Of a DNA stretch of 64,000 bases, positions 1 through 64,000 are shown piece after piece. The notes under the pieces are model-generated. The model was not told where the DNA came from, made no database searches, and was given only the letters and a program-made list of their open reading frames with translations. The stretch comes from Nereocystis luetkeana (lineage: Eukaryota; Sar; Phaeophyceae; Laminariales; Laminariaceae): the NCBI GenBank assembly GCA_031213475.1, contig JARUPZ010000034.1, positions 3,371,114 to 3,435,113 of the forward strand. The letters run 5' to 3'. Positions within the stretch are counted from its first letter, which is position 1. Every line of letters begins with the position of its first letter. The position numbers and the translations under genes were made by a program.

Positions 1-798
1 GGAAACGTAAGGATCGTTCAGGCTTCAAATCGGATGTGTCTGAAACGCTTCGTAAATTTCCGTCTAGAGTGGTTGGAAATTACAAAAAAAACATACACAC
101 ACATATGCTGTGAAAATCGGAACCAGCAGTATTTCTTTGTTTTACACAAGTGGCTAATTGTTTTTGTTTGTATAAAAAGTGCCAGTACCCAGAGAGTTAT
201 TGTTCATGGACATCTCAGGGCAGAACAAGCCGCTGTCCTTCTACTACGGGCAGAAGAACCCTTAACCCTTGGAAGGCAGAATAAGCCGCTGTCAATTTTA
301 AGGGAAACAAAGCCGCTGCCCTTTCAAGGCCCCCCCAAAATACCCGAATTTTGTTTGGGCCGAGACATCTGGAGGGGAGGGAAGGGAGGGGTCACGAAGT
401 CGAAGTCCGGAGTTTGGGGGCCGGAAAGGCGAAGCATATTACAACCACTTCGTCGAAAGTTAAGCCAACGCACGTACAAGCCTATTGAGGGGATTGCACC
501 ATAGAAGCACCTGCACACTCAACGGACTCAGGTTTGGTGCGACTCTTAACCAACGCGCTCAAACGTTACGCGGTTGCTTCGGGCTCGCGTTTTTCGCCGG
601 CAGCTTACGTACGTCACTCTATTTATATGCATGGCTCCAACGGCCAAGCTCGTACGTCACTCTATTTCTATCAGCTGCTGGCAACAGGGGCGTCAGGACG
701 CGCAGAGGACGCGAAAAAAACTCAGGGCGCGACGATAAGTGGACCGACTTGCCGGCAGCACCACTGCCCTCGTTGTAAGCAGAGGTAGAGGACTTTTG
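1..798. other. No supported gene; short repeats
   Basis: No exon-like coding stretch stands out. A motif around AGCCGCTGTC occurs three times between about 225 and 320, and a 16-bp direct repeat (GTACGTCACTCTATTT) lies at 609 and 652. The open frames here overlap on both strands and have no splice context or recognisable domain. Confidence 0.5.
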
Positions 799-1198
799 CA
801 CACCTCGGACATATCAGATTGATAATCTACAAATATATCATTTACAGATAGATCATCGACAGATAGATAATCTACCTATGGATCATCTACAGATAATCTA
901 CAGATAGGATAGTCTATATGGATCATCTACAGATAATCTACAGATAGATAATCTACAGATGGATCCTTTACAGATGAATCATCTAGTTCCTCGCCTCCTG
1001 TTATGAATGTTGTGCGGAATCTGCACAGCAGTACAGATCCGACCATACAAATATTCACTAGTAATAGACGTAGATAGATCGTGGAGAAGATGCGGCTCCC
1101 ATCCGCCAACATGAGCTAGATCATACAAGATCGGTAACACATCTTGCCTTCAAAAAACTAGACCAATACGTGCAAATGGATTATCTATCGAGGGTGTG
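799..1198. mobile_element. TIR element, family R10 (GATC-rich)
   Basis: The left end reads CACACCTCGGACATATCAG. The right end, GATTATCTATCGAGGGTGTG, is its imperfect inverted complement. The interior is a run of ATCTACAGATAGAT-type short repeats followed by a segment (about 985-1045) that resembles 34215-34285. Similar ends (ATCGGACA or TCTGTCCGA) occur near 33820, 34170, 39705 and 40920. This is a small non-autonomous inverted-repeat element by structure. The superfamily is unknown and no clear target duplication is visible. Confidence 0.5.
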
Positions 1199-1203
1199 GA
1201 CTC

Positions 1204-1450
1204 GTGGCGCCATCTCCAGCGCGGGCTGGAGAACACCCGGGCCGGCCCACACGAGAGGGGCCGGCCGCGCGACGCGAGCGGGTTGAGGAGGACGGGCAGG
1301 ACGGTCGACATCCGGGTCACACGGGAGGCCAAGCGTTGTTAGGCGATCAAGGGGGATCTGCGTGGGCGGACGAGTCCCCCTCGACAAGCTCGCAAACGCG
1401 AAGTCTCTCGCGCGGCCCTGATGTTCCCCAGCCCGCGCTAGAGACCAAAA
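1204..1450. repeat. GC-rich foldback (inverted repeat)
   Basis: The left arm around 1211-1246 (core CCAGCGCGGGCTGGAGAACA) is inverted at 1412-1446 (core TGTTCCCCAGCCCGCGCTAG). The roughly 165-bp loop is GC-rich and open in several frames. Nothing in it is recognised as a protein. It could be a MITE or a captured gene fragment. Confidence 0.5.
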
Positions 1451-2309
1451 AAAAAGTCCCGTTGTGAATAACGCATCAATCTCCACTGCAACCCCCCTTG
1501 TGATTTCTCTTATTCTCGGTTTCACACAGCAGAAAGATGGGTCGGAGAGGACACCACGGCCTTTCTTGATTTTTCAACGGCACTATAAACAGAGCCGTTG
1601 ATAAAGCCAGCGTCTGACTTGCGGGGGGGGGCTGCGGTGACAGGGTGAGCAGGAGACTATGGCATCCAGCGTTTGCCGGAGTGTCAACAAACCAAACAAA
1701 ACCAGCACCAAGATCAACAGCAACATTTCCTGCTTCGGTTTGTTGTTGCTGATCATCTCACATTGCCAACCTTTTTTTTACGCCATCGCCATAATCTACA
1801 ACAGCCCGTGATCACGAAAGCAAAACAAAAAGTTAAGTTGCAAAGGGATACACAAAAAGAAAAAAATGAATCAAGAGGAGCAGAGTTTTACGAACAAGGC
1901 GCGGACAACGACACGACATGTAGAAGAAAAAAACATAAAAAGTCGGCATCCCAACGAACAAAATACAAATACAAGTAAAAAAATCGATGGGAAGGAATAG
2001 CGTAGGGGTAATGAAGCACACCCGAGTCGGGAAAAAAAAAATGCCGGGAAAAAATAACAAGTGCGCGGTACAAAACACGATCAAGCGATAGCAGTAGCAG
2101 CAGCAGCACAGGGCGGCAGCAGCAGCAAAACAACAAAAACAAAAATGCAAGCAAGCAAGAAAGCAAGCAAGCACAAGCAACAAGACAGAACAGCGGGGCA
2201 GACAAAAAAAAAGCAACAAAAACAACAACACAAACAACAACAACGGCAGCAGAGGCAGAAAACGGCCGCTAGTGTGAATTTTGGGTCTGGGAAACAATCA
2301 ATTCTCGGG
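1451..2309. other. No supported gene; A-rich, CAG/CAA-rich
   Basis: This is an A-rich stretch with many AAAAAC and CAGCAG/CAACAA runs (about 2085-2265). The open frames are low-complexity on both strands. Confidence 0.5.
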
Positions 2310-2418
2310 ATTTACGGGGGGCCATAGTAAATAGGACCTACGGTACACACAAAAACCTATATATTCACTTATTATTACTAACAACATTTTGTCCTATTTA
2401 CTATGGTCCCCCGTAATA
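2310..2418. mobile_element. MITE1 copy (TA-target, GGGGGACC ends)
   Basis: A roughly 108-bp near-palindrome running from TTTACGGGGGGCCATAG to CTATGGTCCCCCGTAATA, with an A/T-rich centre. It matches the other MITE1 copies in the window (12835, 18183, 31583, 42579, 44233, 45781, 50122, 57871). The consensus has TTACGGGGGACC ends flanked by TA, as in Tc1/mariner-type non-autonomous elements. Confidence 0.85.
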
Positions 2419-3289
2419 GTTGCGTACTTTGCGTGTTGCGAGATGAAAAAGCCCGACAAATTCGGCCTACACATACAGGCAGGCAGGCGCAAGCAAGCCA
2501 ACTATGAATAGCTTTGCCGGCCACACATGACTGATCCCCTCTCAACAGTTCCTGCTTGACGAAACCTTGCTTCTTCCATCCCCAGTCCCCTCTCTCTCCC
2601 CACCGCGCGACATGCATGTGGAAACCCATCGAAAATCCACCATGGTTACGGTAAAAGTCGAAGGGTAAAAAAGTTGTTGCCCTTTGCGCAACTGCACCCA
2701 TACTTCTTACTTGGAGTTAGAGAGGTATACTATTTGCAATAGAAAAAAGTGGTTGCGTGCGTCCGACCAACTAACGCCTCGTGGCGTCCGACCAACTAAC
2801 GCCTCGTGGCAAGCCCAACACAAAAAAGAACACCACCACTCCCACCTGCCCTGCCATTATTTGCAGACACTGCTCGTACGGGACCATGATGCATGCGCAG
2901 GCGGACGGAACCTAAGCTCAAATACTAACGCCGACAGCTACACTATACCACCAAAGCCAACATCGACACCACCTCGTCCTCGACCGCCGCCAACACTTCC
3001 AGCACTCCACTACCCTCATCCATACCAATACCAGCACCCACACGAACGTCAGCGCTACGATCACTACCACCACCATTACCACCATCATCAACACGAAGCA
3101 CTCTCTATGTACACCTGCACCACCATCATCAACACCAAGTTGCTCGGAAAAAATGCTTTATCAGTGTTTCTCATCAGAAGTAGTAGAAAAAGAGGCCATC
3201 ATAGCCAACCACGAAACAGTCGCCAAAAAGCACAGGCTGCTTTTCCCTCTCCCTACTTCCACCTGCTAATCAAAATACTAGGAAAAACA
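2419..3289. other. No supported gene; 25-bp direct repeat
   Basis: A perfect 25-bp tandem duplication (unit starting GCGTCCGACCAACTAACG) lies at 2759-2808. Pyrimidine/CAC-rich sequence follows at 2930-3130. No exon is supported. Confidence 0.5.
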
Positions 3290-3960
3290 ACTATTTAATA
3301 GTCACCAACCGTAGGGGTTGGGTCTCCGTGCTTAGCCCATGCAGCAACGAACAACTAACAGTCGACCAACATATATCGGTAGGGCTTTGAATAAGGCATG
3401 TATGTATTAACTGGACTTCACGGGTATTTATTAGGTGGGTGGCGAAGTAAGCCAACGAAGTAGGGCGGGCATGACTTAACACTTTCCGAACCGCAGTCCC
3501 GTTTTGGGGACAAACTACTTGAAATTTGAGTGGTTTGTCCCCAAAACCGGACTGCGGCTCTAAAAGGGTTAACTCGACTTAAAGGGTACTTACTAATAGG
3601 TAGTGGTTAAAAGTAGGCCAACTAACCGACTTGAGTCTTTCATCGATAGAAAAGCACACACACATCGCGCCAAACGCGGCACTTACATACATAGACGAAA
3701 ACGAGCCAAGCAACTTACCGCACGCAACCAAATGCAAGTACCTGGCCAACTAACAACTGATCGGCGACTTAATAGTCGCCCAGCCATCTAGCCAACCAAA
3801 AACCATTCGACGATTTTTAGTCAACCAATTAACTATCTGTAACGAGTTAGCCATCTACCTAGTCAATTAATAACTATTAATAGTCGGCGACTACTAGTCA
3901 ATCAACTATCAAGCCAACGAATAAACAGTTGGCGACTTACAGTCACTCAACCAGCTCGAA
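3290..3960. repeat. Degenerate short repeats (CCAACTAACAGTCG type)
   Basis: The stretch is built from diverged variants of CAACCAACTAAC, GGCGACTTAATAGTC and AACGAGTTAGCC, repeated many times. It looks like a decayed satellite and is interrupted by one MITE2 copy at 3476-3572. Confidence 0.5.
3476..3572. mobile_element. MITE2 copy (TTAA-target, piggyBac-like)
   Basis: A 97-bp near-perfect hairpin bounded by TTAA. The arms contain GCAGTCCCGTTTTGGGGACA and its complement, around a short AAATTTGAG-type centre. Other copies at 12789, 13245, 22766, 26650 and 46292 share the arms. TTAA target duplication with CCC-type ends is the hallmark of piggyBac-related elements. There is no coding capacity. 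Confidence 0.85.
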
Positions 3961-4027
3961 GCCCTACATACCAGACCCTTGCAAGAAAAACATTGTCAGC
4001 ACATATCGGGCAAAAAACAAGGCCCAC

Positions 4028-4185
4028 CTGCTTCATGGCGGCGTTGAGGAACTCGAGAAGAACAAAGTCCGAGGTACCCTGGGGCGTGTTGCCCACGAAC
4101 AGCTCGCGCACGGTCTTGTCTCCCATGCCCATACCCATTCCTCCCAGCATGCCCGGGACGGCCCCCGCTCCGAGGGGGAGCGAGA
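4028..4185 (-). CDS. U2AF-like exon 5 seen (start of RRM1)
   Basis: A 158-nt exon with acceptor GATGCAG and donor GTGGGC. It encodes SLPLGAGAVPGMLGG, a Met/Gly run, then DKTVRELFVGNTPQG and EFLNAAMKQ, the beta1-alpha1 part of an RRM with an RNP2-like LFVGNT. The rest of the RRM should follow at lower coordinates but is not visible. Confidence 0.85.
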
Positions 4186-7100
4186 CTGCATCGACGGCAT
4201 GATGATTCGACGTGTGGGGGAAGGGGACACGAGCGACGCCAGCGGCGTTCGTAAGCGATCAACTCAAGCATGTGTTCTAGTGTTGGGTACTCGAGACTTT
4301 CGATATGTCGACTCGATCCGAGGGTCGAAAGTGGCACAGAACCACGTGGGTAAAATAACCCACGTCTAGTGAGGGGTACCACATGGAGAAAAAAACAGGC
4401 GCTAATGAGGGGCTTGATCAACCCCGGGGGATGTTATCGCCATGAGGCCGTATCGAGCCCAACGGTACTTTTTCGCTGAAAATATTGAGGGTACATCACT
4501 GAGTTACTCAGTCAGCGCTGGCTGGGGAGCTCAGTGGTCTATCCCAAATATTTCGAACTACGAAATACGAACAAACACGAAACAAGTACGCACCTGGTTC
4601 GATACACTCTCACAAAAACAACAAAAAAAAACAAAGACACAACAAGCCCATGACATCAACACAAAACACGAAGACTCAAAATCGCCCAACACCAATCACA
4701 CATTCACACCTCTCCCAGCTTACTGCTGCCTCCACCCCCCCTTCTAACCCACCTCCACCCCCTCCAACTTAAACACAAAAACCACAACAACACCCCCCGC
4801 CCCCCGCAACCCTCCCTCCACATGATAGAAACCCACATTGTGCCGGTGCCGCCTGCTGCTGCTGGTGCGCGGGCCGCATGAGCTGGGCCAGCAGCTGCGG
4901 GTTCGCCTGGTAGCCGGCACCTCCCCCCAGCCCCGAGAGGCCCTGACCTGCCTGGGCGGGCAGGGCGCTGTGCACTCCGAGGTTGCGGGCGGCAGCCATA
5001 GCGATCTGGGCTGGGTTGAGATGGCTCTGTACAGGAAGGTTTGTCGGCATATTTCCGCCCATGGCAGGGGCTGTAGGGGGGCGGAAGTAAGGAGAAGGGG
5101 GAGGGGGGACGCGGTGGGGGGCGGGTGAACTTCATTTTCATGCATGGCCGTAGTGGGCGGGGGGGGGGGGGGGAGAACGAAGGGACGGAGGACCCGATGA
5201 TGGAAGGGGCCCTTAGCACCATAAGCATTGTCGCCGCTGCGGTCGATCTACAGCAGAAAATCGATTGTAGCAGCAATGACCAACGAGGCTTTAGCTGTGG
5301 AAGTGCGTCGGTGTAACCGTATTGTAGTAAAGGTAGTTGCGAAAGTGTACTAGTAACACAGCACCACGTCGTCGCGATCGTGCCGTACACAAGACACGTC
5401 AAGCCCCATGTGAGTGTCTCACCCAGGCCGAGGTGAGGGTTCAAAGCACCATGGTGACTTGTCGCCGCTGCGGCTGCGGAAACGTGTCGTTTGCACTCGA
5501 TCGTAGTACTAAAAGTCGTAAGGGGTGGCTGGGGAAGTGCGTCGATTCAACTCTATTGTAGTATTGTGGGTAACCACAAAGTTTTGCCACGTGAACCAAG
5601 CCAAGCCGCGCGTGCGTATGTCACGCAGGCCGAGGTGAGGGTTCTTAGCACAATAATTACAGTCGCCGCTTCTTGCGGCCGCGGGAACGTGTCGATTTAA
5701 CTAGGTCGTAGTGTTAACAAGTCACATGGGGTGACTGTGGAAGTGCGTCGATTCAACTTTATTGTGGTATGGATACCCACAACAGTTGACAAGGTAACAC
5801 GTCAAGCCGCGTCTGCCTGCGTGGCTCACCTAGACCGAGGTGAGGGTTCTTAGCACCAGAACTCTTGTCGCCGCTGCGGCTGCGGCTGCGCCCCCGCCTG
5901 AGCATGAGCATCCAAACCAGACCGCGTCGAAAATAACACACAAACAAAAGGCACAACACACGCGAATCCACAAACCCACAAACACCCACACGTACACGCA
6001 CACGACAACAGCCGAAGGCGCAGGGCGTAGCAGGGGGAGGAAGAAAGGAAAAGGGACAGGTCAACAAAAAAGCCAACCACCGTTTTCCGCAAACCCGAAA
6101 AAACACGCACACGCACACAACAACACACGCAGGAACAACATCGGAGACGGACGGCGCAGGGCGGAGCAGCAGCGGGAGGGGCGGGGGGGGGGGGGGGGGG
6201 GGGGGGGGGTGAAAACGTGAACAAGAAAGCCTACCAAGAGTTTCCAATTAAAAGAGGAACGGGTAGTGAGCCATGCAGCCCCCGCCATCAGTGGCGCGTT
6301 ACGCGAGGGGGGGCTTATCGCCAGGGGGTGGAGGGGAGTGAGTGGGCAGCCACGCCGACATCTAGCGCACAATCAACGGGGATATATACATATAATATAA
6401 ATATATATACCTGGTATATATATACATCGGTCCCTCACCAGAAGTCACTCCCTCCGCCACCCTCCCCCACCCCAACCCTCCCCTACTCTTTCATTCCCGC
6501 CTAATCTGTCACTCTAAGTGATAACAATACTTCCTCTCTCACGCTCGCACCCTCGTAACCACTACCCCCCCCACCCCCCCCCTTCCCTGCCACCCACCGC
6601 CAACTGAACGCCCGCTCTCTCTCCCTCTAACACGTAACGGTAGGCACCCCCCCCCACCAACCGCTATTTCCCCCCACCTCTCCCATCAACGGCTTAATTC
6701 ACCCCTCCCTCCCCCTACCTTATCCTCGGTCGTGCTTTTATTGTTTCTCTCCCTCAACCATACGCATTGCTTCTCCCCCCCCCTCCCCCCCTTTGGAGGT
6801 GTCCCTATTAGGAGTAGGAACGGTGCTCCCTCCGTCTCGAAACGGATGCGTCGTCAATAGTCAAATGACTAAGGCAAGCCACAAATAAGTACGCCCCCCC
6901 CCCCCCCCCCCCCTCCCCCCCAACCCTGCCCCTTCCACCCCTCCCTAACCCCCTGCCTGCTTCACTCCCCTCCCTACCCCTCTTTACCTTTGGCTCATTT
7001 GTAGTCTGTGCCCCTGTTCCACCAACACTGAAGGGGTTCCCCCCTTTCCATCCTTTCCACTCACATCCAATTCCCACGCATCGTCCACATAACGCCCCCC

Positions 7101-8424
7101 CTCACCTTCCCACGCGTTTGCTTACCCCTCTAGCCGTCCCATTCGGCGCCTCCTTCACTCCCCTCCCTAACCCTATCCCTATCCTCTGGCCAACACATAG
7201 GTCGCTATCGCTCCTCTCCACTCCCGCCTATGCAACAACATCCCCCCTACCTACCCAACCCTCCCCCCCCGCGCCTCGAATCGGTTGCACGGTCAACGGT
7301 CAAACGACTCTGCCAAGCCACACAGGGGTGCGCCGCCCTCCTCCGCCCCCATTAACCGCCTCCTTCGCTCTCCTCGCTACCCTTTTCCCTCTGGCTCACC
7401 CATAGTCACTGTCGCTGCCGCTGCGGCTGCGGCTGCGGCGCCCACTCCCCCGGCGCTCCCTGCTGCTGTCGCGCCTGCTGCGACGGTGGTGCTTCTCGTT
7501 AGAGCGGGACCTGCGGCGGTGCTTGCGGCCGCTCCTGTGCAAAGAAAAATGGAAAATGATGAACAACAAATCTCAACAGCTTAGAAGCAGTAATAAACAC
7601 TGTCGTTACTACTACAACATTTACAGTAGTAGTACGAGTACGTACCAGGTGCAACCACGTCAACACCAACACCATCAGAACCGAAAATCACCGTCACCAC
7701 TGTCCCCACCACCAAAACCAACACCCCGCTCCCCCACCCACGTCACCCATTACCATCACCAAAACCAGTACGCCCCTCCTCCCCGACCCACACCTATCAC
7801 GACTCCCATCACCAATACAACCAACTCTCGCCCCCAACCCTACCTCCCCCCCACTCACACCACCGCAACAAACGTACAACGAACACAACACACACAATAC
7901 GACATACTTCGTACCAGGTATACTGTACCAGGTACCTGGTAGTACGTACCAAGTCTATACGTGCTGCTGCCGCATGAAACTACATGGTACAGGTACGTAC
8001 ATCCACGTCAACACCAACTCCATCAAAACCAAAGATCACCATCACCACTATCACCACCAAAACGTCCCTCTCCCCCACCCCCCCCCCACTCATCACCATC
8101 ACCAACATCAACACGCCCCTCCTCCTCTACCCACACCTACCACGAATACCATCACCAACACAACCAACTCCCGTCCTCAAGCCCACCCCCACCCCTCCCC
8201 CAATACACCTCACCACTGCAACCAATATAGGTACAACGTACCCAACACGCACAATACGACACATGAAGCCCATGGCAAAAAGACAGCCTCCCGACCCCCT
8301 CCCCCATTTCCCCCACACGTGTTTCCTACTGAACACACCAACAAATCAAAACGCACCTCTCCCTGGAGTCGCTGCGAGACCTGCGGCGCCTGCGCTCACG
8401 GCTCCTGCTGCGTGCATCGCCGTC
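4028..8424 (-). CDS. U2AF large subunit-like splicing factor, partial (5 exons)
   Basis: Join 8424-8357, 7534-7400, 5897-5830, 5070-4837 and 4185-4028 (minus strand). All introns are GT-AG and the five phases are mutually consistent, giving 221 codons without a stop. The product starts in an Arg/Ser-rich region (RSRSRERRRRRSRS and two further RS blocks), passes a Met/Gly/Gln/Ala-rich linker, and ends in the first strand and helix of an RRM (RELFVGNTPQGTSDFVLLEF, then LNAAMKQ). In the family, U2AF65/U2AF2 binds the polypyrimidine tract and recruits U2 snRNP to the branch point. The RNP2-like LFVGNT followed by an EFLNAAMKQ helix fits RRM1 of U2AF large subunits. The start codon and the later RRMs are not seen. 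The last donor (GTGGGC at 4027) opens an intron that finds no partner in the window. The alternative is another RS-plus-RRM splicing factor. Confidence 0.8.
4837..5070 (-). CDS. U2AF-like exon 4 seen (linker)
   Basis: A 234-nt exon. The acceptor CCCCCCTACAG follows a long pyrimidine tract (about 5073-5190 on the opposite strand) and the donor is GTGGGT. It encodes a Gly/Ala/Gln-rich linker beginning PAMGGNMPTNLPVQ and including NPAQIAMAAARNLG and QLLAQLMRPAHQQQQ. It begins by completing a codon (two bases) and ends with one spare base that the next exon completes. Confidence 0.8.
5211..5900. repeat. About 200-bp tandem array carrying an RS exon
   Basis: Three to four diverged units share GAGGTGAGGGTTC (5430, 5631, 5836), TGTCGCCGCTGCGGCTGCGG, and a GTGCGTCGATTCAAC block. 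The spacing is about 200-206 bp between the best units. On the minus strand each unit corresponds to the U2AF-like RS exon with flanking intron. The array therefore arose by tandem duplication of an exon plus intron. Only the 5830-5897 unit keeps exon, acceptor and donor in phase. Confidence 0.8.
5830..5897 (-). CDS. U2AF-like exon 3 seen (RS end, in satellite)
   Basis: A 68-nt exon with acceptor GCTCAG and donor GTGAGC, phase-matched to both neighbours. It encodes RGRSRSRSGDKSSGAKNPHL followed by GL. The exon is the best preserved member of a roughly 200-bp tandem array (5211-5900). Other units carry decayed versions of the same exon. Confidence 0.75.
5901..7399. other. Intron with homopolymer and C-rich tracts
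   Basis: This is intronic to the minus-strand U2AF-like gene. It includes a 27-base G run at 6183-6209, a TATATA tract at 6380-6426, a C run near 6894-6912, and extended CCCTCCC sequence. No further exon with matching phase was found. Confidence 0.6.
7400..7534 (-). CDS. U2AF-like exon 2 seen (RS domain)
   Basis: A 135-nt exon with acceptor TTTGCACAG and donor GTGAGC. Its first base completes the codon split across the previous intron. It encodes a basic RS block ending RRSRSRSGSDSDYG and leaves two bases for the next exon. The surrounding intron DNA is strongly C-rich on the plus strand. Confidence 0.8.
8357..8424 (-). CDS. U2AF-like exon 1 seen (RS domain)
   Basis: A 68-nt exon. The acceptor GGCAG lies just above 8424 and the donor GTGCGT just below 8357. 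It is read in phase 0 and ends with two extra bases. It encodes DGDARSRSRERRRRRSRSDS followed by RE. Upstream exons with the initiator are not identified. Confidence 0.75.
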
Positions 8425-9279
8425 CTGCCAACAGCACCCACAGGCAGCGGTGACATCATGTCTACCGTTAGCATCATCTCAGAATAGAGGGCAGGGCGGG
8501 TGTGGAAGGTGAGGAAACTACTACTGTATCATACCAGGTACCAACCACGTCACCAGACAAAAAAATCGTATCATGCAGGGCTTGAGAGTGTCGCTTTGGA
8601 TAAGGCGACGGCGGGAAGGCCATTGTGCCTACAGAGGATGCGTGACAAAAGATTTACAAATAGTTATTTTAATGTATTTAATTGTGTATTGAAAATAGAG
8701 TTTATTATTTATCTTCCGTCTTCGGGCGCACGAAAATAAAATCGTACTGGAAATAGAGGTAGTTATTTATTTTCTGAATTCGGGGAGACGAAATAACTAA
8801 ATATTTTCCGAATTCGGGCAGACGAAATAGACCCAAAGTATGCCCGAAGTACCCCCCCTTTGGTGCGTTGATCTCGAGGACTCCTGCGAGAATAAGACGT
8901 TGTCTGGTTCAAATACGCGGTTGACGATTGGATGTTCATCGATGTTACAAACGTATTCTTCGGAGATACATTGGGAAGCCTCTTTGCCCTCGTTCTGGGC
9001 CTGCATATCATAAACAGGGGCCATCGTGATAGCAGCATACTGCTATCAATACGTAGCAGAATTCGGGAGGGGGGTACAGACGGTAGAGCTTTAGACAATT
9101 GCCCAGCTCCCACAAAATGGTCGACATTTACTTCACCATAAAAGGACCAAAAACCAAACCTCGACCCCAATCGCCTAGGATTTTTATCGGAAGGATAATG
9201 GCATGAGGAGCTAGTGTGGACGATCAGCCATTTTGTCCAAACTGGAGCAAGTTTACAACCGTACGTACTGACAGGGATG
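8425..9279. other. Unassigned; GAATTCGGG-type short repeats
   Basis: Three variants of TTTTCCGAATTCGGGCAGAC plus ACGAAATA occur between 8700 and 8830, and one near 32757. The minus-strand frame at 8797-9024 is open and protein-like in composition, but it has no recognised domain or convincing splice sites. It might hold a 5' exon of the U2AF-like gene, though nothing shows this. Confidence 0.35.
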
Positions 9280-9800
9280 CCGGCGAGGGGGGGCGGGCTG
9301 TCAACCCCATCAGTACGAAGACAGCGTGGTATGACCGAGAGGATTGTCGGAGGAAGGGAACGGGGGGGTGCTCATCATCATGCATGGCCGTAGTCGTATG
9401 ATCATAGAATCTCGCATCCCTACAACAGTGTCGGGACGGGGAGGGGGAGGGATGTGTCAACCAGCAACAGTAAACAGAAAGCGTGGCTCCACGACGGTAC
9501 CGTTTTCTAAGGAGCCGTGTAGGGGGAGGGGCGAGGGGGGCTGTGAACCACACGGGACAGCAAGCGTGGCATCATATCGTTCGCAATAATATCAGGAGAG
9601 GGGGGGGGTAGGGTGTACGTACTCGTATGATGGCTTGACCGTAGCCATGTGAATAGATGACCTTCACATCCTTGCGATCACGGGACGGAGAATGTCGAGT
9701 TGTCATTGAACAGGCAGGGGGGGGGTTATACTCGACATGGATGGCCGTAGATGTATGACCAGGGACCAGGGAGGGGGTGGTCAAACACATAGGCACACAG
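9280..9800. repeat. Decayed minisatellite-like repeats
   Basis: Blocks such as CTGTCAACCCCATCAGTACG, GTGTCAACCAGCAACAGT, CTGTGAACCACACGGGACAG and GGTCAAACACATAGGCAC each precede an AGAAAGCGTGGC-like string. Blocks of CATGCATGGCCGTAG recur at 9381, 9630 and 9738, and again at 5142 and 38178. The units are strongly diverged. Confidence 0.45.
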
Positions 9801-10418
9801 AGAGCATGACAAGGCAACGTAAGAACTACAAGGTATCAGTCTGAAGAGGAAGGAAGGAGGAGGGGGAAGCCGTAAACCGCATCGCAGCAGAGGTGCACGG
9901 TCAGCATTCCCTTTTCCAATGGGCCTACGGCGGCAGACCGGTAGACCGTTGTCTGGGACACATGCTGACCATGTCAACGGTTTCTTCAAGATTGTAATTT
10001 ACAAGCAACGGAGTTCCTCGCGATATGTCGCCTTCCTTTGATCGAGGTTCTCGTGAGCGATGGTCGACCGCGCTGTATCCTTCGATCACGGGATAGTTGG
10101 TAGTCGGACGTTGGACGCACGTCACGAAAGACTGCGGTTTATTGAGCGTTCGTGTGGTTCCAAAATGATACCGGTAGGCTCGAGGCCGAGAGATAGACCA
10201 TAAACACTGCCGCCTGTAGGACAGCATACCAGGTACAGCACTGCAGAAAAAACACAGAAACACAGCCACAACACAACAGCAGCAGAGTGTGCGCGTATCG
10301 AGATGGTAACACCACAGCCACAACAGCAGTGTTTTAATTGGTTTCTGCGTGTTTGGGGGTTCCGGGGTTTCGGTTATAACCCCTCGTCGTAGGTCTAGAC
10401 CGTTGCTCAAGTACAAGC
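9801..10418. other. No supported gene
   Basis: Mixed-composition DNA with no recognised exon or repeat. One TACCAGGTA motif lies at 10228. Confidence 0.4.
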
Positions 10419-10661
10419 GCAGATGTCAGGAGTGAGGAGCCATGTCCGCCGATTAATAGGGAGATCGTGCACCGGCCAATGATGGTGGGCAAAGTGTCCA
10501 ACACGAAAACCCATTGTACACATGGTATTTTGGCGTCCCTCGTCGCAAATTCAGGGGATGAAACTCTGTTGTCCGTCTAAGTCCAAGGGGTGGGTGACAA
10601 GCAGTGAAAAACCGAGTACCAGGTATTTAGTAGTGATGGTCCAAGTCTCCTGACATCTTCG
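10419..10661. mobile_element. hAT-like MITE, second copy
   Basis: The ends CGCAGATGTCAGGAG and CTCCTGACATCTTCG are inverted. They match the ends of the better supported element at 16115-16279. The roughly 240-bp interior is non-coding and holds a TACCAGGTA motif near 10617. The flanking 8 bp (GTACAAGC and GTGTAAAC) are only partly alike, so the target duplication is uncertain. Confidence 0.55.
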
Positions 10662-11765
10662 TGTAAACGAGGGTGGGCAAAATGGACAAAACGGCGCAAA
10701 ATGCCGCAAATCGCACAACCATCAAACCAGTTTTCTTCGAACGAAAAGGAAAACCGAAAAAGACGACGGCACGTTGCACAAAGCAACCCCCTCGTGGTGA
10801 AACAATGACAGCAGCGCAAAACAAATTGTTGTTGAGGTTTGAAACAGAGCGTGACGGAGGGCGAGCAACCACAACAGAGGGCGAGCAACCACGGCAGTAA
10901 CTACCCCCCGAGCACACGAGGCAAGAGGGGCGTTACACCGAGACCCAAGACCCCCTCCCTCTGCCCAAGTCGCACTCTCTGCTTGCTCGGAAACGGCACA
11001 CGCGAACAAACGAAATCAAGAAATCCTGGAAGAAATCGAAAAATAAAAACCAAAAAACCTGGATCGTTTTGGTTTTGGTACGAGTATGAATATGTAAAAA
11101 AATGGTCCAAAAAAATCGGGGCGAAGTGGTGCCTGGTAAAAAGCAAGACTCGTTCTTCATTACGTAAACAATCGCGCTGCCTGCACGCCACTTTTGAAGC
11201 AGCACAGACCAACCCGATCCGCTCGCGTTGCCATGAGAGGGGAATGCACATCTAGCGATGGGCTACGCTTCCCAGGAAGTCTACGTCCTCCCCCAGCAGA
11301 GGATCGGGCAGGTAACAAAATCAAAATAAAGCGGACATCCGCGGCCCTCTGCCACACGAGAGGACCACAACACCAAATCTCGAAAAAAAAATAAGGCAGC
11401 AAGCTTGCACGACAGAAGGCAAGGCGAGGAAGAGCCTCAATACCAAAAAGACGCTCCCACCTCGCGCTTCCCGCCGGATGATCCGTTGTCCGCCATTCCC
11501 CTTGTGCGTTCCTGCCTGTTTAGATAGGTTGGGTTGGCCTTGTCGCGCGCGCGGTGTCCAGCGGGGGTCGTCAATAGAGCCCGCGTGAGCCCTGATCCCT
11601 TCTACAACAAGCCTTCCCTGGGATTTCCAAGGTCCGACTACTACTGTTGTTGGGCCGCAAGTCTCCCTGTCGTTCTTGGACACGAGCAAAGCCAGCAGGT
11701 GTTGGATGAAATTGTTGCCGCTGTGATCGCCATCTTGACAACGATTTCACCCAAAACACACAACC
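10662..11765. other. No supported gene
   Basis: A-rich sequence at 10680-11130, then mixed DNA. Several open frames overlap on both strands without splice-site support. Two near-identical AGGGCGAGCAACCAC strings lie at 10858 and 10876. Confidence 0.4.
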
Positions 11766-12133
11766 ATGGATGCCACCCGGCGTGCTGTCCACGCGTCCCC
11801 CCTCCCGCCCTTGGGGGAAGGAATCATCTCGAACGTCGAGCTGGAGGAGCCCCTCTCGACGCTGACGTCCGAAGTACAACCAGCACAGCAGCCTAAAGGA
11901 GGAACAACAGCACGAAAACAGTTCCTCGTCGAACCGATCATTACAGAGACTTTGAAAGACAACTTCACGACTGCAGGCGACGGAGCTTCCACTGCGACTA
12001 CTTTTCCGTCGCCCCCACCATCATCCCCTCCGAGGTTGTGCACGCGCTCACCCGGCGGCGCGAGCTCGAAGAGGGGCTCGGGGAGGTTCCAGTCGATGGA
12101 TGACAGCTTCTGCGACCGCATCCGGAGCACGAG
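11766..12133 (+). CDS. Candidate first exon, unknown protein
   Basis: An ATG in a good context (ACAACCATGG) opens a frame of 122 codons plus two bases, ending at a consensus donor (GAG|GTGAGT). The product is Ser/Thr/Pro-rich with no recognised domain; it contains GRFQSMDDSFCDRIR near the end. The opposite strand is also open over almost the same span (12130-11747), so the strand choice rests on the start context and donor. A possible second exon is at 12328-12427. I do not recognise the protein. Confidence 0.35.
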
Positions 12134-12327
12134 GTGAGTTCGGGCTTTGGACTTGTGACTTTATTGTGCTGCTGTGTATGCGTGTGAAGGATGAGCGAAG
12201 GTGCCTACGATTTGATTTTTTGCCTACTGATCAATATCCATGATCCGCCGAGTTGGGCGTTGAGCTTGTACATACCGTCCCCTTGCGCATTGCTCACTCA
12301 CATGACACGGAGAAACGAAAGTATCAG

Positions 12328-12427
12328 CACCAACAGCAGCAGCAGTATGGCAGAGGAAGAAGCAGTAGCAGCAGAAGAAGCTGCATTCGCAGCTCAGCAG
12401 CGGCGTCCTGCAGTTCGTACGTGCCAG
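12328..12427 (+). CDS. Candidate second exon, Glu/Ala-rich
   Basis: The acceptor TATCAG precedes a 100-nt stretch whose phase matches the 12133 donor. It would encode TNSSSSMAEEEAVAAEEAAF followed by AAQQRRPAVRTCQ. It ends at CCAG|GTAGGT, a donor that coincides with a degenerate copy of the TACCAGGTA motif. Simple-sequence CAG/GAA content makes this uncertain. Confidence 0.25.
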
Positions 12428-12788
12428 GTAGGTATCATACGTATTTTTCCGCACTCTGACCGGGAATATAATCTCCGTTTGGATAATGATGTGAATGCAG
12501 AAAGTATATTATATTTCCGACCTAACCTTAGTTCGCTTAATAAGTACATGCATCCCAAGCCGTGCTCTTTCCATCGTCACGTGGCAGCAAATGCCTGCGA
12601 CCTACGGCATATTATTAGCAAAGGAACGTTTAAACGTTGCCTTTTACCCCCCCGCCCCTTACGTTCGTAGCTGCTCTTTGTGTACAGCGAGCAGGATGCG
12701 GATGCGGTCCATAGTCAGAACTAATGTGTGAGTATTATCTTCGCGCTGAAGTTGAGTTTCCTTCAACCCAGCTTTATCAGTACACCTA

Positions 12789-12992
12789 TTAACCCTTGTA
12801 GAACCGCACTCCCATATGTGGGGACAAAACACTCTATTACGGGGGACCATAGTTAACAGGACCTATGGTACACATAAAAACCTATGTGTTTGACCATTTC
12901 TACTAACAATATTTGGTCCTGTTAACTATGCCCCCCCGTAATAACAGCAGTAGGTTATTCCCAAAACGGGACTGGGGTCCTAAAAGGGTTAC
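12789..12992. mobile_element. MITE2 copy split by MITE1
   Basis: It begins TTAACCCTTGTAGAACCGCA and ends AAACGGGACTGG...AAAAGGGTT, the usual MITE2 arms. Its centre is interrupted by a complete MITE1 at 12835-12943. Removing MITE1 leaves about 95 bp, the normal MITE2 length. Confidence 0.85.
12835..12943. mobile_element. MITE1 inside MITE2
   Basis: A complete 109-bp copy from TATTACGGGGGACC to CCCCCGTAATA. It sits in the middle of MITE2 and is flanked by TA on both sides, which dates MITE1 activity after that MITE2 insertion. Confidence 0.9.
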
Positions 12993-13244
12993 TTTAATAG
13001 AGTGTCCGTCTTGATTCCTTACTGAGATCCTAATTCTGTGGTCACAGCAGTTAGTTAGCGCAAGAGTTAGAGAAAGACCCGAAACAAGAAATAATCGCAA
13101 ATTCATTTGTAAAGAACGAGTGAAATGGCAGCGGAACGGGTACCAGGTATGTACGACAACACAACAACACAACCAAGACCAGAAAAAAATGTAATGAAAT
13201 GAAAATAATAATCCAGCTGGCTCAAGGAGATCCGAAAGGCTTGT

Positions 13245-13423
13245 TTAACCCCTTTGGAACTGCAATGCCGTTTTGGAGACAATTGGGCACAAACTACTTG
13301 GAATTTGGGTGGTTTGTCCGCGAAACGGGACTGCCGTTTAGAACCGCAGTCCCGTTTTGGGGACAAACTACTTGAAATTTGACTAGGTTGTCCCCAAAAC
13401 GGGACTGCAGTTCTGAAGGTTTA
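13245..13423. mobile_element. Two head-to-tail MITE2 copies
   Basis: Two MITE2 hairpins abut. The first runs from TTAACCCCTTTGGAACTG to about 13339 and the second from about 13338 to GTTCTGAAGGTTTA. They interrupt R3 between GAAAGGCTTG and ACGGAAGG. The related copy near 44100 reads continuously there (GAAAGGCTGCCTGACGGAAA). Confidence 0.8.
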
Positions 13424-13835
13424 GGACGGAAGGCATACGTCCTCAAGAATCAAGAAGGACAGATAGCAGGTAGCTGCTGCACGGACGAAGCGACATGAAG
13501 AAGAGGAAGATACCGGCATAAGGACTGCGGGGAGAGGAAAGGAAACAGAGAGTCAGCCGAGGCAAAAAGCAAGACGGAGGAGAGAAGGGATGAGAGAAAA
13601 AAATCGTACGACAGGCGGTGATGGTGGCATGGGCGCCCGTATCAGCTACAAAACCGATTCGGGAGCCTAGCCACACCCTTTCCCGTCGCCTTCCTACTCT
13701 CGTCGATAGCGGTGTCAAGTGTCTCAGTACTGCCGCTGTCGCGTCCCCCCGCATTGAATAGCACAACAAGAAACAAACAAAACCTAGTTCAAGGGTTAGT
13801 CGAACGATCTAGGCACCCGATCCATCATTTTCCTT

Positions 13836-15329
13836 TTCTGCGTTCGCGGACAGCTGCATCAAGTACTGCTGCTGTGTGTCTTGATATTTCCATAATATTA
13901 ATAGGGCAATTCGGTCGTCGGTCGTACGGAAATTGAGGCTCGTTTACTCACGGTACAGTAATTAATTACTCCATTGATCATATACGTACGCAGAGAAAAA
14001 AAAGAGATGGAATTTGAGGGAAGAAGCTGTGCTGAGGGTCGGGTCAATGGTGTCAATCAACAAGATACTGAACCCAGATCCCAAATTGACGTTACTTGCT
14101 AAATCTTCTGCGCTCGTGTACATCAGCAGCATTAATAACTGGTAGTACGGGAGTACGGGATATCATACCTCATGAGAAAACGACCAACACAACAGACAGA
14201 CTATTAGAGATATTTTTCCAGGAAAATGGTAAATTTCCGGAGTCATCATACAGAGCAGTTCGCGTCATGTGTGGAGTAGTTCAGGCTGAGTTTTCGTTTT
14301 CTTATGATTCAAAATTTTACAGCTAAGCGCTTTTGCTCAGCAAGTACCCAACTCTAAATCCTATATAACAGCCTTCTTGAGCCTGTGCTCGACGTTGACA
14401 TCACAACGAGCGGCCAGCCTTCGCCGAAGTAGGAGGCTCTTAGCTGCTGTCGCGTACTGTACTGAATTTGCTATATTATAGGATGGACCCATTATAAAAT
14501 TAGATATCCAGCCTGGACCATACTTCCTGTTTCTTATTAGGTGTACCAGGTACTGTACTGTACTGCACTGTACTGTACTGACTGTACTGTGCTATACCGG
14601 CCCTGTAATAAGAAAACGGGATACTTGGAGGCTAGATTTCTTATTTAAGAAAGGGGTATGCGCAGCAGTCCATACTATTATACTGCACTGTAAGTCCTCT
14701 TGCGAGTCATTGGCTTCCAGCGCCGACTTCATACCGACCACACCACCCTTTCGTACGCGAAGGCCCTCAAGATGACAGGTTGAGAGAGAATCGAAATGAC
14801 CATCCGTAACCGGCGGCTCTTTTTTTTGCGGGGGCCGTGGCACGGCAAAGCAAGGAGCGATTTCCCTAGTCGGTTAATGCTCCGGGCGGTGGTTGGTGGG
14901 GAGAACCCGAGAGTTGGCGGACAGTTTAAGACTCGGCCTATTAATAGATGCATAGTCGAATACCTAAGAGGATTTCAAGCTACGGAAGGATCAACGAAAC
15001 ACTCCCCCCTGGTGTTTGGAGTTGGGACCGCGCTGTGGTCCACTACAACAAAAAGAGGGGGGAAGTGGTACCGGGGAGTCATTGAAGCCGCCAAACGGTT
15101 CATGGTGAATTGGCACGAGGATGAGGCACAGCTGAGTAGGCAGCGCCGCGAATCCGGCGTGGATGGTGCCCAAGGGAATGGGGGGAGGTGGAGCAACAGG
15201 AGGAGTGGAAGGAAACCTGACCAAGGGAATGGAGGCAAGGGGGGGCAACAGGAGAAGTATAAAGGATACCGCGGTGGACGAAAGTAGGAAGGAGACCGCA
15301 GACAGGGTAGCAAGGCACCAGTGCTGTCA
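13836..15329. other. No supported gene; (TACTG)n tract
   Basis: A short TACTG-type microsatellite at about 14551-14590 adjoins a TACCAGGTA motif. GGAATGGAGG/AACAGGAG purine-rich direct repeats lie at 15170-15260. The plus frame 14796-15287 is open but repetitive and unrecognised. Confidence 0.4.
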
Positions 15330-15470
15330 GGATTACCTTGGGCTGGGTAATCGATCGATATTTTACCCCCATAGCTCAGTACCAGGTAGGTATCGTAACA
15401 CCTTCACGTTTTACGTCGTCCAGGTCACGGGTTCGATCCTCACTTCGAACGTTTCTTTTACAGAAATGCT
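15330..15470 (+). repeat. tRNA-like SINE candidate, copy 1
   Basis: It contains a pol III A-box-like TAGCTCAGTA..GGT and a B-box-like GGTTCGATCC about 50 bases downstream. A proper cloverleaf cannot be folded (acceptor and T stem do not pair), so it is not called a tRNA gene. The head (GGATTACCTTGGGCTGGGTA and ATCGATCGATATTTTACCCC) repeats at 15613. A CCAGGTA unit has been inserted into the A box relative to copy 2. Confidence 0.5.
15380..15388. other. TA-CCAGG-TA micro-insertion (filled site)
   Basis: CTCAG-TA-CCAGG-TA-GGT here corresponds to CTCAG-TA-GGT at 15661-15668 in the second copy of the same repeat. The difference is exactly CCAGG plus one TA. Confidence 0.8.
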
Positions 15471-15608
15471 TGCGCGTGCACACCTAAAAAAACACATCTC
15501 CCTGGATCCCCAGGAAATGAAACGAAGCGGGTAGGTCAGCGGACGGACGTACCAGGTATACGGGGTTCCGATGCCCCAAAGATCCCGCCGTTCAGAGGGG
15601 GAGAGTGT

Positions 15609-15735
15609 TCTAAGGATTACCTTGGGCTGGGTAATCGATCGATATTTTACCCCTATAGCTCAGTAGGTAACACCATCACACCAGGCCGACTATTGTAGTA
15701 AGCTTTATTTTTACCAATCCGCCGGAGGATGACGA
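15609..15735 (+). repeat. tRNA-like SINE candidate, copy 2
   Basis: The head is the same as at 15330, with an intact A-box-like TAGCTCAGTAGG, then a tail AAGCTTTATTTTTACCAATC plus CGCCGGAGGA. The tail recurs inverted at 49256-49291. The B box is not evident, so this copy may be truncated or rearranged. Confidence 0.45.
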
Positions 15736-16106
15736 GAAAGAAAAGTAAGTGGCACATGTCTATATGCTACATACTCGTTCGGCCGACTGATGCATCTGGT
15801 TCAAACGCGGTCTTCCTTTGTCTTCTTTTCTTTCCGTGCTTTGTTTTATCCTTCGTCATTTTCTTTTTGTTACTTTTTTCTGTTTTTTTCTTTTTTGTCC
15901 TACTGAAAGGAGTCAGGAGTCTTGTGGCGTGGGTGGATGACGAGCCTGCTTTGTTTGGTATTGTTATCTGTTACTGCATCCTCTCCGGGGATGGGACATG
16001 GTTGACGAAAGCAGGACGGCAGACAGGGCAGCAAGGTACCAGACCGACTGGCTGCTGTAGTAGTTAGAACTTTCCGATTTATAGTCGTGCCACAAACTGC
16101 TGCGGC
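15736..16106. other. T-rich unassigned DNA
   Basis: A T-rich plus strand (15800-15900) that resembles the T-rich part of repeat R5. There is no supported exon. Confidence 0.35.
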
Positions 16107-16700
16107 TGCCTGGAGCATAGATGTCAGGAGACATGTCAAGCAAGGCAAAATATGCGCTGTCAAGGGTGTACGGCCGAGTGTTCCACACTAAAACCTAGTA
16201 GTGTGGCGTCAGTCAAGGCATGTCAAGGCAAAAGTTGCTGTCTGTCAAGGGGGGAAAATGCTGTCTCCTGACATCTTTGGCCTGGAGGGTGCGCTTCGTT
16301 TTTTTTGTTTTTTTTTTCATCCCCCCATTCATTATCTTCGCACATCTTCTTCTCTCTCTCCTTCCAACTCGTAACTCAGATCCGGGGTCACATAGCAGGC
16401 TCTTCTCCCCCCTTCCCGCTACGGTACTTGGTGTGCTTCGGTTTGTCCGGTGTTTGTCTGTTGTTTCTCTTGGTTTTTGGTATTATTACTCTGCTTATCT
16501 TTATCTTATATTAAGTGGTACAGCAGCAGTATTGTTTTTCTTAGCTCGTTATGTGCCGTCTGCCACACTCCCTATGGGGCGGCGCGACACTTTTTCCTTT
16601 CGGTTTGTTTTTTCGCTTGTTTTGTTTTCTCTCTTTCACAGAATGTGTATGTCGTGTCTGTCGTTTCCAGTAACATGAACGTGGCATTTCGTTGTCTGCT
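16081..16700. repeat. Dispersed repeat R5, copy 1
   Basis: Shares with 19485-19770 the blocks CTGCTGCGGCTGCCTGGAG, TTCGGTTTG..TGTT, TGCCACA and CGACACTTTTT, and a block CTCTTTCA..GAATGTG ending ATGTCGT. Parts also match 61620-61730 (TCAGA(T/C)CCGG(G)GTC). It is T-rich on the plus strand and carries the hAT-like MITE. Function unknown. Confidence 0.6.
16115..16279. mobile_element. hAT-like MITE with 8-bp target duplication
   Basis: The inverted ends are CATAGATGTCAGGAGACA and TGTCTCCTGACATCTTTG. The flanks are direct repeats GCCTGGAG at 16107-16114 and 16280-16287. The related R5 copy at 19490-19510 has the uninterrupted site GGCTGCCTGGAGGGTG, an empty-site comparison. An 8-bp target duplication with CA...TG ends is typical of hAT elements. 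The 165-bp length and lack of ORF make it non-autonomous. Confidence 0.85.
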
Positions 16701-16879
16701 CGTGGCATTGCGTTGCCTTCTCTGTTTTACCTGGTACTGCCTACCAGGTACCTGGTGACAATTTACTGCTGCTTTTTGTTGTATCTCTGCTACTCCTAAT
16801 AACTGCTGGTGGCGTAGTTTCGTGACCCCAGAGCTTGTTTAGATTGAAGACCAGGAACGAACTCTGGTTGTGATGGATG

Positions 16880-16990
16880 CTGTGTGTGTTCTTCTTGAAC
16901 CGCCGGTCGACATCGAGCACAACCAGTGTCCGTGCCGATTCTTCAATCCTGGAGATGTGGTAGGTAGAAATAACGTTAGTTGGGAACACG
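16880..16990. repeat. R3 fragment
   Basis: Contains GTGTGTGTTCTTC, GGTCGACATCGAGCACAACC and AGTGTCCGTGCCGATTCTTC, matching 21447-21640 and the inverted copy at 23290. Confidence 0.65.
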
Positions 16991-17086
16991 AGAACGCAAA
17001 TACTGCTGCGGCTTTTGGGTAACCGCTTCCGAGTTTCATATTCCATGGAAAACTCGGGGTGGGTTCCTCGATCTCGTTCTCATGAG

Positions 17087-17185
17087 ATGGCCGGCATTGT
17101 ATGTAATACGTGTACAGTATACCGTACCAGTATACTGCCGGTATTGTATATAATACGGGTACAGTATACCGCACCAATATACTGG
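17087..17185. repeat. Tandem near-palindromes (GTATAC type)
   Basis: Two units of about 50 bp (GGCATTGTATGTAATACGTG.. and GGTATTGTATATAATACGGG..), each continuing ACAGTATACCG, CACCAATATACTGG or similar. Each is partly self-complementary. Confidence 0.55.
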
Positions 17186-17290
17186 TACGCGTAGAGAAAC
17201 CACCCCGCAGCCCGGGGGGACAGCTGTCACGTTTTCCTTTTTTATTACCCACCTTCGTAATGTAGTTTCCTGTGGGGTTGTGGTATATGT

Positions 17291-17602
17291 CTAACGCACC
17301 CGGGTGATGGCCATCTTTTGTTCGAGTTTTGCAACGTTTACCACCGGGGAGTGATTGGGTGATAAGGGCGGGGAGTTATAAGCCGCGTTCTGCCCACGGT
17401 GATGGGCCACCCGTCTGGAAAGGATCCGCACCTGTCCGATGTTGTCGTCGTTCTCCCGGGGGTGATATTTTTCTATGTTTGGAAGGCGTATCGGCCCAAG
17501 GGGGTGGTATCTAAGGTACCCTGGCGATGAAACTTGCCGTTTTATTTTTACGTTTGCTTTTTTATCACCGGGGGGGGGTTCCGGTGGTGGGGTGGCAAGC
17601 AA
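17291..17602 (-). CDS. Unidentified ORF, protein-like
   Basis: 103 codons from a Met at 17602. The composition is balanced (PGYLRYHPLGPIRLPNIEKY, HPRENDDNIGQVRILSRR, NVAKLEQKMAITRVR), unlike the low-complexity frames nearby. No domain is recognised and no splice sites are evident. The GGTGATGGCC/CACCGGGG composition is distinct from the flanking repeats. It could be a gene fragment or a chance frame. Confidence 0.3.
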   Translation of the reverse strand: MLATPPPEPPPGDKKANVKIKRQVSSPGYLRYHPLGPIRLPNIEKYHPRENDDNIGQVRILSRRVAHHRGQNAAYNSPPLSPNHSPVVNVAKLEQKMAITRVR

Positions 17603-17809
17603 GTTTACTTAACTTTGGACATGCCAAAATAGCAAAAAAAACTATTTTTTCAAAATATGTTTCCGTTCTGCTTCGTTGGCAACTTTGTGGGAAGTGAGGC
17701 TTGCTATTTTATGTACCACTTTAGCCCACTGACGCCAACGAAAGGTCGTACAAACCAGATCACCCCACGACGCCCCACGCTGGACTCGCTTTAACTTGTG
17801 TATTAAAGG

Positions 17810-18110
17810 GAGATATGAAGGATACACGGCAGTGGCATTAACAACAGCGACGATCGGGCTGGCGACAATGGCCGTGAGCCTCGTGTGAATGAATGCTACA
17901 TGGGTGTCGTTTTGTGCGGGTGCTAAAGACGAATCACATAGAGCAGCCGCCCAAGTTTTCCCAGGGGATTTTGGCCGGCCTGGAAGGACGGCCGATCTCT
18001 TGAGGTACATGGGCTGTGCCTGGAGTCCTTTCAGCGGCAGCGTTTACTCCATAGAGAGCGCCGGCGCGCCGTCAGCTACCTGCCGCTGCTGCTGTAAGCG
18101 GTTCAACTAA
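17810..18110 (+). pseudogene. Small membrane-peptide ORF, left-arm copy
   Basis: The frame gives RYEGYTAVALTTATIGLATM then AVSLV, and further on LLRYMGCAWSPFSGSVYSIE and SAGAPSATC. It parallels the right-arm ORF (19117-18791, minus) residue for residue over these blocks, but here it is interrupted by a stop after AVSLV. The family is not recognised. Confidence 0.45.
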
Positions 18111-18182
18111 AATCTGGGGGCGTTATGATGCGGTTATGATGCGGTTATGATGCGAACATCTGAATAGGGATTAATTTCTTCT

Positions 18183-18295
18183 AATACGGGGGACCATAGT
18201 AAATAGGACGAAATATTGTTAGTAAAAAACAGCAAAATATATGGCAGGTTTTTTGTCTTTACCGTAGGTCCTATTTAATGTAGTCCCCCGTAATA
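18183..18295. mobile_element. MITE1 copy in foldback centre
   Basis: AATACGGGGGACCATAG at the left, inverted as TAGTCCCCCGTAATA at the right. About 112 bp, moderately diverged. Confidence 0.85.
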
Positions 18296-18790
18296 GTATA
18301 TTTGCACAACGATAAAAGTTTTTTCGCGGTGTATTCTTCTACCTGGCAAGTTGAAAAGTTGCGGGGACACGGTGCTTTCTTGTCGGGGTGGTGCTCGAGC
18401 AAGCCCCGGTCCAGCGACCGCCCCAGATGCTCCTGCACACGGGCCGGAAGCGCTGCCGACCTCTTGGGTCGTCCGTTTCGTTTATTGGGATCCATGTCAG
18501 CGCCTACTTGACAGCGGATCCCCGTTGTCTCGTGCTGTGTGCTGTGCTCTCTGTTTCAATTGCTCCTCTCCCAAACACAGGGTTCGTACGAGTATGGCAT
18601 CCAGGGGGTGTTATGTGCCCAAAAATTGCTAAATTTGGCAGCCGACAAAATTGCGTGACGAGAAGGTTTTGTAACGGCCGAATGAAATAGCAAAAAAACG
18701 TGGTATTTTGGCGAGACAAAAAATCCATCAAGTTGCCAAAACCTTCTATCGTGGAACACTGCATGAGTGGCAATATTTGGCAATCATGCA

Positions 18791-19117
18791 TCATAACGCC
18801 CTCAGATTATATCCAAACCCCTTACAGCAGCAGCAGGTAGCCGACGGCACGCCGACGCTCTCTATGGAGTAAATGCTGCCGCAGAAAGGACTCCAGGCAC
18901 AGCCCACGTATCTCAGCGGTCGGCAGTCCTTCCAGCCCGGCCGAAATTCGTTGGGAAAAGCTGGGACGGCTGCTGTTTGTTGCTCTGTTTTAGACCCCCG
19001 CACAGAACGACACCCCCCGTGTCGCATCCACACGAGACTCACGGCCAGTATCGTCAGCCCTATCATCGCTGTGATCAATACCACCCGGTATCCTTCGTAT
19101 CTCATTCTATTACACAA
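18791..19117 (-). CDS. Small membrane-peptide ORF, right-arm copy
   Basis: 108 codons: a short basic start (MCNRMRYEGYR), one hydrophobic segment at about residues 12-30 (VVLITAMIGLTILAVSLVW), then a polar region and a Cys-rich tail (GCAWSPF, SATCCCCKGF). The left arm keeps the same frame and many of the same residues, including RYEGY, AVSLV, GCAWSPF and YSIES. That suggests protein-level constraint at some time. I do not recognise the family. It may be the first exon of a larger gene carried by the element. Confidence 0.45.
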   Translation of the reverse strand: MCNRMRYEGYRVVLITAMIGLTILAVSLVWMRHGGCRSVRGSKTEQQTAAVPAFPNEFRPGWKDCRPLRYVGCAWSPFCGSIYSIESVGVPSATCCCCKGFGYNLRAL

Positions 19118-19484
19118 CCCAGAGCGAGTCTAACGTGGGGCGTCGTGGGGTGGTCTTGTTTGTACAACCTTTTGCGTTGGCGTTATTGGGCTAAAATAGC
19201 AAATATCACTTCCCATAAACTTGCCAACGAAGCAGAACGGAAACTTCCAAAAATCTTATGGCAACTTTTTTCCTATTTTGGCCAATCCAAATCCCCATAA
19301 AGTTGCTATTTTGGCAAGCAATGTGTCGTTAGAAATGCCCCCAAGAGAAGACTCCATCGTCGTTTTTCCCGAGCGGTTATCTTACACGTCATGCACGGCA
19401 TTCGTACTTGTGAATACTCAAAATGTGCGCCTGACGCGCTCGTTTTTTCACCTTGTAGAACCTGTCTATTGTACTCGTACGACG

Positions 19485-19770
19485 AACTGCTGCGGCTGCC
19501 TGGAGGGTGTTTTTTTTTATTTGATGTCCTTCGGTTTGCTTGTTATTTCCCTTGGTTCTCAGTCGTACTCCGCTTATGTGTGGTGGGCAGTGGTATCTTT
19601 CCTTTTGTTTGTTTGTTGTGCTCTCTGCCACATCTCCTTCTGGGGGGCACGACACTTTTTTTTTCCTTCTCTGTTTTTCAGATTGGTTTTCCTTTGTTTC
19701 TTCCGATTTTTCTCTCTTTCATATTAATAGAATGTGCATGCCGTGCATGTCGTACCGAGTACGGTTAAGG
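19485..19770. repeat. R5, copy 2 (empty site for hAT-like MITE)
   Basis: Diverged copy of 16081-16700. It keeps GCTGCGGCTGCCTGGAGGGTG, the unoccupied target of the 16115 element, and the later CGACACTTTTTTTTTCC block. Confidence 0.6.
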
Positions 19771-20010
19771 GGCCACTCCCAAAAATGACGTGTGTCATAA
19801 ATTGCCGTTTCATGCGGCGTAATAAACTTTGTATTGCTTTTATTATGCGGCGGAAACCCTGCCAAGAGCTCAAAAGGGCCCACACCGGCTCAGGTTGGTG
19901 CTATCATCGTGTACGCGCAAAAGACAGCGGCGGAGCCATGGACCATGGAATTGCACTGACCACTGACCACTCTGCGTACTGCATACCAGGTACCTGGTAT
20001 CAATGTATTA

Positions 20011-20470
20011 TGGGTTTTTGCCAAAATCAGGTATACCTGGCCACTTTTCGGCCAAAATCAGTTACATCCTAAAAACAAGTACAAAACACACCCCAGGAGC
20101 CCTGCTATTGGCCAGGCTGACATCGTAACTGATTTTGGCGCGAAAAGGCCAAGGTACACCTGTTTTTTCTACGCTGTCTAGCTTTCAACTTTCAAGTGAT
20201 TTTGCCCAAATCTGAACCAGTCAGAGCGGCCATACGTACACTGTTTTTTCTCTCCGTGTGCCTCTGCCCTCCCTTGATTGAAATTCTTCTGTATTACCGT
20301 AGAAACTCTACTCGTATGCCGCACGTAAAAGTACGTATTTATACATGCATACAGCGTCATGCGTACGCTGGTTTCACTTTTTCTTCTCTGGGGTGTGCGA
20401 CGTGCTTCATGTATTTAATAGTTGTTGTGATGTGTACTCTGTTGTTTTCTACCTGGTATGGTCACAGCAG
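20011..20470. repeat. R4 arm, left (inverted at 22706-23268)
   Basis: Runs from GGGTTTTTGCCAAAATCAGG to about CTACCTGGTATGG. The whole stretch is present in reverse complement at 22706-23268 with high identity, for example CCCCAGGAGCCCTGCTATTG, CAGTCAGAGCGGCCATACGT and CACCCCAGAGAAGAAAAAG. It carries several CAAAATCAGTTAC-type motifs. It lacks the MITE2 present in the other arm. Confidence 0.8.
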
Positions 20471-21447
20471 TCTATACAGCACCATGGTCTTTGTCTGCAC
20501 CACCCCGCGTCGAGGTGGTCGCAGGTTTGGTGCGGCAAGATAATTTCTGCCGAGCAGGCGCTTCCGCGAGGACGGTCTAGAAGATTTAAAGCTGTCAACG
20601 GGGGGGGGGGGGGGGCAGAGTAAATATTCTCCGCACCCCGCCGTGGCGAAACAAACGAAGCCTATTAATAGTAACTCTCTGCCGGTCCAAGTGGAGCCCG
20701 TGATATTTACACCCTAAAGAAAACAAAACAATTCAGACTTTGGAGGCCATGTGGCATGTGGCACGCTTCATGCTTTTAGGCGCAGTATTGATTTTTATGG
20801 ATTTTCATGGACAGAACACACCGCTCGTGGCGCGCGTTTTTCGCTTGGCTTTAGTATATATACCTGATTTTGGCTCAAACGGATCAGGTATAACTGATTT
20901 TGGCATATGCCCTAAATATACCTGATTTTGGCTCAAACGGATCAGGTATAACTGATTTTGGCATATGCCCTATTACTAATACAGGCAAATGCCAAAATCA
21001 GTTATACCTGATCCGTTTGAGCCAAAATCTGGTATATACTAAAGCCAAGTGAAAAACGCGCGCCACGAGCGGTGTGTTCTGTCCATGGAAATGCATAAAA
21101 ATCAATACTGCGCCTAAAGCATGAAGAGTGCCACATTCACATGGCCTCCAAAGTCTGAATTGTTTTGTTTTCTTTAGGGTGTAAATATCACGGGCTCCAC
21201 TTGGACCTGCAGAGAGTCACTAGCAATAGGCTTCGTTTGTTTCGCCACGGCGGGGCGCCAAGTGTATTTACTCTGGCGCCCCCCCCCGTTGACAGCTTTA
21301 AATCTTCTAGACCGTCCTCGCGGAAGCGCCTGCTCGGCACGAAATTATCTTACCGTACCAAACCTGCGACCACCTCGACGCGGGGTGGTGCAGACAAAGA
21401 CCATGGTGCTGTATATACATATATAGATTGCTGTGATCATACCAGGT
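20452..21447. repeat. About 1-kb palindrome
   Basis: The left arm (20452-about 20965) and right arm (about 20985-21447) are inverted over almost their full length. Shared blocks include CAGCACCATGGTCTTTGTCT, CGCTTCCGCGAGGACGGTCT, CAACGGGGGGG and CACCGCTCGTGGCGCGCG. The arms differ by small changes and by a tandem duplication near the centre (CCTGATTTTGGCTCAAACGG repeated at 20871 and 20921). The spacer is about 20 bp. Confidence 0.8.
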
Positions 21448-21640
21448 GTGTGTGTTCTTCACATTAAACCGTTCTTTCTACCCGTCGACATCCAGCACAA
21501 CCAGTGTCCGTGCCGATTCTTCAATCCTAGAAGAGATTACTCGTACAAGTTCTGTGGTCACAAAGCTACGCCACAGTGATAACTACGTTGCCACGTACGA
21601 GGTTGTTTGTTGTTGTTGTTGTTCTCACATTAACTCTCTG
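21447..21640. repeat. R3 fragment
   Basis: GTTCTTCACATTAAACCGTT, TTCTACCCGTCGACATCCAG, AGTGTCCGTGCCGATTCTTC, then CTGTGGTCACAAAGCTACG. Closely matched at 55583-55740 and inverted at 23290-23400. Confidence 0.7.
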
Positions 21641-22705
21641 ACGAAGGAGTCCGTGGTCACACAAAGGTGCTGGAGCCCTAGGAAGATCCCAAAAACAAAA
21701 AAAAACGAACATTCGGCTGCCTCAAAATACACGAGACGGAAAAAGCGCACACAATATAAAACCAATGTGCAAAACTGAACTAACATGGCCGCGGGTATAT
21801 CCTCTCAACTATAATATAGAAGAGTACCCCCGTTCCCACCACTAACCAACTCGTGGCTGCTGACTACAGCGGATGCTGTCTGAAGTGCTGCCTGCACCGT
21901 ACGAAACGCACGGTAGTCGTGAAAACGAAAGAGGAACACACCTGCCTGCTATCTGGAGTGCTGTCAGAGTGAAGACTCGCGGATATGCAGTGAAAAAAGG
22001 AGCAATCGAACCTTACTGCCACACGAATATCAACGATCGCCATCTCTTCCTGGACTGTCTGACACAAAAAGGTGCAGCACAGTTATGATACCACGTCCCT
22101 GATAATTGCGTAGGTTATTCCCCATGAAGGGTATACAACTCGTTAAACTACAAAAACCAGTGACGAGTACCGGTAGATACTATTCTGCCTCGTGAAAAAC
22201 AAAACCAGGAAAAAACAAACTATGACTGCTTCTCTCGTGATGATAGTGTGCGCGCAAATCATGGGTCTCCATGCACCGTCTTCCTGCCGCTCTTCATGGC
22301 CGCATCATCGCCTTGGCCCAATCCACCCGCTCCTTTGCGCGTGCACTCGTTGCCATTCCCTTCCAGTCGTTTCCCTTTCTCCGTCATCCTGAAAAACAAA
22401 ATGCTCCTCGCACTTGCGGTTCTGATCTGGGAAATAAAAATTCTCGCGCAGGGGGAGGTCAATCCGTCTCTTCCCCGCACGTCGACGCTCAGTCTCCCTC
22501 CTCCCTCGTCGTCGAATCCAGCCTCCTACCGGCGCAATAGACTGTGCCGTAGTGTGGCCTGTGGTGGCGCCTGCCTCCGCGCATGGACACCCCGATTGAG
22601 CATTGCTGCTCTGCCGCAGCTGCCTAAAAAGACGCGCGAATCGTAGGTCTCCGTGCCTGACGCACCACGTACGACCCAACTCTACTGCCGCCTGAGCCTC
22701 GCGGC
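21641..22705. other. No firmly supported gene
   Basis: GC-richer DNA at 22250-22690 is open on both strands. The minus frame (22757-22305) contains RIDLPLRENFYFPDQNRKCE and the plus frame is Pro/Ser-rich. Neither shows a known domain or clear splice signals. TGTTGTTGTTGTT at 21608 is a short simple repeat. Confidence 0.35.
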
Positions 22706-23268
22706 CGAGGTACCAGGTATGCAGTAAGCAGGTAGAAAACAACAGAGTACACATCACAACAACTATTAACCCTTTTAGGACTGCAGTCTCCTTTTGGGGA
22801 CAATTGGGGGCAAACTACTTGGAATTAGAACGGTTTGTCCCCAAAACGGGAATGGAGTTCTAAAGGGGTTAAATACATGAAGCACGTCGCACACCCCAGA
22901 GAAGAAAAAGTGAAACCAGCGTACATTGTATGCATGTATAAATACGTACTTCTACGTACGGCGTACGAGTAGAGTTTCTACGGTAATACAGAAGAATTTC
23001 AACCAAGGGAGGGCAGAGGCACACGGAGAGAAAAAACAGTGTACGTATGGCCGCTCTGACTGGTTCAAACTTGAGCAAAATCAGTTGAAAGCTAGACAGA
23101 GTAGAAAAACAGGTGTACCTTGGCCTTTTCGTGCCAAAATCAGTTACGTTGTCAGCCTGGCCAATAGCAGGGCTCCTGGGGTGTGGTTTGCACTTGTTTT
23201 TAGGATGTAACTGATTTTGGCCGAAAAGTGGCCAGGTATACCTGATTTTGGCAAAAACCCTATTTTGA
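22706..23268. repeat. R4 arm, right (inverted copy of 20011-20470)
   Basis: Reverse complement of the left R4 arm, ending CCTGATTTTGGCAAAAACCC. It is longer because a MITE2 sits at 22766-22872. Both outer ends are flanked by TAT-like bases, so 20011-23268 may be one long-TIR composite of 3.26 kb. Confidence 0.75.
22766..22872. mobile_element. MITE2 copy with demonstrated TTAA duplication
   Basis: The filled site reads CAACTA-TTAA-CCCTTTTAGG...GGGG-TTAA-ATACATG. The empty site in the inverted R4 copy (20420-20440) reads CAACTA-TTAA-ATACATG after complementing. This shows directly that MITE2 inserts at TTAA and duplicates it, as piggyBac-type elements do. Confidence 0.92.
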
Positions 23269-23269
23269 A

Positions 23270-23400
23270 AATCTTTACCTGGTACCTGGTACAATTTACA
23301 GTCGGATTGAAGAATCGGCACGGACGCTGGTTGTGCTGGATGTCGACGGGTAGAGAAAACGGTTTAGGGGTGAAGAACACACACAAATACACACGTTTTG
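23270..23400. repeat. R3 fragment (inverted)
   Basis: GATTGAAGAATCGGCACGGA, CTGGTTGTGCTGGATGTCGA and CGGGTAGA..AACGGTTTA are the complement of 21447-21560. A double TACCTGGTACCTGGTA motif abuts it. Confidence 0.65.
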
Positions 23401-23786
23401 CCGGCTGGCTCAGAATGTCGTCCAATTTGCAAGGAAAGCAGCACTAAATGACGACCAATAAACAGTAAACACGTAGAAATGCAACGAGTAGACACATTTC
23501 GGCGAAAAACATGCAAAAAAAAGGGGGGGGGGAAGCCTGCGGCGAACCAACAGATCAAAATAAAAAAATGTCGCACAGTCTTTTTTGCTTACGGCGGAAG
23601 AAGAAAGAAGGCCCAGCGCACAAAACTTGCCGCACCACGCCTACGGCTCGCGGTGAACAGAATGGAAATTACGGCATGTAAAAATGTGCGCCAGGACAAG
23701 ATACTACCGCCTATGTTACGTATCTGGCAGTGTTGGAGATGGCTCTGAGAACGAGTGGCGATCGACTTTTTTCGATCGGTGGCCTT
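23401..23786. other. No supported gene
   Basis: A-rich stretch with no recognised exon. Confidence 0.4.
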
Positions 23787-24625
23787 TTAGGGCCCATCTT
23801 AACGAGAACTTTTTTAATGATACTCCGCCAATCTTTTTTTCGTTTTATTTGATTTGCATCTGATTGATCGAAAAGTGAATCAATCGCCCATCAGGCATTT
23901 TGATGTTTGATTCGAATTAAAACGAAAAAACGAATTCGACAAGAAGTCTTTTGGGGCCTGTTTTGCTCTTCGTGTTATTCAAATCGGGGAGTTCGTCGAG
24001 CTCGACGTGGCATGTTCCTGAAGCCGAAGCAAGCCACGCAAACTTGAGCCGTGTCGTCGACTGCTTCCCAGGTGAGATCCACCATTCCCAGGTGAGATCC
24101 ACCATTCCCGAGAGACAGGGCCACCGGAGCAGCCGCAGCGCGAGGTCCGACGGTCCCTAGCACAGAGTAGACCATCGGCGGCGCGTCAAAAAATTACAAG
24201 GCCGTCGCAAGCCCAGTTTTTCATCCCTCTTTGCCTCGCGAGCCACACGAGCACCGACCAGGTCACGACTTCGCTCAGAAAATCGATCGCTGTATCCCCG
24301 TCGCTGCTGCCTGCGTGGGGCTTCGGGGCTGGGCCAGCCACCCAAGACATCCCAAGAGCGATAGCCTCTTCGGCGGTGCCGGCAGAAACAACCGGCCGCT
24401 GCCCGCGGCGCGCGGCGCCCCGGGGAGGACGCGGGCCGTCTCTCGCCTCGTTGGTTGCCCTCTGGTGTTCGTTGACGCTTGTGCGTTATTCGATCTCAAA
24501 AAATATATACGCTATTCCTCGATAGGACCCAAAGGCATATTTTTCACGCAATTCTGTCCGAATCAAATTTTCTTTTTTTCTATTCGATTATCATGAAAAA
24601 GGTTGTTCGTTAAGATGAGCCCTTA
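23787..24625. mobile_element. PIF/Harbinger-like element with GC-rich cargo
   Basis: The inverted ends GGGCCCATCTTAACGA and (complemented) GGGCTCATCTTAACGA each continue to ATGATA over about 33 bp. They are flanked by TTA on both sides (23787-23789 and 24623-24625). A 3-bp TTA/TAA duplication with GGG-type ends is typical of PIF/Harbinger. AT-rich subterminal DNA with TTGATTCGAATT motifs encloses a GC-rich core (about 23940-24510) containing a perfect 20-bp tandem duplication (CCCAGGTGAGATCCACCATT). No transposase is visible. The core could be captured host sequence. Confidence 0.75.
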
Positions 24626-26044
24626 AATCAGCGAGATATTCGATATTTTTGGGGATCTTTCGGAAAATGGCGATCTCGATTCCAAAAAAAAGACGACCGG
24701 TTTTGATGCGTTACGTGTACGTACTGCTCTATTAATAGCTTTTAGAACTGCTCTCGAGTTTTTTGGGGGGGGGAATTAATTGGATTTAGGCGTGAAGGGG
24801 TTAATACCAAGCATACAACAGTAACTGCTCGTATATATCTGTTGTTCAACACAGCAAATTTAGCGCTCTCAACTCACAAGGTACCAGAGGTGTTGTCCAC
24901 GTACTATCCACAGCAGCAACAACAGCAGTAAGCAGCAGCAGTGAACAGCAGCATCACCAATAATGCAGTTCTGTTGTACGAGTACAGATGGCTCAATACG
25001 TGCCTGGTATTGTATTCCATTTTCCACTTCCAGATTATTCAATTTGATTCGGGGTATGCGTCGTGAATGCATAGCTATACTTGCGTCCCCACGGTTACTT
25101 GACCAACACGCTCACTCACACAACGGACACCATGCAGCAGACACGGTATACCCCATACGAGAACTGCCTCCAGGTCTCCTGGCGTACAAGCAGCGTACTC
25201 TTCACTACGCTATCTTCGCAACCAAAGAGCAAACACAGACAGCAGTGCTGTGTCCCAGCGAACACACAAGGCAAAGCACGGCACTGACTGTCTATTGCAC
25301 ATTGCAGCTATTTTACATGCATCTGGAGTTTGCTGTGCGCTGTGTGGCGGGCTGTGTGATGCGCTCAAGGCTCCGGAGGGGAAGACACGACGGTTTGCAG
25401 GTGTAAGGCGGAGGCGTAGTTCGAGCGGGGAGGCAAAGATCGAAGATCGCGATCTTTGCGATCTCGATCGAGTCTCACCGACCTTCGATCCAGACAATGA
25501 TAAGGGTGAATATCGATCTTTGCGAAGGCGATCTCGATCTCGATTTCCAACAGGGGTATCTGGATACAGTCGTGGTCCCACTTGTGTGCGGTGGGTCGTC
25601 AGACGCATATGACCGGTCCCTGCACTCATCCGGATGAGGGTAAATATTAGATTGCAAGTTACCCTCTGAACAGTGCGGGGGGCGCACTTACGTGGGCGAG
25701 AGTCATTCAGCCAGTCCTGACCAAGTAATCGGAGCTCATCAAGGCCCCGGACACGATGCACTGCTGTACACTGCACACCAGCGTAACCGACGAAGCGTTG
25801 GCTCGTTTCATGTTTTGTCCACGTCTGCAGCCTGCACTGCCGTGCTGTTTTTACAGCCGCTGCCAAACACGCACGCATCCGTCCTCACGCACGGCGCCCG
25901 AATCTATTGTACAACTGCTGTAAAAAATACTACGGCAGCAGCGCTACTACTGCTGTACACCAGGTACGTACTGACAGGATTATTAAGCACATCGCTTCTC
26001 GAAAGCATCTACCTCACTGCTCTACAGCTTGCTGGCTAAACTCA
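24626..26044. other. No supported gene
   Basis: A degenerate MITE2 is possible at 24732-24803 (TTAA ends, TTTTAGAACTGC and GAAGGGGTTAA). GATCGCGATCTTTGCGATC-type palindromic runs lie at 25435-25470 and 25510-25545. The remaining frames are not recognised. Confidence 0.35.
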
Positions 26045-26463
26045 TCATGCCCCCCCGACCTCCCAAAGGTCTGCCTGCCGCGCTGGTTTGGAAGCACAGG
26101 CTTTGAGAATCGACACTCTGGCCTTCTGCGGGTAGTATGCGGTCTCGTCGTTGTTGTTGTACGACTCCACAAAACTCCAGAGGGAACCAAACTGCGACGA
26201 AAGTTCCCCGTAAGACGGCGGTGCAGCGATATCTTCGACCTTCCCAGTCTCGTAATCGCTGTCCTCGCTCTGGCGGTCGGAATCACTACCCTTCTCTACG
26301 ACCGAGTCGATAGTGCTCCCCGTCATGACGTCGTGCTCATTCGGTCACACAGCCCACACTCTAGACGCGTCCAAGGCGGCCTTGTCTGCTGGATCTCCCG
26401 GGGGCATGTCGAGGTTCGCCAACACGCCGCCCAACTCGGTGTCGCTAACACCGGGGTGAGCAC
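26045..26463 (-). pseudogene. Interrupted ORF, acidic protein of unknown family
   Basis: One minus-strand frame reads SDTELGGVLANLDMPPGDPA, DKAALDASRVWAV, then (after a single interruption) MTGSTIDSVVEKGSDSDRQS, EDSDYETGKVEDIAAPPSYG, ELSSQFGSLWSFVESYNNND and ETAYYPQKARVSILKA, with a stop at 26045. Composition and codon use look like true coding sequence with a charged linker. A splice acceptor (CAGCAG) may lie at the upstream edge. Host gene fragment or transposon protein fragment are both possible. No family is recognised. Confidence 0.45.
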
Positions 26464-26649
26464 CTGCTGTCCTGTGTGTGCTGGTGCTGCTGCTGCTGAT
26501 GTTCTGTACGTAGTTGTGTAGAGGCGTGAAGGTCCCGCTTTAGTGCGGTTGCCGCACTGACGTGGGACCGGTCCCGCTTAAGTGCTGTAGCCGCACTTAA
26601 CAGGTGGGATGAATTGGTGCACAAGATGTTGTTCACCGTCCCACAAGCG
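26464..26649. repeat. Short direct repeat, GTCCCGCTTTAGTGC type
   Basis: GGTCCCGCTTTAGTGCGGTT plus GCCGCACTGACG at 26530 is followed by GGTCCCGCTTAAGTGCTGTA plus GCCGCACTTAAC at 26569. Each copy is partly self-complementary. Confidence 0.5.
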
Positions 26650-26750
26650 CTTGACCCCTTTAAGACGCCAGTCCCGTTTTGGGGACAAGCCACTCAAAAC
26701 GTACGTAGTTTGTCCCCAAAGGGGACTTGCAGTACTACATAGAAGGGTTG
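26650..26750. mobile_element. MITE2 copy, diverged
   Basis: CAGTCCCGTTTTGGGGACAA at the left and TTTGTCCCC..GGGGACT at the right, ending AGAAGGGTT. The TTAA ends have decayed to TTGA/TTGAC. A further degenerate relative may lie at 27040-27160. Confidence 0.75.
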
Positions 26751-27769
26751 ACGGAGCTGCACTATAGTGGGACCACGACTGCTACACCTTGCACATAAGA
26801 AACACGGGGATGCCAGTAGAGGGTGGAGGGTAAAACGTAAAACACGTTCGATACAAAATATATTTAGTATGTCGTTATCTCGATGTCTCGGAACGTCTGA
26901 TACGATATCCAACACTACATTGTTATTAGTTGGTGGGGATGATGGGGGGATGGATCTGTCAGTTCGAACAATGCATAACCTTTTAAGAGCCGTACTGTCA
27001 ACAAACAAATATCTAGTATCTACCGTAAGTACGATCTTGAGCAATCTGTCCCCAAAATAAAACGGGAGCCCGATCCTTGAAGGGGGGCTACATTTCCACC
27101 CCTTTTAGAGCTGCACCCACGTTTTTTGTTTTCTTGGGGGGGGCAAACTACTTTGAATTAGAACAGGATAAAACAGGCGGTATTATTGATGGTAGCAGTA
27201 CATACGGACCAGTCATACGGAAGAAGAAATTATCAAATTTCTAGGGGTGGTGCGGACCTCTGGGGTTTTCCATCCTGATCCCAGCCGCACCCTGATCCCA
27301 CCCGGATATGATTTTGTAAATGTAATCTCCTTGATGGCGAAAAGGGGGGTTGGCTCCACCAGAGTTGCTGCGGTAATGGCCCCACCGAAAGTAGTCTGGC
27401 CCCGGGACGTGTATGAGTGCAGTTCTACAGAGTACTCTACAAGGGAAACGACGTGGGCGAGGAACAAACAACCAAAACAACCAACTTCGTACACTATATT
27501 TTTCAGGTACCTGTACAGCATTTTGATGCGAAAAACCTGCAGTACACGTCCGCAGCGCGCAGCCCTTGTTTGAGATCGCAGATGGCCTGCTGGGCCCCGC
27601 GAGGTACCGCGAAGGTATGATGTCATATACTGGTAGCATATAATATCTGGCATGGCATACAATCAGGTCGCAACAGAGGTATCCGAAAGTGCTGCCAGTA
27701 CCCAGGTATATTTGCAGGCGTACTTGCAGCGGTATGTTCGCCTGGTCGGTACCCGACCTGCAAGATACT
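26751..27769. other. No firmly supported gene
   Basis: Frames at 27213-27662 on both strands look moderately protein-like (minus: GGAITAATLVEPTPLFAIKE; plus: QFYRVLYKGNDVGEEQTTKT) but contradict each other and show no domain. Confidence 0.3.
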
Positions 27770-27890
27770 TGCTTCGAGTACAGTCATTACTGGGTATCGG
27801 CACGGACCGCTGGGTGTGCTGGATTTTCGACGGGTAGAACGAAGGGTTTGATGTGAAGAACGCGCACACACTAGCCTTTACTGCTGCGTA
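27770..27890. repeat. R3 fragment (inverted)
   Basis: GGGTATCGGCACGGACCGCT, GGTGTGCTGGATTTTCGACG, GGTAGAACG and GTGAAGAACGCGCACACA match R3 in reverse orientation. Confidence 0.6.
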
Positions 27891-27959
27891 TTTTCCAGGG
27901 CCGTCCTCGAGTATTTGTTTTTGCTCCATGGCTTGTCACGGCGGTGCGTTTTTTTCTTA

Positions 27960-28860
27960 CGTTGCGGTACGTGGCGGTGCGGTTTTTACCGCACCGCACC
28001 GCACCTTCCAGAGGGATTCAGGACTAAAACTCCACACCGCGCCGCGCCGCACTGCACCACACCGTACGATTCTAAAAAATAAACCCCGCACCGAACCTAA
28101 CCGTTCGATTTTCTCAAATATAAAAACCGTGAGAAAATTGCCTGTTACGCAACCGCACCCCATCTTATAGAAGGTTTCAGAACTAGAAATCCGCTCCGCA
28201 CCGCACCGAACCGTACGATTCTCAGAATTATACGCCGCACCGAACCGAATCGTTCGATTTTCTCAATTTTAAGAACGATGAGAAAACCTACGGGTCTTAA
28301 GAAGCGAGCGCTCGTAGCTGGCGACGGTACGGGTACGGTGCGGTTCTTGACCGGCTAGAGGGTTTCAGGACTAAAACTCCACACCGCGCCGCGCCGCACC
28401 GCACCGCACCGTACGATTCTAAAAAATAAACCCCGCACCGAACCGAACCGTCCGATTTTCTCAAATATAAAAACCGTGAGAAAATTGCCTGTTACGCAAC
28501 CGCACCCCATCTTACAGAGGGTTTCATAACTAGAAATCCGCTCCGCACCGCACCGTAGGATTCTCAAAATTATACACCGCACCGAACCGAATCGTTCGAT
28601 TTTCTCAATCTTAAGAACGATGAGAAAACCTTCGGGTCTCAAGAAGCGAGCGCTCGTAGCTGGCAACGGTGCGGGTACGGTGCGGTTCTTGACCGGCTAC
28701 TACCGAACCACACCGCACCGTACGGCCTGAAAGTTGAAACCGCACCGCACCGCACCGCAATATACCGTATGAACATCGAAACCACAATCCGCACCGCACC
28801 GTATTAAATACTAAAATTTGGGCCCACCGCACCGCCGTAGGGTTCTGCAAATATATAGCC
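27960..28860. repeat. ACCGCACCG-rich higher-order repeat
   Basis: A 347-bp unit occurs twice in tandem (about 28010-28356 and 28357-28703). Each unit is made of two related half-units: CCGCACCGAACC..CGTTCGATTTTCTCAA, followed by AAACCGTGAGAAAATTG or AACGATGAGAAAACC. Flanking partial units extend the array on both sides. GCACCGCACCGCACC runs give repetitive frames on both strands that should not be called genes. Confidence 0.8.
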
Positions 28861-30579
28861 GCGCCGCGGTTCGTGCGATTTGCACCGTGAAAAGCCTTGG
28901 TTTTTTTCCTTCGTCTTGTTTTTGGGGGGACTCAGTCACCGCGGGTATTTTAACGGTAGTGATCTTTGATTGTATCCACAGGGTATATGTTCAGCCGCCA
29001 CAGATCACCCCGGGACGGGATCAACTCATCGTGGTGCTTACCGGGGGGTTTTTTTTTGGCGGGATCCAGCCACCACGGAACAGCCCCATCAACATTCCCT
29101 GACTTGGTTGTACCTGGTATGTGTTAGAAATGCGTTTTTTTTTCACATTGCCATGCTTGTAGCTTCCGGCCGCGGGTCTTTTCCCGCGCTATCGGCTGCG
29201 CGCATACACCACGGAGCAAGATTGGACTCCGGCCGGGCTCCGTGGCGCCTGCTCTAGACGTTCAAAGTCGCGGGGTGCTGGCTCTTTTCGCGGGATCGCT
29301 TTCCGCCGCGCCAGAGCCAAGCAGGTCGATGGAATCCCCCCAAGCACAAAATCAGCTGTCCGCTCTGCTGCTGCTGCTGCTGCTGTATCGCACCGCCCCT
29401 CCAGCTCTCTAGCTGTCTACTTGGCGGCAGCCACGGTACAACAGCAGTCGCGCATCAAACCCTTCCTTTTTGTGACGGCCACGGGCGTTCTGTTTGTGCG
29501 TGTGTGCCATGAAAACTGTTTCCCTACGTATGAAAAGGAAGGAACACATGGTTGTGAACGGTGCAATTATGGCTTGGGGCAAAACGATATAAAACCGCAC
29601 TGCCTCGGAAGTTGCAAGAGCAACCGCGCAGCCACGGTACACACTTCAACCAGGCATTGATACAACAGCGGTACAACAACTGCAGCAGCAGCAGCACAAC
29701 ACCAGTGGTATAAGAAGCACCCGCGTTTCACGCTCTCGTTTAGGGGCAGCCACGGCGGTACTTTCGTGTTTTTGCGCTCTGTGTTCTCCAGGAGGAGATG
29801 CATTCGTGACAACGTTTTCACGTCTATTGATAAAATCAGCCAACACATTGTGGTACAGTACGTAGTACCTCATCTTGTCACGATGCATGTAGATCGGAAC
29901 ACCTGATGACGGTGTTGCCCCTTTTTAGCTTGCAAAACCCTCGTGATTGCAAGCCCACCACATTCCGAAGGGGAGCCTATGAGTAAATAAAATACACATA
30001 CATTGGGCGCCCGCGGTCAGGAAACAATATGATGAGAAAAATAGGCTCAGATCGGCACGAACACGAAAATCGGGTTCTGAAACACAGGTCAATAGTGGGA
30101 CCAACTCTCAATATACGATACAGTTGGATCATTGTCGGGAAAAAAATAAGGCAGTTGAGCCTGGACAACAAACTGGCGTTTCTTAACGCCTGCGTAATAC
30201 AGCGGTCAGCTCTGCCACCAAATATGATGGCACTGCTTGTTGCACGGTTGGTGTATTATGATAGTGAGCTGTCGCTAGGAACTCGGGCAAGCAGGATATT
30301 TGTGTGTGTCGTCAACGTGTGCGCGTCCGTGGAAGGTTCCAAGAAAGTGATCGGTGTTGCTTTTTTTCGCAAGATTTCGGCGGTCGTGACATACATCCCT
30401 TTCAACACCAAGTAAAAATACGGCTTCAGCCAGCGCGAAAGGGGGCCCCGACATGGTGGCGCAGTGTGAATTAGAAAACTCGCAGTGTAGCACCCAAGCT
30501 ATAGACGACGCACTCCCCGCTGGGATAGACTTTAGAGCCGATTTCTCCGATACAACGGGGGCACACACAACGATATAAC
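28861..30579. other. No supported gene
   Basis: Contains a (CTG)n run at 29363-29384 and a paired GCAGCCACGG string (29427, 29630, 29746). The plus frame 30029-30415 is open for 128 codons but unrecognised and uses no splice context. Confidence 0.35.
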
Positions 30580-30640
30580 TATTACGGGGAACCATAGTAA
30601 ATAGACCCAACTATTGTGGGTAAAAATAGGTAAATACGAG
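30580..30640. mobile_element. MITE1 5' half
   Basis: TATTACGGGGAACCATAGTA..GTAAAAATAGGTAAATA matches the first half of MITE1 and then stops. The missing half is found at 32646-32705 in the same orientation. Confidence 0.7.
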
Positions 30641-31187
30641 GGCTCCGCATGGGTGCCTGCCGGCACCCATGCTCCGGATAGGAAGATATACCTCAGGACC
30701 AATTTGTGATTACTTTCAAGCAAGCTAACATACATACACCATTCGATCTTATTACGAACAGGATCTGATTCAGGTCAATGCCAAGTGGTGCAGGAAAAAG
30801 GCAAAGCCGATCTTCACTTCTCGGTTTTTGCATTCACTCGCATTATACACCTACTATTATGGCGATTTTATGCGACGTCATTTCATCAGTCTTTTTCAGC
30901 GATCTCTGCAGCCCAAAAATCAGAACCGTCTATTACGGGCCAGGAAATCGTCGATACTGTTTTATCTCAGTGCCTGGAGGGGGCAGTAATCAACTCAGTC
31001 CTGAGAGGTTTCTCGCATTTCTCAGAAGTTAGATTACTTGTATCTTGTGTACTGTAGCACTGAATGCTGCCCTTTGTCTCCCCAGCTGCCATGTACCCAA
31101 TACCCACGTCGAAGTATTGCTACTGCCAACGGCGCTTGTACAGGAGAGATGGCTTGTCCCTCACGCGAAAGCGATAGCAGCAACAGC

Positions 31188-31330
31188 AGCAGCAGCACAA
31201 CAGTAAGAACAGCAGCAACACCAGCAGCAGAGCAGTAGCAGCAGGCATCGCTGTTGCTGGTGCTGTGTAGCCGCAGCCGCAAGACCAGCAGCAAGCAGCG
31301 CAACAGCAGCAGCCGTGGTAGCAGCATCGA
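31188..31330. repeat. CAG-rich simple sequence
   Basis: Interrupted CAGCAGCAACAGCAGCAG runs give Gln-, Ser- or Cys-rich frames on both strands. No gene is inferred. Confidence 0.6.
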
Positions 31331-31582
31331 CAAAAACTTGCAGTATCCGCCCAAAATTCTGAGTACACGCAGCTGTATCCACAGCAGCACAGAACCCCGA
31401 CATACTGCGAGTACTCGAGGTGGAAGCAAGCAGTCTCGAACCCTCGAGTATCTTCAGTAGTGCTCGCCGAAACAACTCTGACGCGTTCTTCACCAGAAAA
31501 TGGTAAGGCGAACATGATACCTGGCATCTTGATATTTTTTTTTCAAAGTGAAAAACGTCTGCTGTGAGGATGACCGGTTGAG

Positions 31583-31691
31583 TATCACGGGGGACCATAG
31601 TTAATAGGACCAAATATTGTTAGTAGAAATGGTTAAATATATAGCTTTTTATGTATACGACAGGTCCTATTAACTATGGTCCCCCGTAATA
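31583..31691. mobile_element. MITE1 copy, complete
   Basis: TATCACGGGGGACCATAG..CTATGGTCCCCCGTAATA, 109 bp. It lies inside the 2-kb segment that appears to split another MITE1. Confidence 0.9.
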
Positions 31692-32303
31692 GTTGAAACT
31701 CATCAAAGATGGAAGCTGCCTGATATGTCAGACACGCTCATCGGGCGCGCTCGGTATGGATATTTGGTTTTGCTTTGCACATACTCGAAGTACCGTAGAA
31801 CGTCTCTGCACGACTGCTGTGCTTCTGTATAGTATTATAGTACGCGTATCTCAATGCGCCACCGGAGGTCAGACCTTGCAGCAGTTTAGACAGTCCGAGC
31901 GTGTACGACCACGTGTACGTGTGATATCGTCCGATGCATTGGGTCGGTACGGGACTGTCAACGCGTACTCGTCCAAACAATATCCTCCGATCTCCGAACA
32001 AAATTAACCGGTAAATCGTTCAGATCCTGGAAACACACACGACTGTCCACATGTACTGTTTCAATACAAATGCTTGCAAACAAATTGACCCTTGGATCTT
32101 TTAGATCTCGAGTACGAGTACGGCGGGACTGTCAACGCGTACCAGTAAATAATCCCCCCGAGATGCTGCGAGTTTGAGCAGTGTATTGAACACCTGGTGG
32201 CTGGTACCTGATATCGATCGGCAATACCTGGTACCTGGTACAGAACAACCGCAAGGTAATACTGACAACATGGCAGTATTAGTAGCAACAGCAACAAGTA
32301 CAA

Positions 32304-32543
32304 CCTCCGTGTCTCCTCGCCCCAGCAGCGATTGCTTGAGTCCGGGGTAAGCGGTAGAACCAGCGAGTCCAAGATATGGAACTAGGCGAGAAAAAGCCAA
32401 GATCGAGCCTGTCACAAGAAGCTCTTCGCGGACCAACAAGAACAAAACAAATCTCCAGGACCGAAGAAAATAGAACTTCCGTGTCTCCTCGCCCCAGCGA
32501 AGATCCTTCGAGTTCGGGGTGCCCACGAGGAAAGCGGTCGAAA
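32304..32543. repeat. Two copies of a roughly 60-bp block, 172 bp apart
   Basis: CCGTGTCTCCTCGCCCCAGC occurs at 32308 and 32480, each followed by a diverged TCGAGT(C/T)CGGGG at about the same distance. The surroundings are also partly alike, suggesting an old tandem duplication. Confidence 0.6.
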
Positions 32544-32645
32544 AAGCAGGCACGAAGCCAGGAAAGCAAAAGGCGTCTGGAGTCCCAGCCCAAATTCAAG
32601 ACGGAATCGGAAGCGAATGCTTCGCTCTTCGGCGTCGCGAAGGAT

Positions 32646-32705
32646 TGTATATATATACGTTTTTATATGTACCATAGGTCCTATTTACTATAGTCCCCCG
32701 TAATA
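32646..32705. mobile_element. MITE1 3' half
   Basis: TATATATACG..TTTTTATATGTACCATAGG..TAGTCCCCCGTAATA is the second half of MITE1. It complements the 5' half at 30580-30640. Confidence 0.7.
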
Positions 32706-33095
32706 TACTTGAACGTTTTAGTGGGTGGACTGCTGATACCTTTTTTCTCTCGTGTTTTTTTCCGAATTCGGGAAGAAGAAATGGCGACTTCTGGGAATGT
32801 CTCGCCAAGATTGTTTTCGGCAGACGCGTCGCTGGGCGTGTTCGGTACGCCCTCCCTGTTGTCGAAAAAATCAGCGATGAAGTTCGTCCGAGGGGGTGTG
32901 TTACGGCTCATTTTGGTACGGGTTATGGTAGGACGTACAAAACTGTCAAATGAACTGACAGCCGGTAGAGTCTATGGTGATCAACCGTCTGTTAGAAATA
33001 TGAGCACGAGCAGTATATGCAGACATTTCAACCTTTATTCGAGGAAATGGTTGACTCGGAAATTAAACATACCAGGTACCATAGGTATCATATCC
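32706..33095. other. No supported gene
   Basis: Contains a CCGAATTCGGGAAGAAGAAA string related to 8790-8830 and a TACCAGGTACCATAGG motif at 33070. No exon is supported. Confidence 0.4.
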
Positions 33096-33236
33096 GGGTG
33101 CCTGTGAGAGGTGCAGGTGTCTGTAAAAGATGCGTGTGTCTGCGAAATGTACAGGTGCCTGTAAAAGGTACAGGTGTCGGTAAAAGGCACAGGTGTCTGT
33201 AAAAGGTGCATGTGTCTTTGAAAGGTACATATGTCT
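33096..33236. repeat. 19-bp minisatellite, about 7 units
   Basis: Consensus CAGGTGTCTGTAAAAGGTA with one to four changes per unit. Because 19 is not a multiple of three, encoded peptides repeat every 57 bases (FYRHL at 19-residue spacing on the minus strand). Confidence 0.8.
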
Positions 33237-34166
33237 GACAGACCGTGGGCCAGACAAAGGGACTGTTAGTAGCGCTATATACTTATCCATTGGCTCATTG
33301 GTTATTACTGGCTTAGGATTGTCCTGTTTGGCACGTGGTAATTGTGTGTTAATCATTTCCTCGAATAAGCAGTAAGCTACCCTCTCGTGCTGCACCTGTA
33401 TCGTGTGACCCATCGCGTTAATTGTAGTTCGGACACAATGTTTAAAACTCATCATCCCCGTACCCACGGGTATTCGAAAAACTAAAAAGGATACTCCACC
33501 TTGTTCTACGAGTCCCAAACATAGCGGGATACACTATTAATAAAACCTAAACATCATACCGCCCTTTGCCGTGGCCAATTTACTTGAAATTAGTGTTTCC
33601 TAGATGTTTTGCCGGAGTTGAATGGGTTTGATACCTGGGGCAGGTCATCGATGCCCACTTGATCTAGTTTGTTTTGTTATGATCTAGCTCATGGTGCCGT
33701 GTGGGAGGCGTATCACCAAGATCTAGGACGTGTTTCTTGGGTTGGGTCTGTACTATACAGATCCTGCCTACCATCTCATAGCGGCAAGTTAGGATCTAAA
33801 TTACCTATCTGTAGATTATCTGTCCGAAGTGTAAAGAGTTAATTAACCCTTCAACCCCCCCGCCCCCGCTACCCTCCCATCTACCTCTCTCTAACCGTTG
33901 CACTCCCCGCCCCCCGCTGCCCTCCCGCCTCCCCCTCCGGCTTCCTTCATCTCTGTTACATCTATCCCTGTCTCTTTACGCACTATAATACTTGTATTTT
34001 ACCGCCAGCTCATTCGGGTGGTACGATGAAAGCACTTATCTGGAGCCTGCCGAGGCAGAAAGGTCGGCGTTTTGCCAGATTGGGGACTGGAGGGATCTCA
34101 AAACCTGGGATGGCGGGAGGTCGCAGGGGGCACCGGAGGTGGTAGAGCCAGAGGTGAGATAGAGCC
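33237..34166. repeat. R10-type GATCTAGATC DNA and C-rich tract
   Basis: TGATCTAG and AGATCTAGG motifs, GTCTGTACTATACAGATCC and a terminal ATCTGTCCGAAGTGTAAAG (about 33820-33838) belong to the R10 family. The GTCTGTACTATACAGAT core recurs at 41075. C-rich sequence (33850-33960) follows. No gene is supported. Confidence 0.45.
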
Positions 34167-35621
34167 CACACCTCGGACGAATCAGACCAGATAGGTCATG
34201 ATCTAGATCATCTGCTTCCTCGCCTGCCGTTGTGATACTGTAGGTTTTGCAGGATCTGTTACAGTACAGATCTCACCCAGGAAACAAACGCTAGATAATG
34301 CGGAGATGTATATGTACATACAAGGCGCTTCGCTCCGCGGGCGGCCTACGCCGCCCGCTACGCTCGCTCAGGAAGGAAAAAAGTACATCAAATTATGCGA
34401 AGCGAACAGAGGTCCACGATTGAATTTAGTTTTTTTAAGGATCGTAATTGCAAACCGGCGACTTGATAATGCCAAGAGTCTCGCCGCCATGCTTCAGGAA
34501 AAAACAGCACCGATGTCAGCTCGGACGCCACATAATACGCTTCGCGTCGCGGATGTCGTACGGACGTACGTACATACCCCAGGTAGGGTACTACTGCTGT
34601 ACTTATTTTCAAGTATTTTGACATGCTCTATGTCTGTACTCGCATGTACGAAGAAAGCGAAAGCACAGCACGGCGCAGCAGCAAAAACAATGAAAATGAA
34701 ACCGAAAATTCGGAAAGAAAAAACATCCCCATCCCCTCTCGTGCAATAATGTTCTGCCTGATTGGAACACCTTACACCCGGTCGAAAAGAAAAAAAGAAA
34801 AAAACGCACAGAAGAGCTTCTCTCTCAGCCTCGTACGCCGCCCGCCCCTCTCGCGACCACCTCGCCACCGATTCGGTCCGGGTAAAGCTTTTATCACTCT
34901 CTGCCACAATCAGCCCCCTCGCCCGCCTCGTGTGAAGTCCGGTGCTCACCGTGGCCTCCGTTCGCCAGCTCGATAACGTTGGTGTTCAAACTGCACACCT
35001 CCTTCTTTCAACTTCAGCGTGGCCGCAAAAATAAGCACCGCTTGAACATTATCTTGCCATCCCGAACGACCTTGATAACTCGTACATACTCTATAAAAAA
35101 TCATAAACGGAAGCCAGACAAACCCCGTTCATGCATCCGTCTTGTCTCGAGGCACACGCGACGCCTAGGCACGAAAGCGGCGACCGCGCTCCTTGCAACC
35201 CCCCTTCTACCCGCCAGCACCCACTGACACCCGCGACGGTGCCGGGCTCTCCCGCGGTGCCGTACTCGGAGTACACGCACGCACATGAACCGAAAGAAGA
35301 AAAAAGGAAGAAAGGACCGAGAGTGCCAAGAGAAATGGAGAAAACAAAGAACTGCTGGAATGGTCCGGCAAGTAATGAAAGGAGGCGGTTTGGAAGTGGG
35401 AGCTCTGAGAGGCCAGGGATGTACCAACCGAGCACGCTCAGGGGTTGTGATATATGTAGTTCTATATATATATATTATGTATACGGGTGGGTCCAACCCA
35501 GCAACATGAGCGAAACCATACAAAGATCGGGAATATGTTGTCTATCCGCCTTGAAAGACCTAAGTCATGATTGAAAGATCTAGATCGTGCGGTGAGAATC
35601 GATGGTCTGTCCGAGGGGTGC
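34167..35621. mobile_element. Possible long R10 element
   Basis: The left end CACACCTCGGACGAATCAG is mirrored at the right by GGTCTGTCCGAGGGGTGCA. The left interior resembles 960-1045 (CCTCGCCTGCCGTTGTGA). The 1.45-kb interior is unrecognised and A-rich in part. The two ends could also belong to separate insertions. Confidence 0.3.
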
Positions 35622-35914
35622 ATATATCCTTGTGAGATCTGCCAGGTATTGTGTTACACGACGCAGTTGTGGAGGAGGTTTGTTGTTTTTCCTTGGAAAT
35701 TCGAGAAGAAAAGTCTCACTTTGTAGGCACTCGGACTCGCCTCAGTATAACCGCGGTTACTTCTACGGAGCACACTGCAGCAACGTCAGCTGTGATTCTT
35801 GTGGTGAGAGGATATACGCGCGCCAACCCAACAACAACTCCTGCCCCCACCCCCCCTCCCCTCCCCCACCCCCCCGGCCCCACGGCATGATCGTCTCCTC
35901 CGTTCCGTCCCCAG

Positions 35915-36073
35915 GAAACGCCTGATGTGGAGTTTCAGTTGGCACATGCTCATGTGACGGCGACAAAAACGTTCCGGCTAGCGAATCACGGCAGGCCTGA
36001 GCCGTACGCGATTGCAATCGGCGCCACTCGGGTCATCCGCGTCTCGTCTTACACCAGCCACGCCGAGTTTCAG
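35915..36073 (+). CDS. PX gene exon a
   Basis: 159 nt with acceptor TCCCCAG and donor CAG|GTACGT. It encodes 53 residues beginning ETPDVEFQLAHAHVTATKTF and ending YTSHAEFQ, the first strands of the PX domain and a segment before it. Confidence 0.8.
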
Positions 36074-37425
36074 GTACGTCCCTCGCGATGCGTAGACCCC
36101 TGACTTACCCCTTGCTTACTTACCCCCCTTACCTTACACAAGCCTTGCTCGTCCTTTGCTCATCGCCTTTCTCGTCCCTTGCACGTTCCTTACATACCCG
36201 ATTTCAGTCCCTTTTTCGCCCCCTGCTTATCCCTAAGTCTCATTTTACTCCATCGTTGCCTTAAGTACTCATCCATTGCTCGTCCTCTAGTTGTACCCCG
36301 TACCAGGTACCTGATACCTGGTACTTACTAATTAATCCCTTACCTTACCCTGGCTTACCTCTCGCTCGTTCCTTGCGTTGATCTTACGTACCCCTTACCC
36401 GCCTCTTACTTGTCCCTTGCTCAGCCGGTACTCACCCTTTCACTCGTTCTTCACTCGTCCCGTGCTCATCTCTTGCTCGTGCCATACTTGCCCCTCCCCC
36501 GCCCTTTACCACTCCTCTCTCGACCCTGACGTACTTGTTCCTGACTTCCCCCTTACTCACCCGTTACTCGTTCCATATGTACCCCTTATTTACCTCTTCA
36601 CCCGTCCCTCTCTCGTCCCTTACCCACCCGTTACTCACCCTCTACTCATCCCTCAGTACCCCGTACTCACCCCTCCTCATACTCTGTCCTGGGACGACTC
36701 CGTGCCACCGCAGGTATTGTTGTCGACCAAGGACGAGATCTACAAGTCCTGGAAGCGTTTCTCCGACTTCAAACTTCTCGCGGAGTACGCCAAAATATCG
36801 GACCTACGAGATACCGTCACTGTTTGGAGACAAATACAGCAGGTGCGACGACTATTATTCATAGGGCTGTGGACCGGGGGGGGGATGAGGGGGGGGAGGG
36901 GGGGGGGGTACGCATTTGTTGCTTGCCTTAGCCCTTTGACCGTTGACCACGCATCCCTTTCGAGACGGAGCACCGTTCGTACTCCTAGTAGAGGCACCTT
37001 CAACAGTTGAGCGCTCATTACGTGTTTTTCCATATATTACATACCAGGTAGTAAGGAGATTGCTACGCTGCTACAACGCCTCTGCTGTTTCGTCCGTCAA
37101 CCCCTCCGCTTGTTCTTGACTTTTTTTTTCGCTCATCGTCACTTGTCCATGGAAGGTGGAGAAACTATCGTAACTCATTCCTGGTAACGAAAACGAAAAA
37201 GGTGTTTAACCCCCCCTCCGCCTCGAAAACACGACCGAATGCCGTTGCGCGATGCAGACTCAGCGGTGGTTTCGGTGTTTGGAGGCGAACTACCTCAAAA
37301 ATAAGTGCATGCTCCTAGAGAAATTTCTGGCGCAGCTTCTCTTCGCGGTTCCCACGCCCTCGTTGCTGCTGACGTTCGTTGGCGCCCAGCAGCCAGACTT
37401 CACCCGGCGACGAGGACAGCCTTAG
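35915..37425 (+). CDS. PX-domain protein, C-terminal part (3 exons)
   Basis: Join 35915-36073, 36714-36842 and 37258-37425. All introns are GT-AG and phase 0, giving 151 residues and a stop. The PX fold is visible: RVIRVSSYTSHAEFQ into VLLSTKDEIYKSWKRFSDF (the W-R-F-S-D-F strand and Arg that bind phosphoinositide), KLLAEYA, then after the second intron RWFRCLEANYLKNKCMLLEK and FLAQLLFAVPTPSLLLTFVG, the usual R..LE.YL helix and C-terminal helix. PX domains bind PI3P and related lipids on endosomal membranes. Upstream exons are not defined. A Cys-rich piece at 35746-35800 (GAHCSNVSCDSC) could be the edge of a zinc finger, but its phase does not join simply to 35915. The nearest homologue and full architecture are unknown. 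Confidence 0.8.
36074..36713. other. PX intron, pyrimidine-rich short repeats
   Basis: Repeated CTTACTCG/TCCCTTGCTC/ACCCCTTAC strings fill the intron, and a TACCAGGTACCTGATACCTGGTA cluster sits at 36300-36324. Open frames here are low-complexity. Confidence 0.6.
36714..36842 (+). CDS. PX gene exon b
   Basis: 129 nt with acceptor CACCGCAG and donor CAG|GTGCGA. 43 residues include WKRFSDFKLLAEYA, the PX signature region, and DTVTVWRQIQQ. Confidence 0.85.
37258..37425 (+). CDS. PX gene last exon
   Basis: 168 nt with acceptor GATGCAG, ending with TAG. It encodes TQRWFRCLEANYLKNKCMLL, EKFLAQLLFAVPTPSLLLTF and a short basic tail. Confidence 0.8.
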   Translation, partial: TQRWFRCLEANYLKNKCMLLEKFLAQLLFAVPTPSLLLTFVGAQQPDFTRRRGQP

Positions 37426-37539
37426 TCAAGCCTTGCATTAACATGGCCTTGCCTTGTGTTGCCTTGCCTTTGCTCTGGATTGGATGGCCTTGCCTTGCAT
37501 CGGGCTAGACTGGGATGCATCGGGTTGCCGAGCCGTGTC

Positions 37540-38470
37540 GACTTTGGTTGGCTGAACGTGCACCCGTTGCGGAGAGGGCGGGGGGGGGGAAGCAGAGGCC
37601 TCTTTGGGCAAAGGTTGATGCCGTGGCGCGTCCATACTTCATAACCCAACACCGTTCTCAAGTATTGTTTTGGCCCGAAACTTGGGTGCAGGTCTGTAGG
37701 GCTAAAAGCTCGCGCGGAAAAATATCGGCGGGGTTCGAGTGGTGTGGCCGCCTCACGTTTTTTTTGTGTATGCCCATTACTTCCCCCGGCCCTTGGCATA
37801 TATATTGCGTCGCGTGTTGAGGTGGCCGAGGCGCGAAAACGGGTGGAAGGGGAATTGGTAGGAGGCGGGGTCCCTTTGGAGAGGGTTTGGGGGGGGGGGT
37901 TGGGTCTCCTGAGGAAGGTCCCCTAGGGATGAACAGTATGTCGTGTCGTATCCACCGGTAAAAGCTTCGAAGTACAGGAGTGAGTCTTGACAGAACTGGC
38001 AGAAAAGGACAGAAAGGGTTATAGTAGTGCCCTCCCTTCCTGATCGTCGAAAACTCTCCCCTGCGGTATAGGTTGACATTTGGGTCCGAGGCTGAGCCTC
38101 CCTATGACGCGCCTCGTCGGCTTTTGGTTGGCTGAACGTTCGTCCGGTGCGCATTAGGGGGGGGTGTACTCATGATCATGCATGGTCTTAGTCGTATGGC
38201 CATAGACCCTCGCATCCATAATGTCGGGACGGAGCGCGTGAAACGAGTAAAGGCGTTTTTGGCGCGGTTGGTGTCGCGTGGAAATATGTCGACGGTGTTG
38301 GGTCGTGAGATCACCTTGCGTTTTTAGTGTTTGATGAGATGTACCGCGTGGCCGTTAGTCCCCCCCGCCCTAGGCCTGTATCGCAACCTGGCGCGTGTTG
38401 AAGTGGCTGAGGCGCGGAAACAGGCGGAGCGGGGAATGGTGGGCATTACTTCGTTCCTCAGCCACCGAGT
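37540..38470. repeat. About 580-bp tandem duplication with conserved peptide
   Basis: TTTTGGTTGGCTGAACGTTC (38113) parallels CTTTGGTTGGCTGAACGTGC (37543). GTGTTGAGGTGGCCGAGGCG (37814) parallels GTGTTGAAGTGGCTGAGGCG (38395). Both units encode RVEVAEARK preceded by PPALG in the plus strand. Copies are diverged and no full gene is apparent. Confidence 0.6.
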
Positions 38471-38634
38471 ATATTTTTCTAAGTACAGGAGTAACATGCG
38501 AGTCTTGAACACACACCTGGTATGCTGGTAGTATGCTGATGGTAACCTCATGGATGGGCTTAGTGTTCAAGCGTCGAGAACATTGTACCCATCTGTCGAT
38601 TTTGTTTTTGTTCCCGCGAAAGCGAAGCGGTGGC

Positions 38635-38752
38635 GTGCTGTGGGGTGGGGTGGGGTGGGGTGGAGTGGAGTGGAGTGGAGTGGAGTGGGGTGCGGTGGGA
38701 TGCCGTGGGGTGCGGTGCAGTCGGGTGGGGTGGGGTGGGGTCGGGTGCGGTC
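38635..38752. repeat. (GTGGG/GTGGA)n microsatellite
   Basis: Five-base units GTGGG, GTGGA, GTGCG and TCGGG repeat about 22 times. Frames over it are artefacts of the repeat. Confidence 0.85.
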
Positions 38753-39387
38753 ATGGCCGTACAATAAATATTGCTCGGCGCCGTGACACGGGGTGTGCGT
38801 TGTTTTTGTTTCGCCTTGTGCCTGGGCTGAGTCTACTGGAAGTGGCTCGCGGGGATGTGCCTGCCCACTGTGCGCTCGCGTGCGTGTACCGACACCCGAA
38901 GAAGGGCTTGAATCCATTTTTATATTATTATTTAGAAGCGAGGGTCGGAAAGATAGCTGCGACCTTGCGCACCCCAAACCTACAGTACGTGTTTCTGGAG
39001 TCGCGAGGAAGGAGCTAGTGGGGGAGGGAGAGAATCAACGTTGTTCTTGTAGCCGCTGTATCATAGTCGCGCAGAGGGAGGAAGGGAGGGCGGAGGAGGG
39101 AGCAGGAGCAGAAAAGAGGAACATCGTTTGTCCTGTGTCCACGGTAGTCCCGGGGGCAGGTCGGGGATAAGGAGGGAGAGGGGGCAGGAAAGTGCCTCGG
39201 CCATTGTGTTGCAAGCAGGACTCGTGACTTTGAAAACTTCGCTACGGAAAGAGACCATATCTATTGGGATAGTTCTGCCAGGTTCGTGGCCTGTTTCGTA
39301 GGCGGGAAAGACAGAGGTGCCGCGGTTGTTGGCGGGTGTGCGGCTTGGCGATGATGCTTTGGTGGGTGCCGCTAGGCTCGGCACGAA
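38753..39387. other. No supported gene
   Basis: Open plus frames (38793-39170 and the end of 38533-39018) lack domains. The purine-rich strand at 39060-39190 is GGGAGG-like. Confidence 0.35.
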
Positions 39388-39712
39388 CAGACCAGATCAG
39401 ATAACATCCCCGTTTCGACGTATGGGACAGATCAGATCAGATCCCCATTTCGGGATCTAGATACATTTGGGGGAAATAGACCCATTATTTATACCAATAC
39501 GATTTGCACGATCTATCTATAGACCATATTTGCCGGATGGGATACGTGTGGCACGGCTCTTGAACTGCGCTAGTGCACATGGTTGCCCAGGTGGAATCTC
39601 TACGATATACTAGAGGAAGTATGTGCGACCCTTGCGCAACATATCGTAACGGCAAAATATAGGATCTAGATTGTGATCTAGATCGTGATCTATCTATCTG
39701 TCCGATGTATGA
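39388..39712. repeat. R10-type repeat
   Basis: Starts ACAGACCAGATCAGATAAC and ends GATCTATCTATCTGTCCGAT plus GTATG, with AGATCTAGATTGTGATCTAG inside. The right end matches the inverted R10 left ends. Confidence 0.5.
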
Positions 39713-40917
39713 ACGGGCATTCGTCAGGTGTTCCAACACGGATGTGTGGGGGGGGGGGGCGGGGAGGTGCATGCAGATCTGGGGGGGGGGGCGCAGGGAG
39801 ATGCATACCACCGACCTGCTTTTTTGGGGGGTCGGTAGCCGTTCACCGAAAATTGTTATGGAAATGGTTTTCTTTCGCGGGGGAAGGGGGGGGGGGGGAG
39901 GGATGGGGGGGTTTTCCGCTGGATAGTGACGGAGATCGGTCGTTGCTGACTGCTGGGTTTTTTCTATTTTTCCGGCGTTTCCTGTGCTCGGGTTTGGTTG
40001 TGAGTCTTGCGAGGCCCGTGCCTCTGCTTCAGTGTGACTCTTATTTTTCGCTGTGACCGGCTCGGGGCCTGCTTCTCTGCGGAAGTCACGCTGCCCCGCG
40101 CGCCGGGCGGGCTGCTTGTTGACGCGTCACGCTTGCCGCGCTCGAATGGAATGCGAGAGAGGGAGGGGCCAAAACGGTCAAAACGGGGCGCAGGCAGGCA
40201 ATGCGTGGGGTCCGTACCTTTGCTTCCTTGGGGTTTTGAATTTGCGCCGCCGGAGGCTCCGGGTTGCTTGCGTGCGTGAGATCGTGCTCCTCGTACGTGG
40301 GTCGCTCTGTTTGTGTTTGAGTTACCCTGCTCGTGCGTGGAAGAAATAACAAAGGCAAGAGTCAGGTGCTAACAGGACCAGGCAGGGAGCGCCCGTGGCC
40401 TGCAATTATCATCTGAGGTTCGGAACAGGAGAGAATGCGATTGACGGGGCGTAGACAGAGAGCAAACAGGCAGGCAGGCAGTCTGGGAGGGAGCGCCCGT
40501 GGTGCCGGAAGTTGCCATCTAAGGTTCGGTTCAGAGGTTTGCTGGCGGTGTCATCTTCGTGTGTAACATATATAGTTGGCGGGTGGGTGGGTGGATGAAC
40601 TAGATAGGTGCTGTGTAGGCGGGTGTTTTTCTTTTGTGGGTGGGTGTTGTATTTACGGTTTTATCTTTCTATCTGTGTTGTACAGGTTGCTGTACCGCTG
40701 CCGGTGTAGTTGTTGTGCAGTCCCGAGGGGGTTACGTACGCCTTGCCTTCTCCGCGCCGCTCGGGGCAAAACAAAAGTATGCAGTGTGTCGTGTGGCGCA
40801 CCGATACGCCCTCCAGTCGTTCTTGCTTGTCGAAGTTTCTCCCCTTTGGTGTGTCGTCGCGAGCATGTGACAGCACTGGTTGATTGACCCTCCATTTTTT
40901 TCGAGTAGAAGTATTAA
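39713..40917. other. No supported gene; G-rich tracts
   Basis: Several runs of 9-11 G (39750-39910). GGGAGCGCCCGTGG occurs twice (40386 and 40489) with AAGGTTCGG-like partners, a short tandem duplication. No exon is recognised. Confidence 0.4.
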
Positions 40918-41143
40918 CACATCGGACACAGATCACCGACCCCCACGTCATGGCCTACAGTAGTAGATATTTTCAGGGCAGATATCTTTTCTGACATTCT
41001 ATGTTCTGTGGCTCATGCTGCAGGGTGGGGTCTGTAAAATCTGCGTGATATATTTAGCACGCTTTTCCTGGTTTGTGTCTGTACTATACAGATATTGCGC
41101 AGCATTTCAGTATCTAGATGATGTACTGTAGATCTATCTGACG
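40918..41143. repeat. R10-type repeat
   Basis: Left end ACATCGGACACAGATCACCG and right end GTAGATCTATCTGACGTGAG, with GTGTCTGTACTATACAGAT inside. About 226 bp. Confidence 0.5.
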
Positions 41144-42578
41144 TGAGAAAACATTTCGTTGTGTGACAGTTGGTCGTCTCCTCTCCCCTGCCCGTACGAG
41201 CTGGATTTATCTTCTATAGGGCGAGCAAGGATTCTACGTAGAGAATTCGGTCTTTTTTTTTGCGCGTCAAGGGCTCTTATGGCCTTACTACACGGGGTTT
41301 AGTAAAGGGGGCGATCAGGCAAAAGGGGTCAAACCGTGGTCCTCGTGTGTAGCATCGTTGCCGGCGAAGGGTTTAACACGTGATGCCAAAACTTGTTGTT
41401 CTATACCCCCAGCACGGAAAACGCGAAGACATTGGCATCGTTGAAAGGTAAGCGTTCGAGAAGCTCGAATCGAGATGGCGATATTGCACCTCGTGTTCTT
41501 GCGCCGCATGCCATTGCGCCGCGGGTGCGGCAGGACCAGTCTACTTTCTGTATCGCTGGCGGTGGTGTCTGTGTCACTGGTGGGGTTATTATGGTACGTA
41601 ACGTACCAGGGTGGTGGTGGTTCTGGAGAAACGTGTGTTGAGAGTTGAGAGAATCCGTTTCTACAGTAGATTTTGTGTATTCCTCCGTTACACTTTAGCA
41701 TCCCCTTCTTCTGTCGTTAGCCCTCGGGTCTTGTTTTTGTATTGTATTGTCACACGGCAAGAAAGTAGAGAGATGGGGCGCATTTTTTCGCTCTTTCGGC
41801 GTACCGATACTTGCTATTGATGGGGCTGCGTGGCTGGCGAACGTTCGGGGTTGAATCCGTTCTTAGCGCTCATCGCCGAGACATTGGTGTCGCTATTAAT
41901 ATTAATATAGTCGCTATTAATATTAATATAATAACTATTTATATTTACAAACTATGAATGCTTTCGTGTGCCGATGCTGCGCTTTGGGGACCCAGGTGCA
42001 GGGCGCGACGCCGCACACTCCTTTTCTTTGGGCCAGGCTCCAATTATTATTGTCAGGGCCGTGACGGATCATAACCTGACCCGCGGGTCGGATCAGGAGG
42101 TCTCAACACTCACGGGGCGGGGCGGGGCGGGGCGGGTCGGGTCAGGAGGTTCTTACGAGTCGGGTCGGGCCGGGTTAGTAGGTGTGACCCCACCCGCGAC
42201 CCGATCCGTGTTTCTTTTAATCAACTCGTGAACATTTATGGAAGGCAGGGTATCTCCTACACTAATTTCAGTGTCATTGCTATAAGTCTATAAGCTCAAC
42301 CTTGGCTGTCGGCATATAAATATGTACTGTGGTGGAGGAGGCATGGTCTTGTGTGTATAATATGCCGCCACACCTTACTTGTAATGCGAGCGAATGAATA
42401 GAGCGAGTTTCAATTTTTGGCGGCGTCATAAAAGTACGCAAGAACCCCCTTTCGAGTTGCCTGAAGCGTCCCCGAACCAAAATGGAACGCCGCGCGTAAC
42501 GCTCCCAAAAGTTCAACCAACGCACACAAGTTGACGACAGTTACTGTAGTTACACAAATATCCTGCTGCGCGAGTTTC
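41144..42578. other. No supported gene
   Basis: A perfect tandem TCGCTATTAATATTAATATA pair lies at about 41890-41931. GGGGCGGGGCGGGTCGGGTC-like repeats lie at 42112-42180. No exon is recognised. Confidence 0.4.
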
Positions 42579-42691
42579 TATTACGGGGGACCATAGTTAG
42601 TAGGACCTATTGTATACATAAAAACCTATATATTTAACCAGTTTTACCAACAATATTTATTTGGTCCTATTAACTATATGGTCCCCCGTAA
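42579..42691. mobile_element. MITE1 copy, complete
   Basis: TATTACGGGGGACCATAG..TATGGTCCCCCGTAATA, 113 bp, with an extra TA near the right end. Confidence 0.9.
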
Positions 42692-42802
42692 TAGTAATAG
42701 CGACAGCTGCGCTACCTGGTATCTATCTTACACCGTAATGGTTACACATACGCCAGCCCTACATCATAATGGATACAAATTACGTCGTCAGATGTGCAGC
42801 TA

Positions 42803-42984
<182 letters not shown>

Positions 42985-43734
42985 GGAACACTGGGGAACA
43001 GAACGCCAATGCATATAATCGGCGCTGTACCACGTATGAATGTATACGTGAGTTTAGAGTGCTTGCTCTGTAGAATACAAGCAACAAACTAGAGAGGTGC
43101 GAGGCAAAACGTATGTACTGTTTGCTGTAGACCACAACAACAACGATTTGCGTTGCCGTGTGTGCTGTTGTTGTAGTTATAGTTACCCACACCTGCTGTT
43201 GTTGTGCTATTTATATTATCATCACAAGTGAAAATCATACGCGTGCACGCATGTACTTTTACTGTATACCCTATGTGGCCGGTTGTCATTATTAATAATA
43301 GTGTTGTGCCATCCGTCGGAAGAAGGTGTCGTATCACGTTGTACTTACTTGCTGCAGACGAGTAGGCACGGTAGCTCTCTATCGCACGATGAGCGTTTTT
43401 TTTTCAACGTTTTTTATTAAAAGAACAGTTCGGTGAGAGCTCAGAAATAATTTCCCATAATAATACCAGGTAGTTGTTGGTCTTACACCAGGTAGGATGT
43501 ATACAAGCTCGGTCACCTCTCTTTTTGTTCTGGACAGAGGACAACAAGCCGTGATCACCATAACAATCAATAATAATAGGCGGGTCTCTTTCCTTCCCCC
43601 CCGGCAGCACCACCAACCAGCTCTCTCTCTCTCTCTACTCACCACGCTCCCCGCCCCTTCGGCGACGGAAACTACTACTTACTGCCTGGTACTTTTATTT
43701 TAAAACTGCTTTTGTAGATACTGCCAGTTACCAG
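42985..43734. other. No supported gene
   Basis: Short TTGTTGTTG and CTCTCTCT runs and two TACCAGGTA motifs (about 43466 and 43490). No exon. Confidence 0.4.
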
Positions 43735-44365
43735 GTAACTATTAACTGTTGCTGTTCTTAACATTACATCGTCCTTTCTTTCCTTCCTACCCAGCTTCAT
43801 CAGTACACCCAGTGTCCGTCCTGATTCCTTATCCTAGAGAGATACCAGGAGGAGGAGGTACTGATTCTGTGATCACAGACTGACTGTGAGACTGAAGATT
43901 TTTTTTTTTATATAATCGCAAATTCAAGTGTCAAGCAAGTGAAATGCCAGCGCAGCGTACCGGGTACGAGAACACGAGAACACAACACACAATACAAGCA
44001 AGGCCAGAATAATCAGAACATAAAGACAATAAAAACAAAAAACAAAAATCTGAAATGAAACAGAATACAAAAACGACGCAGCAAGGACTCCAGAAAGGCT
44101 GCCTGACGGAAAGCACAAATACATACATTCGTACTGAGGAAGGGCAGAGATATCAGCTGCGGGGACGAAGCAACAACACGAAGGAGAAGGAGATACGGGC
44201 AACAGCCTGTAAGAGCTAGTCGAACCGATACCTATTACGGGGGGCCATAGTTAACAGGACCAAATATTGTTAGTAAAAATGGTGAAGCATATAGGTTTTT
44301 ATGTGTACCATAGGTCCTGTTAACTATGGTCCCCCGTAATAGCCACCCGATCTATCATACGTAAC
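43735..44365. repeat. R3, second long copy
   Basis: Collinear with 12740-13835 but without either MITE2 insertion. It carries a MITE1 at 44233-44341, where the other copy has the empty site CGATCTAGGCACCCGATCC. Confidence 0.7.
44233..44341. mobile_element. MITE1 copy with empty-site partner
   Basis: 109 bp. The flanks CGATACC-TA and TA-GCCACCCGATCT correspond to CGATC-TA-GGCACCCGATCC at 13807-13825. The target is therefore a TA dinucleotide, as for Tc1/mariner elements. Confidence 0.9.
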
Positions 44366-45190
44366 AAACAATATTATAGCACTCAGTAGTATTTACGAGT
44401 AGTATTATAGTGTGGCCCCTCTATAGTGCCGGTTATGGTGCCGGCTGCTGTTGTTGTTGGTAGAGTGTCTGTGACACCGCTTGGCACAGAATCAGATTAT
44501 AATGGCGTGGCAGTGTCCGGGATAGTGCCGATTGCCCGCCTGTTGCCTCTAAATACGTAGTACTGCCGGTATTGTTGGCTGGCGCATACCGGCACTACTC
44601 GTATACTCGTAGCGAGACCATACACCCCAGGTATCAACATACCAGGGGTATCATCTGTAGAAAATATCTTACAAGATGAAGCTGGAAGAGTTGGATATCT
44701 TTTTTTGATTGTGTCTGGAGGATAGAAGGTGTTTTATGGAAACCGTTGGGAGGCGAGGCGGGGGGGGGGGGGCTGGGGGGTGCTAATATATGTACAAGAG
44801 CGGTGGTCGAGTCATGCATGCACCAGCTAATCTACACTGCTCCTTGACCTGCTGCGCTGCTGCTACGCCGCTTCGACATATAGACGGAGACGACGAAGAG
44901 AGTACACCTACTGTACGCAGTATATATATATATATATATATATTGCTGCGGGCTACTGCTGTCGTTGCCGTTCTTGCTGGCTGTTGCTTAATACCTCCGC
45001 CTGCTGCTGCTTGCTGTTGTTTTTGTTGCCTCCTGCCGCTGCTGCTATTTATACTACTACTGCGGCCGAAGACAGCAGTATACTGCCTGTAGAATACGAA
45101 CAGCACACCCATACTGCTGTCCTACAGCGCGAGGATATTCCTGCTGCGTATAGTGCTGCTGCTGCCGCTGCTGTACGGAGATCAAACACC
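44366..45190. other. No supported gene; TA and CTG tracts
   Basis: (TA)n at 44921-44943, CTGCTGCTG runs at 45000-45050 and 45150-45175. May include a 5' untranslated region of the gene model at 45191. Confidence 0.4.
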
Positions 45191-45678
45191 ATGGGTTGGA
45201 GAGCCTCGATCACCTTCGGAATGCTTTTCGGGGAAATTCTCCTGCGCACATTCGTGCTTTGCAAAGCTGCCAAGCCCACCATGTGCAGGCTGCTGGGCAA
45301 CCTACTCCTCTCGGAAGAGGCGGGGCAGGACTGTTGGACAGATACTCGGGAGGCATTCTCAGAGCTTGCTTCGGGGGCGGCGAGCACCATCCAAAGTTTG
45401 TGGTCATGGTAAGCGACGTGCCCCCCCGTACCACAGCAGTAGTACGTAGTAGTACCTGGTGTGTTGCTCATTGAATCAAGTGGTTGTGGTGTTCTTCTTT
45501 TTTTACTTTTTCTCTTCTTTTCTTTCTTTTTCTCCACACCAGCAGCGGATGGGCGCCTATGTGTCTATTCATCTCGGTGGTGGTGCTTTCTGTAGCGCAC
45601 GAGTGTACCATACAGCAAGCAGTAGAATTAATAGTGCAGGACGGGTTTGTTGTGCTTGGAGCGGTGGTATCCAAATAG
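45191..45678 (+). CDS. Two-exon small protein, unknown
   Basis: Join 45191-45408 and 45543-45678, 117 residues. ATG in good context (ACACCATGGG). The donor ATG|GTAAGC and the acceptor after a 45-base pyrimidine tract ending CCACACCAG make a convincing 134-bp intron, and the phase closes to a TAG. Exon 1 is MGWRASITFGMLFGEILLRT, FVLCKAAKPTMCRLLGNLLL and an acidic/Ser-rich stretch. Exon 2 has a hydrophobic segment (APMCLFISVVVLSVA) and VELIVQDGFVVLGAVVSK. The hydrophobic segments suggest membrane association. No family is recognised. A competing phase (ESLDHLRNAFRG.. joined to QRMGAYVSIHLGGG..) is also open, so the intron is better supported than the frame. Confidence 0.4.
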
Positions 45679-45780
45679 TTACAGACAAGCCAGTACATGT
45701 TCATGTATACCTTCTTGGGCACGAGTGGTGCTATACCGGTACAAAACACAAACAGTACTATTAATATTAACACCCACTAC

Positions 45781-45915
45781 TATTACGGGGGACCATAGTA
45801 AATAGGACCAAATATTGCTACAGTATAGTGAAAATAGCGAAATACCTGGAAGATATGTTTTTGTGTCAACCGTAGGTCCTACCAGGTACCAGGTATTTAA
45901 TATGGTCCCTCGTAA
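45781..45915. mobile_element. MITE1 copy carrying a micro-insertion
   Basis: TATTACGGGGGACCATAGTA..ATATGGTCCCTCGTAA. It is longer than other copies because the right arm holds an extra CCAGGTACCAGGTA, and the centre is also slightly enlarged. Confidence 0.9.
45880..45895. other. TA-CCAGG-TA-CCAGG-TA micro-insertion
   Basis: Other MITE1 copies read GGTCC-TA-TTTA here. This one reads GGTCC-TA-CCAGG-TA-CCAGG-TA-TTTA, two units of the same 7 bp. Confidence 0.85.
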
Positions 45916-46291
45916 AACACATGCCAGAGGCAATGATCGAAGTAGCATGGAACTACGAGTGTACGTAATGCTTGCTTGATGTGCCTTCCTCTGTCGTCTG
46001 TCGCAGCCCTTCGTCTTGGGGAGCTGGCCGTTGATCAGTTGATTATACTGGTTGGTGCTACCGCTGCCGCTCTGCTCTGCTCTGCTCTGCTCTGCTCTGT
46101 TCTAGACTACGAAACGGTCATCATTTTTTTCTGTCAGCTCGGGTCGTTAAGTGTTTACGCAATAGGTCACCTTAGTCAAAGAACTGATGATCTTGCACCT
46201 GGGGCCAAAACCGAGGCCGAAACGTCCAAGACGGCGAATTCACGATGTAACACCAATCAAAGCAAGACGCCAACACAACAGCCTTCCGTCC
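45916..46291. other. No supported gene; (TGCTC)n
   Basis: CTCTGCTCTGCTCTGCTCTG at 46072-46098. No exon. Confidence 0.45.
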
Positions 46292-46385
46292 TTAACCTTC
46301 AGAACTGCAGTCCCGTTTTGGGGACAAAACACTCACAATCCAAGTAATTTGTCCCCAATTGTCCCGAAAACGGGGCTGCAGTCCC
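46292..46385. mobile_element. MITE2 copy
   Basis: TTAACCTTCAGAACTGCAGT..CCCGTTTTGGGGACA, inverted as TGTCCCGAAAACGGGGCTGC. The right TTAA end is lost. Confidence 0.8.
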
Positions 46386-46403
46386 ACGTAGGATACCCAT
46401 ATA

Positions 46404-46569
46404 GATGTGATCGCCGCACTGGGATGCCGAGTGCTCTCCGCGCTTCGAGACCATTTTACCGACGGAGATGGACCTTCTCGTTTGCTCCTTACGTTACCGA
46501 ACCCGCCTGCTGCGACCTCACCCAGGGCGGGCCTGCTCGGTGGCCTGCTCGAAGGCTCATGCGGCCGGT
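46404..46569 (+). CDS. Possible isolated exon
   Basis: The frame VIAALGCRVLSALRDHFTDG continuing DGPSRLLLTLPNPPAATSPR and AGLLGGLLEG looks coding and ends near GGCCG|GTGTAAG, a usable donor. A perfect 24-bp tandem duplication (AGCGTCGGCATGTGCAAGCC..) follows at 46600. No domain or partner exon was found. Confidence 0.25.
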
Positions 46570-48613
46570 GTAAGGGCAGAAGTATGAGATTCCGTCAAAG
46601 CGTCGGCATGTGCAAGCCCGCTAAAAGCGTCGGCATGTGCAAGCCCGCTTCAAAATATGAAACGCTCTCCACCCGGAGGCGGCGTGAAGAAATAGATTGA
46701 GAACGATACAGACATTACGCACCACAGGTATCACTTTTTATGGTGTATAGGCTTCGAATTGTCGTCTTATTAATATTCTCCGCGACGCCGGGGGGGGAGG
46801 GGGCTCCACCGGCGTTGTACGAGAGCCGTGGCACCGGCCGCTGCTTTCTCATTTCGGTACCCGAGAGTCCTCCCCCCCAGCCGACTGGCCGGGGCCCTAA
46901 CCCACGCAGTCTTGGACGACCGAGACCCCCAATGGTAAAAATATGTTGACATACCCCTTCTGCTGATAAACCCCGGCATCGCTACCGGCTACCGGTCAAT
47001 CGCAAACGATAAATACAAATGTAGTATGATGTGGCCCACACCATTTAGGCCGTTCCGTTCCACCCAACTCCCAAAGGAGAAAGGGGGGTGGGCGGGAAAA
47101 AACACAACAGTACACCTTGTCTAGGCTTCTCACTCGGCAACGGACAGTGTCGTGCTCGTGTACCTCTGTTGGATCTGGCGCAGCTATGCACGGTAAACGA
47201 GGCACTCACGAGTGAGCATCCCTCTCCTATACCCTTGCCTCTGGTCGAAATAAGAATGTCGGCAGAGCCCACCACTATCGAAAAGCATCAATCCGTCGGT
47301 CGTCACTAAAAGTTAAATTTAATTTTGTCGTGCGGACTTCGAAATGAACTGCTTTCCCGTTTTTTTATTTTGGGCTCATCACGCCTTGCTATTTTTTTTT
47401 CTCGAAAATACCTAATAATCAACCGGCGACCTGCTTGCTGCTGTTTACTACTGCAACTCATGGGCGCAACCAAGGCTCATTGAATCTGATGGAATCAGTG
47501 TTTCCTTCCTCTTGACTCGAACATGGTATTTTTTAATGCCCCCCTTGGCAGTACTGTTGTCGCATTGACGGCCTCGATTTGCCTACGTATACCCTCGGCC
47601 ATTACAGTCATGCGCGTATCCGCAGGCGGGCGTCAGCCCCCGCCGCGGCGAGGCCCACCTTGTATTACAGTAGAAAGGTGCGATACCAGGTGGTACGTAC
47701 GAACCAGGTCGTATATACCGGTACATGATAGGCACCTCCTTCGTGGCAAAACCCGGGATCAGACTTACGCCACCGGGGTGATTGGCACGAGGGGTACTGC
47801 TGTATTGCGAGGGATGAACTGTCAGTAAAACAGCAGGAGAAGAAAACAGAATCCAGAACGTGCGATCGATCGGTTAACACTCCAGTTCTTCCTCTTTCTC
47901 CTCTTATCCTCTCCTCCGCGTCTTCTCTCCTATCTTGGGATACCCTCAGTATTACCAGTGTGTATTTCAAATGAAGAAACTGGACTCTGCGGCACAGGTC
48001 TACACACAACTCGAGCAACGAACAGCATCATCGATCTGTTTCCGGTTCTCAGGCGAAGGTCCCGCGAAATCGAGAGGAAAAATGCGCCGCGATCGCTACG
48101 CTGCGTAAAACCGCAGACAGACGTGTGGGGTCATCTGCGCTCAGTGGGTCAGGTGTATCTTTATAGCAAGGGGGAAAGCTACTGTTACTACTGTACAAGT
48201 GTGAAGTAGCCATAGGGATGCTTGGTGTTTGGCATTATCCCTTCGTGGCAGGCCGTTGAATGTGCCAGGAGTTGACGCTCGACGTTGTGAATGATCCATC
48301 CACGCGCAGCGTATTGTTCGTAACATGGAGTCCAATTCGAGAATCAACCTCGGGTTTCCAATTGACTACTATTAGTAACAGATTTTGGCGACATATTTTT
48401 CGTTGTTGTGGTTTAGTTTGTTTGTATCGGATCCTGTTGTTTTGGTACGTTATCCTGTTTATATTAGATATTTGTCGTTTTTCTGCTTCGTTGAAGCGAA
48501 CGTCTTACTTGTGTTCGTGTTTGCACTTGAGTTGCGTGGGCGTTATTGTTGTTGTTGTCCCCCGTTTTAGGGTTGTTCTTATGCCATTGGTAGGGAGGTC
48601 TGGCGTTCAGCGT
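46570..48613. other. No supported gene
   Basis: Mixed DNA. Open frames are short and unrecognised. Isolated TACCAGGTGG and ACCAGGTCG motifs occur at 47686-47710. Confidence 0.35.
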
Positions 48614-49255
48614 CTAAATGTTGGCAATGATTTGTTCTGGAGATAGCAACCCTCGAGAGATCAAGTGGCTGTCCGTGACCCGACCAACCAGCTGGGGGGG
48701 GTGGTACGACGGTGCGGCATCCGTTGGGTAGCAGGGGGTGTACAGAAAACGTGCTGTCGTGTTGGTTATGGCCAGAAGCCGTTTTATCGGATCAACGTCC
48801 TGATCTATTTCGCATGGAATCGTGTGCAAGGGGAGCGGGGGATGCGTGACCGGGAGGAATATCTTTGTTAGGGGATCGTTACGTTTTTCAGGGAGTTGAG
48901 CTTTCGGCTTATGTATGTGCTTACTGAGGGAGGAACCTCCTATTAATAGCGGAAACCCAAGGCCGGATGATCCCCTCTCAGTCTTGATTGGCGTGGAGTT
49001 ATTGTGTCTGGAGTGCATCGTCTAGAGTACCGCGTGGGTGACGGTTCCCTGGTCAGCCGGTTTTAAGAGGTGTTACGACGATGTCACATTCTAGTTTAAG
49101 TGGGCCCGCGGGGTTTTCAGGGAAGGGCTTAGCAAAGAGGAGCAACGATGAATCAAACTCGGATACATACGTCTTCCTGGGTATGCATGCAGGCAGGAAG
49201 CAACAACAGGGCCCCAGTCTCACTCTCTCCCTTCCTTTGGCTTTATAATATTTTT
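48614..49255. other. Unassigned; open minus frame
   Basis: The minus frame 49018-48614 (PCEIDQDVDPIKRLLAITNT..PQLVGRVTDSHLISRGLLSP) is open for 134 codons and not low-complexity. No motif is recognised and the plus strand is also partly open. Confidence 0.3.
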
Positions 49256-49291
49256 TTTATCCTCCGGCGGATTGGTAAAAGTAAAGCTTAA
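49256..49291 (-). repeat. SINE-tail match, inverted
   Basis: TCCTCCGGCGGATTGGTAAA plus AGTAAAGCTTAAG is the complement of the tail of the 15609 repeat, in a different context. Confidence 0.6.
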
Positions 49292-50121
49292 GGTAACCAC
49301 GCTTCCACGTTCCAATTTCGCGTCGTGTGTCAATTTAACCCATAGCTCCCGTTGCAACATCAGAACAGGCTACAGTTACCAATGGCGCTTGGGCACGTTG
49401 ACCCGACCTGACCCCCAAGAGGGGCAGGTGGGGTGGGGATAGCCATTAAGGGAGAGACATCTCCCCCAGATAGTGTGGCACTTGCGCGAGCTCACCCACC
49501 AGCAAAAACCGAGGGTATGGGGCCTTCCCGCCCAGCTTGGTCCAGTTACGGTCAACCCTACCCGCTGGGGCGTTGGCTAGACCGTCCAGTTACCCTCGAG
49601 CCGCCAGTACGAAATGGGGTTATCGACCGAATAGAAGACAGAACATAGCTCAGGTGTACGGCCCGCAGGCTGTCGTGGGTTCCACTGACCCAGGTAGCAG
49701 GCTTTGCGTCACTCATCAAGCTACGGCATGCGGAGGAGGGGGGTGGTTCTTGCGAGCGACACGAGATGTGGGGTTCGCATGCTCGCATACCCAGAAGCTA
49801 ATATGGTACTTGATGGTGTTTAGTATTCTCCTTCTTTGGCAGGCCAACGCAGCTGGAGTTGCCACTCCACAATATAACCGATTCACGGGCAGCTCAATAC
49901 TCGCAACACTGTGTCCAATCCGAAAATTGAAGTCGTGTCTACAAGCCTGGCCAGACTTTCTGGCGACGATACAGGTCTTTTTTATGATCAGTTCTCGGCA
50001 GGTCAGCGTGACAGCGGTTGGCGCTCCACATTGTTAATGATGCACTCGCAACTTGTTCGTGACATATCATAGGTGTCCGGTACTGGCGCTGGGTCTAGAT
50101 ATAGGTTTATCTTTGCTATTA
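49292..50121. other. No firmly supported gene
   Basis: The plus frames 49433-49648 and 49537-50037 overlap in different phases. Neither has a recognised domain, though a hydrophobic run (LIWYLMVFSILLLW) occurs in the second. Confidence 0.3.
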
Positions 50122-50228
50122 CATTACGGGGGACCATAGATAATAGGACCTATGGTATACATAAAAACCTATATATAACCATTTTTACAAACAATATTTG
50201 GTCTTATTAACTATGGTCCCCCGTAATA
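50122..50228. mobile_element. MITE1 copy, complete
   Basis: ATTACGGGGGACCATAG..CTATGGTCCCCCGTAATA, 107 bp. Confidence 0.9.
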
Positions 50229-51805
50229 GTTGCTACTTGCACACTGTACATTTTGGTTGCAGTTGTCTAGATAGAGCTAGTAAGGCGTCGGTCAGTACAC
50301 GTGTGTTTGGTCAGTACTACTGTGGTCCGTGTTATTTCTACCGATGCCCCGGAAGCACCGTAACCAATGAAAACACTGTATTATTTTCTTCCGTATATTG
50401 TAATTGTTTCGAGCCACACGGTGATAGAGTACAGGACAAACCATGTTTCACAGAAAACATCCAGTACCCTGTTTAATGCGTCGCTCTGCCAGCTTTCGCG
50501 TTACATACCTCCGAAAAGGCACACGAGTGTTAGTTCGACATAAGGGCGAGCTGCGCGCTATACACACTGTCGGCAGGAAAATGGAAAATTAAAACAACAC
50601 GACAATGTGAAAACGCAAATAAGTACACAGAAGGTACCCCTACGGCAGCTACCATCGTCAGTATGGCCCGGGCAAGTGCTGAAATGTGGGGGTGTTGGCT
50701 GTCTCCTGAAGAGACTTGTAGATCGACAACACCGAGTGACGGTCGAGTACACTTGGAATGTTCAAGAGAACAGAAGAGATAAATATATACTATAATTAAA
50801 AAGAAGCGGCGGTTTTGTGGCTGAGATGCTCAGGAGAGCGGTGGTGGTAGAGAGTGAGCTCGAGGGGGAAGTAACCCCGGCTCGACCACCTGGATAAGTA
50901 TTCCGCCACTGATTGCCTCGAAGTCAAAGTGCACCACGGCAACCCGACCAAAATCTCCATACACTTCCACAACCAGCGCTTTGTCCGGGCAACAACCTAA
51001 CCCGGGCCGATTACAACATCATACGGCCAAAGGAAGATCCGGGATGGGGCCGCTGCAGTACACGAAACACCTAGTTAGCTTATATCCATTTGCCTCCAAA
51101 AGTGTGGACGGGGGTTTCCGCTGTACTCCTCTTTCCGGGACCGCAGGTGTAACGCTCACGCTCTGCTATCGGCTACCTCTCGAATGAGTCGCCCTCCCCT
51201 CTCCACCTTCCGCATCTAGATGCGGCGCAACGAGAAACCAAATCGCAGTGACCCGGCCCTTTGTCTGACGGGGTATCAAGTATACTGGTAGGCCTGTTGC
51301 CCGTCGCTGTAGTACGTATATGGATGTACCGATAACTTGGGGCGACAAACAGTGTGAGGGCGATGCGAGTGGCAGCAAAGCTTTTTCGGCTCGTGTGCAG
51401 GCGGCAATAGTGGCGAGACCTTACAGTAGAAAATGGTAGCGCCAGTCGCGATGCCGCCGCTATCGACGACGACGGCACCGACAATATTCACAGCGACCGA
51501 CAACGACCACAACGCGCCACCCTCACCACCACCGCCACCGCCAAAAGCAACAACACCAACGGCGCAACGACGCTAACAATGACACTAGCAACGGCAATAG
51601 ATGGAAACCAAAATACAAGGCCAACGGCGATGACAAAAGCAGTGTCGGCAAGCACGACGACCACAACGGCGAAGGCGCCAGCAGCACTGGCAACACCACC
51701 ACCAATCGCAAACGAAAACAGCAAAACAACAAAAACGACAACTACAAAAACAAGGATAACGACAGCGACAGTAATGCCAACAGAAAAGCAACGATGACTA
51801 GAAAA
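50229..51805. other. No supported gene
   Basis: The 51470-51790 stretch is ACAACGGC/ACCACC-rich simple-like sequence with meaningless open frames on both strands. The rest shows no exon. Confidence 0.4.
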
Positions 51806-52428
51806 CAATCCCACCCTTGCACCTGTCGCGTTACAAAAATAAACCCCACGGCGCCAAAATACACGCGTTTCGACGCAAGCAAGGCCCCAATCAATAGATA
51901 GATATGCATCAAACGGATTCACACCTCCCCTGGAAACCCAACATCATTTTGTTCCTGTGGCGTCGGCGGCGGCAGTGAGGCCTTCATAAGTACGCATGAC
52001 TTGGTACAGTACTTACCTCGCGCGTTTTTCTGCGGTCGATGCATCCACGACAAACACACATTTCCGAAAAAATCGAACAGTTGAAGAGACCTGTACCCGC
52101 TTGCAGCTAAGTTTCATCACAAAACAACCCCGCCCTTGCACCTTTAGCGTTACAAAAATAAACCCCACTGCACCAAAATACACGTATTTGCCGCAAAACA
52201 GGGCCCCGGCCAATAGATAGATAAGCATCAAACGGCTTCACACCTCCGCCGGAAACCCAACAACATTTTGTTCCTGTGGGGCGGGTGACGGCAGCGAGGC
52301 CTCCTTAAGTACGCATGACTTCGTACAGGTGTATTTACCTCGTGAGTTTTTCTGCGGTCGATGCATCCACGACAAAACCCAACAGCTGAACAGACCTGTA
52401 CCCGCTAGCAGCTACAGTAAGTCGCCCA
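51806..52428. repeat. 319-bp tandem duplication
   Basis: CACCCTTGCACCT (51812) and CGCCCTTGCACCT (52131) begin collinear copies. Both continue GTTACAAAAATAAACCCCAC, CAATAGATAGATA, GGAAACCCAACA, AAGTACGCATGACTT and TTTTTCTGCGGTCGATGCAT. About 85-90 percent alike by eye. Confidence 0.85.
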
Positions 52429-52890
52429 CCCGTCCCGCTATTCACTCCACCCTTAACTCGAGAATTTTGCCGGCCGTACTCAGGGCACGGTATATCCCGC
52501 GGATTTACAACCTTCCTCTTTGGAGATTACGGCGCGTTGGCTTGAGACATGCCGGAACGGCTGCCGCTGCAATCAAAATAGCGTGCACCTCCACGACCTT
52601 ACCCGATCTGCGGCGAGCTTATCCGAGTCGCTGAGTCTCCACTGTACGGACAACGTCGCCACTGCGATTCAAATGGCCTGCATCTCCACAATATTAGACA
52701 ATCAGCAGCGAGCTGTGCCGAGTCGTGGGGCGTCCACTTCCCCCCCCCCCCCATTTGCCCAAAAAATCGCCGACGTACCGTTCCTGTAGACATTACATTA
52801 TTTTTTATCCTCGACGCCTATCGCACGTGCGAGTTGCTGAAGACTCCGGGGGGGGTTAGAGGGGGCAGAAAGATGCTCGCCGAGCTGCTT
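52429..52890. other. Region downstream of the minus-strand gene; short repeat
   Basis: Two diverged 78-bp units (GTGCACCTCCACGACC.. and CCTGCATCTCCACAAT..), each ending GAGTCG. May include the 3' untranslated region of the gene at 52891. A C run lies at 52740-52751. Confidence 0.45.
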
Positions 52891-54186
52891 TCACAGATTT
52901 TCCAGCTCTTCCTTGAGCTCGCGCTCCCTGGGAACGAGTTCATCCTTCCTTTTTGTGACAGCTACGACGGCCCGTTTGACCTCGCCGATTTCTTGGAGTA
53001 GCGCCGGAGCCCTGTTGACAAACTCCCTCAGCTCGCTCAGAACGGCGTCACAGGTCTTCTTGTCCTCCACCTCATCTTTCTGCTCGTCTGTGAGGCTGCA
53101 CTCGGCTGCGATGTACCGTTCCTCATATCCCTGTTCCCTACTCTTCGCCGCCGCGGTGTCCTCAGTAGCCTGCCGGACGAGCGCCTGCAACGTGCGACCT
53201 TCCTCCTCCCTTTCGGCCTCGATCGCGGCAATCAGCTGTTCCACGCTGCGCTCAGATAAATCTTCACCCGGCTCAGACCGCAGGATCTCCGCCAAGTCCT
53301 TGTCGTCCTTATCGTTAATTTGTTTCATCTCGCGCTCAGCGTGTTCACACTGGTCCCGGAAGCGGCTGGCCATGAGAGCGTGGAGCCCGACCATCCCGAC
53401 ACTTTGGTCGTCGCACAGCGTCGCGGCGCCGATGTCTGCCTCGGCGAGAGCCTCCAGCTCATCGAGGAGCTCACGCTTCATGTCCGACTTACCTTCGGCC
53501 TCGTCCGCGGCGGCCAGCTTTGCGCGCATCGACTGCAGCGCGTTGCGCAGGTCATTCGCCGAGGTTGTCGTCGCCTGCAGGTCCTCGCGCGCCATCCTAC
53601 TGCTCTCCGACAAAGCCTCGGCCACCTCTTTTTGGAGTGCGTCGACCTCCTCCTCCTCCTCCTCCTTCTCCTCCTCTTCTCCTTTTCCCCGTTTCTCCTC
53701 TTCTTCTTCTCCCCGTTTCTCCTCTTCTCCCCCTCCTTCCCCAGTCCCACCTTTCTCCTCTTCTTCCCCTCCTTCCTCTGTCTCCCCTTCCTCCTCCTTC
53801 TCCTCCCCCCCGCCGTCCTCCTCGCAAGAGGCGTGTATGGCAGCCTTCAGGTCGCGGAACTCAGGGTGTCTCTCATTCGTGGCTCCGAGTCTCATCCTTA
53901 GCAGCGCACGGTCTCTCGTAGACGCGGACAAGTGGCTCTCGGCGACTATCGACAACTCTGGTTGTTCAGGCGGGGGGCTTCGGCGCCGTTCCATCATCTC
54001 GGCAACGGCGACGCCCACAAGCTTGACCGCGGCGGCGTGCACAAACTTATACGCGGTGTCGAACACAAACACGCCCACGGTGGCGATCGCGCTGAGAATC
54101 ACGAAGCCCCCGACGGCTTCAAAGAAGGAGCAACCATCTCCATTTTCTCCTTGCCCTTCTTGTCCTTGTGCGGTAAAGCAGCCCAT
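52891..54186 (-). CDS. Membrane-anchored coiled-coil protein, unknown
   Basis: 431 residues in one exon. I chose the start at the Met of MGCFTAQGQ (54186) rather than the upstream Met at 54510, because the extra 108 residues are low-quality and MGCF is a typical N-myristoylation/palmitoylation start. Residues 21-43 form a hydrophobic segment (AVGGFVILSAIATVGVFVF), and 48-63 are amphipathic (AAAVKLVGVAVA). Residues 122-180 are a Glu/Gly/Lys-rich acidic linker. Residues 181-431 are charged and heptad-like (VDALQKEVAEALSESSRM, KRELLDELEALAEAD, ERELKEELENL), consistent with coiled coil. No enzymatic motif is seen. It probably sits on a membrane by its N-terminus with a cytosolic rod. The antisense frame (52913-54244) is a Ser-rich shadow. 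Confidence 0.7.
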   Translation of the reverse strand: MGCFTAQGQEGQGENGDGCSFFEAVGGFVILSAIATVGVFVFDTAYKFVHAAAVKLVGVAVAEMMERRRSPPPEQPELSIVAESHLSASTRDRALLRMRLGATNERHPEFRDLKAAIHASCEEDGGGEEKEEEGETEEGGEEEEKGGTGEGGGEEEKRGEEEEEKRGKGEEEEKEEEEEEVDALQKEVAEALSESSRMAREDLQATTTSANDLRNALQSMRAKLAAADEAEGKSDMKRELLDELEALAEADIGAATLCDDQSVGMVGLHALMASRFRDQCEHAEREMKQINDKDDKDLAEILRSEPGEDLSERSVEQLIAAIEAEREEEGRTLQALVRQATEDTAAAKSREQGYEERYIAAECSLTDEQKDEVEDKKTCDAVLSELREFVNRAPALLQEIGEVKRAVVAVTKRKDELVPRERELKEELENL

Positions 54187-55582
54187 CTCCCCGTTTCCTG
54201 CGCCGCGTGCACGCCCGACGTTGATTGGACGCCAAAACACTTGAAGGATGGACACTCGACTGAGCTTGTTGGCGTCGCGGGAAAATGATGATGGACACCG
54301 TACACTGAATAACGGGTACCGGCTGTACTTGTTAAGCGGCGCGGGCGGCGTCGGCCGTCGACTGTAGCAGGGTGGAGGCGAGGAGAGAAGGTGTAGACGT
54401 AACGGAACCAGAAGCCCTGTCGTCACAGCCTTGTTCGGTTCGAGTATCCCTGCGTTTGAGAGAGACGGCCGAGATATCTCCGGGAGGTTGGTATTTATAA
54501 ACTGGTACATATATCGAAGACAGGTGCAATAAGGCTTATTTTACTGTTTGTTTTTACGAGCTGGTCGCGGCAAGAAGCGGAACATTTCACCTTCGGGCAA
54601 CTATGCGGACAAGACGTCGAAGCTTTCCACACTGCACATATCTTCATGACCGCATAGACAAGGGGAACACGTCGGCGAAGAAAAAATTGGCGTGCGAGTT
54701 GTACTGCGAGAGATATCCACAGTTTTCGTAATTCTTGGAACGGCGCTACGAGCACGAGTACCTTCCCAGAGTAGAATCAACATAGTATGCGTTCAGGCCA
54801 TAAATCGGCCGGTGCGTCGAGTACTCTCAGCAATAAACGTCTTGGCATGATCGCATCAACATGGGGAAGACGCCCATGTTTTTTTTCCCCCTGAGAGCCT
54901 ACAAGGCTGCGGTAAGAAACGCCTGCCAAACTACTAGAGCAATGTATTCAGCAAATTTGGGACCTTAGGGGAAGAATTACCCTTCCGGGAAATTAGTTTG
55001 GCGACACGGTTTTTGAGAGTTGAGGAACAGAGTTGGCACGGTTGGTATTCATGGAAACTTGAAACAGCGACGGCTGGCGTTTGTTTTTTCGTGCGTCAAT
55101 TGGGGTCAAAGTCGCCGAAGCATTTCAACAAAAAATCGTAAAATTGCGCCTCAATGAAAATAACTAAACAGCAGACCTCAGTATTTTCACACTGCTATGA
55201 AGAACAAACATGTCCATTAATGTGCCTCAATTCTTAAAAAACCACGGCGCAAAGTTCCGAAGGTGCAACGTTTTGCCTCTTGCTGGAACCAGCTCGTCGT
55301 TCTGTAGTATTTCGATACAAAGGCTAAAAAAAAAAAGTATGTCGTCTGCTAAAAAGAGTCAATGATTCCACCCTTTTATTCTGTAGACACAGCAGTGTAG
55401 AGACCACTGTCTTAAGAAAACATCCACGAAATGAGACAATCTCGCCTGAAATTTCTGACCTGGTATGTATTCTACATCTAAAATATGAAATAAAATAGGC
55501 ACCAACCTCAATAGACCGAACGACAGAGCAGGCAGCCTACTACGAACCGTTTATTTGCAATTCAGTAAAAAACCATTGCCAA
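54187..55582. other. Upstream region of the coiled-coil gene; no other gene
   Basis: May contain the promoter and 5' untranslated region of the 54186 gene (TATTTATAAA at 54491 is a possible TATA-like site). The rest is AT-rich with no exon. Confidence 0.4.
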
Positions 55583-55740
55583 CCCTATTGCGTGTGTATG
55601 TTCTTCACATTAAACCGTTCTTTCTACCCGTCGACATCCAGCACGCTCATTGTCCGCGCCGACTCTTCATCTATAGAGAGACACAAGCTCTGTAGTCACA
55701 AAACCACGACACAGAGACACCACGTTGTGACGCAGTAAGC
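55583..55740. repeat. R3 fragment
   Basis: TGTTCTTCACATTAAACCGT, TTCTACCCGTCGACATCCAG, TTGTCCGCGCCGACTCTTCA and GTAGTCACAAAACCACGACA closely match 21450-21590. Confidence 0.75.
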
Positions 55741-56504
55741 AGAGTAGACAATGCAATACCATGTCATCGTACTGGATGCGGCAGGCACGGGATACACACT
55801 TTTGGGATCTACAGCTATTAATATTAAAAGTTCCAAGTAAGAGCGAAGAAGGGCTGAATCTTAACGACGACTACAGAAGCAGTCCCCAAGCTAAGGATGT
55901 GTCCTGTTGTGGGTGCAGCGTGAGGTTGTCAAGTGTAACGTGAGGGTTGTGCACGAAACGCGCGTGCAGCATGATGACACTTGCATTTTTTCCACGCTCT
56001 TCCTATCATAGGATGTTGATGGTACCGCATTTGTCGCTTAGCAGGTCGCTACAATAGCTGGCCAACGTCAAAAGTGTACAAACAGTACGCGAGAGACCCA
56101 AAAAGAAAACGAGAGTTAGGAAACCGCGGCTCGGTTTTGCACGAAACATAAAAAAAAACCTTATTTACACCGAAATTGGTGCAGGATAAACCCTGCCTCA
56201 CATAAGAATAAGAGCTTGAGCCTCGTCCAAAAATGAAGGCAACCGTTTCAGGGCCTATCACAACAGCCAGCAGCAGCGCTGAGTAGTGTTTGTAATGTGC
56301 GAAAGGTCGTGTTGCCATCCGGGAACGCACAGGGGATGACGTCCCACCATCCCCCGCGCTGGTTTATACATATATTCATATATGCTGATGTTGTCACACT
56401 GAGAGGTGCCTTATTTTCTGAGCTCTTTACGCGACGGGGGACTCAACATCTCACCCGAAACATTGCCGCCGGAGGAGATTTTTCGCGCCACCCGACCAAC
56501 ACTT
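55741..56504. other. No supported gene
   Basis: AT-rich, short unrelated frames only. Confidence 0.4.
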
Positions 56505-56577
56505 AAAAAACCTACCTGGTATATATTTAACCATTTTGCTAACAATATTTGTTCCTCTTTACTATGGTCCCCCGTAA
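56505..56577. mobile_element. MITE1 3' half carrying a micro-insertion
   Basis: AAAAACCTA..TATATTTAACCATTTTGCTA and TACTATGGTCCCCCGTAA match the 3' two-thirds of MITE1. The 5' end is missing. Confidence 0.85.
56513..56521. other. TA-CCTGG-TA micro-insertion
   Basis: Other copies read AAACC-TA-TATATTT (2355, 12890 and 57915 regions). This copy reads AAACC-TA-CCTGG-TA-TATATTT, a clean 7-bp difference. Confidence 0.88.
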
Positions 56578-56804
56578 AAACAGGCGCTAGTGCTAAAACA
56601 ACATACTGTTACAACAAAAACAAGTGTTACTAGTCTACTACTAACCGGGGCAGCAATAATAGTTGCTCACTTGAGAACCTCAACAGGTCAGAAAACATTT
56701 AGAAAAAAATGCTACCCTTACCACCGTGGGCTGAGTCTAAACTCGTTTCCTCAAAACCTAGCCCGTGGTCACGAACAGCGTGAAAACAAGTACCCGGTAC
56801 AAAA

Positions 56805-57245
56805 CATCAAGGGTATGTTCGGTAAGGTATACCGGTACCCGGGATATTTTCGGTGGTAGTACCGAATTTACCGAAGTGTCGGGTACCGGTATTGAGCCGG
56901 AATGACCGAAATGTCGGGTACCGGTATCGAACCATACCGCACTTCGATAGGGTATTGAGGCAGTACCGAACCACTTCGGTAGGGTAAAACATATCGGTAA
57001 GCGGCATAATACCCTTACCGAAGTGCCGGGTACCGGTATTGAGGTCGTACCGAATTTACGGGAGTGTCGGGTATAATACCTTACTTACCGGAGTTTCCGG
57101 TACCGGTATCGAGTTCACACCGAACTTTACCGGAGTATTCGGTAGGGTATGGCGACCGTACCGAACACTGCGGTAAGGTTCGGTATGGTATTTACCGAGC
57201 AAGCACCCCCGATACACTTCAGTACACGCCCTTACCGAACACACC
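56805..57245. repeat. TACCGGTA/TACCGAA-rich satellite-like array
   Basis: Irregular units built on GTGTCGGGTACCGGTATTGA and GTACCGAATTTACCGAAG, with many self-complementary GGTACCGGTATC cores. No gene is inferred from the overlapping frames. Confidence 0.75.
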
Positions 57246-57870
57246 TTGAAAAGTACTACAAGCACGGGTGTCCCAGTAAGCACGGGAACGGTACTATTAT
57301 ACGTGTTTCGGAAAAATAGTCAGCAAATTCCTAGTCACTTGCCAGCCACATACATGACCAAACAGGATCGCATTGTGCTTTATCTTGAGGCAAAGCGCGA
57401 GGACGTTTTTAATGAGACAAGTCCGAGAGCAAACAGCGAGACCATTTTCAGCCAGTAGGCTTAAAAACAACTTCCTAGCGGGGTGCGTGCAGGCTGCTGT
57501 TATTTAACCACGGTAGCACGCCAGCCTGTCCGCTTTGCGCCTGCTCTCTGTGTGTCCGTTATCGCCACAGATTACATCACCAGTGCATGCGAGACCTGCT
57601 CAGAACCAATTTCGACCAACCCGGCGTCTACTGAAGCGAACGGGCCTGCGTTAGAGCCTCAGACGTGTTTATTCGCAAGGCGTCTCGAGTTGGCCGCGGT
57701 GTATGTGCTGCAGTGGGTATTTCAATTCTCTGTGCCTCGCGATTCGTGAGTGTTGTTTTTCTGAGAGGCTGTGGGATTCTTGTCATCCTTTCTTCTACTC
57801 ACTTTCTTCTTACACACTGTACCTGGTATACGACTCCAAACCCACACGGCCTACAGCTAGTACGAAGTAA
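57246..57870. other. No supported gene
   Basis: Open plus frames 57246-57458 and 57483-57749 lack domains. The block at 57580-57760 (CCAACCCGGCGTCTA.., GTTGGCCGCGGTG.., CTGTGCCTCG) is repeated in diverged form at 58180-58330. Confidence 0.4.
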
Positions 57871-57979
57871 TATAACGGGGGACCATAGTAAGTAGGACCT
57901 ACGGTACAGGCAAAAACCTATATATTTATCCATTTTTACTAACGATATTTGGTCCTATTTACTATGGTCCCCCGTAATA
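57871..57979. mobile_element. MITE1 copy, complete
   Basis: TATAACGGGGGACCATAG..CTATGGTCCCCCGTAATA, 109 bp. Confidence 0.9.
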
Positions 57980-58805
57980 CAGCAGGTATGAGGTACACTT
58001 CTCTCGTCCGCCACTCTAGTAAATAATAGTGGTATTTGGCTAAGAAATCTCTGAGTTGCGCGGTGCGTACAGCCGCCCATAATGTAAATAGCAGCAGCAC
58101 TCTGTACGTCTGTCTGCCTTCTGTGTACGTATCGTCTGTCGTCGCATGCATCCTCGATTGCGAGAGCTGCAGATAATCGATCTAAACAAACCCGGCATCT
58201 ATATACAGACGCGAACGAGTCTGCGCTAACTCGTTGTGCTTGTTCCGTTGCAAGCAGTGTCGAATTGGCCGCGGTGGCCGTGCATAGTGTGTAGTTCAAT
58301 CTCCTGTGCCTCGTAATTCGTGTGTTTTCAGAAAGGCTTGTTTTGTTTTTCGATCCTCTTCTCATTTTGGTTTCCCAGTGGCATTAGTTAGTGGACTCTG
58401 TCAAGACAGTTGATTCAAACCCTCGAATCTCCTGCTTCCAACTCTGGTCCAACGCCTACTCCCATCGAGCTTTAGCCATCCTTTCTCTAGAGTTCCTGCT
58501 CAATCCAAGTTCAAGCACAATTTGGCGCTGTCGCCAATCAACCATCAATTCCACAGTTGTTGGTCTAACCTATGAAATTTGGTTCTGAGGCTTCAACCGG
58601 CATTTCAATATTCCGTCGTTAGTCGCTATCCACTCACCAATTCAATGCTTCGTCTGGGTTATTTTACGGGGTGCAGCTCTTGTCGCGTCTACGTCGAAAC
58701 GTCTACCTGGTATACGTTTTATTATGCGGAATCTACGTTAGGTCCTGCTAGTTTCCACCGGTACACAACACACGTACGAGCTACGACATGATAACTACAG
58801 CACCA
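57980..58805. other. No supported gene; diverged duplicate of 57580-57760
   Basis: CGGCATCTATATACAGACGC, GAATTGGCCGCGGTGG and CTCCTGTGCCTCGTAATTCG parallel the earlier block. No exon. Confidence 0.4.
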
Positions 58806-59160
58806 TATTAAGGGCTTAGCCCGTTGGGCTACTTGTAAAAAAAAGGTCAACCGATCGCGTACCCAATCTGAGCATTACGCCACACTCCCCCCCCCCTGGA
58901 ACGGAACGGATGCACGGGCCGACGCGTGTCACCAACAAGCGGTTCCAATTTCTGGGGATCCAGAAGTACTTTTCGGATTCTTGACATGAGGAAGGTTATT
59001 TTTGCTTTAAAAAAGCGTTCTTCATGGTGGACGTGAGATACGAACTCACGAGTATGTGCTGCCGATGACGCCATTTGTTAAGGCCGTAGTCCGTTGGGCT
59101 ACTGGTTAAAGGTTAACCAATCGCCTACCCAGCCTAAGACTTGCAACAACCACGCTTCAC
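58806..59160 (-). repeat. tRNA-like SINE candidates (two related pieces)
   Basis: On the minus strand, TAGCCCAACGG matches the pol III A box in both pieces (about 58822 and 59092). The 59030-59125 piece also has a B-box-like GAGTTCGTATCTC inside a perfect 6-bp stem. The acceptor stem does not pair and no anticodon loop with a T33 can be placed, so these are tRNA-derived repeats rather than genes. Confidence 0.45.
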
Positions 59161-60226
59161 AGGCGGGGGCGGCAGCGAGCGGGTATCACACGTTCAAGCT
59201 GAAATATGGGAAACATACCTATAAAGGGGACGCTATTACCCTCAGGAATGCGTCGTCAAGTAGGCGCGCGTTGGCGTTTCGGCAACATATGCGTACGGCT
59301 TGGGATAAGAGAAAGGAGCTTGCAGCCATGATCCATATTTTAAAGTTCGAGAATAACTGATGCAAATGAACAAAAATCCAGAGTTCTTCAGCGGTGACGT
59401 AGCCGTTGTACTATGCTCCCGCGCGTGAAACAAAACATTTTACCGGTTTTGGGGAGTTTTTGAAGCTACTCGCTCGCAACTTCGACTACACGAACACTCC
59501 TCGTGAGTCGTTTCTGGCCGCCTATGACTGCTGTGTGGCGCACCCGACGCCCTCACACACCCCACCAGGGGCATCTCTCAATCTCGTGGGCAGTAGTTTC
59601 CGTGAAGAGCTGTAGCTGTCCGCAAGTGACGTGAAATTCAGTTAGGGGTTGTTTTTTGTATCATTTTATGAACAACAACAAAACCCCCCCGACCAATTTC
59701 GACTACCGCAGCACCTCTAAGTCGAGGTGTAGGCCTTTGTTGAAAGCCTGCGGGGAAACCATCCGAGAGCATCACAAGGTGCTGTGATGAAGTTCTTTCG
59801 GGTCACGGCCTCTCTCCCGTAGGCACGAATCAGCCGAAGTTCTGAAAGCAGCATGTTAAAAAAAAGCGATGTTTCTTTCTGTTGCGAAACAAAAAACTAG
59901 CGATTGGAGTCACTGGAAACCCGGGGGCCAGGAGACGCAACTCGTAGAGAGCAAGCGCGGTCTTAACCACCACACTTACACTTTACTGGCGGGGCGGCGG
60001 GGAGCGGGTCGGGGACCAGCCCCGCACGACCTACTGTAAGCCTAGCTTCGCTGGCAAACCCCGTAAGCGTGTCAAGGACGGCCTCTCGGACCCGGTGGAT
60101 TACTGAATGGATGGAATCGCCAGGAAGAGGAGTAGGTTGGCCGGTCATTCGTGCCGCCACAGCAGCAGCATAATCAGCAGCAGGTGCTGCGGTAGTTTTT
60201 TTTCTTCTCCTCTACAGTACCAGTAA
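59161..60226. other. No supported gene
   Basis: A further weak tRNA-Leu-like stretch lies on the minus strand at about 59890-59985 (GGTGGTTAAGACCGCG). No exon. Confidence 0.35.
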
Positions 60227-60975
60227 GGGCCATTCCTGGCGAACAAAAAAAAGCACGGTTCGTGAGATTTTTGTCTTGAGTCATGATTTTGTTTTGTCGT
60301 GAATCATGCAAATAAGCACGATTCATGACACCATTTTTTTTTTAGTCCCCCCCCCCCCCCGAAAAAAAAGACACGATTCGCAACATTTGTCTTGTCTCGA
60401 AATAGGCCTGGTCAAGGGACTACCCAACCGACGCGCACCAACGGCATCCGAAGGCCGGCATCTGCTTCGTACGCAGCTTGTGGAAAACGGGCGGGTGCCC
60501 AAAGACACCGCTGGGCGCGGGCTAACAAAAGCACGTTGTGGCCTCGAAATTTCGAGGAGGAGGAGCTACAGCTCGAAGACAAAAGCGAAAACGATCTGGA
60601 AAATGTCATAGGCCTGACCGGGCTGATGGTCTGCGAGATGGAATTTCGCGGATCGACCGGACTTGGCCGACGGTCGGTGAGATTGGAATCTCGAAGGCTG
60701 GGTCAGGCTTCGGCCCGTAATTCGAATATCTCACGGGCCGGGCCGGGCACGGTCGGCTCGGCCTGGCCTGGCCGTGGCCCACTTGCGAGAGTTGGCTCCA
60801 CCCGCGAAAATCGTTGAGTTTGAAACATCGGAAATTTTTACGATTTGAAAATATCACGAAACGTTACGTTTTTCGTTTTTTTTTTTCGTTAGAACTGAAA
60901 TGTCACGGATCGTGATTTTTGGTCATGCCGAGAAGTCACGAATCATGATTTTTTTCGGTTCGCTAGGAACGGTCC
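60227..60975. mobile_element. PIF/Harbinger-like element, second
   Basis: The inverted ends are GGGCCATTCCTGGCGAAC and (complemented) GGACCGTTCCTAGCGAACC, then A-rich and CACGATTCGTGA-type subterminal motifs. TAA flanks both sides (60224-60226 and 60976-60978). A GC-rich core (60400-60800) is open on the plus strand for 141 codons from 60392 (LQLEDKSENDLENVIGLTGL). No transposase motif is visible. The architecture parallels 23787-24625. Confidence 0.7.
60392..60817 (+). CDS. ORF in PIF/Harbinger-like core, unknown
   Basis: 141 codons. Basic N-half (GIRRPASASYAACGKRAGAQ, HRWARANKSTLWPR), then an acidic patch (NFEEEELQLEDKSENDLENV), then GLTGLMVCEMEF and a GC-repeat-driven tail. It could be a captured host fragment or a remnant element protein. 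The tail (60700-60790) is GGCCGGGC/GGCCTGGCC palindromic and probably not real protein. Confidence 0.25.
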   Translation: MSRNRPGQGTTQPTRTNGIRRPASASYAACGKRAGAQRHRWARANKSTLWPRNFEEEELQLEDKSENDLENVIGLTGLMVCEMEFRGSTGLGRRSVRLESRRLGQASARNSNISRAGPGTVGSAWPGRGPLARVGSTRENR

Positions 60976-60978
60976 TAA

Positions 60979-61609
60979 CTGCTGCAGGAAGGGGTACAGA
61001 GCAGACTCTCCGTACTGACACACAACACACTACATACTACATACATACCACAGAGCAGCAGTACAGCTCTACGATTGGTTGCGAATGCACGACGAATAGT
61101 TATATCATCTACGCCTCTTACCCAACAGACTGTAGTGTGAAACGCGAAGAGGTACTCGAAGGGGTGTCGCCGGGACCAGCGTGCAGAGCAACCCCTCTGA
61201 CGCCAGACGCTATCCTATGCGCTTACAGCAGTATTAATAGTACTGGTGGGTAACTTCGAGCTTGCCCGGCCTCCTTGACCAATTACCATTTAGCACTCCA
61301 CTATTATACGTAGAGTATACCTGGTAGGGTTTACCATGCTCGTCGAGGGAGGAGGAGATGGTTTTCGTCAAGGGGGGAGGAGATGGTACCCTCCTCCTTC
61401 CCCCCCCCCCCCCTCTGTCGAAGGGCCCGAAATGAGACCCTTTTAAGACCCCCCCCGGCGCCCCGATTTGTTTTTTTTAAATGTATCAACTATTAATACC
61501 AGGTATATATAGTCAGTCGAACTCACAGCTGACGTATTTCATAATTTTATAAAATGAGGTGTCGCACGGATTTTGCTGTCTCCGTGTCGAAATACGTCGG
61601 AGTTTCTTC
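60979..61609. other. No supported gene
   Basis: GGAGGAGATGG direct repeat (61351 and 61377), C runs near 61400 and 61450. TACCTGGTA at 61319 and TACCAGGTA at 61498. Confidence 0.4.
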
Positions 61610-61740
61610 TCGTTTTTTTTCCTCATCGCCCTTCTGTTCCTTTCTCCCTCCTGCTCCTACTCGTAAGTCAGACCCGGAGTCGCATAATAGCATGGTAGGC
61701 TTTCCTCCCCCCTCCCCACTGCGGCTCTTACCTTGGAAGG
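61610..61740. repeat. R5 fragment
   Basis: CTCGTAAGTCAGACCCGGAG, TCGCATAATAGCATGGTAGG and CTTTCCTCCCCCCTCCCC parallel 16365-16435. Confidence 0.5.
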
Positions 61741-64000
61741 CATTTTTTATCGTGAGAAGGCTTCATTCAGCCCCCCTTCTTCCCTCGTCGACTCGCGTCG
61801 AATTGCGCGGGAAAAATCGAAAAATCGAAAAATCAACTTTCTGTCACAGGAGGTTGGATCCAATCGGTGCGTTGTTACCTGGAACCCAGCGACAAGACCC
61901 GTGGGTCTATGAGCTCGGTACTCTGGCAATGCAACATTCTCACGTCGGCAAGGCGCCCCACCGAACCCTTGATACTCGGGAGGATCACACCACGAACACC
62001 AGGCGGACACAACGCAGCACCACTCGTACTCGAATGTACGACGCAAAGCGTCCAACGTCCAACTTATTAGTTTTCAGGCCTTCAATGTGTCCGAGGTTTA
62101 AGGATCGTTTAACTTCACATAATATAACTACATGGTTCCTTTATTTTCGGACATACTGGCATGATACACAACATGTCAACAAGATACACCAGCAGGTCTA
62201 CGTCACAGGAGGCTTGGGTTGGAGTGGGATGTTCATGGCAGTTCGATGCAGCATCTCTGTCGCATACAAAAGAAGAACACACCTGTGTTCCCTGCTTTCG
62301 CTCCGGGGTCCCTTGTTAAAGGCTGCGCTCTTCGGACAGCCTTGAGACAGCAGGCAGCAGAGCACGTGCTGTTTGGTTTTTAGGGATTTTAGGGGGAGTT
62401 CCACCAAGTGTTGCAGGCATTGTGAGGGGAGGTGCCCATGCTCCCCAGCTTTTCCCTGGCAGCCCCATGGCAGTCCCACAGGCACCACTGCGACTGGCAG
62501 GGCGCAGCGTGTAGCAGGCAAGGGTAAGGTGAGCTGCACCACTTCACCGAGCTGAGCAGCCTCCCTCGGTGTAAGTGATCCTCTAAGTAAGCGATTGGGT
62601 TGCTTGCACAAAAGTTGCTACTTGCCATCCAAGGCGGAAAGATCGGGCGGGGCACCAACGCGAAAGATTCAGATTGCCACAATGTTTGAGGGCATCAACG
62701 GTAAAAGACGCCGCTTTGTTCGGAAAAGTACGGAAAACGTTGGTATTATAATAACATGAATAGGCGGGCGCCAAATTTCCGGGCATAACGGTACCTGGTG
62801 CGTACGAGTACGGTACCAGATAAATACAGCAGTGCGAGTACGCATACAGCAGACCTGTTCTGCTTGTCGTGGGGCGGCAAAGCCTGCGGCATCGGGTACG
62901 ACCATACATGGCGCCTGGGCGCCTTCCTCCTCCGATGGCGCCCGACGACCCCGCGGGAAGGCCGCAGTGTGCCCGCCAAGGGTTCAAAATTCTAAACTTT
63001 TGACCTGGTGGGGTACGGAGTGGAAATTTAATTGATTTGTCACTGCCGCTGGGTCGCTACCTAGGAGAGCGCGCGGAAGCTACAGTAGGTCGGACTCGAT
63101 TGTTCACCGTCACAGGGCGAAAGTGCAGAGTCCGGAAATCGGAAGGCTCGGTATATCGCGCCATCGTTCTGGAACCTTAGCGCTTCCCTTCCCGGTTACT
63201 CCGCACCCACGAGCGGCTTCTCCTCCACGCCAGGTCCACCCTTATCCTTTGGTCGACGATATTTTCATTTTACATTTTACATTTTTCGTTTTTTTCCCAA
63301 ATTGCACAAGAAACAGGAAAGCTGGTCCAGGCCGGATTTCGTATGTGAGAATGGTTGCGTTCTACAGGAAATTCAGTATAATTACTCCCGATTTTCGTAC
63401 TATCCTGCGAGGTTCGTTCTCTTACTACTGTGGTTATCCAGGTATCATATGTAAGACAAAACGACCGAAAAGAAGGTAGAAAAGCGCCGGCAAAGCCACA
63501 ACGTACGTTACACGTTGTATTGACGTGCAGCCTATTATTGTGAAGGCGTTCCCTAAAGTGATAAGGAAATCCCAGCGGGCCCGCACTCGTAGGGATGTTG
63601 TGGATCATACCCATTGACTCAAGACAGACTTTGAGCATCCCCTCGACATTCGTACTGCCTGTCAGAAGCGTTTCGTCACGTATTCTATGTCTTCTGCCAA
63701 CCATCGTTTCCTGTCCACAGTATCTGCGTATCTGTATGGAACCCTATAACACTAGCCCCCTTTGAAAAAAGTTTTTTTGTTTTTTTTTTTGCGCCCCGGA
63801 GAGCGAGAGGAAATCCCTGCCCACACTTATTTCTCAAGTTTTCGTGCACCGGTTTGAACCCGGTTCGGTTCCTCCACCTTTGTCGGGCATGTTTTTGGCC
63901 CTCATCAAAGTGTGGTTTACTCCGAGGATGTAGGCACCTGAGTCTAGATATTATCTCTCCCGACTCAGGTACTGTGGGATTTCTTGAATAAAGTATATCT
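61741..64000. other. No firmly supported gene
   Basis: Open frames exist on both strands (for example 61554-62345 plus and 62198-62611 minus), but they conflict and show no domain or splice structure. TACCTGGTG at 62792 is an incomplete micro-insertion motif. Confidence 0.35.

Follow-up and report, generated by a model that had tools for sequence, protein, structure and literature searches.

What kind of event leaves the same seven base pairs at a TA site in one copy of a short repeat and not in the others? The question arises at positions 45880..45895 of the 64-kb stretch of kelp DNA analysed here (hereinafter the window, C34:3371114-3435113; C1, C4 and C34 are contigs of the kelp genome G000), where the sequence is confirmed to be TACCAGGTACCAGGTA. 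It consists of two consecutive units, each comprising a CCWGG core with A or T at the centre and one TA, located within a copy of the repeat MITE1 (45780-45918), whereas the other aligned copies are empty. Units were scored as TACC(A/T)GGTA; the A form, TACCAGGTA, is denoted + and the T form, TACCTGGTA, is denoted -, so that the double at 45880 (A,A) is +, and mixed or empty sites carry no sign. The first-pass annotation took this locus for a TA-targeted micro-insertion of CCWGG and one TA, and filled/empty pairs in repeat and duplicate copies support that description well. The observation is real, very abundant and insertional, and it is larger than first claimed.

The window contains 36 units (20 of the A form and 16 of the T form), compared with a mean of 0.37 and a maximum of 3 in 200 dinucleotide-preserving shuffles of the window and an order-3 Markov expectation of 0.39 + 0.28, in line with the excess originally noted by eye (about thirty against roughly 0.5 expected). 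In a 264-kb sample, made up of the window and a further 200 kb from its genome, no 9-mer with at least 30 counts has a higher observed/expected ratio than TACCAGGTA, which reaches 49.6 times the order-3 expectation. The whole-genome count, singled out in the first-pass annotation as a point on which its claim could fail, is far above expectation: the 465,085,209 bases in 1,987 contigs contain 182,395 TACCWGGTA, one per 2.5 kb, against 1,744 for the reversed-pattern control. Several other TA-core-TA words are mildly enriched in the 264-kb sample (TACAGTA, 2.8x; TACGAGTA, 3.8x; TACCGGTA, 5x), and these are possibly further scar classes or simple repeats.

The 36 units of the window fall into 28 clusters, seven of which include more than one unit, with all spacings inside those seven being 7 or 14 bp. 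Apart from the double at 45880, direct doubles (T,T; -) are found at 32225..32240 and 23276..23291, the latter on the opposite side of a large inverted repeat that is flanked by a convergent double at 19984..19999. Other convergent doubles are present at 7926..7941 (TACCAGGTACCTGGTA) and 16742..16757, where the final dinucleotide is TG, and the run at 36301..36323, TACCAGGTACCTGATACCTGGTA, combines an A-form unit at 36301 and a T-form unit at 36315 with a one-base variant core, CCTGA, between them in the same 7-bp phase. Thus, of the four tandem examples given originally, the one at 19984 is exact; that placed at 7932 starts at 7926, that at 16742 ends in TG rather than TA, and that at 36301 is the longer sequence just described. 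Additional A-form units (+) are located at 7912..7920, 8532..8540, 10227..10235, 10617..10625, 14544..14552, 22711..22719, 33070..33078, 37042..37050, 43464..43472, 43729..43737 and 61497..61505, and T-form units (-) at 6408..6416, 16728..16736, 29111..29119, 42713..42721, 57820..57828, 58704..58712 and 61318..61326.

The insertional nature of the unit follows from comparison of repeat copies. MITE1 is a 111-bp repeat with 25 copies retaining both ends in 337,720 bp, of which 12 are exactly 111 bp long and one, which carries a single unit, measures 118 bp. The copy at 45780 differs by exactly two units, and a partial copy differs by exactly one T-form unit (56513..56521, -) that is missing in the others, as originally claimed; this partial copy, at 56480, carries its unit at a different TA from the 45780 copy, and a copy at L006:2762 (L006 is contig JALZWD010000061.1) carries a single T-form unit at the same TA as the 45780 double. 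The third comparison offered at the outset, the A-form unit at 15380..15388 (+) against the matching empty TA at 15664..15665 in the copy 15604-15680, indeed yields CCAGG+TA; overlooked was a second difference in the filled copy, TCG+TA at 15393-15397 (by eye). The repeat in question looks tRNA-like by eye, and neither ARAGORN nor Rfam returns a match for it. An additional pair is formed by a variant unit, TACCAGGTG, at 7643..7651 (+) and a copy near 7998 that lacks the 7 bp, the difference being CCAGG+TG. Thus, the filled copies contain extra sequence at a TA together with a duplicated TA, with one TG variant. Outside MITE1, single-unit differences were detected at C1:220518, C1:223233, C1:224454, L030:4378 and window 20450..20458 (T form, -), for which a related repeat on C1 lacks the unit; two-unit (14-bp) differences at C1:244424 and L030:437 occur in copies of one repeat, and further filled/empty cases are C34:3306397 (in MITE1) and C1:250438. 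Some units are shared between copies: that at 13141..13149 (A form, +) is common to a related copy near 43960, where it has changed to TACCGGGTA.

A scan of all 154 unit runs in the 337,720 bp found an aligned partner for 32, of which 9 have a clean empty partner and 15 a unit-sharing partner (some have both), the remainder being unclear or shifted. Two of the nine are weak, namely, window 15550..15558 (A form, +), for which C1 provides one empty partner at 76% identity and one sharing partner, and G000:C34:3279950, with an 8-bp gap; the sites at 45880, 56513 and 15380 were not scored as clean because of the flank rules of the scan. In the alignment of repeat copies with strict flanks, where units were sought solely at multiples of 7, units account for 5 of 10 seven-bp indels and 2 of 3 fourteen-bp indels, and the other five 7-bp indels are each different from the rest, so this second point on which the original claim could fail does not refute it either. 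A looser scan also yields gaps of 1-6, 8 and 11 bp that overlap units; many of these are alternative alignments of the same places. Among 25 duplicate pairs (17,618 aligned bases, 1,125 mismatches), four runs are shared and five differ, three of these against an empty site, one against TACGTA and one by an altered TA. With 3-4 events against 1,125 mismatches, a small sample, this corresponds very roughly to one unit per 300 substitutions.

The units also recur in a second assembly. Positions 15-3640 of L006 are 99% identical to C4:10948045-10951679; 37 of 3,676 aligned positions (about 1%) differ between L006 and C4, and all three L006 units are present in both, which makes an artefact of one assembly unlikely. 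Beside one of the units, G000 has 6 bp extra that can be read with equal ease as TA-CTGG-TA and as CTGGTA duplicated in tandem, and therefore this difference was not counted in favour of the excision reading developed below. The first 3.6 kb of L006 holds MITE1 and MITE2 copies and the three units, and the remainder is bacterial-looking by eye; L006 is the one contig in the prokaryote genome collection that matched the MITE1 pattern. Thus, L006:1-3640 is kelp nuclear DNA heading a contig filed under a Flavimaricola MAG (g3_MAG_00016), and the kelp/bacterial junction is a contamination or a chimera. A kelp-microbiome study reports that its assemblies also contained host kelp DNA, and the naming scheme seen there fits g3_MAG_00016 (PMC9238374). 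G000 is accordingly a kelp genome, probably that of bull kelp, Nereocystis luetkeana.

The origin of the tandem forms was originally attributed to later insertions into the TA created by earlier ones. This proposal gains support from the whole genome, where doubles occur in all orientations, far above the controls: 9,539 direct (4,800 + 4,739), 4,522 convergent and 1,856 divergent, compared with 1 + 1, 0 and 0, respectively (each triple enters these counts twice). Together these make 15,917 adjacent pairs among the 182,395 units, and in the 337,720-bp sample 138 of the 154 runs are single units. The orientation ratio is 60:28:12, whereas independent re-insertion in random orientation predicts 2:1:1, and the inequality of the convergent and divergent classes is not predicted by random re-insertion and weighs against the excision reading. 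The convergent class is swollen by one repeat family, of which 40 copies, counting the query, were scored at 94-100% identity; at least 7 of its C1 copies coincide with listed convergent doubles. The leftover asymmetry would fit a slight bias towards T at the third position outside the target TA. Slippage cannot give rise to the inverted doubles, and duplication may account for some of the direct ones.

The empty sites show a target preference. At 138 reduced sites, the TA is preceded by A in 47% and by T in 5% of cases, against 30% and 20%, respectively, around all TAs; in general, the flanks favour A/G before the TA and C/T after it. Of 272 flanks, 70 have a further TA at a distance of 7 bp, compared with 21.3 expected, and at 14 bp a TA is twice as frequent as expected. 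Among the 5-mers listed between such spaced TAs, few are one base from CCWGG. Thus, a unit rebuilds the favoured spaced-TA context, which may explain the adjacent pairs.

Taken together, these features make it probable that the units were left by the excision of a Tc1/mariner-like transposon that targets TA and whose cleavage creates a 5-nt CCWGG overhang. What is observed is the exact CCWGG+TA at TA sites, the fixed core, the A/T centre, the tandems in all orientations, the target preference and the scale; from the form of the footprint we infer the element, its transposase and the overhang. Under this model, each unit would record a single round of insertion and excision by a DNA transposon of the cut-and-paste type. 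The element would enter at a TA, duplicating it, and its ends would both read CCAGG, or both CCTGG, inward. On exit, the transposase would cut the 5' strands 5 nt inside the element, so that both flanks would keep an identical 5-nt 3' overhang capable of self-pairing at four of five positions. The flanks would then anneal around a central A.A or T.T mismatch and be ligated, and mismatch repair would convert the centre to A or T, with TA-CC(A/T)GG-TA as the product. The scar would set a second TA 7 bp from the first, which is the spacing favoured by the targets, and scars would stack in tandem for this reason. A single step, the annealing of 5-nt overhangs, would explain the core and its A/T ambiguity, how the TA comes to be duplicated and why fill-in products are rare. 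As in Tc1/mariner footprints, the core occurs in either orientation with an ambiguous centre, as the 20 A and 16 T forms and the doubles in every orientation indicate; those footprints are about 2-4 bp long (2-3-nt overhang), whereas the core here is 5 nt. Given that 5 nt is outside the published range, the claim is that the unit works like a Tc1/mariner footprint and not that it is a typical member of this class.

Complete filling-in would give TACCAGGCCTGGTA, of which there are hardly any copies (10, with 1 for the control), a scarcity that fits annealing of the ends over filling and blunt joining and adds no extra support. Another variant, TACCAGGGTA, occurs 10 times against 0.78 expected in the sample and 11,422 times against 409 genome-wide, the latter count being inflated by a tandem array with 528-bp spacing and by the repeat family holding convergent doubles. 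The array, at G000:C1:1305185-1308353, was seen via its TACCAGGGTA copies. The enriched variants, which besides TACCAGGGTA include TACCGGTA and TACCATGGTA (counts below), resemble partial copies of CCAGG ends, as imprecise repair could give, and to that extent favour the excision model; ordinary one-base indels may supply part of their excess. Changes of TA to TG or CA at unit ends outnumber changes in the core; the excision model offers no explanation for this trend, which we count against it.

In 338 kb searched for spans of up to 8 kb, mostly within 10-kb pieces, no element with terminal inverted repeats starting with CCWGG was recognised. Six exact 12-nt inverted pairs were found; two lie inside longer inverted repeats, and the other four, whose match ends after 12-13 nt, resemble units paired by chance. 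At the protein level, the DDE_3 profile has no matches in the genome; Transposase_1 has none either, and its control was equally silent. The DDE_1 (pogo/CENP-B type) profile yields 28 genome matches, several with long open frames, which could not be tied to the unit: the one 1.1-kb stretch read beside the best match contains neither TACCWGG nor CCWGGTA, looks like more coding sequence and may belong to a host gene. Within the window, sets of 6 and 92 open frames compared with Pfam gave no match, and searches for tRNAs and against Rfam likewise returned none.

Several specific candidates for the parent were rejected. The inner palindrome at 20451-21447 has a unit at its edge (20450) that a related repeat elsewhere lacks, and it was discarded for this reason. 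It is one of several large inverted repeats and palindromes in the window (the others at 17598-19307 and 19984-23291), with arms of about 0.4-0.5 kb that are 77-92% alike; C1 contains similar inverted repeats with arms up to 2.3 kb. MITE1 was rejected as well: its ends read CTATTACGGGGGACC, and the frequency of an extra TA at 7 bp in its flanks is 0.07, against a background of 0.08 (46 ends). A second short repeat, MITE2 (22778-22866, also 3481-3572 and 13334-13423), is TTAA-flanked by eye and has ends CCCTTTTAGAACCGC in a piggyBac-like layout; it is present in one arm of a large inverted repeat, the other arm being empty. The third candidate occurs at nine C1 places and is bounded by a convergent double and, 294-307 bp away, by TACCAGGGTA. 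When this stretch was searched in the genome with about 100 bp of flank, with 40 of 317 candidates scored, homology spanned the full query in 39 of the 41 rows listed, query included (of the two exceptions, one stops at 503 of 516 and one is a 66-bp piece); thus, the units of this stretch sit inside a longer repeat. L028 contains an older relative, for which no clean alignment at the units was obtained, and the folding of the stretch is unremarkable (z -0.83). Exact 16-mer matches in viral contigs (L001-L005) were taken as chance, given the size of the database.

The first-pass annotation left the choice between an excision footprint and a very short self-propagating insertion. The footprint is the most likely origin, with no source element recognised in the 338 kb, and we found no positive evidence for self-propagation. 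Nevertheless, the contrast between 170 units and no recognised parent in that sequence is what a micro-element would produce if a transposase or recombinase added the 5-bp core and TA directly at a TA, there never having been a long element; the uniform core, and the fact that the unit recreates the 7-bp TA spacing its targets favour, point the same way. We consider such a route unlikely: the near-palindrome with an A/T centre is expected from annealed excision ends, 4-nt and 6-nt variants are in excess, and no enzyme is known to us that would insert a free duplex of 5 bp. Moreover, if scars become fixed neutrally, many of them could stem from a small number of active elements, so the rarity of the parent is not strong evidence. 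In the most far-reaching form of the same idea, which we regard as similarly improbable, the 7-bp unit itself would spread, with an enzyme adding CCWGG+TA and each insertion rebuilding the preferred target, a mobile unit of about 182,000 copies that has no interior. Replication slippage, or a dispersed 7-bp microsatellite, would accommodate the share of direct doubles (9,539 of 15,917, above the 2:1:1 expectation) and the 6-bp difference between two individuals that is readable as a CTGGTA duplication; it is highly implausible as the main cause, given that the large majority of runs are single, that an empty TA offers no first unit to slip on and that inverted doubles could not arise in this way, although it may add some direct doubles.

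Scars of a TA transposon could also be made otherwise, by CCA ends with a 3-nt overhang and a one-base-overlap join, or by a 2-nt CC overhang with one added base. Overhangs of 3 nt are the published norm (PMC7827188, PMC3878927), and two of the side products expected from this route are enriched in the sample, TACCGGTA (core CCGG) with 27 sites against 5.65 expected, five of them in one repeat, and TACCATGGTA (core CCATGG) with 3 against 0.43; a third, TACCTAGGTA (core CCTAGG), is not (0 against 0.14). However, TACCATA, the simple outcome of a 3-nt overhang, is scarcely above expectation (50 against 38), and a single dominant 5-nt product is simpler with 5-nt cohesive ends, so that this route, too, has little chance of being the correct one. 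As for a functional motif under selection, for example, a dyad protein-binding site, it would be compatible with the near-palindromic 9-mer and its even spread across the window. This reading is disfavoured, to the point of being very improbable, by the exact presence or absence of 7 bp in MITE and duplicate copies, by the inverted stacking of units that share a TA and by the sheer number of copies.

If the units are indeed scars of a cut-and-paste transposon, one kelp genome holds a nearly uniform and unusually dense record of about 182,000 transposition events, from which the target choice, excision repair, rate and age of such a transposon would be measurable in a single genome; one transposon would then be a notable source of small insertions. 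A 5-nt overhang, if true, would widen the known range for TA-targeting transposases, for which the published overhangs are 2-3 nt (PMC3878927, PMC2170065) and the published footprints 2-4 bp (PMC7913693). Among the matches listed from open-licence PMC papers, we found none that describes a scar class of genome-wide extent; in the same collection, no paper was found that links TACCAGGTA to a transposon footprint. The motif is also absent from the brown-algal papers among the matches listed, which carries little weight.

The kelp units have clear counterparts in known systems, with differences in each case. With ISY100 and other members of the Tc1/mariner/IS630 group they share the TA target and, if the proposed kelp cut is correct, a staggered cut inside the 5' ends (PMC2170065); the cut described for that group is 2-3 nt inside, compared with the putative 5 nt here, and the kelp genome has no DDE_3 match. 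The Stowaway MITEs and Osmar elements of grasses similarly leave behind pieces of their termini flanked by TA, and a new insertion into the TA of an earlier footprint has been described for them (PMC1925063). As that account presents them, these footprints differ from one another, each being a 1-4 bp fragment of a TIR at an individual locus, unlike the one nearly uniform, genome-wide core in the kelp. The closest parallel is Sleeping Beauty, whose transposase nicks three nucleotides inside the element, such that the three-nucleotide 3' overhangs become the footprint (PMC7827188); C(A/T)GTA is the tabulated footprint of both this element and Frog Prince (PMC3878927, Table 1). Because this is the same form, the original statement that no described class matches the unit goes too far: the TA target, the duplicated TA, the short near-palindromic core and the A/T centre are common to both (PMC3878927, PMC7827188). 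In contrast to Sleeping Beauty, the kelp core is 5 nt (CCWGG) rather than 3 (CWG), one base pair longer on each side, its parent element is putative, and about 182,000 copies are present in one genome; thus, the apparent novelty lies in the length of the core, 5 nt, and in the copy number.
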